In this document: one piece after another, positions 1-64,000 of the stretch
Numbering within the stretch: position 1 is the stretch's first letter
Layout of the letters: every line of letters begins with the position of its first letter
Assembly: GCA_020343555.1 (NCBI GenBank)
Contig: CP070800.1
Location: 2,208,116-2,272,115 of the forward strand
Direction: 5' to 3'
Source of the DNA: Dehalococcoidales bacterium
GTDB taxonomy: Bacteria > Chloroflexota > Dehalococcoidia > Dehalococcoidales > UBA2162
Length of the DNA: 64,000 nt
Program-made: the position numbers and the translations under genes
Notes under the pieces: model-generated
What the model saw: the letters and a program-made list of their open reading frames with translations, nothing else
The model's database searches: none
Told to the model about the DNA's origin: nothing

Positions 1-404
1 GCCGTTACGTCTTTTCGTAACTCAATAACAGCCGTGATATTATCGTTCTCATCACGGAGAGGAAAGGCTGTAATCTTAAAATACTTAATTGCATCGGGGA
101 ATGAGACAGGATGAATAACAGTTGCCTGTTTACCCTTCTCTACTACTCTTTTCAGGAGGCAATCCCAGAGAGGTTCGCTGCAAGGATCCTTTCTATTATA
201 GAGTACATCGTAGCAGTGTCGACCAATGGGAGATTCTTCTCCCTCATGGACTCTATTACGAAGCACCGAATTAGTATAAATAATTCTATGTTCAGTACCG
301 ATGATGACTATTTCGTCTTCAATAGCGTCGAGGATATCCTGGAGTATTACCTGTAGACCGGTACTTTGGTTATACTTTTGTACCGTGCTTTCAGCACTTT
401 CCAT
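1..404 (-). CDS. PAS-domain sensor protein, 5' part (runs off the window)
   Basis: Reading the minus strand from an ATG at 404 gives 134 codons open to the window edge, so only the N-terminus is visible. Residues from about 18 form a PAS fold: a helix with LQDILDAIEDEIVII, then HRIIYTNS, then a segment of the form GRHCYDVLYNRKDPC with a following PLWDCLLKRVVEKG, then FKITAFPLRDENDNITAVIEL. This Cys-rich PAS variant is common at the start of sensor kinases and sigma-54 activators in anaerobes. The output domain lies outside the window, so kinase versus regulator cannot be decided. A small plus-strand ORF at 111-356 is its antisense shadow. Confidence 0.75.
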   Translation of the reverse strand, partial: MESAESTVQKYNQSTGLQVILQDILDAIEDEIVIIGTEHRIIYTNSVLRNRVHEGEESPIGRHCYDVLYNRKDPCSEPLWDCLLKRVVEKGKQATVIHPVSFPDAIKYFKITAFPLRDENDNITAVIELRKDVT

Positions 405-435
405 ATTTTTAACCTACCACTGTAATCCTGAGTTC

Positions 436-464
436 AAAGTATCTCAATCAATACCATATGTCAA
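436..464 (-). promoter_or_regulatory. Probable promoter of the PAS gene
   Basis: On the minus strand a perfect TTGACA (459-464) is followed after exactly 17 bases by TACTTT (436-441), about 30 bases upstream of the ATG at 404. The -35 box is ideal and the -10 weak, so a sigma-70-type promoter is likely but unproven. Confidence 0.45.
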
Positions 465-593
465 TGAGTAAAAACCCCTATATAAATATTAATCTCATCC
501 GAATGGAAAATCGCTTGATGCGAGCATATAAGAACAACAACTTTATTAAGGGTTTTACCTAATGTGTCGTTGTTAATAACCAGTAAATACCCT

Positions 594-627
594 GAGTGGA
601 ATTGCCAGGACACTGGCAATTCCACTC
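594..627. other. Perfect 15-bp inverted repeat
   Basis: GAGTGGAATTGCCAG (594-608), a 4-base loop GACA, then the exact complement (613-627). It lies between the divergent PAS gene and the apbE-rnf operon. There is no T-run on either side, so it is not a classic intrinsic terminator. It could be an RNA hairpin in a leader or a regulator site. Bases 632-854 between it and the next element hold nothing I recognise apart from a run of eight C at about 741. Confidence 0.5.
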
Positions 628-854
628 GTATTCGTCCTTTGAGTGTTAGTCTCTAACTCTCAGATTCGGCTTGTTATTCCTTGTCAATCTTTTCCTTACT
701 CTGTGGTTCGGTTAGAGGATTTAGAAGAACTTCGGAAGATCCCCCCCCATATTATTTGAATATCCCGTAGTGGTCGATACTTCCAGAAACACAAAAGGAT
801 TGGTACTTTATTGACCTTTCGAGGACAATGCATCAAGCCCGGAGGAATTGAGTA

Positions 855-884
855 ATGACAGGCATGGAATCTGAATGGATATAG
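855..884 (+). other. Possible 9-codon leader ORF before apbE
   Basis: CGGAGGAATT is followed at good spacing by ATG at 855, which opens a 9-codon reading frame (MTGMESEWI) ending in TAG at 882-884. The ribosome site is better than that of the ATG at 892. It may be a leader peptide or chance; nothing in the peptide suggests attenuation. Confidence 0.2.
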
Positions 885-993
885 TGCTACAATGCTTAAA
901 GAGTCTTCTATGTCATTATTCCATTATCGAGGAAATCAAGAATCACCGAAATGTGAGTACTCACAACTATCTGGGACTTCAAGGATCAACGCA

Positions 994-2010
994 TTGAAGA
1001 AATATTTTGCTACAATCTTGTCATTCCTGTTACTTCTCATAGTTGTGCTGACGCCTGCAAGCTGTACTGAAGAAAAACTGGAAAGATTCGAGGACACTCG
1101 GTCTCTTATGGATACGTTTGTTACTGTTGTCATCTATTCGAATCAGGATACCGCTTTGGAAACTATCGATTCAGCGTTCGTTCGCATGGAGGAAATTGAA
1201 ACCATCGCGACGACCTGGGACAGTAAAGGAGAGGCTTATCGGTTGAATGAGACCGGGCACCTGGATAATCCGTCTGAAGAACTTCTTGAGCTGATCAAGC
1301 TTTCTCTCGAATATAATGATATCACCGATGGCTGTTTCGATATTACCGTCCAGCCGTTACTCGATCTCTGGCAATACAATCCCGATGCCGAAACACAGTT
1401 CTGGGAGCTGGATAAGTCGGATCAACTATTGGCTATCGATGATGCGATGAGTTTGGTTGGAAGTGATCGTATTGTTTTAAACGGCGATTCCATCAGATTG
1501 GAAGAAGGTAGTAGTATTACTCTCGGGGGAATTGCCAAGGGTTACGCAGCCGATGAAGCCCTTAAAACGCTTAAAAGCCTGGGTATCAAACATGCCCTGG
1601 TAAACGCAGGGGGTGATATAAGGACGCTGGGAACAAAGCCGGGTGGTGAAGGTTGGGGGATTGCACTCGTCAATCCTGATGATACGACCCAGAGCCTTGC
1701 CAGTTTTGTAGTGAAAGGTCAGGCTGTCACTACTTCCGGTAATTATGAACGTTATTTCAACCCTGAGAAATCTGCACATCATATTATTGATCCTAAAACC
1801 GGCTTTTCTGCCGATGCGTGTATTAGTGTTACTATTATTGCGGAAGACGGTGTCCGGGCTGATGCACTGGCAACCGGAGTATTCGTTCTCGGTCCCCATG
1901 AAGGTATGGATCTTGTTGAAAAACTTGATGATGTAGAGGTGTTGATAGTCGATACATCCCGAGGTATCTATCGTTCTTCCGGACTGTCAAAGTACCTGGT
2001 TGAAGAGTAA
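994..2010 (+). CDS. apbE: FAD:protein FMN transferase (ApbE), lipoprotein
   Basis: ApbE-family flavin transferase, which attaches FMN through a phosphoester to a Thr of target proteins, here most likely RnfG and RnfD, whose genes follow. Family signatures seen: DTFVTVVIY near the start, the GGIAKGYAAD segment, the NAGGDIR segment, and DACISVTIIAEDGVRADALAT with the Mg-binding Asp/Thr region. An upstream ATG at 892 extends the frame but has no ribosome site. I prefer TTG at 994: it has AAGGA 8 bases upstream and yields a textbook lipoprotein signal (KK, then a hydrophobic stretch, then TPASC with the lipid-attached Cys at residue 24). The product would sit outside the cytoplasmic membrane, where the RnfG flavin domain lies. 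It ends 5 bases before rnfC. Confidence 0.92.
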   Translation: MKKYFATILSFLLLLIVVLTPASCTEEKLERFEDTRSLMDTFVTVVIYSNQDTALETIDSAFVRMEEIETIATTWDSKGEAYRLNETGHLDNPSEELLELIKLSLEYNDITDGCFDITVQPLLDLWQYNPDAETQFWELDKSDQLLAIDDAMSLVGSDRIVLNGDSIRLEEGSSITLGGIAKGYAADEALKTLKSLGIKHALVNAGGDIRTLGTKPGGEGWGIALVNPDDTTQSLASFVVKGQAVTTSGNYERYFNPEKSAHHIIDPKTGFSADACISVTIIAEDGVRADALATGVFVLGPHEGMDLVEKLDDVEVLIVDTSRGIYRSSGLSKYLVEE

Positions 2011-2015
2011 AGAAA

Positions 2016-3350
2016 ATGGAAATTTCGAGTATAATTTTGAAAAAGAAAAAAGCGTCAACCGGTATCCAGATTGACCATAACAAAATTACTGCGCGTAGTC
2101 CCGTTGAGGTTCTGCCATTACCTGAAAAAGTGATCCTGTCCATGCAGCAGAATATCGGTGCCGCCTGTTCACCGGTTGTGAAAAGAGGTGATAAGGTTCT
2201 CGCCGGCCAGAAGATAGGTGATTTCGACGGATTCGTAAAATCTCCGGTTCATGCGTCTATTTCAGGTGAAATATCCGGACTGACCCGTCTGGTTAACCCT
2301 CCTACCGGCCAGCCTGTGGAAGGAGTGATTCTTACTTCGGATGGCGAAGATACCCATGTTGATGTCGAACCAAGGCAAGATCTTGACTCTCTTTCGAATG
2401 AGGAAATACTTGGAAAGATAGGTGAATGCGGACTTGTTGGACTCGGTGGTGCTACTTTTCCCACCCGTGTTAAATTATCCCCCTCTGCTGATATTAAAAT
2501 CGATACCGTGATCCTTAATGGATGCGAATGCGAACCGTGGGTCACCTCTGACCACAGAGTAATGCTGGAATACGGTGCGAAGGTACTCTCAGGACTTAAC
2601 ATCATAAGGAAATTGCTATCACCTGATAATATCTATATAGCTATTGAAGACAATAAACGGGATGCTATCGAACATCTTGAAGGTCTGATACAGATGATGA
2701 GTTTCAAAGGTATTTTCAATATAGTACCGTTGAAATCCACCTACCCGATGGGCGGTGAAAAGGTACTGACCGAGGTGATTTTAGGCAGACAAGTACCTAT
2801 CGGAGGGCTGCCTACCGGTGTAGGTACTATTATCCAGAACGTCAGTACTGCCAAAGCAATCCATGACGCAGTACTCGAAAACAAACCATATATTGAAAAA
2901 ATTGTTACGGTGACCGGAATGGTCAAGAATCCGAAAAACCTGCTGGTCAGAATCGGTACACCAATAATCGACCTGATCGAGTATTGCGGCGGAATGGAAG
3001 ACTCGGCTAACGAGGTAATCATGGGCGGCCCGATGATGGGCATCTCTCAGTTCGATCTCAATTTCCCTGTTACCAAGGGCACTAACTGTATCCTCGTTAA
3101 GAAAGGAAGACATATTCGGGAACACGACTGCATACGTTGCGGTTCATGCCTGGATGTTTGCCCGATGCATCTTATGCCTACAAATTATGTAAAATATGTC
3201 AAAGCTGGATTATATGACGATTGTTCAAAAGAATATATCGAAGATTGTTTCGAGTGCGGCTGCTGCAGTTATTCCTGCCCCGCGAATATCCCGATAACAC
3301 AATACATCAAGGTTGCCAAGAGTGAAATAAACAAGAGGAGAGCCAGGTAA
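2016..3350 (+). CDS. rnfC: Rnf complex subunit RnfC
   Basis: Peripheral NADH-binding, FMN-containing subunit of the ion-pumping ferredoxin:NAD+ oxidoreductase. The 444-residue protein has the barrel-sandwich N-terminus (GDKVLAGQKIGD, SPVHASISGEI), the Rossmann-like Complex I 51-kDa region with GLGGATFPTRVK and NGCECEPWVT, and a C-terminal pair of [4Fe-4S] motifs (CIRCGSCLDVCP and CFECGCCSYSCP). The length matches clostridial RnfC. Its stop overlaps the rnfD start (TAATG), so the two are translationally coupled. Confidence 0.96.
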   Translation: MEISSIILKKKKASTGIQIDHNKITARSPVEVLPLPEKVILSMQQNIGAACSPVVKRGDKVLAGQKIGDFDGFVKSPVHASISGEISGLTRLVNPPTGQPVEGVILTSDGEDTHVDVEPRQDLDSLSNEEILGKIGECGLVGLGGATFPTRVKLSPSADIKIDTVILNGCECEPWVTSDHRVMLEYGAKVLSGLNIIRKLLSPDNIYIAIEDNKRDAIEHLEGLIQMMSFKGIFNIVPLKSTYPMGGEKVLTEVILGRQVPIGGLPTGVGTIIQNVSTAKAIHDAVLENKPYIEKIVTVTGMVKNPKNLLVRIGTPIIDLIEYCGGMEDSANEVIMGGPMMGISQFDLNFPVTKGTNCILVKKGRHIREHDCIRCGSCLDVCPMHLMPTNYVKYVKAGLYDDCSKEYIEDCFECGCCSYSCPANIPITQYIKVAKSEINKRRAR

Positions 3351-4303
3351 TGACCTCTGTGAAGGAACTACTGGTTTCACCAGGACCACACCTGTGGAGA
3401 GAAACATCCATAAACAGGATAATGTATATCGTGATTCTCACTCTGCTATTGCCTGCCGGAGCAGCGGTTTATTACTTTGGCGCCCGGGCTATATTTCTGA
3501 TCCTCGGCTGTGTATTAGCGGCAGTAGCGACTGAATATGGTGTAAAGAAACTAAGGAAGCGACCCTTCCGCATGGATGGAAGTGCGATCATTACAGGATT
3601 ACTGCTGGCACTGATACTCCCTTCTTCGCTGCCTGTCTGGATGGCAGTGGTCGGTTCGGTATTTGCTATCGCCATCGTCAAGGAAGCGTTCGGCGGACTT
3701 GGTCATAATATATTCAACCCGGCCCTTGGCGCCAGGGCGTTTCTCGCTGTTTGTTTTCCGGTTGAAATGACCACCTGGATATTACCTACCGGATTCTCTC
3801 CCGATGCTGTTACCACCGCTACTCCTCTGAGTGAACGATTTGTCTGGGAAGGCAGTAAATCTTCTCTATACGGTGATATGCTGGTGGGCAATACAGCCGG
3901 TTCGCTTGGGGAAACATCGGCTCTCCTTATAATCATCGGTGGAATCATTCTTATCATGCTTAAGTTGATCGACTGGAGGATACCACTTACGTATATAGGG
4001 ACGGTTGCCCTGTTCACTCTGATTCTCGGCGAAGATGTATTATACTATCTTCTATCCGGTGGTCTGATGCTGGGAGCCTTTTTCATGGCGACTGATTACA
4101 CTACTTCCCCTCTCACTCGGCGGGGTAAGGTAGTCTTCGGCATCGGTGCTGGTATTATTACCACGATAATTCGGATATATGGAGGTATGTCTGAAGGAGT
4201 ATGTTTCTCAATACTGTTTATGAATGCTGCGACACCCCTGATAGACAGGTATCTTAAGACAAAACCTTATGGACTGGTGAAGAAAGCAAAAAGTGAAGCT
4301 TAA
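3350..4303 (+). CDS. rnfD: Rnf complex subunit RnfD
   Basis: Integral membrane subunit (317 residues, about nine hydrophobic segments) of the NqrB/RnfD family. Family landmarks are the GHNIFNPALGARAF loop and TTATPL (Thr158), which corresponds to the Thr that carries covalent FMN in RnfD, consistent with the apbE gene at the head of the operon. The ATG overlaps the rnfC stop by one base, and its own end overlaps rnfG by 11 bases. Confidence 0.95.
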   Translation: MTSVKELLVSPGPHLWRETSINRIMYIVILTLLLPAGAAVYYFGARAIFLILGCVLAAVATEYGVKKLRKRPFRMDGSAIITGLLLALILPSSLPVWMAVVGSVFAIAIVKEAFGGLGHNIFNPALGARAFLAVCFPVEMTTWILPTGFSPDAVTTATPLSERFVWEGSKSSLYGDMLVGNTAGSLGETSALLIIIGGIILIMLKLIDWRIPLTYIGTVALFTLILGEDVLYYLLSGGLMLGAFFMATDYTTSPLTRRGKVVFGIGAGIITTIIRIYGGMSEGVCFSILFMNAATPLIDRYLKTKPYGLVKKAKSEA

Positions 4304-4841
4304 TATAAGAGAACTATATCCGATAATATTTATCACGCTGGTTGTACTTATATCTATCAGCCTTTTAGCGTTTACGGATCATATCACTGAAGCAAAACGT
4401 GAAGAACAGAGAGATCTGAGAATAACGAACATGCTTTCCGATATGTTCCCTGAATTAAGCCGTTATGAACTGGTAGATGAGATATACTTGATATACGATG
4501 ATGGAGACATAGTTGGATACGCTTATATAGCTCAAGGTAAAGGTTATGGTGGCTTTATCGATATCCTGGTTGGACTGGAAGACGAGAATACAATCAAGGG
4601 AATTAACATCGTCAGGCATACTGAAAGTCCCGGGTTAGGCGCCAGGATAAGCGAGGATGGATACCGGGATCAGTATCTCGATCTCGATATTGCTGATTCC
4701 AGGATGAATTTCGATGGTGGAAAGATCGACTCAATCACTGGGGCCACAATCAGTTCTGAAGCGGTAGCCGATGCCGTAAGGACTACCGCCCTTGAGAAAG
4801 TACAAGAGTTATTTGGTAAGGGAGATGATCAGGACGAGTAA
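4293..4841 (+). CDS. rnfG: Rnf complex subunit RnfG (FMN-binding)
   Basis: One N-terminal membrane anchor (residues about 9-27) and an extracytoplasmic FMN-binding domain. DSITGAT at 146-152 is the ApbE flavinylation motif, with Thr152 the predicted FMN carrier. GTG start at 4293 inside the end of rnfD; the C-terminus overlaps rnfE by 17 bases. 182 residues is normal for RnfG. Confidence 0.95.
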   Translation: MKLNIRELYPIIFITLVVLISISLLAFTDHITEAKREEQRDLRITNMLSDMFPELSRYELVDEIYLIYDDGDIVGYAYIAQGKGYGGFIDILVGLEDENTIKGINIVRHTESPGLGARISEDGYRDQYLDLDIADSRMNFDGGKIDSITGATISSEAVADAVRTTALEKVQELFGKGDDQDE

Positions 4842-5445
4842 ATTCTGGGAAGAACTGGCTAAAGGGATAATTATCTCAAATCCCGTATTTGTCCTTGCTC
4901 TGGGTTTGTGCCCGGCGCTTGCCGTTAGCGGCAATCTTGATAATGCCCTGGGTATGAGTGCCGGTGTCCTCTTCGTTCTCCTGGGTTCGAATATCATTAT
5001 ATCTTTGATCAGGAATTTTGTCCCTGACATAGTAAGAATTCCCGTTTTTATCGTAATAATAGCGACTTTTGTTACCATCATCGGTCTCCTGTTTGAAGCT
5101 TACGTGCCCACTCTTTACGATTCTCTCGGGATTTATCTTCCCCTTATCGTTGTCAACTGTATTATCCTTGGCAGGGCTGAAGCATTCGCTTCACGGAATC
5201 GTATCCTGTATTCGATAGCCGACGCTATTGGCGCCAGCATCGGTTTTATGCTTGCGCTGGTTATGATAGCATTCTTCAGACAGATACTTGGCACCGGGGG
5301 TCTCTCTGTTTTCGGGGTGGAATTATTCACCCTTCCGGTACTTGGAGAACACCCGATGTTATTCTTCATCCTTCCGCCGGGAGCCTTCCTTGTGATAGGT
5401 CTTCTCCTGGCTTTATTCAGACAATTGGGGGTGCTTAAAGATTGA
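4825..5445 (+). CDS. rnfE: Rnf complex subunit RnfE
   Basis: Six-helix membrane subunit of the RnfA/RnfE (NqrD/NqrE) family, recognised by FWEELAKGIIISNPVFVLALGLCPALAVS and by LPLIVVNCIILGRAEAFASRN in the second inverted half, where conserved Cys residues bind the membrane-embedded Fe-S centre with RnfA. I use the ATG at 4825, which begins at the family's usual N-terminus. A TTG at 4792 would add 11 residues without family support. Confidence 0.95.
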   Translation: MIRTSKFWEELAKGIIISNPVFVLALGLCPALAVSGNLDNALGMSAGVLFVLLGSNIIISLIRNFVPDIVRIPVFIVIIATFVTIIGLLFEAYVPTLYDSLGIYLPLIVVNCIILGRAEAFASRNRILYSIADAIGASIGFMLALVMIAFFRQILGTGGLSVFGVELFTLPVLGEHPMLFFILPPGAFLVIGLLLALFRQLGVLKD

Positions 5446-6020
5446 GTGAAAACCTTTTTGTATTATTCGTCACGATGGCGTTGATAAATAATTTCATACT
5501 CGTCAGGTTCCTTGGTCTTTGCCCGTTTTTCGGAATTTCCAAGAATATCGGGAACGCAATAAGTATGGGCATAGCAGTCACTCTTGTCATGTTGATCGCT
5601 TCCGCTATCACGTGGCTGATTAACAACTTTGTACTCATTCCATATGACATCGGGTACATGAACATCGTGATGTTCATACTGGTTATCGCCGTTATGGTAC
5701 AGATAGTAGAAATGGTCATAAAGAGGACTAACCTTACTCTTTATAACGCTCTCGGCATCTACCTCCCGCTTATTACTACCAATTGCGCAGTACTCGGTAT
5801 TGCGCTAATTAACGAACTGGGAGGATATTCTTTCCTCGGCAGCGTTGTTGCGGCACTGGGTGCCGGGATTGGTTTCTCCCTGGTATTGATAATCATGTCC
5901 GGAATCAGGGAAAGGCTGGAAATAGCAGATATACCCAGAGCTTTGAAAGGCTTACCGATCGCGTTCCTTGTTGCCGTTTTACTCAGCCTGACATTCATAG
6001 GGTTCGGAGGTATTGTGTAA
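5442..6020 (+). CDS. rnfA: Rnf complex subunit RnfA
   Basis: Six-helix partner of RnfE with the inverted topology. NNFILVRFLGLCPFFGISKN and YLPLITTNCAVLGIALIN carry the conserved Cys residues of the intramembrane Fe-S site. The start is TTG within a TTGA overlap with the rnfE stop, a clear translational coupling. 192 residues is the usual length. Confidence 0.95.
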   Translation: MSENLFVLFVTMALINNFILVRFLGLCPFFGISKNIGNAISMGIAVTLVMLIASAITWLINNFVLIPYDIGYMNIVMFILVIAVMVQIVEMVIKRTNLTLYNALGIYLPLITTNCAVLGIALINELGGYSFLGSVVAALGAGIGFSLVLIIMSGIRERLEIADIPRALKGLPIAFLVAVLLSLTFIGFGGIV

Positions 6021-6860
6021 ATGGCTGTTACGATCATTGTACTGGTAATTATCGGACTTGCTCTTGGAGTATTGATATATGTGGCTAACCTGGTTATCCC
6101 TCAGAAAGTAAAAGGTCTTGGGAAGATAGATGAGATTTCAGCTTTATTACCCGGCGCTAACTGTGGTGCCTGCGGTAATCCAAGCTGCTATGGTTATGCC
6201 AGGCTATTAAGTGGGGATGCCGAGTATATATCCAAGAATCCATGTACTCAGATACTCGGTGATGTTGAGGTTCTCCAGCAACTTGAGGATGTTCTCGGGA
6301 TTAATATCGATTCTTCGGATATTGCACGTAAGTCGGTAATTCGCTGTAACGGTAAATCTGAACTGGTATATGATTACTCGGGAGTTACCACCTGTAAAGG
6401 TGCTGCCCAGTTACTCAGAGGATATAAAAAATGCGCGTATGCCTGTCTCGGTCTTGGCGACTGTGTAGCTATCTGTCCTCACGATGCAGTTAACATTGAT
6501 TCCGAGAAAGGAATAGCTGTCATTGACCAGGAAAAATGTATCGGATGCGGCTTGTGCGTAACGGAATGCCCTCAGAATATGATAGATCTCATCTCACCGC
6601 AAACAAAAGTCGTCTTACTCTGTAATTACCAGACATTGAGAGATCTGCCGGGTAGAGAAAAATGTGAATCCGGCTGTATACACTGCCGGAAATGTCTCAA
6701 TGCCTGTGAATACGAAGCTATAACTTTCAACAAGGAACGAGGTATACCAGAGTTCGATGACGATAAATGCGTTCTATGCCGTAAATGCATAGAAGAATGT
6801 CCTCCCTCCTGTTTGGCCGAGTTTTCTCATGTAGGCACATTACAACAAACTGCAGCCTAG
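6021..6860 (+). CDS. rnfB: Rnf complex subunit RnfB (polyferredoxin)
   Basis: Electron-entry subunit accepting electrons from ferredoxin. It has an N-terminal membrane helix (about 3-25), the RnfB Cys domain (NCGACGNPSC, later Cys in NPCTQIL), and four further ferredoxin-type Cys clusters: C-LGLGDCVAICP, CIGCGLCVTECP, CIHCRKCLNAC and CVLCRKCIEECP. The start directly abuts the rnfA stop. This completes the C-D-G-E-A-B order typical of Clostridia and Acetobacterium-type Rnf operons. Confidence 0.95.
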   Translation: MAVTIIVLVIIGLALGVLIYVANLVIPQKVKGLGKIDEISALLPGANCGACGNPSCYGYARLLSGDAEYISKNPCTQILGDVEVLQQLEDVLGINIDSSDIARKSVIRCNGKSELVYDYSGVTTCKGAAQLLRGYKKCAYACLGLGDCVAICPHDAVNIDSEKGIAVIDQEKCIGCGLCVTECPQNMIDLISPQTKVVLLCNYQTLRDLPGREKCESGCIHCRKCLNACEYEAITFNKERGIPEFDDDKCVLCRKCIEECPPSCLAEFSHVGTLQQTAA

Positions 6861-7010
6861 TTGGTTAAAGCTTATTTAATAATTGCGGTGCATCCCGTCT
6901 TTTTGTCTTGGAACTGAAACAACGGATCATATAATTTTTTGGTAATTATACACTCTTAAGTTATCTGTGATAGCATAGAATATCACGCGCAAAACAGAGC
7001 TGCTTTCACT

Positions 7011-8300
7011 ATGACTAATCTATTCGACTTTATTAAAAGAAAAACCCAGGGTATCTTTTTTGGTTGGTGGATAGTAGTCTCAGGTTGCATATTACAAACT
7101 CTGCACTCCGGTCTGCTTGGTCAGGGATTTACAGTCTATTTTCTACACCTCCAGGAAGAGTTTGGCTGGAGTCGTACCCTTCTAAGCACCGGTTTTTCCC
7201 TCAGCAACATTGTTAATGGCGTACTGGCACCTTTTGAAGGATGGCTTTCCGACCGATTTGGACCTCGCAGACTGGTATTGACCGGCATGGTAATGCTTGG
7301 AGCCGGTTTCATGTTCTTAAGCAGCGTTCAATCTATCGTGTCGTATTTCCTTGCTTTCGCATTGATCGCCTGTGGAGCCAGTCTTGGTGGATATTTACCT
7401 ATATCTATTGCCGTCCTGAACTGGTTTGTCCGGAAACGCAGCATGGCGCTGGGCATCGCTTCAGCCGGTCATGGATTGGGCGGCCTGGTCGTGTTGGTAG
7501 TAGCATGGAGTGTTGTTAATAACGGATGGCGACCGACAGCCCTTGTTTCCGGCATTGCCATACTTGTAATTGGTACTATCTGTGCACTTTTTCTTCGCCA
7601 GCGTCCTGAAAAATACGGCTACCTGCCTGATGGGGATAGACCTGCATCAGGTAAATCTCGTACACAGGAAACTCAAGCACAAATAACCGACTCGGATATG
7701 GATCTGCAAAGTGCTGATGACTTCACAATACAGGAAGCAATAAAATCAAGGTCATTCTGGTTGATAGCAGCAGGGCATGCTTCTGCTGTCTTAACCATCT
7801 CTGCCGTTTCGCTTCACCTGGCTCCTCACCTTGTTCAGCGGATGGATATGTCCCTGGAAACCGCCGGCTCTATAGTAAGTTTGCTGCTATTCATGTCTAT
7901 TGTCGGGAGGATAGCAGGGGGTGTTTTTGCGGATCGTGTGGATAAGCGGTGGCTGCTCGTAGGAAGCATGATATCCCACACTATTGGCCTGCTGCTGCTC
8001 GCAAACGCAACCACCATGTTCCAGATAGTCCTGTTTACGATATTCCACGGTATAGCCTGGGGGGCAAGGGGGCTCATTCAGAATTCTATACGCGCTGAAT
8101 ACTTCGGTCGAAAGGCAATCGGTTCTATCCTGGGAATTGCATCTATTCCTGTTGTGATAGCGATCGTTGTATCACCGATCTTCACCGCCTGGCTTGCTGA
8201 CCTGAACGGCGACTACCATTTTGCATTCTCTATCCTGGCCGCTTATACCGCTGCCGGTACATTATTTTTCGCGTTCGCTAAAAAGCCCGTACGAGATTAA
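7011..8300 (+). CDS. MFS transporter, oxalate/formate antiporter-like
   Basis: A 429-residue, twelve-helix major facilitator protein. GWWIVVSGCILQT at the N-terminus, the GWLSDRFGPRR loop between helices 2 and 3, and GVFADRVDKRW in the matching position of the second half are typical of the OFA/monocarboxylate branch. Likely substrate is a small organic acid; the sequence cannot say which. It stands alone after the rnf operon (150-base gap, no clear terminator) and has no good ribosome site. It converges with the next gene with one base between stops. Confidence 0.85.
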   Translation: MTNLFDFIKRKTQGIFFGWWIVVSGCILQTLHSGLLGQGFTVYFLHLQEEFGWSRTLLSTGFSLSNIVNGVLAPFEGWLSDRFGPRRLVLTGMVMLGAGFMFLSSVQSIVSYFLAFALIACGASLGGYLPISIAVLNWFVRKRSMALGIASAGHGLGGLVVLVVAWSVVNNGWRPTALVSGIAILVIGTICALFLRQRPEKYGYLPDGDRPASGKSRTQETQAQITDSDMDLQSADDFTIQEAIKSRSFWLIAAGHASAVLTISAVSLHLAPHLVQRMDMSLETAGSIVSLLLFMSIVGRIAGGVFADRVDKRWLLVGSMISHTIGLLLLANATTMFQIVLFTIFHGIAWGARGLIQNSIRAEYFGRKAIGSILGIASIPVVIAIVVSPIFTAWLADLNGDYHFAFSILAAYTAAGTLFFAFAKKPVRD

Positions 8301-8301
8301 G

Positions 8302-8826
<525 letters not shown>

Positions 8827-8878
8827 GTTATCCTCCTGTCATATACATGTCACATAAACACGATACCTTTTGTAAGAA

Positions 8879-10045
8879 TTATCTCCGTTTCGTCAGCACA
8901 TCATATAATGCTTCGGAAAGGCGACGGTTCCGAGGTTCCAAGAAATGCGGACCGTTCCCCATCTTGTTCATTACATATGCCCAGCTCATCCTGGCATCAA
9001 GGTCCATCACCATCATCGAACCGCCGGCTCCACCCCAGGAAAAAGATCTCTCGTTGGGACTTAACGGTCGTTCCGGTGTATTCAATTCGACTCCCAGTCC
9101 CCACCGTATCAATGTGTTGAGAACAAGGTCGATTCCGTTTGTCTGTTCTTCTATCATCCTGTTGATCGTTTCCATAGTGAGGAATCGTATACCGTCAAGT
9201 TCACCGCCGCATGCCATAACCGCTCCTATCCTGGCCATCGCATGGGCATTACCGTGTCCGTTTGCTGCCGGTATCTCAGCACGGCGCCAGCCGGGAGTAT
9301 TTACAACCGTATGATCCAGAGGTTGATTCAGTCGTACTTTACCGCGGATAGTATCAGGGTCGAGTTCCTCATATCCCGAATCACCTGGTTTCACCGGTGG
9401 TGGCGGTATCATCTCTGCAACCCGGCTGTCATATTCTTCCGGTAATCCGATAAAGAAATCGGCGTCCAGGGGTACGGCAATTTCATCACGAAAAAAGGTT
9501 CCTATTGTCTTTCTGGTGATACGTTTCACCAGTTCGCCAAGTAGATACCCCATGGTTAAGCCATGGTACCCACTCTGTGTTCCCGGCTCCCAGAGCGGCT
9601 CCTGTGTTGCCAGCATTTCTACAATGTATTGCCAGTCATATAGATTCCCAGGCGTTACTGTTTCACTGAAACCCGCCAGGCCGGACGAATGACTGAAGAG
9701 GTATCGCACCGATATTGCTTCTTTGCCGTTCTGAGCAAATTCGGGCCAGTATTTCGCTACCGGAGAGTCAAGATCAAGCCGTTTCCTGTCTACCAGCATC
9801 AAGGCACATATCGTGGTCATTACCTTGGTGGACGACCAAACATTGACTATCGTGTCACGTTCCCACAGCCGGGTTTTCGCTTCATCGGCATACCCTCCCC
9901 AGATATCGACAACAAATTCGCCGTCTATCGTTGCTGCGAATGAAGCACCGCATTCCATTCCCTGTTTGAAATTTTCTGCAAATGCTTCCTTGACAGGCGT
10001 AAAATTGTCTTCACAATAACCATGAACCTGTATATCTTCACTCAT
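8879..10045 (-). CDS. Serine hydrolase, class C beta-lactamase/esterase fold
   Basis: 388 residues of the beta-lactamase-related family (EstB-like). The nucleophile motif SSTK is at 71-74, the second catalytic motif is Tyr160 in SGYHG, and HSSGLAG is the family loop near 119. The third motif is WGGAGG instead of KTG, as in esterases rather than true lactamases. No signal peptide, so a cytoplasmic esterase or amidase of unknown substrate is likeliest. It lies 94 bases downstream of the selenoprotein gene with a terminator between. Confidence 0.85.
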   Translation of the reverse strand: MSEDIQVHGYCEDNFTPVKEAFAENFKQGMECGASFAATIDGEFVVDIWGGYADEAKTRLWERDTIVNVWSSTKVMTTICALMLVDRKRLDLDSPVAKYWPEFAQNGKEAISVRYLFSHSSGLAGFSETVTPGNLYDWQYIVEMLATQEPLWEPGTQSGYHGLTMGYLLGELVKRITRKTIGTFFRDEIAVPLDADFFIGLPEEYDSRVAEMIPPPPVKPGDSGYEELDPDTIRGKVRLNQPLDHTVVNTPGWRRAEIPAANGHGNAHAMARIGAVMACGGELDGIRFLTMETINRMIEEQTNGIDLVLNTLIRWGLGVELNTPERPLSPNERSFSWGGAGGSMMVMDLDARMSWAYVMNKMGNGPHFLEPRNRRLSEALYDVLTKRR

Positions 10046-10080
10046 CTCGATTCAACCCCCTATGATACTCGCGATAAAAC

Positions 10081-10119
10081 AAAGGCTATCGACTATGTTA
10101 CCCATAATCGATAGCCTTT
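10081..10119 (-). terminator. Intrinsic terminator after the selenoprotein gene
   Basis: Twelve-base perfect stem (AAAGGCTATCGA, 10081-10092, with its complement 10108-10119) and a 15-base loop, 20 bases past the stop at 10140. On the minus strand the stem runs into a T-rich stretch (TTTGTTTTA). Confidence 0.7.
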
Positions 10120-10139
10120 TACAATTAGTGTAATAAAAA

Positions 10140-11909
10140 CTAGCGCCAGAAATCGATACTGTATGCCGTATTTGAATTCGCACCCCGGCCGTCAGTCCAG
10201 AGTGCCATCTCTTCGCCGCCGCCAGTTACAATGATGCAGTTTTCGAATGGGGCTGAAACAGCAGGTACCATGTAGTCTTCGTCAAGTTCCTTCCATGGTT
10301 TACCGGAGGTTGGTTCGATTCCTTTCCAGGCATTTGTTGTGACGTCCGGTCTCTGGTGAGTACGGTATTCTCTGACAGTCATGAAACTCTGCTTGTATAG
10401 CCATTCGTAGACTTCATCCTTACTCTTGAAACCGTAGAGTTGAAGATCACGAGCCATCTCGGGCAGCATCAGGAATGTTTTACCACCTTCCCAGTTCCTC
10501 CAGAGTCCGCCGGCAAAGTATTCCAGCCAGTTGTGGGGGCCGGGAATTCCCTTAACTCCCAGCCGCCTGCCTATACCACCATGTCCGCTTTTCTGAAATT
10601 CTCTGTAACCGCCGGGCATGAACTCCGTTCTCTGGATGCTGTCTGACATTCTTATAGCAACTATGCAACTATCGTCTTTACCGAAATCGTATTCTTCTCT
10701 TAATGTTGCCCAACCCGGTGGTAGAGCTTCATCGTTCTCCGGGAAGCAGTTGTTTAAACCATTACCCCAGACTCCGCAATTGGTAACATTGGGAATATTA
10801 CCGCCAAGATTTCGCCACATTAATTCAGCGGCGCGACCGATGCTTCTGTTCGAAGGATTACCCGGACCGAGTACATTAGTATCGAAGTTCATTTTTATCT
10901 CTTTGGCATACGGACCGCTGACCACATAAGCCATGCCCCCACGACCGTCGCCACAGCCGCCGCCAGCTTCAGCAATAGCCAGTAAGATCGGCATGTGCTC
11001 CGGTTTGCATCCTGCCATAACTCCGATCGTCGCAACCTTTTCTACCGTAGCTTTCCTGCGCATGGGCATAAAATGGACGGGGTCGCCTTTCTGTCCCGAA
11101 CTTCCCATCTGGGCCAGGCGGTCTCCGAGTATCCGGTCGGCCTGGTAAGTGATTATCTCGTCCGGTTTGTGACTGGTACCTTTCAGCATCTGTTCTACCA
11201 GTTCTTCAATGGGCGGTACGATCGGTAGTCCGTCGGTATATTTGCATATGGGCGTATTGTTATAAAGCTGCGGAATTTCTTCCGTCTGTCCGAAAAATTC
11301 CTGAGCTTCCTGAATGGTGCCTTCAAAGATATACCTCGGATCTGAGAAATCAAATTTCGGTGGATTCTTCTCTTCTTCGGTCAGTGGTCGAACCAGCTGA
11401 TCCATAAGTTTGTCAATCCAGGTCTCGACATCTTCGGGACCGGGAACATGACGTGAACCCCAGACTCGCCTGATACTCGGAATACCGTTCAGGCGACATG
11501 CCTGCTGCCAGCATTCATCCTGATCCTCGAAAATAATAAATACGCTGGGAATCCCTGCTTTTTCAATTGATGACAGATGGGGCAACTGCTCCCAAATGGC
11601 ACCATGTCACCATACGACACCGCGGACCAATGCGTCCGTGGTTTTCATTTCCTCTTCGGTTAAAGCTACACTGCCTGCTTTCGTCATGTGCGCGGCAGCG
11701 TAACTGATATTCCAGTTCACCTGGGGATACCTTTCCGGTAGCATTTTCACCAGCGGAATGAGGATACCCTGCTCTCCTCCGGCTCCAACGCTCATTGTAA
11801 TATTCTTACCTTCCAGCGTGTCGAGCCGGGGTGCAAGCGGGTGCTGCTCCACGGGATCCTGTATCCCTACGGGATTTAGGAATTTGTAAACCTGATCTTT
11901 TTCTGCCAA
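10140..11909 (-). CDS. UGSC-type (seleno)protein with in-frame TGA read as selenocysteine
   Basis: A single frame runs from TTG 11909 (AAGGAGGAG just upstream) to 10140, interrupted only by TGA at 11607-11609, codon 101. The N-terminal part (PLAPRLDTLEGKNI, then TDALVRGVVW before the TGA, then EKAGIPSVFI after it) follows the pattern of the UGSC (seleno)protein family, and the TGA falls exactly where that family has Sec in its UGSC motif; here the motif reads U-H-G-A. The C-terminal part (from about residue 230: TVEKVATIGVMAGCKPEHMP, GPGNPSNRSIGRA) is a second domain I recall from UGSC-associated proteins; its activity is unknown to me. A 39-base hairpin begins at the TGA. Automatic annotation would split it into a 140-residue and a 481-residue ORF. 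A nonsense pseudogene is the alternative, but no other damage is seen. It is probably a redox protein. Confidence 0.8.
11571..11609 (-). promoter_or_regulatory. Candidate bacterial SECIS hairpin at the TGA codon
   Basis: On the minus strand the 39 bases from the TGA close as a hairpin: TGACA pairs with TGTCA at the far end; a single bulged T follows, then four more pairs (one G-T); then an asymmetric internal loop, a GGG/CCC stem and an 8-base loop AGCAGTTG containing G and T. Bacterial SECIS elements sit immediately 3' of the UGA, with a bulged U and a small apical loop, as here. Confidence 0.55.
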
Positions 11910-12052
11910 ATTCTCCTCCTTATTATTTGGATAACCTAATAAATTATAAGACGAAATCCGATATTTATAAAATAAAAAATGTTTATGAAATGAGTTAACA
12001 ATATTTGCATGTAAAAGTAAGTCTTCCAATGAAAACCCGGGTTTTATTAACG

Positions 12053-12096
12053 AGTCGGGATTACCCGGATGTTCATAATCCGGAATAATCCCGACT
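12053..12096 (-). terminator. Long hairpin after the AOR-family gene
   Basis: Stem of 11 pairs (12053-12063 with 12086-12096) continued by six more (12065-12070 with 12078-12083), 7-base loop, 21 bases past the stop at 12117. Next to it is a perfect 14-base palindrome AAAACCCGGGTTTT at 12032-12045. The T-run is weak, so termination may be partial, leaving read-through into the selenoprotein gene. Confidence 0.5.
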
Positions 12097-12116
12097 TCAT
12101 CATTACTATCGATGTC

Positions 12117-13937
12117 CTAGAAAGGTCTGCCGCCCGGCCAGAGTTCGTTGGCTTCGTTTTCCATGCCCAGCTCGAGCAGTTTTTCTTTCTTCGGTTTTGC
12201 CGTGTTCATGTCCCAGTTAAGTGCCCCGAAAGCCCAGTACGCCTGCTGCATAGCATCGACGCTCACGTTAGCAAGGGGGCCTTCCTTTTGCGGCGGATCA
12301 CCGGTAATCCTCGGGTGAACTTCAATTTCAAGCGGATTGATGCCTTCACGCAGGTTGAACAGGTGACGCATCACCAGGATTCTCTCGCCGCACTTCAGCA
12401 GTTCATCCATCGACCGTTCCAGTCCTGTAGCACCTGCCATATAATCTGGAATCAATCTAGTGGTTGGACCCATAAAACCAAAAAGACAGCAGCCAACCGC
12501 ATTCACTATGTGCGTAGAAAAGCTGGATGGGCCGAAAGCCTGCGTGTGCCTTCCGGGTGTCGGTTCGACGTGGAATCTTGCGGTAGCTGTCTCGCCGCCC
12601 ATTCCGAACAGCTTCGGATCATGCATACCGAGTTCCTGACCACCGATGTGTATGGCATACTGGTCAGAGTCCTTTCCTATCTTTTCTGCGGCAACCTTAA
12701 CGCCGTCAGCCAGGATATCTCCGAGGCCTTCTCTCTTTGCCAGTTTCCAGGTCATGTCGACTATTGCCTTGTGGTTACCCCAGGTCAGTTCGATACCATC
12801 GGTATCTGCCTTGGTAAGAATACCATTCTCGTAGCACTCCATCGCGAATGCAACCACACAGCCACCGGAAATGGTATCGATACCGTACAGGTTACAGATA
12901 TGACTTGCCATTGCGATTGATTCTCTGTTGTTGTTCAGACATAACGGACCGAAAGTCGCCTGTGTTTCATATTCAGGGCGACGGTTACCGGCCGGATAGT
13001 TATATTCACCCGTTCCCGCTTTCAACGATGCCTGGCAGGCAATAGGACACTGCCAGCAGCCGAATCTCTTGTCCAGGTGTTCTATTGTTGCATCACCGGT
13101 TAAAGTAGAGATATCGGGTAGATCGACCACACCGATACCACCCCAGTTTTTTATCGGGGTATCGCCGCTGTGCGTTGAACCGGCTGTTATCGATGATGTT
13201 CCATATGTATGGAAATTGTCGAGCATGGAACCTCCCCCGGGGCCTGGTGTTCGTAAAGCATCGACTTGTTGCTTTCTTGCAGTCATCATCCGCTCTCTAT
13301 CGGCAAGTTCAAGACTACTTTGATCGCCTATCGCTACTACAGCCTTCAGCCGTTTTGATCCCATAACTGCTCCGAGTCCGGATCGTCCGGCTGCGGCGCC
13401 TTTCTCGGTGACTATACAGGAAATAAGAGAGACCTGCTCACCGAAGGGACCGATGCAAATTACTTCCGTACCTTTCCCATGCTTGTCTCTCAGTACTTCT
13501 TCGGTCTCATAGCAGTCTTTACCCCAGACCTCTCCAGCATCGACCAGTTCGGCCTTGCCGTCGTTGACCAGAAGATATACTGGTTTTTCGGATATTCCCG
13601 TGAAAAATACTGCGTCGTATCCGGCAAATTTTAGTGTCGGTCCGAATATTCCTCCAGAATTTGCGTCACCCCAGCCGCCTGTCAGTGGTGACTTGGCTAC
13701 AGCGACATATCGTGCACCGGTAGGAGTCGGGGTACCGGTAAGAGGTCCTGTTACGATTCCCAGCATGTTATCCGGACCCAGAGGATCTACGCCCGGTTTC
13801 ATCCTGTCGTATAATACCCTTGCTCCAAGGCCGTATCCGCCGAGATAGTCACGGTAAAGGCTGTCATCGGGGACTTCCTCCTCAATCATTCCTGTACTCA
13901 AGTTAACGAATAGAAGCTTCCCTGCATATCCTTTCAA
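12117..13937 (-). CDS. Aldehyde ferredoxin oxidoreductase family protein (AOR copy 1)
   Basis: 606 residues, full-length AOR family: tungstopterin-dependent oxidation of aldehydes to acids with ferredoxin as acceptor. The N-terminal domain has YLGGYGLGARVLYD and GPLTGTPTPTGARY, then SGLGAVMGSKRLKA. The [4Fe-4S] ligands Cys294, Cys297 and Cys301 form CxxCxxxC, with a distal Cys in the NAVGCC segment. TTG start with GAGGAGG 9 bases upstream. It precedes the selenoprotein gene by 207 bases on the same strand and is divergent from an SDR gene, which suggests a shared alcohol/aldehyde substrate. The substrate itself cannot be read from the sequence. Confidence 0.92.
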   Translation of the reverse strand: MKGYAGKLLFVNLSTGMIEEEVPDDSLYRDYLGGYGLGARVLYDRMKPGVDPLGPDNMLGIVTGPLTGTPTPTGARYVAVAKSPLTGGWGDANSGGIFGPTLKFAGYDAVFFTGISEKPVYLLVNDGKAELVDAGEVWGKDCYETEEVLRDKHGKGTEVICIGPFGEQVSLISCIVTEKGAAAGRSGLGAVMGSKRLKAVVAIGDQSSLELADRERMMTARKQQVDALRTPGPGGGSMLDNFHTYGTSSITAGSTHSGDTPIKNWGGIGVVDLPDISTLTGDATIEHLDKRFGCWQCPIACQASLKAGTGEYNYPAGNRRPEYETQATFGPLCLNNNRESIAMASHICNLYGIDTISGGCVVAFAMECYENGILTKADTDGIELTWGNHKAIVDMTWKLAKREGLGDILADGVKVAAEKIGKDSDQYAIHIGGQELGMHDPKLFGMGGETATARFHVEPTPGRHTQAFGPSSFSTHIVNAVGCCLFGFMGPTTRLIPDYMAGATGLERSMDELLKCGERILVMRHLFNLREGINPLEIEVHPRITGDPPQKEGPLANVSVDAMQQAYWAFGALNWDMNTAKPKKEKLLELGMENEANELWPGGRPF

Positions 13938-14111
13938 CCTTTCAAACCTCCTCTCTATTTATGTTGTTGCAGTTTCATCTACACGAACTGGTAGATATCT
14001 TGGTGCAATGTAATTTTCAATCCTGCCTGTTTAATACTCTATTTTTACACAGATACTCGCATGTCTCAAGTTTTTATCGAAAGATAGTACCCGGTCAGTG
14101 AGAGAAATAAT

Positions 14112-14140
14112 TTGGCATACGAGTTTGTTTCGCATAAAAT
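14112..14140 (+). promoter_or_regulatory. Probable promoter of the SDR gene
   Basis: TTGGCA (14112-14117), 17-base spacer, TAAAAT (14135-14140), about 57 bases before the ATG at 14197. It lies in the AT-rich region between this gene and the divergent AOR. Confidence 0.5.
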
Positions 14141-14196
14141 AATTACAATTTTAAATAAACGACATATAATTGATTTGGTTGAAAAGGAGAAGAATC

Positions 14197-15033
14197 ATGG
14201 ACAGAGTAAAGGGAAAAGCAGCCATAGTGACCGGTGGTGCCAATGGTATCGGAGAAGCAACTGCTAAACTCCTGGCAAAAGAAGGAGCCTGTGTGGCTAT
14301 TGTAGATATCGACGATGAAAACGGAGAAAGGGTTGCTGAAGAAATAGTAGCCGCTGGCGGTGACGCGGTTTACAGGCACGCGGATATTACCAGCGAGGAA
14401 GAAGTCTCAAAGGCTTTTACGGATTTTTACAATAAGTTCGGCAAGCTGCATATTCTGGTCAATAATGCCGGCGTTGCCGGTATGCGGGAACCTGCCCACA
14501 AAGCCAGCGTCCGGGATTTCGATAGAATAATGGATATAAACCTGAAAGGAACGTTCATTTGTACCAAGTATGCCGTGCCTTATATTCTGAAAACCGGACC
14601 CGGCAGTGTTGTTAATGTGTGTTCTATTTACGGCATCGTCGCCTCGGATGTGCCCATATATGACACCTCCAAGGGCGGTATGCGTGCCATGACGAAATCG
14701 GACGCCATTCTTTATTCCAGGGATAACATCCGTTTCAACTCCGTCCATCCCGGCAATGTCAAGACCCCCCTCTTCGAAAAACTGGTTAACGAGATAGATC
14801 CTCTAGGAGTAGAACATGCCGACTATATGCTTTCCGTTACCAATCCTCTCAACCGCATGGGTACTCCGGAAGACATCGCCTATGGCATTTTGTACCTTGC
14901 ATCTGACGAGTCCAGCTATGTTAACGGTACCGAACTGGTTATCGATGGTGGTTTCATCAATATGCCATTTCCTGTCTATGAAACTAATACCACTGACTGG
15001 ACTACTATTAATTACTACGACAAACCTGAATAA
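14197..15033 (+). CDS. SDR-family NAD(P)-dependent oxidoreductase
   Basis: Classical short-chain dehydrogenase of 278 residues: cofactor motif TGGANGIG near residue 16, Asp at the end of the second strand (VDIDD, favouring NAD+), NNAG, and the YxxxK catalytic pair in PIYDTSKGG. The ATG at 14197 follows AAAAGGAG at ideal spacing; an in-frame TTG at 14170 lies upstream of that ribosome site and is unlikely. Its position divergent from an AOR fits an alcohol-to-aldehyde-to-acid route, but this is only suggested by context. Confidence 0.9.
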   Translation: MDRVKGKAAIVTGGANGIGEATAKLLAKEGACVAIVDIDDENGERVAEEIVAAGGDAVYRHADITSEEEVSKAFTDFYNKFGKLHILVNNAGVAGMREPAHKASVRDFDRIMDINLKGTFICTKYAVPYILKTGPGSVVNVCSIYGIVASDVPIYDTSKGGMRAMTKSDAILYSRDNIRFNSVHPGNVKTPLFEKLVNEIDPLGVEHADYMLSVTNPLNRMGTPEDIAYGILYLASDESSYVNGTELVIDGGFINMPFPVYETNTTDWTTINYYDKPE

Positions 15034-15547
15034 GAGATAAGGTTTTGACAGGAGCGTTTTATCAATAGGGAATGTTTCTTAATGTTTTTCCAAGTACGTA
15101 TAATAACTCCTGGTATCCGGATCAATCTTCATTTCAGACTTTGGGACATTGTGAGTTTAGATAATACCGATCTACAAATTAAATTGAACAGGATGTTTAT
15201 TCTAAAGGAGTCTGATATTTAGAGCAGTATTAAAAACTGTAGATAATTAATAGCTGGGTAATAGAATGGTTATTCTTTCAGCTTAATGAATGAGACAAAT
15301 ATCGTTATCTTGGATTTCATACCGTACCTGTTTGTAAGTCGTTTGTAATGTTTTTTTAATACCTAGTCTTCTTTATTAATTTATTTTTAACATCTCACGT
15401 GTATAGTACATATGTATCAACGCTAACTTTAGTATCAGTTATTTGTATCAATAGTTATCAACTAAGATTCTTTTGTATGTTAAAAAACTGACCGGTATCA
15501 GTTAGCATAAATACAGACGAATGTTTCTATTGTAAGGTGGTTTGAAT
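15034..15547. other. AT-rich intergenic region of about 510 bases
   Basis: No ORF with a ribosome site, no tRNA and no strong hairpin is visible. TATCAGTTA occurs twice (about 15432 and 15497). It probably holds the end of the SDR transcript and the promoter of the coiled-coil gene. Confidence 0.4.
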
Positions 15548-16798
15548 ATGAGTACAGACAAGCAATCTGACTACAGGATGATGTCTCGTGACAACGAGAT
15601 AATAAAATCGGCATTGCATAATGTAGAAGAAAATAGAGAAATGATGGATGACTTAGAGTCAACTGCTGATACCACCCGTACGCGTAATGAAGAAATGCAA
15701 GAACTGACGGGATTACCCATGTCAGATATTAAAGAAGCTTTAGAGAGAGCGGAAAAAGTTAACAGTCTCTCACAACAGACAATTAAGAGCACGAGAAAAT
15801 CTATTCTTGAAGCGATCGAAAAAGCCATTGCGGATGCGAAGCAAACAACGGAAGAAATAAAAAAAGCTTTTAGTGAGATACTAATCCGTGTCGAGAGTGT
15901 TCAAAAGGAATCTATTGAGTCTAGACAGACAGCAGATTCGATCGTATCAGAGTTCTCCCAGCTTTTAAGTAAGGCAGAATCTATCAATGAAGCCAGTAAA
16001 GAAACTACTAAAATAGCCGAGGGATCACTGAAAGCTATGACGCAAGCGCTTGAAAAAAGCGAGCTTGAAAATGAGTCAGCGAAAACATCCGTTGAAGATA
16101 TGAAAGATAAAGTTCAAAAAGCTGTAGATTCAGCTTCGTCAGCATCCAGAGAAGCTGAACAAGTAGCAAACCAAAAAACAGAAACGTTACTTGAATCCGT
16201 AGAGCAAATGAGAAAAGAAATCACAGATCTGTCAGAAAATTCTTCGCAGGAAGTTGAGGCTGTGTTTGAAAAGATAAGTACCGAAGTAGAGGGATTACTA
16301 GGATCTTTAACCACGATTTCTCAAGAAGCTATGAAGAAAACAGAAAAGGTACAGTCTGAAGTTAAAGATGCGGTCGTTGCTTCGGAAACGACTATAAAGC
16401 AGGTAGCTGAAGCAGCCGTAAAAGGGGCAGAGCAAGCGATCAAGGAATCAATCGAAATTTCCAAGGATACAATCGATAGAACTGAGAAAATGAATAAGAA
16501 GGTCCTGGAAATTAAAGCCAGAGCCGAGATGTCAATACAAGCCTATCAGGATACACTGGCTTTCACGGATAAATTACAAGAGGATATAAAGGCCGCTAGG
16601 CAAAAAGCTAAAAGTATATCAAGTCAACTTGAGGATACTGTGAAACAATTCGACGGATATGATCTTACAGAGGACACGGGGCTGGTAGAAGAGACGAACG
16701 AAAAAACATCCAAACCAAAAGCTCAGAACGACGTTGATGAGAGTAAAGAAAAAACGTCTACAGATACTAAAACCAATCAACCCGTGAAGCCATCCTAG
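15548..16798 (+). CDS. Long coiled-coil protein of unknown function
   Basis: 416 residues, almost entirely Glu, Lys, Ser, Ala, Thr and Gln in heptad pattern from about 60 to 380, with no Cys, no membrane segment and no signal peptide. The tail (from about 385) is charged and likely disordered. It resembles the long helical stalks of chemoreceptors and apolipoprotein-like proteins in composition only; I do not recognise a family. ATG at 15548 follows AAGGTGG; a TTG at 15542 adds two residues. It converges on the degenerate response regulator gene with a shared terminator between. Confidence 0.7.
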   Translation: MSTDKQSDYRMMSRDNEIIKSALHNVEENREMMDDLESTADTTRTRNEEMQELTGLPMSDIKEALERAEKVNSLSQQTIKSTRKSILEAIEKAIADAKQTTEEIKKAFSEILIRVESVQKESIESRQTADSIVSEFSQLLSKAESINEASKETTKIAEGSLKAMTQALEKSELENESAKTSVEDMKDKVQKAVDSASSASREAEQVANQKTETLLESVEQMRKEITDLSENSSQEVEAVFEKISTEVEGLLGSLTTISQEAMKKTEKVQSEVKDAVVASETTIKQVAEAAVKGAEQAIKESIEISKDTIDRTEKMNKKVLEIKARAEMSIQAYQDTLAFTDKLQEDIKAARQKAKSISSQLEDTVKQFDGYDLTEDTGLVEETNEKTSKPKAQNDVDESKEKTSTDTKTNQPVKPS

Positions 16799-16829
16799 GT
16801 AAATAATTAATTTGTTATCTCAAAAACTC

Positions 16830-16890
16830 CGGGACTTCATCTGACATTTCGAGTAGATCAATAAGACAGATAATGTTAGATGAAGTCCCG
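16830..16890. terminator. Bidirectional intrinsic terminator
   Basis: Perfect 13-base stem (16830-16842 with 16878-16890) extended by six more pairs, one of them G-T, with a 23-base loop. T-rich stretches follow on both strands (ATTTATTTTA on plus, GAGTTTTTGA on minus). It sits between the stops of two convergent genes at 16798 and 16893. Confidence 0.8.
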
Positions 16891-16892
16891 AT

Positions 16893-18746
16893 TTATTTTA
16901 CCTGGTCGGTTATTGGGCTTAATTTGAGATTGATAATGCCATTTCCCTCAGAGGTATTTTCTAGTATAGGGATATCGTTAAAGATTTGAAGAAGATTAGC
17001 AGGATCCTGTCCTGAAATTACGAGAACATGCTCGTGCGCAGTCCCTTTGCGAAGGATTATATTCAGGCCATCTATTTTTGTTATGATCGATTCGAGGTTC
17101 TCCAGTTGTCTACCATCAACCGGTGCTTGTATGAACACGGGGACTCCCAAATCTTTTACCGATGATGCTATTTCTCCTTGGCTGAGTTGATGTCCCGCCT
17201 GTGTTACACCTTTCCCTTTCCCATTTACACTATTTGCAGTTTTCTTTCTATCCTTTTCTAATACAGGATTCTCTTTTCGATGATCATTTTGCAAAGACTG
17301 GTTGTTTTTTGTACCAGCCTTATTATCTTTTTTTATTGAAAAACTGAACCATTTTGATTTTTGTTTCATCGGTTCATCATTTACTATTACCGGTAAATCC
17401 CTGGCAGTATCAAACACGTCTTGTGGCAAATTTCGGTGTTCTTCGGCTCGGGGTACTACATACTCATTTGTTTCAATATCTGGATTTTGAATCTTATCTA
17501 CCTTTTCGAGGTGCATATCTTCTGAAATATGTACAGAATTTAAACCATAATCGTGATCGATCATCTTAAAATCATCGGCTATCTGATCTCCGGCTTCCAT
17601 CATAACGACCGGTGGTGACTCGTCGTTATTTCCAACCGTATTGGTATCTTTTTTATTGCTACTGGGAGGTTTTTCAAATAATTCCTCTGTATAAGGAATT
17701 GACATGCCGGAATCATACGCTATATCCATTTCTTCATCTAACTCATTGGAACGTTCGGTGACAGTACCCGACAAAAGTTCGTCGTTATCTTCATTTGTCG
17801 TACTATCCTGTTTAACATCACCAGGATGTTTTTCATGTTCGATTTCAGGTAAGTTCACAGGATGTCCATTAGCTGCAGTTAGTTTATTGAGAGTATCCTG
17901 TAATTCTTTTTTTAATACTTCGAAACCATCCCATATAGACGAAGTATTTTCGTTACTGAGATCGTTTACGTTAACAGTATTTTCCTCAGGAGTGCGAAGA
18001 TCGGTCGTTTGTGTATCTGTGTCAATTTCTACGGATTTTGCATCATATGATTGATCATGTGTAATGGATATTTCTGATGATTGAGTTGAAAACTCACAGA
18101 AGCTGTTAAAAACTAATTTGCCATATACATCAGTAAGATGTTGCATGATGTCATTTTCACTATTTACGCCGCCAGAGATTAATTGGTCGACAGTATAGCC
18201 ATTCGCAACCTGATGCAATATTTCTCTTTCTTCATATGAAAGTGATTTATTTGTAGTAGCTCCATCGAAAGTATTACCATTGAGGTCGGATTCCATGTCC
18301 TTGATAATCAGCCGGGCGATTTCTGGCTTTGCCAGCGTGTCAATTATGGGATGTTCACCGTTCGAAACTTTCCTTATGCAGGTAACAAGTTCATCTGAAT
18401 GCACTCCGGTCGTTAAGAATGCACTTATACCGGTACCTAATGCAGTATATACCAGTTCATCATCAATATCTTCAAACAAAATAATTATAGAAACTTCGGG
18501 ATATAATACTTTGATGGTTTTAAGGTAATCAAAAATCAAAGGATCGTTCTCGCCTATCGAGATAATTACTATTTCCGGCGGTAGAGAATTTATAGAATCG
18601 GCAAGATTTTCAGAGTTATCGAGGTCACCGACAAGGTGTATATCATCACACTGGGAAAAAATAGCTTTAACACCATTACACAGAAACTCTTGTTGTATCA
18701 CCAGAAGGATCTTAATAATCTCGGTATTTGTTTCACTCACATTCAT
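16893..18746 (-). CDS. Degenerate NarL-type response regulator with long acidic linker
   Basis: Residues 10-125 have the length and pattern of a receiver domain (KILLVIQQEF, PPEIVIISIGENDP, GISAFLTTG), but the acidic pair is replaced by IQQ, the phospho-acceptor Asp position reads Ser/Ile, and the conserved Lys is Thr. This is a pseudo-receiver. Residues 170-225 look like an eroded LuxR helix-turn-helix (SLSYEEREILHQVANGYTV). A low-complexity acidic linker runs from about 225 to 525, and a compact alpha/beta domain of about 90 residues closes the protein (VKDLGVPVFIQAPVDG to the end). It may be a scaffold or ligand-controlled regulator. Upstream ribosome site weak. Confidence 0.65.
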   Translation of the reverse strand: MNVSETNTEIIKILLVIQQEFLCNGVKAIFSQCDDIHLVGDLDNSENLADSINSLPPEIVIISIGENDPLIFDYLKTIKVLYPEVSIIILFEDIDDELVYTALGTGISAFLTTGVHSDELVTCIRKVSNGEHPIIDTLAKPEIARLIIKDMESDLNGNTFDGATTNKSLSYEEREILHQVANGYTVDQLISGGVNSENDIMQHLTDVYGKLVFNSFCEFSTQSSEISITHDQSYDAKSVEIDTDTQTTDLRTPEENTVNVNDLSNENTSSIWDGFEVLKKELQDTLNKLTAANGHPVNLPEIEHEKHPGDVKQDSTTNEDNDELLSGTVTERSNELDEEMDIAYDSGMSIPYTEELFEKPPSSNKKDTNTVGNNDESPPVVMMEAGDQIADDFKMIDHDYGLNSVHISEDMHLEKVDKIQNPDIETNEYVVPRAEEHRNLPQDVFDTARDLPVIVNDEPMKQKSKWFSFSIKKDNKAGTKNNQSLQNDHRKENPVLEKDRKKTANSVNGKGKGVTQAGHQLSQGEIASSVKDLGVPVFIQAPVDGRQLENLESIITKIDGLNIILRKGTAHEHVLVISGQDPANLLQIFNDIPILENTSEGNGIINLKLSPITDQVK

Positions 18747-19041
18747 TAACTCTAATTATATTATATTATTCTCTCCTATTCGGTGTATGGAAATGTATAA
18801 AGAAATCATAATGTTTACATTAAAATTTCGTTAAGTTTCTTTTTGGGTTTGTTTTGAGTTATACGGGAGTAGAATACAACAAAAACTAGAGTGGCTATAG
18901 ACATAAACACTATTTATAGAATTCATGGCAACTATACTCATTTTTCGTAACTATTTCACTTATTGACAACTGTAAAGTTGAACTCTATAATGAGCGAAAT
19001 GTTCGTATACAAGTAATTTAGTATTATCGTGGTACGAGATA

Positions 19042-19470
19042 ATGGTGGTAAAAAGTGATAAAAGATCAGTACGTATCATGAGGTGGATTGCACGATGTGT
19101 AGGGTTATTTCTGGTTATAGGTTTATTATTTGGTTCAGAAGATACATTTTCAATGGCTACTTTGACAGAGGTGGAATACTTCAAAGCAGTTACTTTTAAA
19201 TTAGTGTATTTTTGTATGACTATGGCTTCGATAACAGGGCTGGTTGGATATGTACTTACTTGGCGGAAAGAACTTCCGGGTGGAATATTACTAGTCCTTA
19301 CCGGCATAGCTATGAGTTTGATATCTTACCAGGATGAATGGTTTTATACACAAGCATACAAACAGGATGATTCTTTAATATTCGTTATCCTGTTTGGACT
19401 GGTATACCTGGTACCGGGTGTTCTTTTCATCATTTCATGGTGGATGACGAAGAAAGAAGTCGCGGTTTAG
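19042..19470 (+). CDS. Small four-helix membrane protein, unknown function
   Basis: 142 residues with four hydrophobic segments (about 16-30, 52-71, 79-95, 111-134) and a Lys/Arg-rich N-terminus. No motif that I recognise. The ATG at 19042 is used; an ATG at 19078 would drop twelve residues and is also possible, as neither has a strong ribosome site. The 295 bases before it (18747-19041) are AT-rich and show nothing else. Confidence 0.6.
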   Translation: MVVKSDKRSVRIMRWIARCVGLFLVIGLLFGSEDTFSMATLTEVEYFKAVTFKLVYFCMTMASITGLVGYVLTWRKELPGGILLVLTGIAMSLISYQDEWFYTQAYKQDDSLIFVILFGLVYLVPGVLFIISWWMTKKEVAV

Positions 19471-19494
19471 CAGAAATGGACTAAGATGAAAAAA

Positions 19495-19568
19495 TCGGGG
19501 TGAGAGGACTTGAACCTCCGACCTCAGCGTCCCAAACGCTGCGCGCTAGCCGACTGCGCCACACCCCG
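19495..19568 (-). tRNA. tRNA-Pro (TGG anticodon)
   Basis: Minus-strand cloverleaf: acceptor CGGGGTG/CACCCCG, D-arm with AGTCGGCTAGCGC, anticodon stem CAGCG/CGCTG around the loop TTTGGGA (anticodon TGG), T-arm GGTTCAAGTCC. 74 bases, discriminator A, CCA not encoded. Confidence 0.95.
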
Positions 19569-19614
19569 TTGAACAGTACTTATTTTACCATAATTGCACA
19601 CCTGTTCCCATAAT

Positions 19615-19649
19615 AAAAAAAAGTCCCTTGGAAACGGGACTCTTTTTTT
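19615..19649. terminator. Bidirectional terminator at the end of por operon
   Basis: AGTCCC (19622-19627), 8-base loop, GGGACT (19636-19641), flanked by a run of A before and CTTTTTTT after, so it works on either strand. It lies 17 bases past the porB stop and beyond the tRNA-Pro on the other side. Confidence 0.8.
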
Positions 19650-19665
19650 CGAGGTGTATTAAGTA

Positions 19666-20601
19666 CTATCTCTGACTGTCTTCCACCAGTTTCATCAGTT
19701 TCTCGTATTCTTCGTCGGTTCTTTCCTGGATCAACTTTATGTCATCTTCAGAAAGGTGACGGAACCTACGCTGTGGTTTCAGGTATTCTTGAACCGGCTT
19801 GCGGTTAGCTACTTTCATGCTGAGAGTATACTTACCGTTCTCTACTTCGTAAAGAGGAAAGACACCGGTCTGCACCGCCAGTTTACCTATTTCAATTCCC
19901 ATTTCCAGAGCAGTTCCCCAGCCGGTTGGACATACCGAAAAGATATGAACATAGGCAGGACCGTTAGTGTCTGCTGCTTTCTTGACTTTTTCCATGAGAT
20001 CGAAGGGGTAACTCGGACAGGCAGTAGCAACATACGGTATATTATGAGCCGCAGCGATCAGTGGCATGTTCTTTTTCCAGGTGACCTGACCGATACTCTT
20101 TTTCCCTGCCGGAGCGGTTGTTGTCGATGCGCCGTACGGCGTCGCGGACGAACGTTGAATACCGGTATTCATATATGCCTCGTTATCCCAGCAAATATAT
20201 ATGAAATCATGACCTCTCTCAAGCGCACCTGAAAGAGCCTGGAGACCGATATCGCTGGTTCCCCCATCGCCAGCAGAAGCAACGACATTTACCCTCTTTT
20301 TGGGTTTGATGCCTTTACGCTGCATTGCTTTAATACCTGATTCTATACCAGAAGCGACAGCGGCAGTGTTCTCAAATAAAGTGTGTATCCAGGGCACACG
20401 CCAGGATGTCCAGGGAAGCTGAGAAGATACGATTTCCATACAGCCGGTGGCTGATACTACTATAGTATCGGGGCCCAGGGCTTTCATTGCCTGTCTTACG
20501 GCAAGTACCTCAACACAACCGATACAGGCGCGGTGGCCCGGAGCAAGGTACTCCTCTTTTGTGACCTGTCTTTTTCCGTATTTTATGTAATTTTCTGTCA
20601 T
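19666..20601 (-). CDS. porB: Pyruvate-type 2-oxoacid:ferredoxin oxidoreductase, beta subunit
   Basis: TPP-binding subunit. The family motif [20 protein letters not shown] binds Mg-TPP, and [22 protein letters not shown] is characteristic of pyruvate-type enzymes of the four-subunit class. Cys residues in [14 protein letters not shown] and SVCPTGWG match the proximal [4Fe-4S] ligands. 311 residues is normal. Its start overlaps the alpha stop (TAATG). Substrate could be pyruvate or another 2-oxoacid. Confidence 0.93.
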
Positions 20602-21776
20602 TATTCCCTCACTCCGTATATCTCGAATTCCCGATCGCTTCCCTTTTCGGCAATCTCGATCCCTTTATTGATGATCTCTTCAAATCCTGTAACAGTAACA
20701 TCACGACCGCCGATACCGCCGATAACATTTGTAACCTTAGGCTTTTCCGCCTGGTTATATAGAGCAGATCTTACTTCGGCACATACCGGTCCAGACTGTC
20801 CGCCTAGTGAATATGCCCTGTCGAAAACTACCAGAGTTTCGATTCCCTTTACCGCGTCGCGTAACTCCTGAGTCGGTAAAGGTCGCCATAAGCGTATCCT
20901 TACCAGACCTACATCTTTCCCTTCGTCACGCATTTTGTCGATGGTGGACATAGCGGTCTGGCTGTAACTGCCTATTGTGAGTAACAAGGTTTTCGCGCCT
21001 TCGGTTCGATATGTTTCAACGGGAGCATAATTTCGACCAAATTGTTTTCCGAATTCATCCCAGACTTCGCAGATGATTTTCTTTGAATTCTGGAGGTTCT
21101 CTTCCTGTGCCCGTCGCGCTTCAGAATAAATAATCGGAGGAGCGAAGGTACCCATCGACACGGGCTTTTCAGGATCAAGAGGAAGAGGATAATTATTACG
21201 AGGAAGGAATTTGTCCACATCTGCCTTATCTTCAATGAGTATAGGTTCTATCATATGTGACAGGTGGAATCCATCGAGGTGAACCATAACCGGCAAAAGC
21301 ACCCGTTTGTCTTCGCCAATCCTGAATGCACAGAGAACATTATCGAATACTTCCTGCCCATTCTCGGAAAATATTTGTATCCACCCGGTGTCGCGGACCG
21401 CCATCGCGTCCGAGTGATCGCCCCAGACGCTAAGTGGTGACGACAGGGCGCGATTGGCAACCGTCATGACAATAGGAAGCTGCATTGACGCTGCGCAGTA
21501 CAGCACTTCATGCATCAGTTCAAGTCCCTGCCCGGCTGTAGCAGTAAATGTTCTGGCGCCGGCAGCGGATGAACCGAGACAGGCGCTCATTGCCGAGTGC
21601 TCGGATTCGACCGGAATATACGAAGCGTCAAGATCACCTTCAGCCACCAACTCGGCAAGGTGTTCGACAATATGCGTTTGTGGAGTTATCGGATAAGCGG
21701 CAACGACGTCGACATCAGCCAATGTCGCGGCTTCGCCGATGGCGAGTGATACTTCCATTCCTACTCTTTTTGCCAT
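20601..21776 (-). CDS. porA: Pyruvate-type 2-oxoacid:ferredoxin oxidoreductase, alpha subunit
   Basis: 391 residues of the alpha chain. Family landmarks are [21 protein letters not shown] near the start, the [33 protein letters not shown] segment around residues 58-90, and [13 protein letters not shown]. The C-terminal part ([14 protein letters not shown]) is also typical. It overlaps porD upstream (TAATG) and porB downstream. Confidence 0.93.
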
Positions 21777-22072
21777 TAGCTTTCCTCCTCCACCATACTG
21801 ATTACATCTTTAGGACATTCCTGTGCGCAAATGCCACATCCCTTACAGTAAAACAGATTGGCTACGAACAGGCCGTCTTCCTGCTGTTCAATGCAGCCTT
21901 CAGGGCAGAATAAATAACACATCCCGCACTTGATGCACTTGGAGTAATCGGAAACCGGTTTTTGAGAACGCCAGCCGCCGGTAGCGTACTGTTCAGCACT
22001 CCCGGCCTCGGTTACTATCGAACCGATTTCCAGGTCTTTCCATGTAACTTCAGTTTCGTTTTTTACTGCCAA
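21776..22072 (-). CDS. porD: 2-oxoacid:ferredoxin oxidoreductase, delta (ferredoxin) subunit
   Basis: 98-residue ferredoxin-like chain with two [4Fe-4S] motifs, CIKCGMCYLFCPEGC and CKGCGICAQECP. It passes electrons from the TPP site to external ferredoxin. Start is TTG at 22072 with AAAGGAG upstream. Confidence 0.93.
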   Translation of the reverse strand: MAVKNETEVTWKDLEIGSIVTEAGSAEQYATGGWRSQKPVSDYSKCIKCGMCYLFCPEGCIEQQEDGLFVANLFYCKGCGICAQECPKDVISMVEEES

Positions 22073-22078
22073 TTTGCT

Positions 22079-22648
22079 TTACTCCTTTATCTGAGTATCT
22101 TCGAACGCTTTTTTCATAGCGTTCATATTTCGTTCTGCAAGTCTTCCGAATCGAACATCCAGCGGTTCGGCAAGTGATTCGATATCGACCACCCCAGTTG
22201 CCTTAATTAATGCACCTATCATTGAAGTGTTAACAATGTTAACACCCAGCAATTCTTGGGCAATATGAGTTGCGTCCACTACGGCAATACGCCACTTGCT
22301 GTCGAATTCGTTGGAGACATCATCGAGTGAACGCTTGGTGTTGAGAACGATAGTACCGCCATCTTTCAAGCCTGATGTCACGTTTACTATCGATACGAGT
22401 CCAGAATCCAGTATAACCACGGCATCTGGTTCAAGAATCTCAGCTCTCACTCTTATCGGCTCGTTTTTACTAATCCTGTCAAAGGCAAGTACTGGTGCAC
22501 CTCTTCTTTCCGGGCCGAAACTAGGGAAAGCCTGCGCGTATTTACCCTCGTCGATTGCAGCTCTGGCAAGCAGTTCGGCCGATGTTACAGCTCCCTGCCC
22601 CCCCCTGCCGTGCCATCTGATCTCAACAAGTTCTGCTGTTTGAATCAA
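22079..22648 (-). CDS. porG: 2-oxoacid:ferredoxin oxidoreductase, gamma subunit
   Basis: 189 residues with the gamma-chain opening RWHGRGGQGAVTSAELLARAA and FPSFGPERRGAPVLAFDRIS. It is the first gene of the gamma-delta-alpha-beta operon; TTG start with AGGAGGACAAG in front. This four-subunit form is typical of archaea and some anaerobic bacteria, and makes acetyl-CoA plus reduced ferredoxin or runs in reverse. Confidence 0.93.
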   Translation of the reverse strand: MIQTAELVEIRWHGRGGQGAVTSAELLARAAIDEGKYAQAFPSFGPERRGAPVLAFDRISKNEPIRVRAEILEPDAVVILDSGLVSIVNVTSGLKDGGTIVLNTKRSLDDVSNEFDSKWRIAVVDATHIAQELLGVNIVNTSMIGALIKATGVVDIESLAEPLDVRFGRLAERNMNAMKKAFEDTQIKE

Positions 22649-22708
22649 CTTGTCCTCCTGTTCAGGGAAATAGTATCCCTATGATTGTATTTTTGGGTAT
22701 ATAAAAAA

Positions 22709-22781
22709 TACCCCTGGGGCGACTCGAACGCCCGCACCCAGCTCCGGAGGCTGGTGCTCTATCCACCTGAGCTACAGGGGC
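22709..22781 (-). tRNA. tRNA-Arg (CCG anticodon)
   Basis: Minus-strand cloverleaf: acceptor GCCCCTG/CAGGGGT, D-arm TAGCTCAGGTGGATAGAGC, anticodon stem CCAGC/GCTGG around loop CTCCGGA (anticodon CCG), T-arm GCGTTCGAGTCGC. 73 bases with discriminator A. Confidence 0.95.
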
Positions 22782-22842
22782 CTAATACAATAATATAATG
22801 CATTACCCTGTCCTTTTTCAAGGATTACCAAGCTCAGGTGTA

Positions 22843-23280
22843 TTACGGGAGTATTTTGGGTGAAAACAAATATTGAGTTGTCGTTTTGAGGATTTTTCTT
22901 AATAAAGCCAGTTGAGGTTTATATATCACAATCCTGTGATGCCTTTCCGTTACCGGCATGCCGAGGATTGCTGAAAAGACTTTCTCTTCTACTTCACCGC
23001 GGCAGATTATTGAATATTTATCCTCACCGGGAATTACCTCTATTATAACCGGTAAGAACAAATTATTCCATAGACTCAAATTAGTAATATCACTCAGGTA
23101 TTTTAACTCTTTTTTCTTGAACAGATGGATACTGCCATCATTGAGCGCAATAGAAGGTGTGTCTTCCTTCATAAGTTCATCAAGAGATTTCTGCCTGGCG
23201 GGAAGTTGAGAGTTTAAAACTCTGAGTTCGTCTTTTATGGATTCCTGCAGAAGCCTGTCATATCGACCATTATCAACCAT
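22843..23280 (-). CDS. DUF61/UPF0216-like protein at the end of the V-ATPase operon
   Basis: 145 residues. The middle follows the pattern of the archaeal DUF61 (UPF0216) family: LNSQLPARQKSLDELMKEDTPSIAL, then DGSIHLFKKKELKYL, then LFLPVIIEV. The C-terminal 60 residues are less familiar. Function is unknown. Its ATG overlaps the subunit D stop by 8 bases, so it is part of the ATPase operon. No membrane segment. The family match is from memory of its pattern and should be tested. Confidence 0.6.
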   Translation of the reverse strand: MVDNGRYDRLLQESIKDELRVLNSQLPARQKSLDELMKEDTPSIALNDGSIHLFKKKELKYLSDITNLSLWNNLFLPVIIEVIPGEDKYSIICRGEVEEKVFSAILGMPVTERHHRIVIYKPQLALLRKILKTTTQYLFSPKILP

Positions 23281-23911
23281 TTGCTTCTTTTTTCTCCAGG
23301 ATAACCTTAACTCGTTTAAGCCTGGCCTTCTCTTCTCTATCTCTTTCCTCGAACTTCATTTTAAGGAATCTGATGAGCGCTTCCAGGTTGGGAATGACCT
23401 TGTATTCGAGAGCATTAACTATTCTCTTGGTGCGGTTGATCTCCTTACCGAGGATCTCCATAGTTGTCTGTAGTTCGGCCAAAGTGACTATTGCTTCCAG
23501 ACATTTTTCTGCAAGCTGGGATGTCCTGTCCAGATATGCAGAAGTATCTGCTTGGCTGTACCCGTCTTTCTTTCCCGAATCTTTCATTTCCAGAACAGGT
23601 ACTCTTGCTCCGGCAATATTTCGTGAACCGGAAATTATTTCCAATTCTCTCTCAGCTCCGGAAAACTCTTTGCCGAGAGCTAAATAGCCATGAAATCCTG
23701 CGGTAATTGATAGTGATTTATAGGCGGCAGAAAAATCGTCCAGCATACTTTGCTTTGCATCCACTGTTTCCCTGGCTATGGCGAGGAACTCCATAACGAG
23801 TATGGAAAGCCTGTCCTTCAGTATCCTGCGTATCTTTGAAGCAAGCGTAAGACGCTTACGAAGCCTGAGCAACTCGATTTTAGTAAGTCTTTTCGTACTC
23901 TGCTGGGTCAT
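23273..23911 (-). CDS. atpD: V-type ATPase subunit D (central stalk)
   Basis: 212 residues, mostly two long helices that make the rotor shaft: LTKIELLRLRKRLTLASK at the N-terminus and TKRIVNALEYKVIPNLEALIRFLKMKFEERDREE near the C-terminus, both standard for V/A-ATPase subunit D. It follows subunit B by 3 bases and overlaps the DUF61-like gene. Confidence 0.94.
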   Translation of the reverse strand: MTQQSTKRLTKIELLRLRKRLTLASKIRRILKDRLSILVMEFLAIARETVDAKQSMLDDFSAAYKSLSITAGFHGYLALGKEFSGAERELEIISGSRNIAGARVPVLEMKDSGKKDGYSQADTSAYLDRTSQLAEKCLEAIVTLAELQTTMEILGKEINRTKRIVNALEYKVIPNLEALIRFLKMKFEERDREEKARLKRVKVILEKKEANG

Positions 23912-23914
23912 CTA

Positions 23915-25324
23915 CTAATTTCCTTCGGATCCCCGGTATTTCGGAAGATATTTCTTTATCAGATCCTGGCTGACAAGTTTCAAGTCTTCTTCCGGCAGAG
24001 CTGAGAAAAGTTCCCATCCGATGTCAAGGGTTTCTTCAATCGTTCTTTTCTCGTTTTCACCCTGTGAAATGAACTCGTTTTCAAACCGATCAGCAACTTC
24101 CAGATATATCTTATCGCGATCAGAAAGAGCGTCCGTACCGACGATGGTAGATATCTCTCTGAGATCGTTACCTTCAGCGTAAGTGGAATACAGTTGCATA
24201 AAGACATTATTATGGTCTTCACGTGTTTTACCGGGTCCGATGCCTTCTTTCATCATCCTTGAGAGTGAGAGAAAGACGTCGATTGGGGGATATACACTAC
24301 CTCTCTCAAGATTTCTCGATAACACAATTTGACCTTCGGTAATATAACCTGTAAGGTCTGGGATCGGATGAGTGATATCATCATCAGGCATGGTGAGAAT
24401 AGGCATGATAGTAACTGAGCCTTCCTGGTCACGTATCCTTCCGGCACGTTCGTATAGAGTAGCAAGGTCGGTATACATATAGCCGGGATAACCCCTCCGG
24501 GAGGGGATTTCTTCTCTCATTGCTGATAGTTCTCTCAAGGCTTCACAATAGTTCGTCATATCACTGAGTATGACCAGTACGTGCATATTCAACTGAAATG
24601 CGAGGTATTCCGCGGCTGTAAGAGCCAGCTTTGGTGTAGACATTCGTTCGATCACGGGGTCAGAAGCCGTATTGATAAAGGCAACCGTTCGTTCTCTCGC
24701 TCCTGTCCTTTCCAGGTTCTGGACAAAGAAGGCTGCATCATCATAACTGACACCGATAGCGCCGAAAACTATCGCGAATCCTTCATCGATACCCTTTACC
24801 GTAGCCTGCCTAATAATCTGAGCGACTATCCTGTTATGCGGCATACCGGAACCGCTGAAGATCGGTAATTTCTGTCCTCTGACCAAAGCATTCAGCCCGT
24901 CAATGGAAGAAATGCCGGTCTCGATAAATTCTGCCGGTGGCTCCCGTTTTGCCGGGTTTATCGGTTCGCCATTGATATCCATATAGGCATCAGGGATAAT
25001 TTCAGGTCCTCCATCTGTGGGATTACCCATACCGTCGAACATCCTCCCGAGAATATCCGGCGAGACAGGCAATTTCAAAGTCTCGCCACGACATCTCAGT
25101 TTACTCCCGGCTAGGTCGATTTCACTGACTCCGCCAAATACCTGCACGATGGTCGACTCTTCGCTGATATCGATTGCTTCTCCCCGTTTAATTTCTCCGG
25201 ACGTCAATTCGACATCGACTATCTCACCATATTGAATACCGGGAATATAATCCGCTATCAATAACGACCCCTTTGCTCTCTGGAAAGACCTGGTTTCTTT
25301 TATGTATAAAGGAGAATCTGCCAT
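23915..25324 (-). CDS. atpB: V-type ATPase subunit B (non-catalytic)
   Basis: 469 residues, non-catalytic nucleotide-site subunit. It has no Walker A motif; instead [16 protein letters not shown] is at the equivalent position, as in all B subunits. [44 protein letters not shown] is the family signature. TAATG overlap with subunit A. Confidence 0.96.
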
Positions 25325-27072
25325 TACACGCCTCCATTTCCTGCCACTAGGTTAGATTCCATGTCGGATACTAGTTTTGTTAAGCTGCCTTCAAATTCCT
25401 CATTCGGTATATCTTTCAATCGCGATATCCTCGTGATTATCGGCGAAGATCGCAGCTCATTTACATCGGTCCCTGAACTAAGTGATTCCTGGGCAAGATC
25501 GTAATACCTGATGATAGTTTTAAGCATCTGATGAGCTCTGGCTGGTACGCAGTAAGTGTCCACTGGATGATAGGCACTCTGTGCAAGAAAATCTTCACGT
25601 ATCATTCTTGCTACTGCCATCAAAAGTTTATCTCCGTCCGGTAACGCTTCAGGGCCTACCAGTCTTACGATCTCTTCAAGCTCAGATTCCTGTTGAAGAA
25701 TCCTCAACGCTGTCGATCTGGTTGCAGCCCAGTCAGGGTCGATATCAGACCACCAGCCTTCCACCGCTTCTGCGTACAGACTGTAACTCGACAGCCAGTT
25801 GATCGCCGGGAAATGTCTCCTGTTTGCCAGTGATGCATCCAGTGAATACAGAGCGTCAACAATTCTCAAAGTATTTTGAGTTACCGGTTCGGAGAAGTCT
25901 CCACCCTGGGGACTTACGGCTCCAGCTACCGTTACCGATCCTCTCCGGTTCGGGCTGCCAAGACACTCAACAAGTCCGGCTCTTTCGTAGAATGAGGACA
26001 ATCGTGATCCCAGGTATGCAGGATACCCCTCTTCACCGGGCATTTCCTCGAGACGTCCACCGATTTCTCTCATTGCCTCAGCCCACCTTGATGTGGAATC
26101 TGCTACCATGAGAATATCATATCCCATGTCCCTGTAGTATTCAGCCATCGTAATGCCTACGAACACGCTGGCTTCACGGGCGACTACCGGCATGTTCGAA
26201 GTGTTAGCAATAAAAACTTCTTTCTCCTGGAGAAGTCTTCCGGTTGTGGGATCTTCAAGCTGGCTGAAGCTGTAAAGAACATCAGCCATCTCGTTGCCCC
26301 GTTCTCCGCAACCAACATAAATGTTCAGCTGGGTCTGCGCCCATCTGGCAAGCTGTTGAAGCGAGACTGTTTTACCGGTACCGAAACCGCCAGGTATGGC
26401 GGCTTTTCCACCCAGAGCCAGGGGAAACATATAATCAAGGATTCTCATTCCCGTGACCAGAAGCTGTGAAGCCTTGAACCGTTCTTTGTATAGACGAGGT
26501 TTCCGTACCGGCCATTTTTGCATCATGGGTAGTTCAACAAGTTCACCGTCGGATTCAAGCCTGATGATCGTTTCTTCTACAGTAAATTCACCTTTCCTGA
26601 TATCTTTTACGGTACCACTCATGCCAGGAGGTATCATTATCTTGTGTTCAATAAGGAAAGTCTCAGGGACGGTACCGATTATATCGCCCTCACTTACAAT
26701 ATCACCTTCCTTGACCGCTGGTGTGAAATCCCATTTTTTATCCAGAGGAATAGCTGATGCTTTTGTGCCACGTTTCAGGAATGAACTCTGTTCCATTAAA
26801 ACAGTAAGAGATTTCTGAATTCCGTCATAGATCGAGCCGACGATACCGGGTCCCAGGTCGACTGTCAGGATCGATCCGGTTCCTCTGACCTTTTCACCAA
26901 GTGTAAGACCCTGAGTTTCTTCATGTGCCTGTATAACCGCTCTGTTGCCTTCGAGACCAATGATTTCGCCTATCAGTCCTTCATTCCCGATTTCCACAAC
27001 TTCATATACCTGTGTCCCTCTCATATTTTCCGCGATAATAACGGGACCAGAAATTCTCCAAATCTCACCCAT
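25324..27072 (-). CDS. atpA: V-type ATPase subunit A (catalytic)
   Basis: 582 residues. Walker A GGFGTGKT, the non-homologous insert before it, and the [42 protein letters not shown] region with Walker B are all present. [22 protein letters not shown] is the A-subunit signature. No intein. ATG at 27072 with AAGGAGG upstream. Confidence 0.97.
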
Positions 27073-27096
27073 ATCAGCGTTCCTCCTTGAACGAAC

Positions 27097-27450
27097 CTAG
27101 ATTTCTATATCAAATCCAACGAACTTCCTGACAAATGCCCTGTAATATTCTGCTGCGTTTTCTTCTTTCGTACCAGTTCCCGAGGGAACCTCGATGATTA
27201 CGGGAGTCAGGCGCTTGTCTTCCGTCACCCGGTCAATAATATCTCTGACGTCAACAGCATAATCAGACTGGATAGCTATAATACTCACGGCAGGATCATT
27301 AATAAGTAAACTTATCGTTTCCCTGAGGTTAGTTTCGAGTGAACTGTTATCCTCGATCGTGTAATAATTGCCGACACCTGCCAATCTAAGCAGAGCTGTA
27401 AGATTCGATCCGCCGACTACGGCTATACTCGATTTTTTTTCATTTGTCAT
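27097..27450 (-). CDS. atpF: V-type ATPase subunit F
   Basis: 117-residue subunit F, part of the central stalk: IAVVGGSNLTALLRLAGVGNYYTI at the start and PVIIEVPSGTG in the middle are typical. TAATG overlap with the subunit C stop and 24 bases before subunit A. Confidence 0.88.
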   Translation of the reverse strand: MTNEKKSSIAVVGGSNLTALLRLAGVGNYYTIEDNSSLETNLRETISLLINDPAVSIIAIQSDYAVDVRDIIDRVTEDKRLTPVIIEVPSGTGTKEENAAEYYRAFVRKFVGFDIEI

Positions 27451-28487
27451 TATGCTATTACCAGGTAATCTCGTATTTCTTCCAGAGGTATATTATCCAT
27501 CACAGCTTTGAGTATCAGTCTAATGTTACGTACCTCAATTTCCTTTAAGATCACATACCAGATTATTACGGCAGGAGACATTATCTTCGGTGAAAGGACC
27601 TCCTGCAGAATAGTAAATTTAAGTTTCTCAATCTTTTCATTGATAATCGAGATATTGCCATCTTTTTCATATCCTGCGATAATTTCATCAATCGCAGTCC
27701 GGTATACCGGATATTCAAGCCTAACCGGAATATCCTGGAGTTTGATCGATAACATATCTCTGATCTGTTCGTCACTTAACAGGTAACCACCGCTGATCGT
27801 CTGACCCGATGCGTTTGAATCGGATTCATTGACTACAGCACGCAGAATAATCTGCAGGTTTGCCATATCCAGTGACGTCTGAAATACTTTCGATAATAAA
27901 TCTCCATCATTGATCCCGGTGGTTATATCAACCAGACTGCTATAATATACTTCCTCCAGGCCGGTATCGGTCAGCACCTCTCTTTTGAATCCTTCTTCAA
28001 GCCTGTACCCTTCCAGGACATTTGCATACTCACCTAACCTGACTGAATTAAGCAGACTGACTACTTCATCGAGGTTTTCTGCATTTATTAAATCATCAAG
28101 TAATCCTTTTTCATGTATGATTCCTGCTGCGATACCTTTTGTTTTTTCTCCTGAAAGGATATTCTGGAGTGCCGTTTTAATGTTCAGGATGTCATACTTG
28201 TATATATATGCCTGTAATATTCTCCGGACAGCTTTCGGCACGTTTTGGAACCACACGATACGTGTCAGACAGTCATTAAAATATATCCAGAGTTGTTCAT
28301 CCAGATCGTCGAATGTACTGATATCAAGTCCTTCAAGATAACCGCCGATATCCGTATCTCTTACAGAGTCGACGACTTCCTGGATATTTTCTGCCTTAGT
28401 AAGCGAGTTAAGGTGTTCGGAAGAAAGTATTTTTGATTCTTCACCTTTTAAATATGCAGATATAAATGCGTACCCTATTCCTGGCAA
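27450..28487 (-). CDS. atpC: V-type ATPase subunit C (d-type)
   Basis: 345 residues, all-helical, matching the archaeal C / eukaryotic d subunit that couples the stalk to the K ring: YAFISAYLKGEESKILSSEHLNSL at the N-terminus and WYVILKEIEVRNIRLILKAV at the C-terminus. TTG start (28487) with GGAG upstream; 14 bases after subunit E. Confidence 0.9.
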   Translation of the reverse strand: MPGIGYAFISAYLKGEESKILSSEHLNSLTKAENIQEVVDSVRDTDIGGYLEGLDISTFDDLDEQLWIYFNDCLTRIVWFQNVPKAVRRILQAYIYKYDILNIKTALQNILSGEKTKGIAAGIIHEKGLLDDLINAENLDEVVSLLNSVRLGEYANVLEGYRLEEGFKREVLTDTGLEEVYYSSLVDITTGINDGDLLSKVFQTSLDMANLQIILRAVVNESDSNASGQTISGGYLLSDEQIRDMLSIKLQDIPVRLEYPVYRTAIDEIIAGYEKDGNISIINEKIEKLKFTILQEVLSPKIMSPAVIIWYVILKEIEVRNIRLILKAVMDNIPLEEIRDYLVIA

Positions 28488-28501
28488 AACTTTATCTCCA
28501 A

Positions 28502-29086
28502 TTATGAACCGAATAATTCTTTACTGATCTCTGGTAATATTTGTGGAAGCAGTGTTTCGATTCTTGTATCGAAGGTATTATCGATACTGAACCTGTTTTT
28601 TACATCCTCGATAACGGCTCCACCGGTGCATCTAGTTTCTTTATAACCCTTGATCTTAGCAGATAGATCGTTGTCTTTCTGAACTAAATTCTTTATATTA
28701 TTAATATGGCCTGGTGAAACGTATACTATCACTTCATTAACGCCAATAACCTGGATACCTTCTCTAACAAGATACACTGTTAATTCATCTTTATCAGGCA
28801 GATCAGCCAATCTTTCCTTGAGACCGGACACGATTTTGTCTATCACCTCGTTCTTTGCCTTCAAGATCTCCTGTCGCACGTTGATAGAAGTCTGTGCCTG
28901 GATCCTGGAGGCTTCGGACGTTGCTTCCTCAGTTATCCTGGCTTTTTGTTCCTCATATCGGGCATTCTGCTGTTCCCTTGCTTTCGTTACTCTTTCCTCA
29001 GCGGTTGATTCTGCTTGCCTGATTATTTCTTCAGCCTCAGCTTTTACCTTATCCAGTACTGCTTCACTAAGCTTTTCCATAGTCAT
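28502..29086 (-). CDS. atpE: V-type ATPase subunit E (peripheral stalk)
   Basis: 194 residues: long N-terminal coiled coil (about 1-95) and a globular C-terminal domain ending in RIETLLPQILPEISKELFG, as in subunit E. It pairs with subunit H in the peripheral stalk. ATG at 29086 has AAGGATAG 7 bases upstream; an ATG two codons later is possible. Confidence 0.92.
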   Translation of the reverse strand: MTMEKLSEAVLDKVKAEAEEIIRQAESTAEERVTKAREQQNARYEEQKARITEEATSEASRIQAQTSINVRQEILKAKNEVIDKIVSGLKERLADLPDKDELTVYLVREGIQVIGVNEVIVYVSPGHINNIKNLVQKDNDLSAKIKGYKETRCTGGAVIEDVKNRFSIDNTFDTRIETLLPQILPEISKELFGS

Positions 29087-29098
29087 AGTTCGCTATCC

Positions 29099-29581
29099 TT
29101 ACATCAATCCAAGCATTGACATTGCCATAATTGCAAAGACAAAACCGAGTACACCAAGGAGCTCTACGAATACGGCAAGCATGATTCCGTTTGTGAGTAT
29201 TTTTCCCTTTGTCTTCGGCAATAGGGAGATACCGGAGGCACAAACATGACCCTGATATATAGCGGAGAAACATTCGGCTGCTCCCGCCATCAAACCGATA
29301 CCGAGTATCATTGCCCCGGCACCTTCTCCGACATTCGCCACTACTGTATCCATCTTGGTTATCACCGTTGTGATAAGAATGAGTACAATTAATCCGTAAA
29401 AGGTCTGTGTCATAGGTAAAGAAGCAAAGATAATAACATTTCTGAACTGACTCGAATCCTCTGATAGAGTAGCTGTACCGGCAGAACCAGCAACGCCTAT
29501 GCCTATCGAAGAACCTACAAGTCCGCCGATAAGCGCTAGGGCAGCACCGATAGTAGCCAAAGCTGATGGATCGAATAACAT
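29099..29581 (-). CDS. atpK: V-type ATPase subunit K (rotor ring, Na+-type residues)
   Basis: 160-residue proteolipid with four helices, a duplicated hairpin, forming the membrane rotor ring. LPMTQTFYG (Leu55, Thr58, Gln59, Tyr62), Gln110 in YQG and Glu140 in FVELLG match, in identity and spacing, the Na+ ligands of Enterococcus hirae NtpK (Leu61, Thr64, Gln65, Tyr68, Gln110, Glu139). Only one ion-binding Glu per four-helix unit, as in NtpK. ATG with TAAGGAGG upstream. Confidence 0.95.
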   Translation of the reverse strand: MLFDPSALATIGAALALIGGLVGSSIGIGVAGSAGTATLSEDSSQFRNVIIFASLPMTQTFYGLIVLILITTVITKMDTVVANVGEGAGAMILGIGLMAGAAECFSAIYQGHVCASGISLLPKTKGKILTNGIMLAVFVELLGVLGFVFAIMAMSMLGLM

Positions 29582-29596
29582 ATTAACCTCCTTAAA

Positions 29597-31582
29597 TTAT
29601 TTCATCGATACGGGTACAGAAACCCGCTTTATTAATCTGAAAGGATTATATTCGGTTCCTCCACCGTTATAAAACTTAAAGAGAAATTCTACAAAGCATA
29701 ACCTCAGAGAATGCATAAATCCTGTGATTGCCGTTAATACAAGATTTATCGTGTGACCGAATATTACGATAATTACAGCAAGAATTATACCGAGTACAGC
29801 AGCTATCCCGCTATTCAACATCTCAGTGAAAATCGTTGCCATCTGGTTAAAGGTAAAGGCCAGGTAGTATGTGGCAAGTCCTACACCGGCTAATCTGGCA
29901 TACGACATCACATCTCCTAAAAGACCGGTGATGTCAAAAAGCCATAAAATAGCACCCAGACCACCACTAACCATAATACTTGATATAATGACCAGTACTA
30001 TACCGGCAATCAGGAAATAAGAAAGAATCGAATATATCATCGGTGTAAAACCGGGAATATCTACACCCATCAGTGAATTAAGGATGGTGGGTATACCTAA
30101 TTGAATCATAGCAAGTCCTATTTTCGCTATGAATGTTCCTTTATCTCTTTCTTTTATGGCTTTTCTGAATGCAAGTATGTGGGCAATGTTGACATGGATA
30201 AATCCAATTCCAAGAGCTATACCGATAAACATCACCGGATCCTGAAGTGCTTCCTGGACACTGTTAACCAGTGCCAGATTTTCTATACCTACAAATTCAT
30301 ATATATTCCCAAAGTATTGTCCGCTTAGAAGCCCTCCAACAAGAGCGACTCCGCCGCAGATGTAAAGCAAACGCTGGAACTGCTTGAAATTTTCGGTGGT
30401 AGGGTCATCGGCAAACTTACTCAAAAGAAATCTACCGAGAAGCATTAAACCGATTGCATACAACACATCACAAATCATCAACCCGAAAAAGAAAGCGAAT
30501 GAATAAGTGATGACGGGAGTAGGATCCCATTCACGGTATTTAGGAGTAGCAAACAGGTTAACAATTATCTGGAAAGGCTTAAATCCCGCGGAATTCCTGT
30601 ATTTTGTCGGAGGTTCCTCTTCTACTTCGGGTTCTCTGGTATCCACGAATACGTAAGGAACTTTTTCTTTGATTTCAACCAAAGAATCTTCGATGACGTT
30701 TTTCGGCATCCACCCTTCAATTACCGTGATATATTTGGCTTCGCTGGCTTTTTCTAATACAGATAAGCGGTCATTTTCAGCAGCCAATGCTTCTCTAAGA
30801 AGCACAAGTTTCTTTAAATCAGTATCAATCTGACTAATCAGTTCTTCCGTAAGATTTTCTTTTTCCTGTTCATATCCGGTAATTTCATGATTACATTTAT
30901 CAAGGTACTCTTTAATTGAAATATCATCAGATGGAATATCCAGTATCCTTCCACCTGAACCTGATACAAGTGATAGTATCTTTTCAGCGTGCCTGGTGTC
31001 GGCAACGGCGTGGATAACAGTATCAGTACCTGCCGTCACTACAATATTCTCAGAAATAAATTCCGCCAGTGAGTTTCGCAGGTAATCGGCAGATTCTGTG
31101 GGGGCAACGATAATCCTGGATATAAGGTGTTTTCCTGAATAATTAAGGTCTCTTACGCTGAGTTGGATATTTTCAGCAACTGGTTCAAGATAGGTGCTAA
31201 TCTCATTCAAATGGTGATGTTTTTCAGTAACTTCCTGAATTCGTTCCTGAAGCCTGCTTGTCTTGTTATAAATCCGTTTGACTTCATCGGCAATTTCACC
31301 AAAGGGCTGGGTGTATATGACTTCGATATCCTCACCGATCGTGACCGTATCCCTTTCGGGAAGGTAACCGAGTATTTTTGTGACATAAGAAGTAAGTTCA
31401 TTCACTTCTCTGTGAGCCTGTTCGATGGCTGCTCTGTCTATCGGATCAAGCTCATCACTTTCTTCTACATCAAGCACACCGATATTTTGCAGAGTTTTAA
31501 GCGTGCGGTCAGAGTCATCTCTGATCGTTACTACTCTCATTTTATCCATCGGTTCAGCTGTGTTAATCAGGATAGGCGCCAT
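29597..31582 (-). CDS. atpI: V-type ATPase subunit I (a subunit)
   Basis: 661 residues. The N-terminal 330 or so are soluble and helical (stator arm); the C-terminal half has about eight membrane helices. LLGDVMSYARLAGVGLATYYLA carries the Arg expected at the ion half-channel. Four bases separate it from subunit H. Confidence 0.95.
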   Translation of the reverse strand: MAPILINTAEPMDKMRVVTIRDDSDRTLKTLQNIGVLDVEESDELDPIDRAAIEQAHREVNELTSYVTKILGYLPERDTVTIGEDIEVIYTQPFGEIADEVKRIYNKTSRLQERIQEVTEKHHHLNEISTYLEPVAENIQLSVRDLNYSGKHLISRIIVAPTESADYLRNSLAEFISENIVVTAGTDTVIHAVADTRHAEKILSLVSGSGGRILDIPSDDISIKEYLDKCNHEITGYEQEKENLTEELISQIDTDLKKLVLLREALAAENDRLSVLEKASEAKYITVIEGWMPKNVIEDSLVEIKEKVPYVFVDTREPEVEEEPPTKYRNSAGFKPFQIIVNLFATPKYREWDPTPVITYSFAFFFGLMICDVLYAIGLMLLGRFLLSKFADDPTTENFKQFQRLLYICGGVALVGGLLSGQYFGNIYEFVGIENLALVNSVQEALQDPVMFIGIALGIGFIHVNIAHILAFRKAIKERDKGTFIAKIGLAMIQLGIPTILNSLMGVDIPGFTPMIYSILSYFLIAGIVLVIISSIMVSGGLGAILWLFDITGLLGDVMSYARLAGVGLATYYLAFTFNQMATIFTEMLNSGIAAVLGIILAVIIVIFGHTINLVLTAITGFMHSLRLCFVEFLFKFYNGGGTEYNPFRLIKRVSVPVSMK

Positions 31583-31586
31583 GAAT

Positions 31587-31892
31587 TTATGCTCCGGTCA
31601 CGAGTTTTACCATGCGGTCTATAATTTCATCGATCTTTCGTTCACTTCCGGACCTGATCTCTTCTGCCTGATGTTTTGCTTTTTTAACTTCTTTTTCCGC
31701 GTCGTGGTTAGCCGTTTCTATAATTTTTTGACCAGCAACTTTTGCTTCATCGAGTGATAACGGAGATGACAAAATTTCCTGGCTTTTTTTATTAGCTTCG
31801 GATAGTATTTCGTTAGCTTTAGCCTTGGCAGTGTCAAAGGATTTTTCTGCTTCAATTTCAAGGTTTTCTATATTGCTTGTAACTTTTTCCAA
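31587..31892 (-). CDS. atpH: V-type ATPase subunit H (peripheral stalk)
   Basis: 101-residue charged coiled coil at the head of the operon, as expected for archaeal/V-type subunit H (AhaH), which pairs with subunit E. TTG start at 31892 with AAGGAGG upstream. Family assignment rests on position, length and helix pattern, as the sequence is low in motifs. Confidence 0.85.
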   Translation of the reverse strand: MEKVTSNIENLEIEAEKSFDTAKAKANEILSEANKKSQEILSSPLSLDEAKVAGQKIIETANHDAEKEVKKAKHQAEEIRSGSERKIDEIIDRMVKLVTGA

Positions 31893-32098
31893 AACTCAAT
31901 CCTCCTTCGATAAATCGCAGAGAAAACTTGATTTTATAGTTGTTACGCGACCGGATAAATCATCTTTCTAGGAGAATATTTTTAGACACGCTTAAATTAT
32001 CTCCTGCAATATACTGTAATATAATGTGTGAACTTGACGAGTTGACCGTCAATATTATAACAAATAAGCTCCAGAGTTAAAAGTGTAAACTGGATAAA

Positions 32099-33136
32099 TT
32101 ACGAAGCCATTGAAAATAGCACATAAGCACCAGTAATATAAAGCCCGATAAGAAGAAGTGCGTACCAGCTTATTGCTCGGAAGAATTTCCTCTCCCGCTT
32201 GAATCTTATTCCCAGGAGTATAGCACCGGTCATAATAATAGCAATCACAGCACTTATGGTGTGTGCACTGGAAACCGATGATAGTAACAAACCTTTTGTA
32301 TATAGCACGTCGAGCACGAATATGTACATAACATCGAGCATGTTAGCCCCGAAGATATCTGCGACTGCCAGATCGATCGCCCCTATTCTGAAGGCGGATA
32401 TGGCGACTATCAGTTCCGGCATCGAGGTACTAACCGCAAGAAAAATACTCCCTACAAAGCTGGAATCCCATCCGGTGACTTCGGCGATTTCATTGCCGAC
32501 ATACGACAACCATACTCCGGTTGCTACTATTACCACCGCACCGAGAACAAATTTCAGCCATAACCATTTAATTTCATGATCCTCTACAGTGTCATTAGGC
32601 GAAACTTCAGCGGTCTCTTCCGGAAAAGCAGGTGTAAGTGAAAGCTGAAAGTTACGTTCTGAGGTAAATATCCGCCATGCTCCTGTGATATAAATAACGA
32701 AAATAAGTATTCCGGGGACTCCCACCCATCCTACCGAAAGTTTACCAATACTATCGCTGAAACCGGTACTCAAAGCGACTATTCCCAGCATGATAATACC
32801 AATTAATGCCGAACTGGAATGTCTCATGCTGGCAAAGTTCAATACCGGTGTATTTCGGTTCATTATGTCAATTATAGCAATGACGCAGAGATTAAATATA
32901 CAGCTGCCGAGTAGCGTGCCGACTCCAAGATCAGGAACACCTTGATCACCTGCTAATGTGACGGAACTAATGCCGGTTATCAATTCCGGCATCGAGGTTA
33001 TGATTCCGAGGAGAAGCATCCCTATCCAGATTCTTCCTAGTCCGGTTTTTTCAGCAATGACATCGGCATACCGGGTTGTCTTTGTCCCGGCAAAGAGGAT
33101 TATGACAATACACAGCAGGAATTTAATCCAGACCAA
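32099..33136 (-). CDS. Sodium/calcium exchanger family membrane protein
   Basis: 345 residues with ten or so helices in two inverted halves. The alpha repeats GIITSMPELITGISSVTLAG and AVSTSMPELIVAISAFRIG carry the ion-binding Glu residues of the CaCA superfamily (YrbG/NCX_Mj type). A charged loop lies between the halves near residue 170. TTG start with AAGGAGT upstream. It would expel Ca2+ at the cost of Na+, or the reverse, fitting a Na+-based cell. Confidence 0.88.
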   Translation of the reverse strand: MVWIKFLLCIVIILFAGTKTTRYADVIAEKTGLGRIWIGMLLLGIITSMPELITGISSVTLAGDQGVPDLGVGTLLGSCIFNLCVIAIIDIMNRNTPVLNFASMRHSSSALIGIIMLGIVALSTGFSDSIGKLSVGWVGVPGILIFVIYITGAWRIFTSERNFQLSLTPAFPEETAEVSPNDTVEDHEIKWLWLKFVLGAVVIVATGVWLSYVGNEIAEVTGWDSSFVGSIFLAVSTSMPELIVAISAFRIGAIDLAVADIFGANMLDVMYIFVLDVLYTKGLLLSSVSSAHTISAVIAIIMTGAILLGIRFKRERKFFRAISWYALLLIGLYITGAYVLFSMAS

Positions 33137-33201
33137 AAACAGGGACTCCTTGTGAAATAATCAGAACCACGAGAAAAGAATACTACAGCTTATTTCGATT
33201 A

Positions 33202-34656
33202 TCAATTACCGTTTAAAGATTCCAGGTATTCCCGGTACCAGACCAGATGCCTGATAACCCTGGCAGCTCTATGGGGTTGAGGGTAGATGAGAAATCCTTC
33301 CTTGTGATAGGTGATATAGGCTGCGATATCGTTCGCTGAGTTCGGGTACCCTCCCACCATGTAGAGAGGAACATCGTACTTCCGAACTTGCTGGAAAAAT
33401 TCACGGGCGTGCTGTGCTTCAGACTGGTCAGGTGAATCATCAATGTCAGTCGATACTCTCTCGATCCCCCTCCTGGGAGTACGATGGATTCGCCCAAGCC
33501 ATGCATTCGAAAGCAACGCATCAAGGTTCTTATCTTCGAGGAGTATCCACAGTGTCTTGATAATCTCAGGGCTGTGGGCGACATTAGAGCCGACAAGATC
33601 GACAGGATTAGCATGAGACCAGCGTTCCGGAAGCAACGCGTTAAGTTTTTCGATAGTAGATTCTTCCAGGTCGGTTATTTCCAAGCCTTCATTTTCACAT
33701 GACTCTGTTGCTACCACACCAAGTCCGCCGCCCATGGTAAGTATCCCAACTTTCCTGCCTTTTGGTAAAGGCTGGTTCAGTAACGCTGCAACCACATCAC
33801 ATAATTCGTCATCATCCTTCACCCGTATCACTCCAGCCTGTTTAAATGCCGCGGAGTATACTTCGTCAGCTCCTGTCAAGGCCCCAACATGAGACCTTGA
33901 AGCCCTGGTTGCACTTTTAGTACCACCCGATTTGAGTACAACAATCGGTTTCTTCCTGGTTATCTCACTTGCGGTCTTCAGGAAACGCCGAGCATCACGC
34001 AATCCTTCGATGTAAAGAGCAATCACTTTAGTGTTGGGTTCACCGGCGAAATACTCAAGGTAATCTTCCAGGTAAATACTTGCCTCGTTACCGCAACAGA
34101 CAAACCGGCTGAAACTCATTCCATACCTTTCTGCGTTCTGGATAATCCTTGCTCCCATGTTGCCACTCTGTGCTATCAAAGCAACATTCCCGGGCGGCAT
34201 ACCCTGCACGAAGTTTACGGTATTAAGTTTTGTGTGTGTGTCCATGTGCCCCATGGTGTTAGGACCGATGAACCGGATATTACCTTCACGGGCAATTTCA
34301 AGAATCTCCTTCTCTCTCGCAGCGCCTTCCTCACCAGTCTCTCTGAATCCACCAGAAATAATAAGAACCGAGTTCACTTTCTTTCGAACACATTCCCTGA
34401 GTGTGTTCGGTACCATTTCTGCCCTGACTACTATTGCCGCCATGTCAACCGGTTCAGGAATATCAAGTATGCCGGAAAAGGATTGATGTCCCATTATCTC
34501 CGAATAGGAAGGATTTACAGGATATATAGGGCGATTTTTCGGAGCGATGAGGTTGCTCATTATACGCCCTCCCCAGCTTCCGGGATTATTTGAGGCTCCA
34601 ATCACAGCAACCGATTCAGGATCAAACAGGCTTTTCCAAACATCGTCAGGTACCAA
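33202..34656 (-). CDS. NDP-forming acyl-CoA synthetase, alpha-type (CoA-binding)
   Basis: 484 residues of the succinyl-CoA-synthetase-like family that makes acyl-CoA from acid or ATP/GTP from acyl-CoA. The CoA-binding Rossmann domain (SVAVIGASNNPGSWGG) is followed by the flavodoxin-like domains; SRSHVGALTG holds the phosphohistidine (His256). The ATP-grasp (beta) part is absent, so a separate beta chain is needed; none is in this window. TTG start at 34656 with AAAGGAG upstream. Likely role: substrate-level phosphorylation or activation of an organic acid. Confidence 0.88.
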   Translation of the reverse strand: MVPDDVWKSLFDPESVAVIGASNNPGSWGGRIMSNLIAPKNRPIYPVNPSYSEIMGHQSFSGILDIPEPVDMAAIVVRAEMVPNTLRECVRKKVNSVLIISGGFRETGEEGAAREKEILEIAREGNIRFIGPNTMGHMDTHTKLNTVNFVQGMPPGNVALIAQSGNMGARIIQNAERYGMSFSRFVCCGNEASIYLEDYLEYFAGEPNTKVIALYIEGLRDARRFLKTASEITRKKPIVVLKSGGTKSATRASRSHVGALTGADEVYSAAFKQAGVIRVKDDDELCDVVAALLNQPLPKGRKVGILTMGGGLGVVATESCENEGLEITDLEESTIEKLNALLPERWSHANPVDLVGSNVAHSPEIIKTLWILLEDKNLDALLSNAWLGRIHRTPRRGIERVSTDIDDSPDQSEAQHAREFFQQVRKYDVPLYMVGGYPNSANDIAAYITYHKEGFLIYPQPHRAARVIRHLVWYREYLESLNGN

Positions 34657-34910
34657 TACAGTTCTCCTTTCAGGATACAGCAGGCTGATATATTATCGAA
34701 AGCTGCCTTAAAGGAAATCTTATCAGGTATGGATTCTGACGGTCAAATTAATGAATGTATAAAAAACGAACAGACATGTAAGAAACTATCCTGCAGGTTT
34801 ACATTTCGTACCATGAAAAATTAGGTAAATTGACCGAATCCGAATAATAGTAAATCTGTCATCTTTTTAGATATTTGCCTATGACAGACTTAAAAAGATC
34901 GAAAGATATA

Positions 34911-34986
34911 AAATCCCTCTCAACGAATACTAGTAGTCCACTGTATGAGCCATCTCCCTTTTGTAAAGGGAGAACGAGAGGGATTT
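34911..34986. repeat. Nested inverted repeat / terminator-like element
   Basis: Outer arms AAATCCCTCTC (34911-34921) and its complement (34976-34986) enclose a second perfect hairpin TCTCCCTTT-TGT-AAAGGGAGA (34953-34973). It lies 8 bases past the stop of the VOC gene and probably ends its transcript; the nested form resembles dispersed repeats. The rest of the 34657-34993 gap is AT-rich and empty. Confidence 0.5.
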
Positions 34987-34993
34987 ATACTAC

Positions 34994-35434
34994 TTACCTT
35001 TCGATTACTTCCAGCATAAAGCCACACTTTTCTTCGGTATCGAAGAATGCGTAGCCACCCTTCGTGGGTCGCCACCCTCTTTGAACGACTTTATATCCCT
35101 TTTTCGCCATATATTCGACCACTTCGTCGATATTATCCACGAAGAAGGAATAGTGCTGAATACCTTCACCGTGATTATCAAGAAAGTCTTTCTGCATACA
35201 TTCTGAAATCGGTTCGATAAGTTCTAATTCCAGCGGACCAATCTTCGTAAAAAGCATCTTCAATCGTACTTCGGTCGGTTCTCCCCAGGCTTCCCACTTC
35301 ACGGTCGGTTCTGCATCCAGTCCTCCGAAAGGGCCGATTCCTATATCTTCAAGATTTTTCTTCGCTTTCTCTATGTCTTTGACTATTATCCCTATCTGAC
35401 CAAAGTTGGTAAATGGCGATTGTTTCTCCATCAT
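34994..35434 (-). CDS. VOC superfamily protein, methylmalonyl-CoA epimerase-like (copy 1)
   Basis: 146 residues with two beta-alpha-beta-beta-beta modules. FGQIGIIVKDIEKAKKNL opens the first; EGIQHYSFFVDNID opens the second; CGFMLEVIE closes it. Metal ligands His at GIQHYSF and Glu in MLEVIE are visible; the first-strand His of true epimerases is Gly/Gln here (FGQIGI), as in its paralogue at 41784. Substrate unknown. It is co-directional with two CoA transferases and an AOR. Confidence 0.8.
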   Translation of the reverse strand: MMEKQSPFTNFGQIGIIVKDIEKAKKNLEDIGIGPFGGLDAEPTVKWEAWGEPTEVRLKMLFTKIGPLELELIEPISECMQKDFLDNHGEGIQHYSFFVDNIDEVVEYMAKKGYKVVQRGWRPTKGGYAFFDTEEKCGFMLEVIER

Positions 35435-35454
35435 TTCTCCTCCAGCTATATATC

Positions 35455-36636
35455 TTAATTAATCACCTCTTCGGCAACCAGTTCCTCATATTTCTCGTCT
35501 GGAATACCGAGTATCTCTTTAAACACGTATTCATTATGTTCACCAAGTAAAGGAGGAAGTTTCAGATCGTAGGTATATTTCGACATTTCAAAGTGAGGAC
35601 CAGCTTGAGTACGGAATTTCCCAATTCCGGGATATTCGAGTTCTTTAAAAAATCCTCTCTCCCTAATATGAGGATCTTTGTCCATTACGTCTTCGCCGGT
35701 TGCGACTACCCCCGCGGCAATCCCGGCTTCCTGCATCAGGTTCATAACCTCTTCAGCAGTGTGCTGTTCATTCCACGCATTTACTATTGCATCCAGTTCT
35801 TCTTCATTCTCTTTCCTGTCAGCAAGTGTTTTGAACCTGGGATCTGAAATAAGCGAAGGATTTCCGATTACACTACAGAAGTTCGCCCATTCCTCCTCAG
35901 TAAATACGGCAATAGCGCACCACCTGTCATCGCCGGTACACCGATAGGCATTATGAGGAGTTGCATATGGATGTTTATTTCCTTCCCTGTAGGCTATTCT
36001 TCCGTTTGCACTGTAATCCAGAACCAGTGGTGCCATGAACTGTACACCATTTTCATACTGGGACATGTCAATGTACTGTCCTTTTCCGGTACGTCTCCGG
36101 TACTCAAGTGCAGCCATCAGGGCAATGATGTTGTAACGAGGAGCAATGAAGTCAGTATAAGCTGCTATCCATGCCGGAGGTCTATCCGGCCAGCCGAGTA
36201 TATTACTGAATCCGGCAAGCGCCGTCAGTTTATGACCGGAACCGGGATGATTGTAATGAGGTCCGGTCTGTCCCTGCATTGATGTGCTGAGCATGATAAT
36301 ATCAGGCTTCATCTCCTTGAGTACGTCATAGCCAAGTCCAATCCTGTTCATCGTCCCACCGGCGAAATTTTCTATTACGATATCCGCTTTCGATACCAGT
36401 TCTTTTGCCAGCTCTATTCCGCGGTGATCCCGGGTATTAATGGTCACACTGAGTTTCGAAGTACAATACTGGTCGGTACTGCCTGAGCGTGGTTGACCTC
36501 TCAACCAGCCCGGTCTCTTCCTTGATTCAACGATTATTACCTCAGCTCCGAGGTCGGACAGGTGCTTGGTCGTTAACGGACCGGTAAGATGCCAGGTAAA
36601 ATCTATCACTCTTATTCCTTCAAGTAATTTTTCCAT
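35455..36636 (-). CDS. CaiB/BaiF CoA-transferase (copy with catalytic Asp)
   Basis: Class III CoA transferase, 393 residues from the ATG at 36636, which follows AAGGAGAT; an upstream ATG at 36657 overlaps the ribosome site. Family segments: VIDFTWHLTGPLTTKHLSDLGAEVI, ADIVIENFAGG, and YTDFIAPR with Asp162 at the position of the acyl-carrying Asp, then TGKGQYIDMSQYE. It moves CoA between acids. The neighbouring copy just upstream suggests a two-chain enzyme. Confidence 0.9.
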   Translation of the reverse strand: MEKLLEGIRVIDFTWHLTGPLTTKHLSDLGAEVIIVESRKRPGWLRGQPRSGSTDQYCTSKLSVTINTRDHRGIELAKELVSKADIVIENFAGGTMNRIGLGYDVLKEMKPDIIMLSTSMQGQTGPHYNHPGSGHKLTALAGFSNILGWPDRPPAWIAAYTDFIAPRYNIIALMAALEYRRRTGKGQYIDMSQYENGVQFMAPLVLDYSANGRIAYREGNKHPYATPHNAYRCTGDDRWCAIAVFTEEEWANFCSVIGNPSLISDPRFKTLADRKENEEELDAIVNAWNEQHTAEEVMNLMQEAGIAAGVVATGEDVMDKDPHIRERGFFKELEYPGIGKFRTQAGPHFEMSKYTYDLKLPPLLGEHNEYVFKEILGIPDEKYEELVAEEVIN

Positions 36637-36661
36637 GCTAATATCTCCTTCACACATTCCG

Positions 36662-37915
36662 TTAAACGATACCGGATTGTTTCAATTCTGCCAGCTTATC
36701 TTCGGTAATCCCAAGTTCGTCGTATATCTCACTATTATGTTCTCCTATATGAGGAGCGCGGCGTGATATTCCGGGTCTGGCTTCCGACGTAACGGCAAAA
36801 GCTCCGGGATAAGTCAGAGTCGTTTCAAGTTCAGGGTGCTCTATTTCGTGCCAGAAATCTCTCGATTTCAGTTGAACGCTTTCCAGAAGATCCGGCGTTG
36901 TCGACACCGGGTAAAGCATAATTCGGTTCTTAACGGCACCTTCAAGCAATTCGGCTTTAGTACGTTTCAGGAAAAATCTTGCGGTAGGCTCTTCTATCTG
37001 GTCCATTTCTTCCTGTGATATCTGGGGGAAATCAGGCCTTTGCCAGTCGAAGTTTTTCAGGAAATCGTTCGTCACGCCTTCCTCTTCCATCCACTTTATC
37101 AGGGGTAGGCTTGGAGAAAGTACCGAATTTCCGCCATGAGACCACGATACCCAGCCGTCTTTACAGGGCCAAATCTGGGTTGTTCGGTGGTTCGACTGGA
37201 TCATCCCACCGCCACCGCGTTTTTGGACTATCTGCCTGATATCCCACATCCCGGTGATATGCTCCAGGCAGTGGACTACCGATTCCTGTATAGATACGTC
37301 TATCTGCTGCCCTTCGCCCGTAAGCCATCGATAATAGAGAGCCGTTAGAGCACCCTGCGCACCGTCAGCGCCTGCATGCAGGTAAGCCTGTGAATGATGA
37401 GAGAAATGGGGTGGTGGGCGATCAACGTCACCCCAGGGAGCCATATCACCTCCCATCGCCCAGGCAACGATATCTGCCGTCTTCCAGTCCCTGTGCGGTC
37501 CGGTCTGTCCGAAAGGAGTAATCGAAATGAGAATGATACCGGGATTAATTTTCTCCAGATCGGCATACCCGAGTCCAAGGTTGTCCAGGTATCCGGGGGA
37601 GAAGGTCTCGATAACGAAATCAGCCGTCGTCACCAGTTGTTTAAAGATTTTCCTACCTTCCGGCTGTTCGATATCCAGTGTTATTCCCTTTTTGCTGGTA
37701 TTAAGAGCAAGCCAGAACAGACTTTTTTCCGGATTCGGATCATCGTGGTAGAAGGGACCAAGCTTTCGGGCATCGTCACCACCGGGTTTTTCTACCTTAA
37801 TTACATCGGCTCCCAGGTCTCCGAGTATCTTTCCGCATAAAAGACCTTTTTCATCGGAAAGGTCCAGTACCCGGTATGGACTGAGAACAGAATCTCCCTT
37901 AACTTCTTCGAGCAT
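36662..37915 (-). CDS. CaiB/BaiF CoA-transferase (copy lacking the usual Asp)
   Basis: 417 residues of the same family (RVLDLSDEKGLLCGKILGDLGADVIKVE, ADFVIETFSPGYL, TGEGQQIDVSIQES). Where its partner has YTDFIAP, this chain reads HSQAYLHAG, with Gln176 in place of the expected Asp, though alignment by eye leaves room for error. ATG at 37915 with AGGAGG upstream. Paired CaiB-type chains such as BbsEF or succinyl-CoA:malate transferase work as heteromers; that may apply here. Confidence 0.88.
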   Translation of the reverse strand: MLEEVKGDSVLSPYRVLDLSDEKGLLCGKILGDLGADVIKVEKPGGDDARKLGPFYHDDPNPEKSLFWLALNTSKKGITLDIEQPEGRKIFKQLVTTADFVIETFSPGYLDNLGLGYADLEKINPGIILISITPFGQTGPHRDWKTADIVAWAMGGDMAPWGDVDRPPPHFSHHSQAYLHAGADGAQGALTALYYRWLTGEGQQIDVSIQESVVHCLEHITGMWDIRQIVQKRGGGGMIQSNHRTTQIWPCKDGWVSWSHGGNSVLSPSLPLIKWMEEEGVTNDFLKNFDWQRPDFPQISQEEMDQIEEPTARFFLKRTKAELLEGAVKNRIMLYPVSTTPDLLESVQLKSRDFWHEIEHPELETTLTYPGAFAVTSEARPGISRRAPHIGEHNSEIYDELGITEDKLAELKQSGIV

Positions 37916-37971
37916 ACTAACCTCCTGTGGATATTGTTTATATACATCTTAATTATGTGCTGATAATCTTG

Positions 37972-39831
37972 CTACCAGATATCCTTGATTACCGATTCAA
38001 GTCCTAATTGTGTAAGGGTGTCGGGAAGCGGTTTCCCTGTGGTTTTATCCCAGCCCATTCGGTCGTAATAATCATCCAGCATTTTATCCAGGAAAGGAAG
38101 TACTTCTCTTCCTGCTACCGGACCGTCCACGGGAGTCGAACCATATCTTGGAGAGGGAGCTTCCATTTCCCTGGTATGACCGCACCTGAAATTATACACT
38201 CTGAAAAGATTAACTATTCTGAGACCTACGGTCTGTGCATCATTTTCCGTAAATTCCCAGCCGGTTGCCGCCTGGACAGCTTCAGCCAAAGTTTCTAATT
38301 CAACCAGAGTTGCGAATCGGCACGTACCCAGCGTGTCTTCAAATGACATCCTTCCTTTACCTGAGGTAGCAACTTCAACCGTGTCCTGCCATTCATTACC
38401 GGTGCTGACAATTCCAACAGGACGAGATTCCAGGGTGCTGGTATTCGATGTCAGTTTATCGAACATTTCCGTAAGGTATCCTCTATGGTCATACCCGCGT
38501 GGTGTATTACCCTTGAGAGTATGAACCGCAAACTCGGTCGCTCCTTTTCCGATAAGCTTGCCAGCACGCATCGCTCCTTCGGCTAATTTGTCTCCGATTT
38601 CCTGCCTATTAGCGATTTTATACAATATGTCTCTTGTTGCTTCAGCATCTCCCCAGTTAAGCTCGATTCCTCCGGTATCTTCTTTAGTGATAAGACCTTT
38701 TTCGTAGCATTCCATCGCGAGACCGATCACCCAGCCGGTTTCATTCATTTCGAGACCCAGGCGATCTACCACGTTTGTCAGCATCATTGCTGATGCTACT
38801 TCCATGTTGCCGATCTGGCTACCCATTGCCGAAAGGCATTCAAACTCCGGTTCTTCCACAACCATACCCGTATACGGTCCTTCGGTAATGGTGGATTCGT
38901 GGCAGTGCTTCATCTGGCATGCCCAGCACGGAGTATGTTTCGGATTAAACCTGCCACGTATATATTCCGGGGTAAACTGCTCGAGTTTTTCTATATCAGG
39001 ATAAATGTTGGTCGTGTAATTTTTTATCGGTAATGCGCCGGTTTGTTCTACCATTCGGTAGGTCCCAAGTGTTCCATACTTATAAAGGTTACTGCCCATC
39101 CTGCCGTTTTTAATTGTATCGACAATCTCTCGAGATAACTGAGATATTTTGTCAGGATCACTCAGGCTAACGCTACGCTTTCCTCGTGCGACCGCAATCG
39201 CCTTTAATTTTTTCGATCCCATAACGGCACCGGTACCGTTATGTCCAGCTACGTGACCTCGATCAGCTACAATGGCTGCGAATTTTACGAGATTTTCTCC
39301 GGATGGTCCGATGGCTGCGACACTCATCTCCGTTTTCTTGTAGCCCAGTTCTTCTTTTATAAGCTCATCGGTTTCCCAGACGTCTTTTCCTACAAGACGG
39401 GAGGCATCCCTGATCTCAACGATGCCGTCATGAACGTAAAGGTAGACGAAATTGTTCGATATGCCCTGAATAATTATTCCATCCAGGCCCGAGAGTTTCA
39501 GATAGGCTCCCCAGAATCCGTTTGCCTGGCTCGATGTCGCACCATTGGTGAGACAACCTTTGGTAGAAACCGAAAAAGTTCCTCCCCCCGGAATCCTCGT
39601 GCCAGCCAGGGGGCCGGTGGTGAATATAAGGCGATTTTCAGGAAAAAAGCAGTCGATATCCGGATCCACTTCATCATAGAGATACATTGCTCCCAATCCG
39701 GCTCCGCCAATCCATTTTTTCAGTATCTCTTCTTTTGGGAATTCTTCATTCGTCGTTCCGGTAGTAAGATCTACTCTTATTATTTTTCCTGCGTATCCGA
39801 ATTGTTTCGATTCTTTACTAGCACTATCCAT
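37972..39831 (-). CDS. Aldehyde ferredoxin oxidoreductase family protein (AOR copy 2)
   Basis: 619 residues. WIGGAGLGAMYLYDE, TGPLAGTRIPGGG and GHNGTGAVMGSKKLKA are the tungstopterin-domain signatures. The Fe-S ligands are spaced CxxCxxxxC (Cys302, 305, 310), one residue more than in the other two copies, with a distal Cys in LGTCRFATL. First gene of a run with two CoA transferases and a VOC protein (all minus), so its product acid may be converted directly to a CoA ester. Confidence 0.92.
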   Translation of the reverse strand: MDSASKESKQFGYAGKIIRVDLTTGTTNEEFPKEEILKKWIGGAGLGAMYLYDEVDPDIDCFFPENRLIFTTGPLAGTRIPGGGTFSVSTKGCLTNGATSSQANGFWGAYLKLSGLDGIIIQGISNNFVYLYVHDGIVEIRDASRLVGKDVWETDELIKEELGYKKTEMSVAAIGPSGENLVKFAAIVADRGHVAGHNGTGAVMGSKKLKAIAVARGKRSVSLSDPDKISQLSREIVDTIKNGRMGSNLYKYGTLGTYRMVEQTGALPIKNYTTNIYPDIEKLEQFTPEYIRGRFNPKHTPCWACQMKHCHESTITEGPYTGMVVEEPEFECLSAMGSQIGNMEVASAMMLTNVVDRLGLEMNETGWVIGLAMECYEKGLITKEDTGGIELNWGDAEATRDILYKIANRQEIGDKLAEGAMRAGKLIGKGATEFAVHTLKGNTPRGYDHRGYLTEMFDKLTSNTSTLESRPVGIVSTGNEWQDTVEVATSGKGRMSFEDTLGTCRFATLVELETLAEAVQAATGWEFTENDAQTVGLRIVNLFRVYNFRCGHTREMEAPSPRYGSTPVDGPVAGREVLPFLDKMLDDYYDRMGWDKTTGKPLPDTLTQLGLESVIKDIW

Positions 39832-39998
39832 CTTCTGCAGCCCCTTTTTATTTTCTAATTCATATTGGTCGAATTATCAGATTAATTATTACCCATAGAA
39901 CGTCTCTGTATCAAATGCGACAGGATAATCTCATCATCAAGTATTTGCGTGACTTTATGGTTTCGGTTTATTCTTTCATAGGAGGTTGTGGTGTTACT

Positions 39999-40841
39999 AT
40001 GACGGATTCTATTATTTCCGCTGACAAAATAGAAGAACTGAAACAAGTTTCCAGAGAACTGAAAATCGACGCACTAAAAATGATATACCGCAGAGGACAG
40101 GGACACCCGGGCGGAACTTTTTCTGCCGCTGAGATAATCACAGCTTTGTACTTTCACCAACTGCGTATAAGACCGAACGATCCAGGCTGGAAAGAAAGAG
40201 ACCGTTTTATATTAAGTAAAGGTCATGCCAGTGCTATTTTGTATGCTGCTCTGGCTCGCCTGGGCTATTTCCCGTCATCAGAAATTGAGAAGTGGGGGGA
40301 AATTGGCTGCTGTCTCCAGGGCCATCCGGATATGAACAAGACTCCCGGAGTCGACATGAGTACCGGATGCCTTGGTCATGGAATAAGTGTTGCCGCAGGA
40401 ATGTGCCTGATATCCAGACTGAAGGGATTGGATTCCAGGACTTATGTACTTGTCGGAGACGGTGAATGTCAGTCCGGGATCATATGGGAAGGTGTCATGC
40501 TGGCAGCGAAATACCGCCTGGCGAACCTGATAACCATACTCGATTACAACCAGGTCCAGCTTGATGGGAGACTGGATGAAATCCTCCCAATGGAACCAGT
40601 AAAGGATAAGTGGGCTTCTTTCGGCTGGAATGTAATCGAAATAGATGGACATGCTATCGTCCAGGTGCTTGATACGCTTCAACAGGCATCTAATACAACA
40701 GATATGCCCACAGTGATTATCGCAAATACGATTAAAGGAAAAGGCGTTTCTTTCATGGAAGGAAAAGCAGAATGGCACGGGAAAGTACCTTCCGAAGATG
40801 AAATGAAACTGGCAATCGAGGAGTTAACACGAAATGGTTGA
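39999..40841 (+). CDS. Transketolase, N-terminal half
   Basis: 280-residue TPP- and Mg-binding half of a split transketolase: GHPGGTFSAAEIITALYF, SKGHASAILYAAL, STGCLGHGISVAAGM and the GDGECQSG motif with the downstream Asn (LDYNQVQLDG). The ATG at 39999 follows AGGAGG with a long spacer; ATG 39915 would add 28 residues not seen in the family. Divergent from AOR copy 2 and translated together with the C-terminal half (8-base overlap). Confidence 0.9.
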   Translation: MTDSIISADKIEELKQVSRELKIDALKMIYRRGQGHPGGTFSAAEIITALYFHQLRIRPNDPGWKERDRFILSKGHASAILYAALARLGYFPSSEIEKWGEIGCCLQGHPDMNKTPGVDMSTGCLGHGISVAAGMCLISRLKGLDSRTYVLVGDGECQSGIIWEGVMLAAKYRLANLITILDYNQVQLDGRLDEILPMEPVKDKWASFGWNVIEIDGHAIVQVLDTLQQASNTTDMPTVIIANTIKGKGVSFMEGKAEWHGKVPSEDEMKLAIEELTRNG

Positions 40842-41778
40842 TATTGAATTTACACGTAAAATATTTGGTGAAACGCTGGCAGAATACGGCGCTGTTGATA
40901 GTAGTATCGTTGTCCTGACGGCTGACGTCTCATCGTCGGTGTTAACGAATTATTTTACTGAACAATTTCCTGAACGTTCTTTCAATACTGGAATCGCTGA
41001 AGCCGGGATGGTCGATACAGCCGTGGGGATGGCACTCACCGGTATGACTCCGTTCGTAAATACCTTCGCGGCGCTTTTCCTGAGAGGGGTAGAACAGATC
41101 CGTTCCTGTGTTGCCTATCCGGATATTAATGTGAAACTAATCGGCTCGTATGCCGGTCTTTCGGATTTCAAGGATGGACCGACTCACCATTCCATAATGG
41201 ATGTATCCGTGATGCGGAGTATGCCGAATATGATGGTCATTGTACCGTCCGACGGTACGGAAATCAGAAAAATGATACCGCTCATTGCACAGCACAGAGG
41301 TCCTGTATACCTCAGAATAAGCAGGGCTGACATGGTGAAGATCTTTCCCGATGATCATCAACCTGAGCTTGGAAGGGGAATTACAGTGCGTGAGGGAAAG
41401 GACGTCACTATTATCACGAACGGACATATTCTGAGTCGTTCTCTTGAAGCAGTCGAAATCCTCAAAGGAAAAGGTACCGATGCAAGGGTGGTCAATATGC
41501 ACACCGTAAAACCACTCGATACCCAACTGATTCTCGAGTGTGCACGTGAAACCGGGGCTTTCGTTACCGCGGAGGAACACTCGATAATCGGAGGACTTGG
41601 CAGTGCCGTTGCCGAAACACTGGGCCGTGAATTACCCGTGCCGGTGGAAATGGTCGGCATCAACGATACCTTCGCTGAAACCGCGCTCGATCACGATTCA
41701 CTACTCGACCATTACGGTATGGCGGTCAACGACATAGTTTTAGCCGCCGAAAAAGCTATATCAAGAAAAGGAAAATAG
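40834..41778 (+). CDS. Transketolase, C-terminal half
   Basis: 314 residues with the pyrimidine-binding domain (FNTGIAEAGMVDTAVGMALTGMTPFVNTFAALF, the catalytic Glu in GIAEAG) and the C-terminal domain (VNMHTVKPLDTQLILE, EEHSIIGGLGSAVAE). Split transketolases are common in archaea and anaerobes. Physiological substrates could be sugar phosphates or a 1-deoxyxylulose-like reaction; context does not decide. It converges on the VOC gene with 5 bases between. Confidence 0.9.
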   Translation: MVDIEFTRKIFGETLAEYGAVDSSIVVLTADVSSSVLTNYFTEQFPERSFNTGIAEAGMVDTAVGMALTGMTPFVNTFAALFLRGVEQIRSCVAYPDINVKLIGSYAGLSDFKDGPTHHSIMDVSVMRSMPNMMVIVPSDGTEIRKMIPLIAQHRGPVYLRISRADMVKIFPDDHQPELGRGITVREGKDVTIITNGHILSRSLEAVEILKGKGTDARVVNMHTVKPLDTQLILECARETGAFVTAEEHSIIGGLGSAVAETLGRELPVPVEMVGINDTFAETALDHDSLLDHYGMAVNDIVLAAEKAISRKGK

Positions 41779-41783
41779 TATAA

Positions 41784-42260
41784 TTACGCATCCGGAGGTG
41801 GTTGTATCAGTTCGACGATAACGCCACCGGTCTTGTCAGAATCCAGATAAGCAAAGCCACTCCCATCGGGACGGGCAAAGCCCTGCGTCACCTTAAAACC
41901 TGCCTGTTCGGCATTGTTTACACTTTCACCGAGTGACTCGACCTGGAATCCGATATGGTGAAGTCCCTCTCCATGTTCTTTGAGAAAGTCCTCGTGTATC
42001 GTTTTCCCGTCGATAAGTTCGATTAATTCTATCTCTATGTTCCCAAGATTAAAAAAGGCTCGTTTACCACGGTAACCGGCAGACTGACCATAATAGGTTG
42101 CATCAGAATAATCCACATACTTGATCTCATAGGGGCCGAAACCGAACATTTCAGTATAGTATTTAATCGTTTCATCAATATTGTTTACCACTATCCCGAT
42201 CTGACAGAAAGCGGATGGTTTAAGGATCCCTTTTTCAGACTTGGATTGTTGTTGACTCAT
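41784..42260 (-). CDS. VOC superfamily protein, methylmalonyl-CoA epimerase-like (copy 2)
   Basis: 158 residues, clearly a paralogue of the gene at 34994: FCQIGIVVNNIDETIKYYTEMFGFGPYEI, EGLHHIGFQVESL, and the closing GVIVELIQ with Glu. ATG follows AAAGGAG. Likely same operon as the epimerase and 3-hydroxyacyl-CoA dehydrogenase upstream of it. Substrate unknown. Confidence 0.8.
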   Translation of the reverse strand: MSQQQSKSEKGILKPSAFCQIGIVVNNIDETIKYYTEMFGFGPYEIKYVDYSDATYYGQSAGYRGKRAFFNLGNIEIELIELIDGKTIHEDFLKEHGEGLHHIGFQVESLGESVNNAEQAGFKVTQGFARPDGSGFAYLDSDKTGGVIVELIQPPPDA

Positions 42261-42293
42261 GTTAAAGCTCCTTTAAAATATTAGTTAGTTTTG

Positions 42294-43259
42294 TTAGATG
42301 CCGTAGCGTTCAGGATATGATTTAATATCCTTCTCGAATGCATCGATAATACGGTCGATGGTATCATACTCGGGACGCCATCCCCACTCATTCCTGGCAT
42401 AACTGTCATCGAATTTTTTCAGAATCCTGAAATCGTTACCAATCTCTTCCAGTGACGAATCCGGTTTGTAAATAACCTTCGCATCCCTGTACCGGTTTCC
42501 GAGGGTCGTTTCCAGCTCGGTGGCGGTCACAAACTCGGGAATGCCGGCTACGTTATAATTCATCATCCTGATATTTCCTCTCGGTGCTTGAAGAACCATG
42601 GCTGCCGCTCTTGCGGCATCTTTCACATATATCATGGATATTGCCGTCTCAGGATGAGCGTAGATGCACTCGTTTGTCTTGCTGTTAATAGCATCTTCTA
42701 TCATAGCCGGAGCCCAGTGACCCTGCGTTCGTACGCCGGGTCCTATCATCTGAGCGTATCGAATCGACCTGAAATCCAGTCCGAATTTCCTGTTATAGTA
42801 ACGACCCAGGCCTTCGCAGTAAAGCTTGCCACATCCATAAAAAGTAATGGGTCTTTGAATACTTACGTCTGTCAATACTTCGTCAAGTAGAAGCCCGAAT
42901 GTACCGAAGGTGCTGGTGAACATCATCTTCCCAACATTGAATATTCGTGCGGCTTCAAGGACATTATAGGTACCGATTACATTCGTCTGAAAAGATCCCC
43001 ATGGATTAAGGTCGGAAGCATTGGTCAGCATTGAACCCAGGTGATAGATTTCTGTCACACCGTTTTCTTTTACGGCATTCATTACCTGAGAATAGTTGCC
43101 TAGATCTCCCTGTACAATTTTACAATCACTGACTATATCAGCGATTCGAAATCGGTTGATCGTGATATCAAACAGTACCACCTTTTCTCCCTGCTCAACT
43201 AGCAAGCGTGCAAGCTCTGCACCGACGTATCCGGTTCCTCCTGTAATCAACTTCGTCAT
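42294..43259 (-). CDS. NAD-dependent epimerase/dehydratase (extended SDR)
   Basis: 321 residues. ITGGTGYVGAELARLL binds NAD; YHLGSMLTN and the catalytic FYGCGKLYCE (Tyr-x-x-x-Lys) are present, with RYAQMIGPG further on. Acts on a sugar nucleotide or, given the neighbours, possibly on a 3-hydroxy/3-oxo acyl compound. It lies 5 bases after the 3-hydroxyacyl-CoA dehydrogenase. Confidence 0.85.
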   Translation of the reverse strand: MTKLITGGTGYVGAELARLLVEQGEKVVLFDITINRFRIADIVSDCKIVQGDLGNYSQVMNAVKENGVTEIYHLGSMLTNASDLNPWGSFQTNVIGTYNVLEAARIFNVGKMMFTSTFGTFGLLLDEVLTDVSIQRPITFYGCGKLYCEGLGRYYNRKFGLDFRSIRYAQMIGPGVRTQGHWAPAMIEDAINSKTNECIYAHPETAISMIYVKDAARAAAMVLQAPRGNIRMMNYNVAGIPEFVTATELETTLGNRYRDAKVIYKPDSSLEEIGNDFRILKKFDDSYARNEWGWRPEYDTIDRIIDAFEKDIKSYPERYGI

Positions 43260-43264
43260 TTCAA

Positions 43265-44215
43265 TTATTCTCCGTTATTTCTGTATAGAGCTTTAAGTCG
43301 TCGGATCAGGTCCCTGTCCCGTTTCTCTACTTCACTTTCATACTGGTCTGGATCCATGAACCACGGCGTTCCTTCGGCATAACGACTTCGAATCTTATTC
43401 ACAAGTTCAGTAGATAATCCCCAGCTTTCATCAGCCTCTTTTTCTGCATAATTTTCGAGGACGTCCTTTGGCCATCTCCACATCCCGGCAATATCGAAAT
43501 GCTTCATCGATCCTTCAAAAGGCATTCGAAAACCACAAGTGGTAATAATACCGAGTTCGATGTCTTCAGCGGACGCAACACCCTCAGCCCACAAAATATT
43601 GGCTTCATGACGCATCGCATCCTGCAGCCTGTTTATTACATGTCCAGTTCGTTCTTTTTGCAATCTGATCGGAATTTTCCCTATCTTCTCCATTAGCTGG
43701 CAGGTGATATCGTATGTTATCTGTGAAGTTCCCGGTCCTCCGCACACTTCCACTCCGGGTACAATATGAGGAGGAGCGAAATAATGGGTTATTACTACTT
43801 TATCCTGGCGGTTAACCTCTGAAGCGAAATCACTCAGAATGAGCCAGGAGGTGTTGCTTGCCAGTATCGTTTCAGACGGGCAAATACTATCCAGCCGGTT
43901 AAACAACTGCCTTTTATCGTCGGATCTCTCGACTATGGCTTCGGTGATAAATTCGCTGTTCTGAGCTAACTCCTCAAGGTCAGTTGTTATCGATATATTT
44001 CCGATGGCTCCTTCGGCTTCTGTTTCTTCTATTAGTTTTTCATCGATGAACAAGCTAAGTGTTTTTTGTATATTATTTATAGCATTATTCAATACTTCAT
44101 CATTGACATCACAGAGGATTACCGGATAGTTACCGAGAGCGTAATTCAAGGCAATACCATGCCCCATCGTCCCCGCACCTACCACACCTATCCTTTTAAT
44201 ATCGTTTATCGCCAT
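43265..44215 (-). CDS. 3-hydroxyacyl-CoA dehydrogenase
   Basis: 316 residues: N-terminal NAD domain (IGVVGAGTMGHGIALNYALGN), SNTSWLILSDF, catalytic His in VVITHYFAPPHIVPGVEVCGG, and a helical C-terminal domain. It belongs to the HAD/lambda-crystallin/carnitine-dehydrogenase group; the HYFAPP form differs from the HFFNP of standard beta-oxidation enzymes, so a substrate other than plain acyl chains is possible. ATG with AAGGAG upstream; divergent from the flavoenzyme gene. Confidence 0.88.
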   Translation of the reverse strand: MAINDIKRIGVVGAGTMGHGIALNYALGNYPVILCDVNDEVLNNAINNIQKTLSLFIDEKLIEETEAEGAIGNISITTDLEELAQNSEFITEAIVERSDDKRQLFNRLDSICPSETILASNTSWLILSDFASEVNRQDKVVITHYFAPPHIVPGVEVCGGPGTSQITYDITCQLMEKIGKIPIRLQKERTGHVINRLQDAMRHEANILWAEGVASAEDIELGIITTCGFRMPFEGSMKHFDIAGMWRWPKDVLENYAEKEADESWGLSTELVNKIRSRYAEGTPWFMDPDQYESEVEKRDRDLIRRLKALYRNNGE

Positions 44216-44349
44216 GGATATTACTCCTTGTATGTATGTGGTTTGTAAGAAATCGATGTTTCGTTATGGTATAACTATATATTACACAATAGACTATCAA
44301 CAAATTAGTTTTGCATCAGACTCATTGATCAAGAGAAAAGGAGGTAACG

Positions 44350-46329
44350 ATGAATACTCCCAAAAAACTGTTTCAACCCATTACGATAGGCAACATAGAA
44401 TTGAGTAACAGGATAGTAATGGCTCCTCTTGGTATAGGATTTACCTTTGCTACCGAAGACGGCTCGGTAACAGATCGATTTATAGCATTTTATGAAGCCA
44501 GGGCCAAAGGTGGAGTTGGGCTTATACAACTGACTGTTGCAGCCTTGGGAAGACCGCACGCAACCGGGCTGGTATTCGCCCCGGGAATGTTGAGTATAAT
44601 CGATGACGAACATATCCCAAGTGCTAAAAAGTTCGTGGACGCCATACATGCACACGGAACGAAAGTAACTTTCCAGATAACTCACCACGGTTCGGCAACG
44701 GCTCGGGCAGTCCAGGCAAATCCTCCGGTTAATTATCCTGAACTGATGAGAGTCGTTACTGCCACCGGTACCACCGATCCTGTAACCGGTTTCCAGACTC
44801 ACTCGATGACCAAAGAAGAAATACAGGATGTGACCGAAGCGTTCGGCCAGGCGGCAAGGCGCGGAAAACTCGCCGGTTTCGATGGTGTACGAATACAGGG
44901 ATGCCATGCTTATCTCATTCGCCAGTTCCTCTCGCCACGTACGAACAAAAGAACTGACGAGTACGGCGGAAGTGTTGAAAACAGGGCAAGATTTGCCTGC
45001 GAAATTGTAAAGAGAGTAAGACAAGAGGTTGGTGAAGGATTCCCGATTATTTTCAGGATGAATGGTGACGAACATCTTGAAGGCGGTATCACCATGGCTG
45101 AAGCGGTGGAGCATGCCAAGCTGTTCGTAGAAGCAGGTGTGGACGTACTGGATGTATCATCAGGACCACCGGAAACATCTCACTGGCAGTATCCTATCAT
45201 GTTCCAGGAATCGGGCTGCCTGGTGCCTTCGGCAGCAGCAATAAAAAAAGCAGTTAATGTTCCGGTCATGGCTGTGGGTAAGATCAACGCAATCAACGGG
45301 GAAAGGATCTTACAGGAAGGCTCAGCTGACCTTATCCAGATGGGCAGGCCGCTTATGGCGGATCCCGACCTGGCGAACAAGGCAAAAGAAGGAAGACTGG
45401 ATGATATCCGACCCTGCATTTTCTGCGGACACTGCCAAGCAGGCGGTCCGGGAGGTGGCTACGCGAACTGCTCGGTTAACATGGCGATGGGCAAAGAACT
45501 GGAATACAGGTTAGAACCGGCTGAGAGAAAAAAGAAGGTGATGGTGATCGGCGGAGGTCCAGCCGGCATGGAAGCCGCCCGAACACTGGCGAAAAGAGGT
45601 CATGAGACATCTCTGTATGAAAAAAGCAATAAGCTGGGCGGCCAGTGGAACATAGTCGCAAATCATCTTCCGGAACAAACCGCCTTAATAAATTACCTTT
45701 CTCATGGGATGAAAAAGGCAGGCGTAAACATATTCCTGAACCAGGAAGTCACCGAAGAGACAGTCGGTGAGAACAAACCGGATGCCGTGGTAATAGCGAC
45801 AGGCTCCGTTCCGACGAGTCTCGATATTCCTGGTATCGATGGAGGAAACGTAGTGCAGGCAACCGATGTTTTGATGGGGAAAGCTGATACAGGGCAGCGC
45901 GTTGTAGTCATTGGCGGAAGGATCGTCGGTCTGAGTGCGGCATTATATATGGCGGAGCAAGGGAAAAACGTTTCTGTGATCACCAGGAGTGACATTGCCC
46001 GTGGACTTAACGGAAACATGAAAAAGACGCTGATCGAATTCCTGGTAAGAGAGGGAGTTCATATTTACCCGAAAGCCACTCCTGACAGTATAAGCGAAAA
46101 CGGCGTCAACATCTGGTGGACAATGAGAGAAGAACCAGTACGTGACAACGTTTTCCTGTTCCTCAAAGCTGATACAGTTGTGCTTGCAGTCGGTGCAGAA
46201 AACGACGATCAGCTTGTCAGTAAACTCGAAGGCACCGTGCCGGAGATATATCCTGTAGGCGACTGTGCTGGAAAAAGGAGTGTATTTGCCGCGATACGCG
46301 GCGGTTCGGAGATTGGCAGGACTATTTAG
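44350..46329 (+). CDS. FMN/FAD/Fe-S enoate reductase, BaiCD / 2,4-dienoyl-CoA reductase-like
   Basis: 659 residues. N-terminal old-yellow-enzyme barrel (IGNIELSNRIVMAPLG, GVRIQGCHAYLIRQFLSPRTNKRTD), then four Cys for one [4Fe-4S] (CIFCGHCQAGG with a later NCSVN), then an FAD domain (VMVIGGGPAGMEAARTLAKRGH) and an NAD(P) domain (VVVIGGRIVGLSAALYMAEQG). Second-motif GGRIVG lacks the usual third Gly. Reduces or oxidises an enoyl or unsaturated ketone. ATG after AAAGGAGG. Confidence 0.9.
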   Translation: MNTPKKLFQPITIGNIELSNRIVMAPLGIGFTFATEDGSVTDRFIAFYEARAKGGVGLIQLTVAALGRPHATGLVFAPGMLSIIDDEHIPSAKKFVDAIHAHGTKVTFQITHHGSATARAVQANPPVNYPELMRVVTATGTTDPVTGFQTHSMTKEEIQDVTEAFGQAARRGKLAGFDGVRIQGCHAYLIRQFLSPRTNKRTDEYGGSVENRARFACEIVKRVRQEVGEGFPIIFRMNGDEHLEGGITMAEAVEHAKLFVEAGVDVLDVSSGPPETSHWQYPIMFQESGCLVPSAAAIKKAVNVPVMAVGKINAINGERILQEGSADLIQMGRPLMADPDLANKAKEGRLDDIRPCIFCGHCQAGGPGGGYANCSVNMAMGKELEYRLEPAERKKKVMVIGGGPAGMEAARTLAKRGHETSLYEKSNKLGGQWNIVANHLPEQTALINYLSHGMKKAGVNIFLNQEVTEETVGENKPDAVVIATGSVPTSLDIPGIDGGNVVQATDVLMGKADTGQRVVVIGGRIVGLSAALYMAEQGKNVSVITRSDIARGLNGNMKKTLIEFLVREGVHIYPKATPDSISENGVNIWWTMREEPVRDNVFLFLKADTVVLAVGAENDDQLVSKLEGTVPEIYPVGDCAGKRSVFAAIRGGSEIGRTI

Positions 46330-46370
46330 AGAATCTCTGATTAACACCACATACTATCGATCATAACATT

Positions 46371-46460
46371 CCTCTCCCTTGATGGGAGAGGTTAGGTGAG
46401 GGTGAAAAGTAACGATTTGAAGCCCCCTCACCCTGACCCTCTCCCGCGATGGGGAGAGGG
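46371..46460. repeat. Two-armed inverted repeat at convergent gene ends
   Basis: Two hairpins, CCTCTCCC-TTGAT-GGGAGAGG (46371-46391) and CCCTCTCCC with its complement (46437-46460). The intervening bases GGTGAGGG and CCCTCACC also pair, so the whole unit is a large imperfect palindrome. The core CCCTCACCCTGACCCTCTCC is a sequence seen as dispersed repeats in many bacterial genomes. It lies between the stops at 46329 and 46479 and may serve as a terminator for both. Confidence 0.6.
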
Positions 46461-46478
46461 TACTTCGTTCTCCGAAGA

Positions 46479-48344
46479 TTATCCGGGGTACTTTTTCATA
46501 TCTTCTGCTATGCGGTCGAGTCCAAGTTCATCAAGCTTTTCACTCGTCGGGATACCTTTTTGCGACCAACCTCTCATCTCATAATACTCGTCAAGGAACT
46601 TATCCAGGTTTTTGACTACCTGGCCTTCACCTTCATCGACACCGGTGTGTGTTACCGGTTCCGTCTGGACACGCTGCGGTAAGGTATCGTGCCTGCGGTC
46701 AAATCCTTCACGCACGTTAAAGGCACGATCCATGTTGACGATCCTTTCACCTACCGTATTCACGTAATCCCAGCTTCCGAATTCTTCAATCCCGGTCGCA
46801 GCAGCCAGCATTTCAGGGAATAACTCCTGTATCCATCCTCCGTGATTTTCAGAAAAAGCGCAGAGTATACCTGTTTCTCTGAGCGCAGCTCGATGCTGAT
46901 TATAAATAACAATATCGGCTTTCTCTTCTTCTGCAAAACGATCGACCGCTCTCGGTACCGGAACACCCATTTCCTGGAAAGCTAGTGCTCCGTTTCCATG
47001 ACTGCCGCCGATACTCGATGTAGCGTACCCAAATCCGGTCGCCTTGAGACCCCTGGGTTCGTAGGCAGGAAGCTCCAATCCTTTTACCTGCATCGCATAA
47101 TACTCCGAATCTTTACCGATTCTTTGTGCTGCTCTGACGGTGCCATCTGCCAGGACGTCTCCGAAACCTTCTCTTTTCGCTATTTTTTCTATCAGCGAAA
47201 TCATCGCAGCGTGATTACCATAGGTCAGGTTAAGACCGTCGGTATCAGCTTTTGTTAGGATACCCTTTTCATATAATTCGAAAGCGAATCCGATACAGCT
47301 TCCCGTGCTTATGGTATCCAGGCCGAGTTCATCGCAGAGTTCGTCCGCAGCTATTGCCGCTTCCCTGCTGTTGCTGTCTATTGTACCGGTGAAAGCCCAG
47401 ACACTCTCGTATTCCGGGCCTTCGCTGTGAGCACCTTTGTACGGCCCATCCTGCACGGTATGCACCTGTCCACACCGGGCACCACAGCTGTAACAGCCTG
47501 AATTACCCACTTTCATCTCTCTGAATCTGTCACCGGAGAGTTCTTCAAATCCATCCATCCTTCCCCAGCGGAAATTCCGGGTAGGATAAACCCCGAGTGC
47601 ATTTCTGGAGATAGCACCTCCAGTTGTTCCTCCCTGCCTGAATCCTTCAAATCCTCTCGCGGATCGGAGTATTTCAATCTGCCGGTTGATCAGTACTTTC
47701 AGTTTTTCAGGATCATAAACGGATATATTCCTGTCAGCGTTAATTGCAATCGCTTTCAAGTTCTTTGATGCCATCACAGTCCCGGTGCCGCAACGGCTGG
47801 CTGTCCTTCTTCCTGAAACGATAGCTGCATACCTCACAAGGTTTTCGGCAGCAGGTCCAACACAGGCTGTTCGTGTATTATTTCCGTGTTGTGCAGTAAT
47901 CCAGTCCTGTGCCTTTTGGGAAGTCCGCCCCCAGATTTCACCGGCATCTTCAATATTTACACGTTCCGGTGTAACGTACACGTAGACCGGTTTTTCCGAT
48001 TTACCCTCGACAATGACCAGGTCATACCCGGCGAATTTCAGCCAGGCAGCGAAGTCTGCACCCCCTGATGAACGGGCGTAGCATCCGGTCAACGGGCTTT
48101 TCGTAATCGACAGCCAGCGGGAAGCACTCTGTACGGTCGTTCCGGCAAGAACTCCGTTACACAGTATCAGCTTGTTATCTTCTCCCAGTGGATCGGTACC
48201 GAATGCAAGTTCATCATACAGATATTTTATCGCCAGACCTCTACCTCCGATAAAAGTCATAATATCCTGTAGAGGTATATCTTCGTTTTCCACTTTTTCG
48301 GTAGATAGATTGATCCTTAGTAATGTGCCTGTTAAACCTTTCAT
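46479..48344 (-). CDS. Aldehyde ferredoxin oxidoreductase family protein (AOR copy 3)
   Basis: 621 residues, full-length. FIGGRGLAIKYLYDEL, GVLAGTTVQSASRW and RCGTGTVMASKNLKA are the pterin-domain signatures; Cys284, Cys287 and Cys291 give CxxCxxxC, with a distal Cys in TGILCAFSENHGG. ATG follows GGGAGGGG. It is the last gene of a minus-strand run of three SDRs, 23 bases after the nearest one, consistent with stepwise alcohol-to-acid oxidation. Confidence 0.92.
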   Translation of the reverse strand: MKGLTGTLLRINLSTEKVENEDIPLQDIMTFIGGRGLAIKYLYDELAFGTDPLGEDNKLILCNGVLAGTTVQSASRWLSITKSPLTGCYARSSGGADFAAWLKFAGYDLVIVEGKSEKPVYVYVTPERVNIEDAGEIWGRTSQKAQDWITAQHGNNTRTACVGPAAENLVRYAAIVSGRRTASRCGTGTVMASKNLKAIAINADRNISVYDPEKLKVLINRQIEILRSARGFEGFRQGGTTGGAISRNALGVYPTRNFRWGRMDGFEELSGDRFREMKVGNSGCYSCGARCGQVHTVQDGPYKGAHSEGPEYESVWAFTGTIDSNSREAAIAADELCDELGLDTISTGSCIGFAFELYEKGILTKADTDGLNLTYGNHAAMISLIEKIAKREGFGDVLADGTVRAAQRIGKDSEYYAMQVKGLELPAYEPRGLKATGFGYATSSIGGSHGNGALAFQEMGVPVPRAVDRFAEEEKADIVIYNQHRAALRETGILCAFSENHGGWIQELFPEMLAAATGIEEFGSWDYVNTVGERIVNMDRAFNVREGFDRRHDTLPQRVQTEPVTHTGVDEGEGQVVKNLDKFLDEYYEMRGWSQKGIPTSEKLDELGLDRIAEDMKKYPG

Positions 48345-48367
48345 TTTCCCCTCCCGATAACACCGAT

Positions 48368-49141
48368 TTATATCATGGAATTCCCGCCGTTAACACCTAT
48401 TGTCTGCCCGACGATGTCGCTGGCAACGTCAGAAACCAGGAACGTCACCACATTTGCCACGTCCTGAGGTTCGGTTAATCTTTTCAACGGGATACCCAGC
48501 CTGACGCCTTCCACCATTTCGGGACTCCGTACTTTTCCGTCCGGACCTCGAAGAAAGTTAGTCGTGGATAGACCGGGACAAACACAATTCACATTTATGC
48601 CCTTGTCTGCTACCTCAGTAGCAATCGACTTGGTAAAGGTAATAACCGCACCTTTACAGGAAGCATAGACCGAATTATTAGGACTGCCAGTTCTACCAAG
48701 ACCCGATGCGATGTTTATAATTTTTCCGTATTTTCTCTCCAGCATGCCGGGAACGACAGCCTTAGTACAGTTCATTACGCCGATAAACAAGAGGTTGACA
48801 GTCTTCTCCCAGTCTTCTTCTTTCGTTAAGTGGATGGGTCCTCCAGCACCACCTGCTCCGGCATTATTCACCAGGATGTCTATTATTCCGAACTCTGCCA
48901 AAGCCGTCTCAATCATTTCTTTCACCTGGCTGCTGTGTCCTACATCGGCTTTGACCGCTATTGATCTTCTTCCCAGATTCCTGATTTCATTTGCTGTCTG
49001 TTCTGCAGCTTCCAGGTTAATATCGTTGACAATGATATTACAGCCTTCTTTAGCCATGGTAATGGCTGTGGCGTGCCCGAATCCTATCTGACTCCCTGAA
49101 CCTGTTATCAATGCCACTTTATCAGTTAAGTTTAAGTCCAT
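48368..49141 (-). CDS. SDR-family oxidoreductase (SDR A)
   Basis: 257 residues. Cofactor loop TGSGSQIGFG, slightly longer than usual; VNDINLE (Asp favours NAD+); NNAGAGG; catalytic Tyr-Lys in NSVYASCKGA. FabG/cyclohexanol-dehydrogenase type. ATG with GGGGAGG upstream. Between SDR B and AOR copy 3 on the same strand. Confidence 0.9.
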   Translation of the reverse strand: MDLNLTDKVALITGSGSQIGFGHATAITMAKEGCNIIVNDINLEAAEQTANEIRNLGRRSIAVKADVGHSSQVKEMIETALAEFGIIDILVNNAGAGGAGGPIHLTKEEDWEKTVNLLFIGVMNCTKAVVPGMLERKYGKIINIASGLGRTGSPNNSVYASCKGAVITFTKSIATEVADKGINVNCVCPGLSTTNFLRGPDGKVRSPEMVEGVRLGIPLKRLTEPQDVANVVTFLVSDVASDIVGQTIGVNGGNSMI

Positions 49142-49180
49142 AATTACCTCCCCGTGTGTACATTTAATATCAGAATTGGT

Positions 49181-49921
49181 CTAAACTCCCTGTCCTCCGT
49201 TTACATCCAGGCATAAACCGGTGACCATCGCAGCATCATCCGAAGCAAGGTATAATGCCGCACTGGCGATATCTTCCGGGCTGACTAGTCTTCCAAATGG
49301 ATGAGGAGCGTCCGATACGTGTTCCCATAACTCGGAATTGAACAGCATGGGTGTCTCGGTCAAGGAAGGGCATATGCAGTTGACTCGAATCTTGTGCGGT
49401 GCAAGTTCATTAGCCAACGCCTTCGTTAAGTTGATGACAGCACCTTTCGAACTCGCGTATGCGGACTGCATCGATCCCGGCCTGTGCCCGGTCATGGATG
49501 CGGTATTTATAATAACTCCGCTTCCGGCATTTTTCATCACGGGAACCACGTATTTGGCTCCGTTGAAAATGCCTTTAACATTTACCGAATAGATTCGATC
49601 CCAAACTGCCTCATCTATTTCCTCGATCGGAGTCATCTTCATAAAAATACCGGCATTATTAACAAGGATGTCGATTTTTGAATATTTTTCAATGGCTGCA
49701 TCGACGAGATTCTTAACATCGGAAGGTTTCGATACATCCGTATGGACAAAGACAGCTCTGTCACTAGTAGAATTTATTTCATCTACTGTCTGTTTACCAC
49801 CTGAGTTATCGATATCCGCTACAACCACTCTAGCTCCTTCTTCGGCAAACAATGTTGCGATAGCCTTTCCCATCCCGGAAGCAGCTCCGGTAATAACGGC
49901 TACTTTCTCTACAAGTTTCAT
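49181..49921 (-). CDS. SDR-family oxidoreductase (SDR B)
   Basis: 246 residues from the ATG at 49921, which has GAAGGT upstream; a GTG directly before it is the alternative. TGAASGMGKAIA, VADIDNSGG, NNAGIF and SAYASSKGA are intact. Second of three adjacent SDR genes; sequence differences between them suggest different substrates rather than a recent triplication. Confidence 0.9.
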   Translation of the reverse strand: MKLVEKVAVITGAASGMGKAIATLFAEEGARVVVADIDNSGGKQTVDEINSTSDRAVFVHTDVSKPSDVKNLVDAAIEKYSKIDILVNNAGIFMKMTPIEEIDEAVWDRIYSVNVKGIFNGAKYVVPVMKNAGSGVIINTASMTGHRPGSMQSAYASSKGAVINLTKALANELAPHKIRVNCICPSLTETPMLFNSELWEHVSDAPHPFGRLVSPEDIASAALYLASDDAAMVTGLCLDVNGGQGV

Positions 49922-49967
49922 CACTCTACCTTCTTTCTTAACGGTGTTATCTTAACAAGAGTCACCA

Positions 49968-50789
49968 TTACCAGATCGATAATCCCCCGTCGTGAACCAG
50001 TACCTGGCCTGTCATGAAACTGGAGCTTTCACCAGCAAGGTAGAGAAGCAGTGTTTTAAGTTCACTTGGTTCGGCAGTACGTTGCAGGGGAGTCCGTAAT
50101 ACTGACAAGGGTACTTCGCCGATAAGAGGTGCAGTTGGAGGTGGAGGTTTCTGTGATTTTCCGGGTCTTTCGCCGATGCGCGTTCCATGGTGAAATCCCG
50201 GGGCGATAGCGTTTACCCGGATACCGTATTGAGCATATTCAGATGCGGCTTCTTTCGTTAATCCTACGATTGCGAACTTGGAAGCGACGTACGGCGGCAC
50301 CGATAGCATAGCCGGTTCGGTTACGTGAACACCGAGTACCGAGGTAATGTTGATAATAACACCGGAATTCTGTTGTTTCATTATTGGGAGACATTCTTTG
50401 AGACAGTAAAACGTACCGTTTAAATTGGTATCTATAACTGCATGCCAGTCTTCAAGTTCAACTTCACCGATCGGTCTCGAAACCGTAGAGATACCGGCAT
50501 TGTTGACCAATATATCTATCTTTCCGAAAGTATCCATGACCTGTCTGAATATCCTTTGTACATCTTCATACCGGGAAATATCGGCTTCAATCGGCAGTGT
50601 ACCATGCCCGTATCTTTTGATGATCTCACAGGTCTCCTCGGCACGGTCTTTATAGTAGTCAGGGCAAACAACGCCTGCTCCGTATTCAGCCAGGACATCG
50701 CAAAATTCGCGTCCCAAACCACTCCCTCCGCCGGTTACTATTGCAACCTTGCCGCTCAGGTCGAACAAACTGCGTGTTTCTTTCTGCAT
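49968..50789 (-). CDS. SDR-family oxidoreductase (SDR C)
   Basis: 273 residues. TGGGSGLGREF, CPDYYKD in place of the usual acidic strand end, NNAGIS, and PPYVASKFAIV as the catalytic Tyr-Lys. An insertion rich in Pro and Lys (RIGERPGKSQKPPPPTAPL) sits in the substrate-loop region. First of the three SDR genes; preceded by a hairpin separating it from the methyltransferase genes. Confidence 0.88.
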   Translation of the reverse strand: MQKETRSLFDLSGKVAIVTGGGSGLGREFCDVLAEYGAGVVCPDYYKDRAEETCEIIKRYGHGTLPIEADISRYEDVQRIFRQVMDTFGKIDILVNNAGISTVSRPIGEVELEDWHAVIDTNLNGTFYCLKECLPIMKQQNSGVIINITSVLGVHVTEPAMLSVPPYVASKFAIVGLTKEAASEYAQYGIRVNAIAPGFHHGTRIGERPGKSQKPPPPTAPLIGEVPLSVLRTPLQRTAEPSELKTLLLYLAGESSSFMTGQVLVHDGGLSIW

Positions 50790-50844
50790 TTTTTCCTCCA
50801 GCCAGGTGGCGAATTCGTATTATGACTGAGTTATTAAGGTAAGT

Positions 50845-50880
50845 CGAGCGTACCCAGTTGGGTACGCTCGGTAATTTTTT
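50845..50880 (+). terminator. Terminator-like hairpin with its T-run on the plus strand
   Basis: CGAGCGTACCC (50845-50855), loop AGTT, exact complement (50860-50870), then AATTTTTTG. The T-run follows on the plus strand, but both flanking genes (SDR C and the UroD-like gene) are on the minus strand. On the minus strand it could still end or process the transcript between them. Confidence 0.55.
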
Positions 50881-50900
50881 GTCAATTCAAGAAATTATGG

Positions 50901-52067
50901 CTACAACCAGGTTTCCTCGTTACCAGCCCTGGCCATGGCTCGCACATTTTCGATTGCGGATTGATCGGGAGTACAGCACCCGGCAGCTAACATGAATCCT
51001 CCGCCGTCTTTGCCGATCTCATCGATAAGTTTTTTGCAGTAGGCGAACACTTCATCGGGTGTGCCGAGTGTCAGTAACGGCGCTGGAACGTCGCCCTGGA
51101 TAGCCATATGATCTTTCAATATTTCTCTTGCTTTCCAGATATCGGTGGCTCCGTCAAGTTGTAACAGGCACCTTTTGGCCGGAAATTCTTTAAAATAAGG
51201 AAGAAATCTTGTCCAGTCGCAATCACAATGGAATACAATATCGGCACCCGCGTCTGCCATCGCCCAAACATATTTCAGCCATGTCGGGAGTACGAATTTT
51301 TCAAAATCCTTCGTTCCGATGAATGTTCCCGATGACCTGGAAGCAGCCGTACTTATCCTTTTAATCGGAGATGATTCAAGAGATTTCAAAGACTGCTCGA
51401 TTATTTCAGGCATACTCACTTCTATTGCAGCCTTTACCTTTTCCGGCATTCTCCTGACATCCATCGGAAATTTTGAGACCGAACGGTTTATAGAGAAGAT
51501 ATCAAAGGGAGGAATAGCACCCATCCCTATCATTAGATTTGCCACACCACGCTCGTCCCACTTTTCAGTTTCTCTTTTTATCCGTTGTTCCTGTTTCTCT
51601 CTGGCTTCCCGTTTCTCATCTTCAGACATTTCCGGCATCGGAGGTCTGTCCTGGTTGCGTCGTTCCGATAATTTTTTCAGAAACGCAAAGTATCCGTTAT
51701 CGATGATATAATCGTAATCTTCCGGTTTCATTACCTCTTCTTCGATGAACTGCATCGTGGTATTATTGGTAAAATCACGCCCGGGGAGTCCGATTGACAT
51801 AGCCAGGCCAGACATTCCGGGTTCATTGGAGCCAAGTCCACGGCCAATCATAGGCCGACCGACATCCCAGCCACCCAGCTCGATAAAAGTCTTCTCATAG
51901 GCTGCGTCAGCTTTCTCCTGATCTTCCATAAACTCCTGCTGGGTGATGCCGGCGTATTTGGCTGCAAATTGCATGATGCCCGGAGCAAATAGAATTTTAT
52001 CGGTCTCTTCGAACCTTATAGTTTTCCTTAGCCGTTCCTCGTTGGTCATTGTCCCTTGCTTTACCAT
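50901..52067 (-). CDS. Uroporphyrinogen decarboxylase-type methyltransferase (MtaA/CmuA-like)
   Basis: 388 residues of the UroD superfamily branch that moves methyl groups between corrinoid proteins and an acceptor, or demethylates small compounds. Zinc-thiolate candidates are His280, Cys281 and Cys283 in VFHCDCDW, and Cys364/365 in AAGCCTPD. A charged helical insert lies at about 135-170. The corrinoid protein gene is 1 base upstream on the same strand, which makes a methyltransferase role much likelier than haem synthesis. ATG with GGAGG upstream. Confidence 0.87.
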   Translation of the reverse strand: MVKQGTMTNEERLRKTIRFEETDKILFAPGIMQFAAKYAGITQQEFMEDQEKADAAYEKTFIELGGWDVGRPMIGRGLGSNEPGMSGLAMSIGLPGRDFTNNTTMQFIEEEVMKPEDYDYIIDNGYFAFLKKLSERRNQDRPPMPEMSEDEKREAREKQEQRIKRETEKWDERGVANLMIGMGAIPPFDIFSINRSVSKFPMDVRRMPEKVKAAIEVSMPEIIEQSLKSLESSPIKRISTAASRSSGTFIGTKDFEKFVLPTWLKYVWAMADAGADIVFHCDCDWTRFLPYFKEFPAKRCLLQLDGATDIWKAREILKDHMAIQGDVPAPLLTLGTPDEVFAYCKKLIDEIGKDGGGFMLAAGCCTPDQSAIENVRAMARAGNEETWL

Positions 52068-52068
52068 C

Positions 52069-52704
52069 TTAATTCACCTCCGAAAAAGACTTTACAAGAT
52101 TGACTGCTTCCATAGCATCACGACCCCATCCATCAGCCCCTACTTTTTCGCATACCATGTTGTTTGTCATCCCACCGCCTATCATTGTTTTAACTTCCAG
52201 GCCAGCATTTTTCAAAGCTTTGATCGTTTCTTCCATGCTGCTGAATGCAATAGTTAAGAGTCCTGACATCCCAACAATTGTTGCGTCCGTTTCTTTCACC
52301 TTATTAACAAACTCTTCAGGCGGTACATTTATACCCAGGTCATAAACCTCGAAGCCGCTGCACCGAAGCATTGCTATCACGATATCCTTACCAATATCGT
52401 GAATATCATCTTTCACCGTACCGAACACTACTTTTGTCTTTGGTCCTTCATCTTCGCTCGCAGCTAACAAAGGGGTTACTTTTTCCATGACACCTTGAAA
52501 CAACTCTGCAGAGCAGATCAATTCGCTGACAAAATATTCCTCTTCACTAAACCGTTTTCCGACTATTTCCATTCCATTCCGACACGCTTCCACCACGGCA
52601 AGAGGATCCGCTCCTGAAGACAGAGATTGTTCAACAGCATCCAGAAGTTCATCCTCCTCGAGGTCTCCCAGTAACGTTGTGATCCGGGTAAGATCATCCG
52701 ACAT
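52069..52704 (-). CDS. Corrinoid (B12-binding) methyltransferase protein
   Basis: 211 residues: helical cap domain (about 1-85) and a Rossmann-type B12 domain with D-x-H-x-x-G at 100-105 (DIHDIG), where His102 is the lower cobalt ligand, followed by FEVYDLGINVPPEEFV and the GGGMTN loop. MtbC/MttC/MtmC type. It carries the methyl group for the UroD-type partner. The MttB/MtmB-like first methyltransferase is not in the window. Confidence 0.93.
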   Translation of the reverse strand: MSDDLTRITTLLGDLEEDELLDAVEQSLSSGADPLAVVEACRNGMEIVGKRFSEEEYFVSELICSAELFQGVMEKVTPLLAASEDEGPKTKVVFGTVKDDIHDIGKDIVIAMLRCSGFEVYDLGINVPPEEFVNKVKETDATIVGMSGLLTIAFSSMEETIKALKNAGLEVKTMIGGGMTNNMVCEKVGADGWGRDAMEAVNLVKSFSEVN

Positions 52705-52789
52705 ATTAATCCTCCTTAGTTTTTATAGAAGTTGATTGATAATTAAAATACACATCATACCAAAATTACAAGTCTTTAGTATTCGTCAC

Positions 52790-54697
52790 TTAGTCGTTCA
52801 CTCTGCTTCCTGCCATATATCTTTTTAAGGTATCTTCGACTTCAGCCAGCACGCTCTGGTCTTCGATAGTCGATGGGACCTGATAATTATTCCCGCCGGC
52901 GATGTCTCTCATTATTGACCTTAGTACTTTTCCGGACCTGGTTTTGGGCAAAGCATTAACGATTATAACCTGTCTGAAGGAAGCAATGGCGCCGATTTTT
53001 TCCCGTATCATCATTATCAAGTCTTCAATAATAGTTTCCTGGTTATTATTTACACCGAATTTCAGCACCACGAGACCAAGGGGTAATTGTCCTTTTAACT
53101 CATCCTCAACTCCTATAACTGCACACTCAGCTACATCAGGATGGTTTGCAATAATGGCTTCCATAACTCCGGTGGAAAGCCGATGCCCGGCTACGTTAAT
53201 AACATCATCAATCCTGCCCATCACGTAGATATACCCATCATCATCGATATATCCGCCATCTCCGGTATTATAATAGCCAGGAAATGCATCCAGGTAGGAT
53301 TCAATAAATTTGTTATCATCCTGCCACAGAGTTACAAGTGTGCCCGGTGGTAACGGTAATTTGATAGCAATATTCCCTTCTTCGTTTGAGTCTAAATTCT
53401 TACCGTAGTCATCCAGGATTTCCAGGTTGTATCCCGGAACACTTTTCGTCGGAGAGCCTGCTTTTATCGGTAACAGTTCGATACCCGGAAAATTTGAGGC
53501 TATCGGCCAGCCGGTTTCAGTCTGCCACCAGTTGTCAATAACCAGAATATCCAGGAGTTCACTTATCCAGTGGTAGGTATTCGGATCAAGCCTTTCACCC
53601 GCCAGGAATAAATATTTAAGGCTGGACACGTCATATTGTTTCATGTATTCGGCGGTGGTATCTTCCCGCTTTATAGCCCTTATGGCAGTAGGTGCGGTGA
53701 AAAATACCTTAACCTTGTGCTGGTTCACAACACGCCAGAATGCACCGGGATCCGGTGTACCAACTGGCTTACCTTCATACAGTACCGTTGTGCATCCATA
53801 TAGAAGTGGCCCGTAGACAATATAGGAATGTCCGACAACCCATCCTATGTCAGATGCTGCCCAGAATACATCCCCGGTATCGAGTCCGTATATATGTTTC
53901 ATACTCCATTTCAGGACAACGGCATGACCTCCATTATCCCGAACAACACCTTTAGGCTTCCCTGTAGTGCCGGATGTATATAATATATAGAGCGGATCGG
54001 TCGATTTAACCGGTACGCAGCCGACAGGCTTTGCATCCTTTATCATCTCATCCCAGTCTTGATCGCGACCGGGCACCAGGTCGACTTTCAATGCTTCTCG
54101 CTGGAAAATTATGCAACCATCAGGTTTATGATGTGACAATTCTACGGCTTTGTTAAGGAATTGATGATACTCGATGATTTTTTCACCTTCTATTCCACAC
54201 GAGGCTGAAATGATCAACTTTGGTTGAGCGTCATCTATCCTGGCAGCAAGTTCATCAGGGGCAAATCCTCCGAATACTACCGAATGAATTACTCCTATCC
54301 TGGCACAGGCAAGCATAGATACCATAGCTTCGGGTATCATGGGCATGTAGATGATTACCCTGTCTCCCTTTGAAATCCCTTTCTCCGAAAGAGCACCGGA
54401 CAGTTTTGATACCCGATCCAGAAGCTCTCCGTAGGTGATTTTCCTGACAGTATCAGTTACCGGACTATCGTGAATTACAGCTACTTTATCTGTCAACCCA
54501 TTTTCTACATGATAATCGAGAGCGTTATAGCAGGTATTGAGTTCTCCTCCGGCAAACCAGCGATAAAATGGTTTGTCGGATTCATCAAGGACGACGGAAT
54601 ACTTTTTGTGCCATATGATATCGTTTGCAGCTCTTCCCCAGAATTCCTCCGGGTTGGTTATAGATTCGTCGTATATTTTGCGATAATATCCCGGCAC
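52790..54697 (-). CDS. prpE: Propionyl-CoA synthetase-like acyl-CoA ligase
   Basis: 635 residues, AMP-forming acetyl/propionyl-CoA synthetase. YILYTSGTTGKPKGVVRDNGGHAV is the P-loop; ASDIGWVVGHSYIVYGPLLYG and WWQTETGWPI are PrpE-like; GYYNTGDGGYIDDDGYIYVMGRIDDVINVAGHR is the hinge; PKTRSGKVLRS holds the catalytic, acetylatable Lys. GTG start directly after a TAA. Divergent from the Apc-like carboxylase operon, so it might activate that enzyme's keto acid product, but the closest enzymes act on propionate. Confidence 0.88.
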   Translation of the reverse strand: MPGYYRKIYDESITNPEEFWGRAANDIIWHKKYSVVLDESDKPFYRWFAGGELNTCYNALDYHVENGLTDKVAVIHDSPVTDTVRKITYGELLDRVSKLSGALSEKGISKGDRVIIYMPMIPEAMVSMLACARIGVIHSVVFGGFAPDELAARIDDAQPKLIISASCGIEGEKIIEYHQFLNKAVELSHHKPDGCIIFQREALKVDLVPGRDQDWDEMIKDAKPVGCVPVKSTDPLYILYTSGTTGKPKGVVRDNGGHAVVLKWSMKHIYGLDTGDVFWAASDIGWVVGHSYIVYGPLLYGCTTVLYEGKPVGTPDPGAFWRVVNQHKVKVFFTAPTAIRAIKREDTTAEYMKQYDVSSLKYLFLAGERLDPNTYHWISELLDILVIDNWWQTETGWPIASNFPGIELLPIKAGSPTKSVPGYNLEILDDYGKNLDSNEEGNIAIKLPLPPGTLVTLWQDDNKFIESYLDAFPGYYNTGDGGYIDDDGYIYVMGRIDDVINVAGHRLSTGVMEAIIANHPDVAECAVIGVEDELKGQLPLGLVVLKFGVNNNQETIIEDLIMMIREKIGAIASFRQVIIVNALPKTRSGKVLRSIMRDIAGGNNYQVPSTIEDQSVLAEVEDTLKRYMAGSRVND

Positions 54698-54806
54698 TTA
54701 TAAACTTACCCCAGCATCGATAATTCTTCGAAAATCTATACAGACCGGATACCAGTGAAAGTAATGTTGACAAACAAGAAACAGGATAATATAATCCCTG
54801 CATCGA

Positions 54807-54824
54807 TCATCCTATATAGGATGA
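54807..54824. promoter_or_regulatory. Perfect 18-bp palindrome, candidate operator
   Basis: TCATCCTATATAGGATGA is fully self-complementary with no spacer. It sits midway in the 278-base region between the divergent acyl-CoA ligase and carboxylase operons, the place where a dimeric regulator could control both. A start-site promoter could not be fixed with confidence on either strand. Confidence 0.45.
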
Positions 54825-54975
54825 ATTACATCATAACCACAATATTTAACATTGTCAACACAACTGGTACATACAGGTTAATATGATATATCCGCATATA
54901 ATATCAGAAAACATCCCTGATACTGACGTTGGAACAAAACCTGTCATAGAATGCTGAACTTGTTTAGGAGGTTGT

Positions 54976-57021
54976 ATGGGCTATTATATGGATATAGATA
55001 CCGGCGGTACCTTCACTGACGGTTTTGTCCGTGGAGATGGCAGAAGGGAACTGGTAAAGGTAGACACTACTCCCCATGATCTCACTCTCTGTTTTATGGA
55101 ATGTATCGAAGAAGCTGCGAGAAGATTCGATTTCGACGACGCCAGTGACCTGCTTAACCAGATGGACACACTCCGCCTGTCTACAACAATAGGCACCAAC
55201 ACATTAATACAAAGCAACGGACCTAAGTTAGGGTTACTGGTAACGAAAGGAAAAGGTGAAAACGCATATTCTCCGGCTGGTTCGATGAATCCGGCAATGA
55301 ATTTTCTCATCCCTGAAGATATGATTATTGGTATCGATGAGGAAATGGGTGAATCCGGTAAATCGATCCGCGAACCGGAGAGTGTCCAGGTACTGGCTGC
55401 GGTGAAAAATCTGCTTGAAAGAGGAGCCAGAAGAATCCTGGTAAGTCTTGCCCGATCCCCTGTTAATCCCGCCCACGAAGAAAAATGCCGAGAACTTGTT
55501 CTTGAAGACTATCCGGCTCATTATCTTGGATCGGTACCGTTATTACTTTCCTCTGAAGTAAGTACCGAGTTGGACGATATGCGGAGGACAAATGCAGCCC
55601 TCATCGATGCCTATATCCACCAGGATATGACACATTATCTTTATAAGGCTGACGATGACGTGAGAAATCGTCGATACCGGTGGCCTTTGCTTATCGTTCA
55701 CGCCACGGGAGGAGCAGCCCGGGTTGCCAAGACCAAAGCAATCGATACCTGTGATTCAGGTCCTGCAGCCGGCCTGTTCGGGGCGGCTTTTCTGGCAAGG
55801 CTCTATGGTATTGAAAACGTCGTAACAATCGATGTCGGCGGCACGAGTACTGATATAGGTCTCATTGCGCACGGTCAACTTTCCTACGCTGCTGAGAGAG
55901 ATATGTACGGTGTTCCCGTCAAGGAAAGAGTTATCGAGACCATTTCTTTTGGTGGTGGGGGCAGTTCCGTTGCCTGGATCGATAATAAAGGGACATTACG
56001 AGTTGGCCCGGAGAGCGCCGGGGCGATTCCCGGACCGGCATGTTACAGCCTGGGCGGTGATAAGCCTGCAGTGACTGATGCATGGGTAACGCTGGGGTAT
56101 ATAGACCCTGACTATTTCCTTGGTGGTCGAAGAAAACTGGACAGGGAACAAGCCAGAGCAGTCATCAAAGAGCAGATAGCCGATCCCTTGAAAATATCGA
56201 TAGAAGAAGCAGCTGAAGCAATACTGGCAGAAATGACCAGACAGTCTGCTAAATCGGTGAGAGAGTTCATTGCAAGAAAGGACCTAAGAGAAGAAGATGT
56301 GGCGATGTTCGCTTTCGGTGGAGCGGGTGGTCTTTCCTGTGCCAGCCTGGCGAAAGAGTGCGGTATTCCAACGATTTATTCATTTCCTTTCGGAGCTCAA
56401 TTCTGTGCCTTCGGGTCATCCTGTACCGATGTTCTGCATACTTACAGCCGGATCGAAAACCTCCCGCTTGATTCAAGTTCCTCGGCGGAAACAATAAAGA
56501 AGTTCAATGAAGTCACAAAGGCTATGGCAGAAGATGCGTATTTCGATATGGAAGGTGAAGGTTTTTCGAAAGAGAGTGTTTCACTGATGCTTGAAATCAC
56601 ATTAAGAGCGAACGATCAGGCTCTGCCGATGGTAGTTCGACGGAATGAGATAAACCTTAAAGGCGAAAAAGATCTTTCAGACCTTGCTGAGATTTATCGA
56701 AAAGAGAATGTTACAGAAAATCATCCGGAACTGTTTATCCGGGAAATAAGACTCCAGGCAACTTCCCGCCTGGCTGATCCGGAATTTCCAGAGCATCCTT
56801 CTACTGGAGAGAATCCTGAGGAAGCATTAAAAGATACCAGGTCTATATATAATGAGGGTAAATTCCAGGACGTGCCCGTTTATAACCAGGAACTTCTTAA
56901 AAGCGGTAATATGATAAAAGGACCTGCTTTCGTTGAAAGTGCCAGCACTACTATCCTGGTGCCTTCGGGCAGCCGGTATACAGCAGATAAGTACCTAAAT
57001 GGACTGTTGGAAGAGAGGTAA
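54976..57021 (+). CDS. Apc-like carboxylase, first HyuA-type subunit
   Basis: 681 residues of the HyuA/OxpA-N family (acetone/acetophenone carboxylase, N-methylhydantoinase, oxoprolinase). The ASKHA ATP-binding motifs are intact: MDIDTGGTFTDG at the start and TIDVGGTSTDIG near residue 283, then GGGGSSVAWID. Size and first position match Apc1 of acetophenone carboxylase (about 70 kDa). ATG with TTTAGGAGG upstream. It is expected to phosphorylate the enolate or bicarbonate in ATP-dependent carboxylation. Confidence 0.88.
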   Translation: MGYYMDIDTGGTFTDGFVRGDGRRELVKVDTTPHDLTLCFMECIEEAARRFDFDDASDLLNQMDTLRLSTTIGTNTLIQSNGPKLGLLVTKGKGENAYSPAGSMNPAMNFLIPEDMIIGIDEEMGESGKSIREPESVQVLAAVKNLLERGARRILVSLARSPVNPAHEEKCRELVLEDYPAHYLGSVPLLLSSEVSTELDDMRRTNAALIDAYIHQDMTHYLYKADDDVRNRRYRWPLLIVHATGGAARVAKTKAIDTCDSGPAAGLFGAAFLARLYGIENVVTIDVGGTSTDIGLIAHGQLSYAAERDMYGVPVKERVIETISFGGGGSSVAWIDNKGTLRVGPESAGAIPGPACYSLGGDKPAVTDAWVTLGYIDPDYFLGGRRKLDREQARAVIKEQIADPLKISIEEAAEAILAEMTRQSAKSVREFIARKDLREEDVAMFAFGGAGGLSCASLAKECGIPTIYSFPFGAQFCAFGSSCTDVLHTYSRIENLPLDSSSSAETIKKFNEVTKAMAEDAYFDMEGEGFSKESVSLMLEITLRANDQALPMVVRRNEINLKGEKDLSDLAEIYRKENVTENHPELFIREIRLQATSRLADPEFPEHPSTGENPEEALKDTRSIYNEGKFQDVPVYNQELLKSGNMIKGPAFVESASTTILVPSGSRYTADKYLNGLLEER

Positions 57022-57024
57022 TAT

Positions 57025-57378
57025 ATGGGACAGAAATTACAAATTACGGAGTACCTGGATATTGATCTCGAAGAAGAAAAGTGGTGCTGTAACAGATGTG
57101 GACGGGTATTGATATCAGCCCGGGAAAATTATAAAAAAGGCTGCCTGGTCTATGACCGTGATCCCAGCACTATCTTTCCTCCGGTGGTCGAGGACGGCAA
57201 TTTCGCTCCCGATCCTGAAATTTGTCGAATCGTGGAGTTTTACTGTCCCGGCTGCGCAGTCATGATAGAAAATGAAGTACTTCCACCCGGACATCCGATC
57301 ACCTACGATATTGAACCTGATATCGACAAGCTGAAGAATAAATACCTGAAAAGTGAAAACACGCAGGAGGACAGTTAA
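57025..57378 (+). CDS. Apc-like carboxylase, gamma (zinc) subunit
   Basis: 117 residues with two Cys pairs, CNRCG (Cys22, 25) and CPGC (Cys74, 77), a likely zinc site. RDPSTIFPPVVEDG and DPEICRIVEFYCPGC follow the acetone carboxylase gamma pattern, and the size fits the 15-kDa Apc2 chain. It lies between the two HyuA-type genes (3 bases after the first, 1 base before the next), as in the apc operon. Confidence 0.82.
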   Translation: MGQKLQITEYLDIDLEEEKWCCNRCGRVLISARENYKKGCLVYDRDPSTIFPPVVEDGNFAPDPEICRIVEFYCPGCAVMIENEVLPPGHPITYDIEPDIDKLKNKYLKSENTQEDS

Positions 57379-57379
57379 C

Positions 57380-59572
57380 ATGGCTGAACTTCAAACAACG
57401 AGAGAGCAAACTGATTATCCAAAAGTAAGGGCTAGTATTAATGTCGATATCGGAGGGACATTCACTGATTGTCTTATCACCTATGACGACAAGATGGTGT
57501 TCGGCAAAGCCCCAACCACAACCTACGACCTGTCAAGGGGTTTCATGCAGGCATTACGTGAAACCGTAGTCTCTCTAGGAATGTCACTTGAAGAACTACT
57601 CGAGTCAACAGAAATGGTCCGTTATTCAACTACTCTTGCCGTAAACAGGCTCATCGAAAGGAAAGGACCGCGACTCGGACTGTTTACGACGGAAGGCTGG
57701 GAAGATACTCTTCCAGCCGGAAGAGGAGGTTCATGGGGAGACGGTATTGCCATCAGTGAAATGAGACGCCTTCCCAGGATGAAGAAACCGGAGCCAATCG
57801 TTCCCCGGCACATGGTTGTCGGCATTAAGGAAAGAATCGATTATAAAGGCGATATAGTACGACCGCTGGACGAAGAGGACGTACTGGAGAAACTGCGATA
57901 CCTGGTAAACCAGGGCGCCCAGGGATTTGTCGTCTGCCTGATAAACAGCTATACCAATCCTATCCATGAACAGAAAATACGCGACCTGATCAAACGTCAG
58001 TACCCCGAATCTTATCTCGGAAGCATGATTGTAGTTGTTTCGTCGGATGTATCACCGAGATGGCGTGAATATCCGAGGATGGTGGCTACCATGTTGTGTG
58101 CTTATCTCCAACGCTCAATGGCTGACGAATTAAAAGGTATGAGTGACGAACTCAGAAACTCGGGATATAAAAAAGCGATGATGATGGTACACAACAGCGG
58201 CGGTATGGCGGAAGTGTTCCGGACCACTGCTCTTAATACCTTCAACGGTGGACCTTCAGCCGGTATTATCGGAGCAGCTTATATCGGCAAACAACAGGGA
58301 TTCCCGAATATTATCGCCACCGATATGGGAGGTACCAGTTTTGACGTTGGCCTGGTAGTGAATGAAAACCCGAGCTTTTTTCAATATCATCCTGTCATCG
58401 AACGGTGGGCCGTGGAACTGACCATGCTTGAGTCAAAGTCTATAGGAGCCGGGGGAGGTTCTATTGCCAGTGTAGATCAGCTTATGGGAAATAAATTATC
58501 CATTGGGCCACGAAGTGCGGGATCCATGCCCGGTCCGGCTTGTTATGACCTCGGCGGTACCGAACCAACAGTAACCGATGCCGATGTGGTCCTGGGTTAC
58601 GTTAATCCGGACTATTTCCACGGCGGAAAGATGAAACTGGACAAAGAAAAAGCAATAAATGCTATCCGCCGAAGAATCGCCAGGCCACTCCAGATCGAGG
58701 TGGAAGAAGCAGCCTGGCTGATCAAAAAAATCGTTGATGGTAATATGGCGGGTGAGTTATTCAAGGAAACAATTCTGAAGGGCCGTGACCCGAAAGAATT
58801 TGTTGTATTTGCCCTTGGCGGAGCGGGCCCGACTCATAGTTGCGGGTATACTTTCGAGGCAGGAGTTCCGAAAATCGTGACCTTCCCTGCTTCACCTGTT
58901 TTCTGCGCTCTCGGTTCCGCGGTAATGGATGTTATTCAGTATTACGAAGCAACCAGGTATATTCTCTTGAAACAGCCTTCCGGAATCGGTGGTGCCGGTA
59001 CCGGAGAGTACTTTACCGATTATGAATCCTTTAATACAGTAGTCGAGAGCCTGCAGAAACGCGCTGTTCGAGACCTTGAAGGGCAGGGTATCAACCCGGA
59101 ACTGGCTGTTTTTTCACTGGAACTGGAGATGAGGTATGGCGGACAGTTGAATATGACACGCATCTCGTCTCCCCGTTTATACATCCATAGCGAAGAAGAC
59201 GTTAATGCAGTATACGAGCAGTTTGAGAAAGAGTTTATCGAAGCATACAGTGCCTTATCTGTATTCCCTGAAGGGGGTGTCGATATCTCGTCATTTATCC
59301 TTCGGTCAACATTCGTAACCCCGACATTTGAAATGCCCAGATATCCGATAACAAGCGATAAGGTATCATCGAATGCTATCAAAAGAAAACGGGAGGTATA
59401 CTGGCAGGAACTGGGTGGGTTCAGGCCGACAGATACCTATGATCTGAGTCTTCTCAAAGCAGGGAATAAGATAGAGGGACCTGCGATCATTGAAGCGTCG
59501 GATACAAATATCGTTCTCCCTCCAGGAAGAACATTCACGATAAATGAATACATGAGTGGCATCATCGTATAG
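57380..59572 (+). CDS. Apc-like carboxylase, second HyuA-type subunit
   Basis: 730 residues from the ATG at 57380, with AGGAGGACAG upstream; the longer ORF from 57353 lies inside the preceding gene. ATP motifs VDIGGTFTDC and ATDMGGTSFDVG are intact, and the GGGSIASVD and PRSAGSMPGPACYDLGG segments are family hallmarks. Distant from the first HyuA in sequence. Its size and place fit Apc3 (87 kDa). Confidence 0.88.
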   Translation: MAELQTTREQTDYPKVRASINVDIGGTFTDCLITYDDKMVFGKAPTTTYDLSRGFMQALRETVVSLGMSLEELLESTEMVRYSTTLAVNRLIERKGPRLGLFTTEGWEDTLPAGRGGSWGDGIAISEMRRLPRMKKPEPIVPRHMVVGIKERIDYKGDIVRPLDEEDVLEKLRYLVNQGAQGFVVCLINSYTNPIHEQKIRDLIKRQYPESYLGSMIVVVSSDVSPRWREYPRMVATMLCAYLQRSMADELKGMSDELRNSGYKKAMMMVHNSGGMAEVFRTTALNTFNGGPSAGIIGAAYIGKQQGFPNIIATDMGGTSFDVGLVVNENPSFFQYHPVIERWAVELTMLESKSIGAGGGSIASVDQLMGNKLSIGPRSAGSMPGPACYDLGGTEPTVTDADVVLGYVNPDYFHGGKMKLDKEKAINAIRRRIARPLQIEVEEAAWLIKKIVDGNMAGELFKETILKGRDPKEFVVFALGGAGPTHSCGYTFEAGVPKIVTFPASPVFCALGSAVMDVIQYYEATRYILLKQPSGIGGAGTGEYFTDYESFNTVVESLQKRAVRDLEGQGINPELAVFSLELEMRYGGQLNMTRISSPRLYIHSEEDVNAVYEQFEKEFIEAYSALSVFPEGGVDISSFILRSTFVTPTFEMPRYPITSDKVSSNAIKRKREVYWQELGGFRPTDTYDLSLLKAGNKIEGPAIIEASDTNIVLPPGRTFTINEYMSGIIV

Positions 59573-59610
59573 ATCTTGGATTTACACTATGAAGGGAAAA
59601 GGAGGTAGCA

Positions 59611-61719
59611 GTGCGACCAACGAAAGATGAAGTAATGGCATTCACAAAGCCCTCTCCGCCTACTGATGAAGAATTAGCCGGCCTGGAAAAACTGCAACCT
59701 GGTGATTATGAGATATACAGCGAACGAATAAATATGATCCTGGCCGAGTGCAAGGACGTTTTCCAGAGAGTTGGTAACTCGGACTGGGTAATGTCGGGAG
59801 ACCTGATCGTCGGTCTCCATACAGCCCAGGGTGACATGGTCAGTGCCTGTCTTGGTACCTACATACATAGCGTTACCGCTCAAAATCCCATAAAGTGGAT
59901 AATGCAGAACTATTACACCAATCCCAGGATTGGCGTTAACGAGGGAGATATCTTCTATTGTAATGACGCTACTTATGGGGGATTTCACAATTGCGACCAG
60001 CTGGCTCTCATGCCCATATTTCACAAGGGAGTCTTGATCGCCTGGGCATCGACCGGAACGCATATGGATGAGACAGGTGGTATTGTTCCCGGAGGAATGA
60101 TAGCTGACGCCAGGACCCGCTATGACGAAGGCATGAGTCTTACCCCCATTAAGCTTGCCGAAAACTTCAAAATAAAAGAAGAACTACTCGACATGATGGT
60201 CAATATGATAGGCCGTGCCGGCCGTCACCAGGTACTGGATACACGAGCAAGATGTACAGGAGTCGACCGGTTGAGAATGCGGATCCAACAACTTGCCGAT
60301 CTGAAGGGTGGCGATTTCGTCCAGGGATTGATGCGTAAAATTATGATGGTAGCAGAAGAGGGTGCCAGGAATCGCATTCGCAGGTGGAATGACGGTATTT
60401 ACCGGAACGTTGTATTCATGAGTGGAATTGGGTCAAGATCAAGTATCTGGCGGATAATCTGTACTGCTTACAAAGAAGATGACCATATTCTCCTCGACTA
60501 TACCGGTACCTCTCCGGAGAATGACAGCGCTTATAATTGCTTCCCCTGGACCATGGCTGCTTATGCAGCGCTCTTTATGTATTCCCACGGTTTTTGGGAC
60601 CTGCCGGTCTGTTCCGGCACAATGGCACCAATTGATTACTTTTTCCCTGACGGTACCGTAACAAGTCCAGCCTGGAATGCGGCAATATCAATGGCTCCAC
60701 CGGTTGGAGAACTCAATACCCAGCTTCTTCCCAAGATATTTGCCAGCATGATGTTCAGTGATCCTGAAGAACGGGATAATATAGCAGCACCTCAAAACCA
60801 GATACTCGGTATCGGTGGAAGATGGGGAGGTGGCGGTGGCATGGGTTTTTCCACCGGGGTGAACCAGTGGGGCATTCCTGTTATAGGAGGCGGAGGAGGC
60901 TGGACAAGGAACACAGGCGGTCAGGGTGCCCGTGTTAATTCAGACGGAATGGACAGTTCTATCTTCAGATCCGCTGTTCACGCCCAGGGAAGTGACGGTG
61001 AGGAAGCTGAGATCGCCCAGCCGACCCTCCATCTCTGGCAAAAGCACCACAAAGACACTGGAGGCAGCGGGAAAAACAGGGGCGGTGTCAGCGGCTACAT
61101 CGGAACCGTTTTTTACGGCGTACCATCCAGGAATCGACCACCGACAGGCGGCAGAACCATGGTAAAACGAATGCTGGTAGGGAATGGCCTTTTCGGAGGA
61201 TATCCACCCAATGCGCCTTCGGGAATCAGTATTGAAAATAGCAACATATTAGAACTTATGGGCGGGGGTGAAAAGAATATACCTACTTCGCCGGAAGTAA
61301 TATACAAAGACAGAGTCGTTGAAGGAGACTATGATCTACCATGGGATATTAAATCCCGACCCGCGAGAATTGTGTATGAGGGGAGTCTCTCGGCAGGCGG
61401 TTATCCTGGCGGGAAAGGTTATGGCGACGTACTGGAAAGAGAGCCACAATCGGTTGTCGATGACGTAAGATCTGAAGTTATCTCGGACTGGGTTGCACGC
61501 AATGTCTACCATGTTTCCTATGATACCCAATTATGGCTGGCGGATGAAGAAAAAACAACCGAGTTACGTAATAAAGAACGGGAGGATCGCCTGGGACGGG
61601 CAAAAAGTTACGATGAATTCGAAAAAGAATGGCTGAAACAGAAGCCACCTGAGGATCAACTGGAATACTACGGCTCATGGCCTGATGGGAAACCTCTGAA
61701 ACGGATAATTCGACTGTGA
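59611..61719 (+). CDS. Apc-like carboxylase, HyuB-type subunit (copy 1)
   Basis: 702 residues of the HyuB/acetone carboxylase alpha family: HTAQGDMVSACLGTYIHSVTAQ, DIFYCNDATYGGFHNCDQLALMPIFH, then a Gly-rich stretch near 400-430 (GGGGGMGFS), and NGLFGGYPPNAP. Matches Apc4 (75 kDa) by place and size. GTG start at 59611 after AAAGGAGG. Confidence 0.88.
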   Translation: MRPTKDEVMAFTKPSPPTDEELAGLEKLQPGDYEIYSERINMILAECKDVFQRVGNSDWVMSGDLIVGLHTAQGDMVSACLGTYIHSVTAQNPIKWIMQNYYTNPRIGVNEGDIFYCNDATYGGFHNCDQLALMPIFHKGVLIAWASTGTHMDETGGIVPGGMIADARTRYDEGMSLTPIKLAENFKIKEELLDMMVNMIGRAGRHQVLDTRARCTGVDRLRMRIQQLADLKGGDFVQGLMRKIMMVAEEGARNRIRRWNDGIYRNVVFMSGIGSRSSIWRIICTAYKEDDHILLDYTGTSPENDSAYNCFPWTMAAYAALFMYSHGFWDLPVCSGTMAPIDYFFPDGTVTSPAWNAAISMAPPVGELNTQLLPKIFASMMFSDPEERDNIAAPQNQILGIGGRWGGGGGMGFSTGVNQWGIPVIGGGGGWTRNTGGQGARVNSDGMDSSIFRSAVHAQGSDGEEAEIAQPTLHLWQKHHKDTGGSGKNRGGVSGYIGTVFYGVPSRNRPPTGGRTMVKRMLVGNGLFGGYPPNAPSGISIENSNILELMGGGEKNIPTSPEVIYKDRVVEGDYDLPWDIKSRPARIVYEGSLSAGGYPGGKGYGDVLEREPQSVVDDVRSEVISDWVARNVYHVSYDTQLWLADEEKTTELRNKEREDRLGRAKSYDEFEKEWLKQKPPEDQLEYYGSWPDGKPLKRIIRL

Positions 61720-61770
61720 TATTCGGTAGTTGATGATTGAGAACAATGTACTCTTTCAAAGGAGAAATTT

Positions 61771-63873
61771 ATGCGACCGACAAAAGATGAAGTAATGGCT
61801 TTCATGAAACCATCTCCTCCCACTGATGAAGAACTGGCCGGTCTTGAAAAACTTGAGCCGGGTGATTACGAGATATACAGCGAACGCATTAATATGATCC
61901 TGGCCGAGTGCAAGGAAGTTTTTCAAAAAGTAGGTAACTCTGACTGGGTTATGGCCGGAGATCTTATCGTTGGTCTGCATACTGCACAGGGTGACATGGT
62001 CAGTGCCTGCCTTGGTACCTTTATCCATAGTGTTACGGCTCAGAATCCCATCAAGTGGATCATGCAGAACTATTACACCAATCCCAGGGTAGGCGTTAAT
62101 GAAGGAGACATCTTTTACTGTAACGACGCCAGTTATGGTGGGCTACACAATTGTGACCAGCTTGCGCTCATGCCGATATTCCATGAGGGTGTATTGATAG
62201 CCTGGGCGTCGACCGGGACACATATGGCCGAGACGGGCGGGGTTGTTCCCGGCGGGATGATACCGTGGGCCAGAACCCGTTATGACGAGGGAATGAGTCT
62301 CACACCGATAAAGCTCGCTGAAAACTTCACGATAAAAGAAGAACTCCTCGACATGATGGTCAACATGATAGGTCGTGCCGGTCGTCAACAGGTACTGGAC
62401 ACCAGGGCGCGCTGCACGGGAGTTGACCGCTTGAGAATGCGAATTGAACAGATGGCCAAACAAAAGGGTGGTGATTTCGTCCAGGGATTGTTGCGAAAGA
62501 TATTGGTGGTAGCAGAGGAAGGAGCCAGGAACAGGATCCGCGGCTGGAATGACGGTATTTACCGCAACCTGTGTTTCGTAAGCGGAGCAGGCATGCTTCC
62601 GGGCATCCGGCGGTATTACCTGACTGCCTACAAGGAAGACGACCATATTCTCCTTGATTACACTGGGACTTCTCCTGAAACCAACAGCGCGTTCAACTGT
62701 TTTCCCTGGACCATGGCTGCTTATGCAGCACTCTTTATGTATTCCCATGGTTTCTGGGACCTGCCGGTATGTTCCGGCACCATAGCACCCATAGATTTTA
62801 TTTTCCCTGATGGCACATTCCTTAGCCCTGCGTGGAATGCCGCAATATCTCATGCGCCGCATGTCGGAGAAAATAACAACGAATTGTTGCCAAAGGTCTT
62901 TGCCTGTATGATGTTCAATGATCCTGAACAAAGACTGAATATAGCCGCGCCAATCAATGGAGTAGGTGCCGGTGGTTTCGGTGGAGGTGGAGGACTGGGA
63001 TTCGGTTCTGCGGTTAACCAGTGGGGCGTATCTATTGTCGGTGGTGGTGGCGGCTGGAGCAGGAATACGATGGGACAGGGAGCACGCGTGGATTCGGATG
63101 GCATGGACAGCGCTTTATTCAGGTCAGCCGTATTTGCTACCGGCAGTGACGGTGAAGAAGCCGAGGTTGATAATCCGACTCTACATCTCTGGCAGAAGCA
63201 CTATAAAGATACCGGTGGTAATGGCAAATACCGTGGAGGAGTAAGTGGGCACGTGGGAACTGTTTTCTACGCAGTGCCTTCTACGGATCGCCCCGAGTCG
63301 AATCCAGGCCGACCATTAAAAGCTATGATAGTCGGGAATGGGCTATTCGGCGGATATCCCGCTGTTGCCGGCCCCGGTATAAGCATTGAAAACAGTAATA
63401 TTCTCGAACTCATGGCAACAGGTGAAAAAAACGTTCCCACCTCATTCCGTGAAATAATCTCGGAACAAACACTTGAGGGTGATTATTTTCTGCCAACCAA
63501 GAGAATTCACCGTCCGGTAAGAACGGTGTATGCAGGCTCTCTAGCTGGGTTCGGCACACCCGGCGGTCAGGGTTACGGTGATGTCCTGGAACGAGAAGCA
63601 CAGTCAGTAGTTGATGATATCAGAGCAGATATTATTTCTGAATGGACAGCAATGAATGTATACCACGTAGCCTATGATGCCGAAACGTGGACTGCTGATG
63701 AGGAAAAGACTGCCGAGTTAAGGAAAAAGGAACGTGAAAATCGTCTCCAACGTGGAATGAGTTACGAAGAATTTGAAAAGGAATGGCTTGAACAACAACC
63801 TCCCGAGGATCAACTGGATCTATATGGTTCCTGGCCGGATGCAAAGATGATTAACAGAATCATTAGACTATGA
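61771..63873 (+). CDS. Apc-like carboxylase, HyuB-type subunit (copy 2)
   Basis: 700 residues, a tandem paralogue of the preceding gene. The first 270 or so residues are nearly the same by eye; the main differences lie near 280-300, 365-420 (GAGGFGGGGGLGF) and 565-600. It starts with ATG after AAAGGAG. Two HyuB chains in tandem are not part of the described Apc set, so this may be a duplicated, specialised subunit. Confidence 0.88.
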   Translation: MRPTKDEVMAFMKPSPPTDEELAGLEKLEPGDYEIYSERINMILAECKEVFQKVGNSDWVMAGDLIVGLHTAQGDMVSACLGTFIHSVTAQNPIKWIMQNYYTNPRVGVNEGDIFYCNDASYGGLHNCDQLALMPIFHEGVLIAWASTGTHMAETGGVVPGGMIPWARTRYDEGMSLTPIKLAENFTIKEELLDMMVNMIGRAGRQQVLDTRARCTGVDRLRMRIEQMAKQKGGDFVQGLLRKILVVAEEGARNRIRGWNDGIYRNLCFVSGAGMLPGIRRYYLTAYKEDDHILLDYTGTSPETNSAFNCFPWTMAAYAALFMYSHGFWDLPVCSGTIAPIDFIFPDGTFLSPAWNAAISHAPHVGENNNELLPKVFACMMFNDPEQRLNIAAPINGVGAGGFGGGGGLGFGSAVNQWGVSIVGGGGGWSRNTMGQGARVDSDGMDSALFRSAVFATGSDGEEAEVDNPTLHLWQKHYKDTGGNGKYRGGVSGHVGTVFYAVPSTDRPESNPGRPLKAMIVGNGLFGGYPAVAGPGISIENSNILELMATGEKNVPTSFREIISEQTLEGDYFLPTKRIHRPVRTVYAGSLAGFGTPGGQGYGDVLEREAQSVVDDIRADIISEWTAMNVYHVAYDAETWTADEEKTAELRKKERENRLQRGMSYEEFEKEWLEQQPPEDQLDLYGSWPDAKMINRIIRL

Positions 63874-63924
63874 CCTTTTCCGGATCTAATTATGTATATG
63901 TACTGAAAAGGAAGAGATTGACTG

Positions 63925-64000
63925 ATGCATGTATTTCTGGAAGATGACCTTTATTTCAGAGTGATCCAGCTGATTGACTCGATCTCTGCCTATAACCGCA
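63925..64000 (+). CDS. Start of next gene in the carboxylase operon (partial)
   Basis: ATG at 63925 with GAAAAGGAAGAG upstream opens 25 codons to the window edge (MHVFLEDDLYFR then VIQLIDSISAYNR). Too short for a family call. By position it could be the extra Apc5-type subunit or a downstream enzyme. Confidence 0.45.
   Translation, partial: MHVFLEDDLYFRVIQLIDSISAYNR

Follow-up and report, generated by a model that had tools for sequence, protein, structure and literature searches.

A single frame that is interrupted by one TGA raises the question of whether that codon ends a protein or is read as selenocysteine (Sec) and, if it is read through, what the protein could be doing. In this study, we examined such a frame in a stretch of 64,000 nucleotides from a Dehalococcoidales bacterium, which is referred to below as the window. 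The original prediction had described a single frame of 590 codons with a TGA at codon 101 that automatic callers split in two. This is borne out: the frame runs on the minus strand from 11909 to 10140, the TGA is its sole in-frame stop, the predicted coordinates (10140..11909) are exact for the entire gene, and the mechanical ORF list holds the same two pieces, 11607-12029 and 10140-11585. The parts of the gene are as follows.

10140..11909, minus strand: predicted selenoprotein gene of 590 codons (the TAG stop counted), giving 589 residues with Sec as residue 101 (from the frame and homologues)
11913..11920, minus strand: Shine-Dalgarno-like AGGAGGAG, preceding the TTG start at 11909-11907 (read from the sequence)
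11607..11609, minus strand: in-frame TGA, codon 101, taken as selenocysteine (TGA in 27/27 aligned and 50/50 read copies)
10142-10140, minus strand: TAG stop of the gene (read from the sequence)

Compared with its counterpart at locus L003 of a related draft genome (G001), the gene shows pN 0.052 and pS 0.85 over codons 1-100, and pN 0.083 and pS 0.73 over codons 102-589; pN is low relative to pS in both parts, indicating protein-like change on both sides of the TGA. One in-frame TGA inside a real gene would also be expected if UGA were read as an ordinary amino acid throughout the organism and Sec were not involved, a reading that we consider extremely improbable. A simple scan of the window, requiring at least 60 open codons on each side and 250 in all, passed only three TGA codons, codon 101 included, whereas 5 of 45 selected window ORFs (picked from 55) end in TGA, so TGA is a normal stop here and the code is unchanged. 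The Cys homologue and the sel genes of relatives described below likewise fit Sec and not reassignment. At the two other TGA codons passing the scan, 2251 (minus strand) and 34591 (plus strand), we saw nothing indicating read-through.

The TGA is conserved far beyond the window. Searching genome contigs with an alignment built from relatives yielded 28 loci (L001-L028). Twenty-five of these (L001-L025) carry TGA at the codon aligned to 101 in a matched frame that is otherwise free of stops; L026 and L028 end short of the site and L027 holds a separate U-G-S-C gene. When the window and 26 copies taken from loci were aligned by codon, all 27 had TGA at codon 101, and the Acidobacteria copy left out of that alignment (L025) also has TGA at the site. 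In three related draft genomes we counted 51 copies scoring above 800 bits (17 in G001, 23 in G002 and 11 in G003), a count that excludes copies truncated at contig ends and relatives with lower scores. Each of these full-length copies has exactly one internal stop, a TGA, with TAA or TAG at the site in 0/51; in the 50 copies read base by base (50 of the 51, one G003 copy on contig C56 not being among them) the TGA stands at the Sec site without exception.

The original prediction had proposed looking for homologues with Cys at codon 101, and one was found. P0052, a metagenome protein of 585 aa that is 63% identical to the window protein, has Cys at the site (VWCHGAIW), and among the matches listed no other full-length relative from the close branch lacks Sec. 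It is nested within the Sec branch, in the UHGA group of the tree, and thus looks like a Sec-to-Cys change. The same protein search returned 1,909 matches; among the best 120 listed, the other 119 are fragments of 357-492 aa, and the 13 of these fragments that were aligned all start behind the TGA.

Unrelated residues at the site, or frameshifts and stops in relatives, had been named with the original prediction as evidence against it. Both occur in the wider family, and the full-length copies of the branch are unaffected by either. Ser, Thr or Leu occupies the Sec site in ten divergent homologues outside the branch, and three relic copies were found: L103:858-1160 (G003 contig C33) has lost the C-terminal domain and carries a TAA exactly at the Sec codon, the only non-TGA stop found there; L104 has a TAA near codon 70; and L107 has lost its middle. 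Three two-domain homologues with Leu or Ser at the site lie in tandem at L088 (G001 contig C41:32000-39000), in the genome that has 17 Sec copies, and L089-L092 hold more homologues with Ser, Thr or Leu there.

Directly behind the TGA lies a potential recoding signal.

11568..11604, minus strand: SECIS-like hairpin directly behind the TGA, with an apical stem at 11578-11594 and the loop AGUU (from folding and comparison)

Of the 79 alignment columns in which a degenerate residue never varies, two alone keep a single codon in 27/27 copies, Gln108 (CAG) and Leu109 (TTG), and both are loop codons; in the copies read base by base, codon 108 is CAG in 50/50 and codon 109 is TTG in 49/50. Comparison of these copies thus indicates that synonymous change is suppressed in the loop of the putative hairpin. 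Pair 19-30 is GC in 13, AU in 12 and GU in 2 of the 27 copies, base 30 being position 3 of codon 110, at which C and T both give Pro. Pair 20-29 fails in 7/27 rows, the window among them, those rows accommodating a bulge at this point. Given the 27 rows, RNAalifold did not recover the named hairpin and chose other weak pairs (-1.76 kcal/mol). Against synonymous recodings the window hairpin is unusually stable (z -2.48; 3/200 as low) and 42/51 sequences fold more stably than average (mean z -0.75), as compared with 19/49 for a control stretch 60 codons further. Against dinucleotide shuffles the window hairpin is unremarkable over 65 nt (z -0.61; 55/200 as low) and moderate over 45 nt (z -1.66; 9/200 as low), and L007 (116/200) and L025 (104/200) have no excess stability by this comparison. 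At the hairpin position L025 has a different stem with the loop GGC, as does L130:4093-5842, where Ala (GCT) replaces Leu109 in an intact frame. A hairpin with a conserved loop is thus found behind the UGA, with a signal that is modest for the window sequence taken alone.

The conservation of the TTG has a real rival explanation, since callers choose the invariant TTG109 as a start. Two genes could be present, a 100-residue protein ending at a true TGA and a second one restarting at TTG 11585 (codon 109), in which case the TTG would be a start codon and not part of a SECIS loop. This is how ORF callers split the gene, the sizes of the listed database fragments agree with it, and a GGAG-, GAGG- or AGGA-like word lies within 15 bases before TTG109 in 24/50 copies. 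We nevertheless regard two genes as very improbable. In 26/50 copies there is no such ribosome-binding-site-like word, a spacing of at least 4 occurs in only 17, and the L130 copy keeps its frame with GCT at codon 109. Base 30, which lies past the TTG, changes in step with base 19 so that pairing is kept, whereas a start needs no pairing. The TGA is replaced by TAA or TAG in none of the full-length copies, P0052 is a single protein, and a split at this point would cut the UGSC domain midway.

Sec also requires its own machinery, which we sought in the genomes of five relatives. Matches were obtained for selA, selD and tRNA-Sec (selC) in 5/5 and, over the cut-off, for selB in 4/5, the remaining genome (G005) giving partial matches to selB on two contigs, C122 and C123. 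ARAGORN called a tRNA-Sec with the anticodon tca in loci of G001, G002 and G003. In all five genomes the best selD match (L044-L048) carries one in-frame TGA, and the selenophosphate synthetase of those genomes may itself be a selenoprotein. Locus L003 shares the gene order of the window: a 418-aa protein (84% identical), an SDR (85%) and an aldehyde:ferredoxin oxidoreductase (AFOR; 94%) are followed by the selenoprotein (87%), an FmdE-domain protein (76%) and an MFS protein (87%). This common order suggests that the window very likely comes from an organism closely related to a Dehalococcoidia bacterium that uses Sec. The selenoprotein call of the original prediction is thus supported by the conserved TGA, the Cys homologue, the SECIS-like hairpin and the sel genes in the genomes of relatives, and we are confident, from this comparative evidence, in predicting that the gene encodes a selenoprotein in which UGA codon 101 would be decoded as Sec with help of the hairpin directly behind it.

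To ask what this selenoprotein could be, its domains were compared with known families.

11370..11909, minus strand: N-terminal UGSC-related domain, residues 1-180 (from profile comparison; alpha/beta in the model)
10143..11360, minus strand: C-terminal domain, residues 184-589, matching nothing in Pfam or NCBIfam at E up to 1
11007..11009, minus strand: Cys301 (VMAGC), candidate distal resolving Cys, invariant in the UxxA branch

The UGSC family (PF24696, NF041046) has a homologous domain with Sec at the same place as the window protein. Its motif is UxxC, whereas the window protein is UxxA and its N-terminal domain falls below both curated cut-offs, with 23.1 bits against Pfam UGSC (cut-off 25) and 18.6 bits against NF041046 (cut-off 125). 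A comparison by hhalign with five U-G-S-C domains gave E 1.9e-25 over the whole domain, Sec aligned on Sec, and in the structural model Sec is placed between a beta strand and a helix of the domain. Another member of the branch (L010) passes Pfam UGSC at 32.6 bits and a U-S-T-C fusion does so at 92.4. Relatives from the phylum and from one Acidobacteria draft genome carry the motifs U-S-T-C, U-S-S-C, U-S-V-C, U-S-Q-C, U-D-G-C, U-P-G-C and a fused U-G-S-C. The alignment and the intermediate sequences among these (U-S-T-C, U-S-V-C, U-D-G-C, U-P-G-C and the fused U-G-S-C) agree with the original prediction that the TGA falls at the Sec position of a UGSC domain. It was also right that the motif is UHGA and that the resolving Cys is absent at +3. 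Across the 50 copies the +3 residue is Ala in 49 and Thr in one, and a Cys two residues before Sec, present in 27/50 copies, is absent there in the window.

The large fused C-terminal domain that had been predicted is real; it is not peculiar to this gene, since members of the branch generally have it and a UGSC/Unknown_1 fusion was already known from 2008 (PMC2398784, as far as the accessible text goes). That report described UGSC-containing proteins from Global Ocean Sampling data and supposed a thioredoxin fold for UGSC. Its fusion joins a UGSC domain to a conserved domain of unknown function, which by description is probably the architecture of the window protein; unlike the window protein, it has no UxxA motif in the description given there. 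U-S-T-C fusions at 13 loci in other genomes of the phylum (L050-L058, L061, L063, L067, L076) share the two-domain layout and TGA site of the window but keep the +3 Cys, and their residue 301 is Ala in three and Cys in one of the four on the tree. The parts also occur separately. In L075 a U-G-S-C gene and a gene for the C-terminal domain stand next to each other as two genes, and a search of 400 genomes of the phylum found a match in 42, often to the C-terminal domain alone.

In a quick-search tree of 83 rows with SH-aLRT support, 52 branch rows, including the window and P0052, stand on one side of a branch with an SH-aLRT of 97. L025, with the motif U-G-A-A, adjoins them with an SH-aLRT of 100; it sits on a long branch and its placement is less sure. 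By this tree the UxxA branch is of one origin, and the window protein in all probability represents a derived branch of UGSC that has lost the +3 resolving Cys. Cys301 is kept in 52/52 branch rows and in L025, as against 4/21 UxxC rows and 3/9 non-Sec rows. Since the branch has a single origin, this association counts as one coincidence on the tree and not as statistical proof. It is possible, if doubtful, that Cys301 replaces the lost +3 Cys as a relocated resolving Cys.

The branch is also striking for its copy number, with 11-23 copies per genome in G001-G003 and 23 in one draft genome of 2.1 Mb (G002). The closest copies within a genome are 75% (G002), 71% (G003) and 89% (G001) identical, and single contigs of 52 kb and 37 kb hold six and five copies, respectively. 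Such divergence between even the closest pairs, and six copies on one 52-kb contig, indicate true paralogues rather than mixed strains. For scale, the portion of a review available (PMC13188914) puts the largest bacterial selenoproteomes at 57 selenoproteins and, for a draft genome, 63, with every kind counted.

The genes around the window copy, all on the same strand, give some indication of its context.

12117..13937, minus strand: aldehyde:ferredoxin oxidoreductase (AFOR) gene, directly upstream of the selenoprotein gene, and in the same place in L003
8879..10045, minus strand: esterase-like gene of the beta-lactamase superfamily, directly downstream of the selenoprotein gene, and not at that place in L003
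8302..8826, minus strand: FmdE-domain protein gene, downstream of the esterase gene; its L003 relative directly follows the L003 selenoprotein copy

Among 50 copies, 31 same-strand upstream neighbours lay within 800 bases, of which 30 were scanned, one being part of another copy. Thirteen of the 30 are family-5 solute-binding proteins, each confirmed singly and all in G002. In this genome 14/23 copies have a same-strand SBP_bac_5 match at most 1 kb upstream, where 0.19 would be expected if the 35 matches were spread at random, by a simple binomial that ignores operons and duplication. No such match lies within 1 kb upstream of the 17 copies of G001 or the 11 of G003, and the window copy is without a solute-binding-protein neighbour; the G001 copy L020 has one SBP_bac_5 match within 5 kb, with two permease genes between. 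Downstream, 23 of 27 same-strand neighbours were scanned, the four dropped being parts of other copies or neighbours already listed, and the scan also took in four genes upstream of L013 and L020. Matches in this set were to MatE (3), CoA-transferase family III (2) and, singly, CoA-transferase family I, enoyl-CoA hydratase, URO-D, FmdE and others.

Divergence of the paralogues, together with these neighbours, favours a catabolic enzyme family split by substrate, and we give a roughly even chance to the family being substrate-specialised catabolic selenol enzymes. In such an enzyme the selenolate would attack the substrate or be oxidised by it, Cys301 or an external thiol or electron carrier could then restore the Sec, and the fused C-terminal domain would set the substrate. 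The many copies would then serve different, often imported, compounds in anaerobic catabolism, and the substrate of the window copy might, judging from the AFOR beside it, be an aldehyde or carboxylic acid.

The selenoprotein could instead be a redox or detoxification enzyme, such as a peroxide or electrophile reductase, rather than a catabolic enzyme specialised by substrate. UGSC proteins are presumed to be redox proteins in the text available of the 2008 report (PMC2398784), and a mechanism with a single selenol, regenerated by external thiols, would fit the loss of the +3 Cys. Such a role has a fair share of the probability and is still unlikely on balance, as it does not readily account for 11-23 divergent copies per draft genome, for the solute-binding proteins beside 14 of the G002 copies, or for neighbours that include AFOR, CoA-transferases, enoyl-CoA hydratase and a URO-D protein. 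A second possibility is a protein-B-like component of a glycine-reductase type system, where Sec would also lie in a presumed substrate-specific component. The relatives are anaerobic, glycine reductases have been reported from Dehalococcoidia (PMC9751293, in the text available), and short GRDB-like frames exceeded the cut-off in 3/3 genomes. These frames are just 155-163 residues long, however, and the window protein has no GRDB (PF07355) match in a Pfam scan at E up to 1. G001, G002 and G003 have no GRDA match, which is a weak test since the control genomes gave none either. We therefore consider a glycine-reductase component improbable.

Returning to substrate-specialised catabolism, its fullest form would be that some Dehalococcoidia use a large set of selenol enzymes built on one UGSC-derived fold. 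On this reading the fused domain would adapt each of the 11-23 Sec paralogues of a genome to its substrate, the paralogues of one lineage would often have a dedicated solute-binding protein as partner, and the resolving Cys would have moved from UxxC to Cys301; this complete picture is speculative and rather unlikely to hold in every part. In the accessible text of the literature searched, there is no report of a UxxA branch, of 11-23 copies per genome or of pairing with solute-binding proteins, and no function is stated for any relative. Two reviews, in the parts available, list UGSC with the motif UxxC or UGSC and no function (PMC9312934, PMC13188914), a term search of the available deep-Sep paper (PMC12013277) gave no UGSC, and Sec in Chloroflexi is discussed for formate dehydrogenases in the text available of two papers (PMC4959059, PMC5736913).

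It is important to recognize that the Sec and half of the predicted catalytic domain are invisible to ordinary annotation, as the fragments among the best listed database matches illustrate. The branch appears to be a UxxC selenoprotein that lost its resolving Cys yet stayed under selection, and it supplies specific candidates for anaerobic carbon metabolism still unknown in uncultured Chloroflexota. As to the remainder of the window, it contains three AFOR paralogues (12117-13937, 37972-39831 and 46479-48344), the latter two being 33-34% identical to the first, as well as Rnf-like genes around 2016-6860 and, within 54976-63873, hydantoinase/oxoprolinase genes of the A type (54976-57021 and 57353-59572) and the B type (61771-63873).
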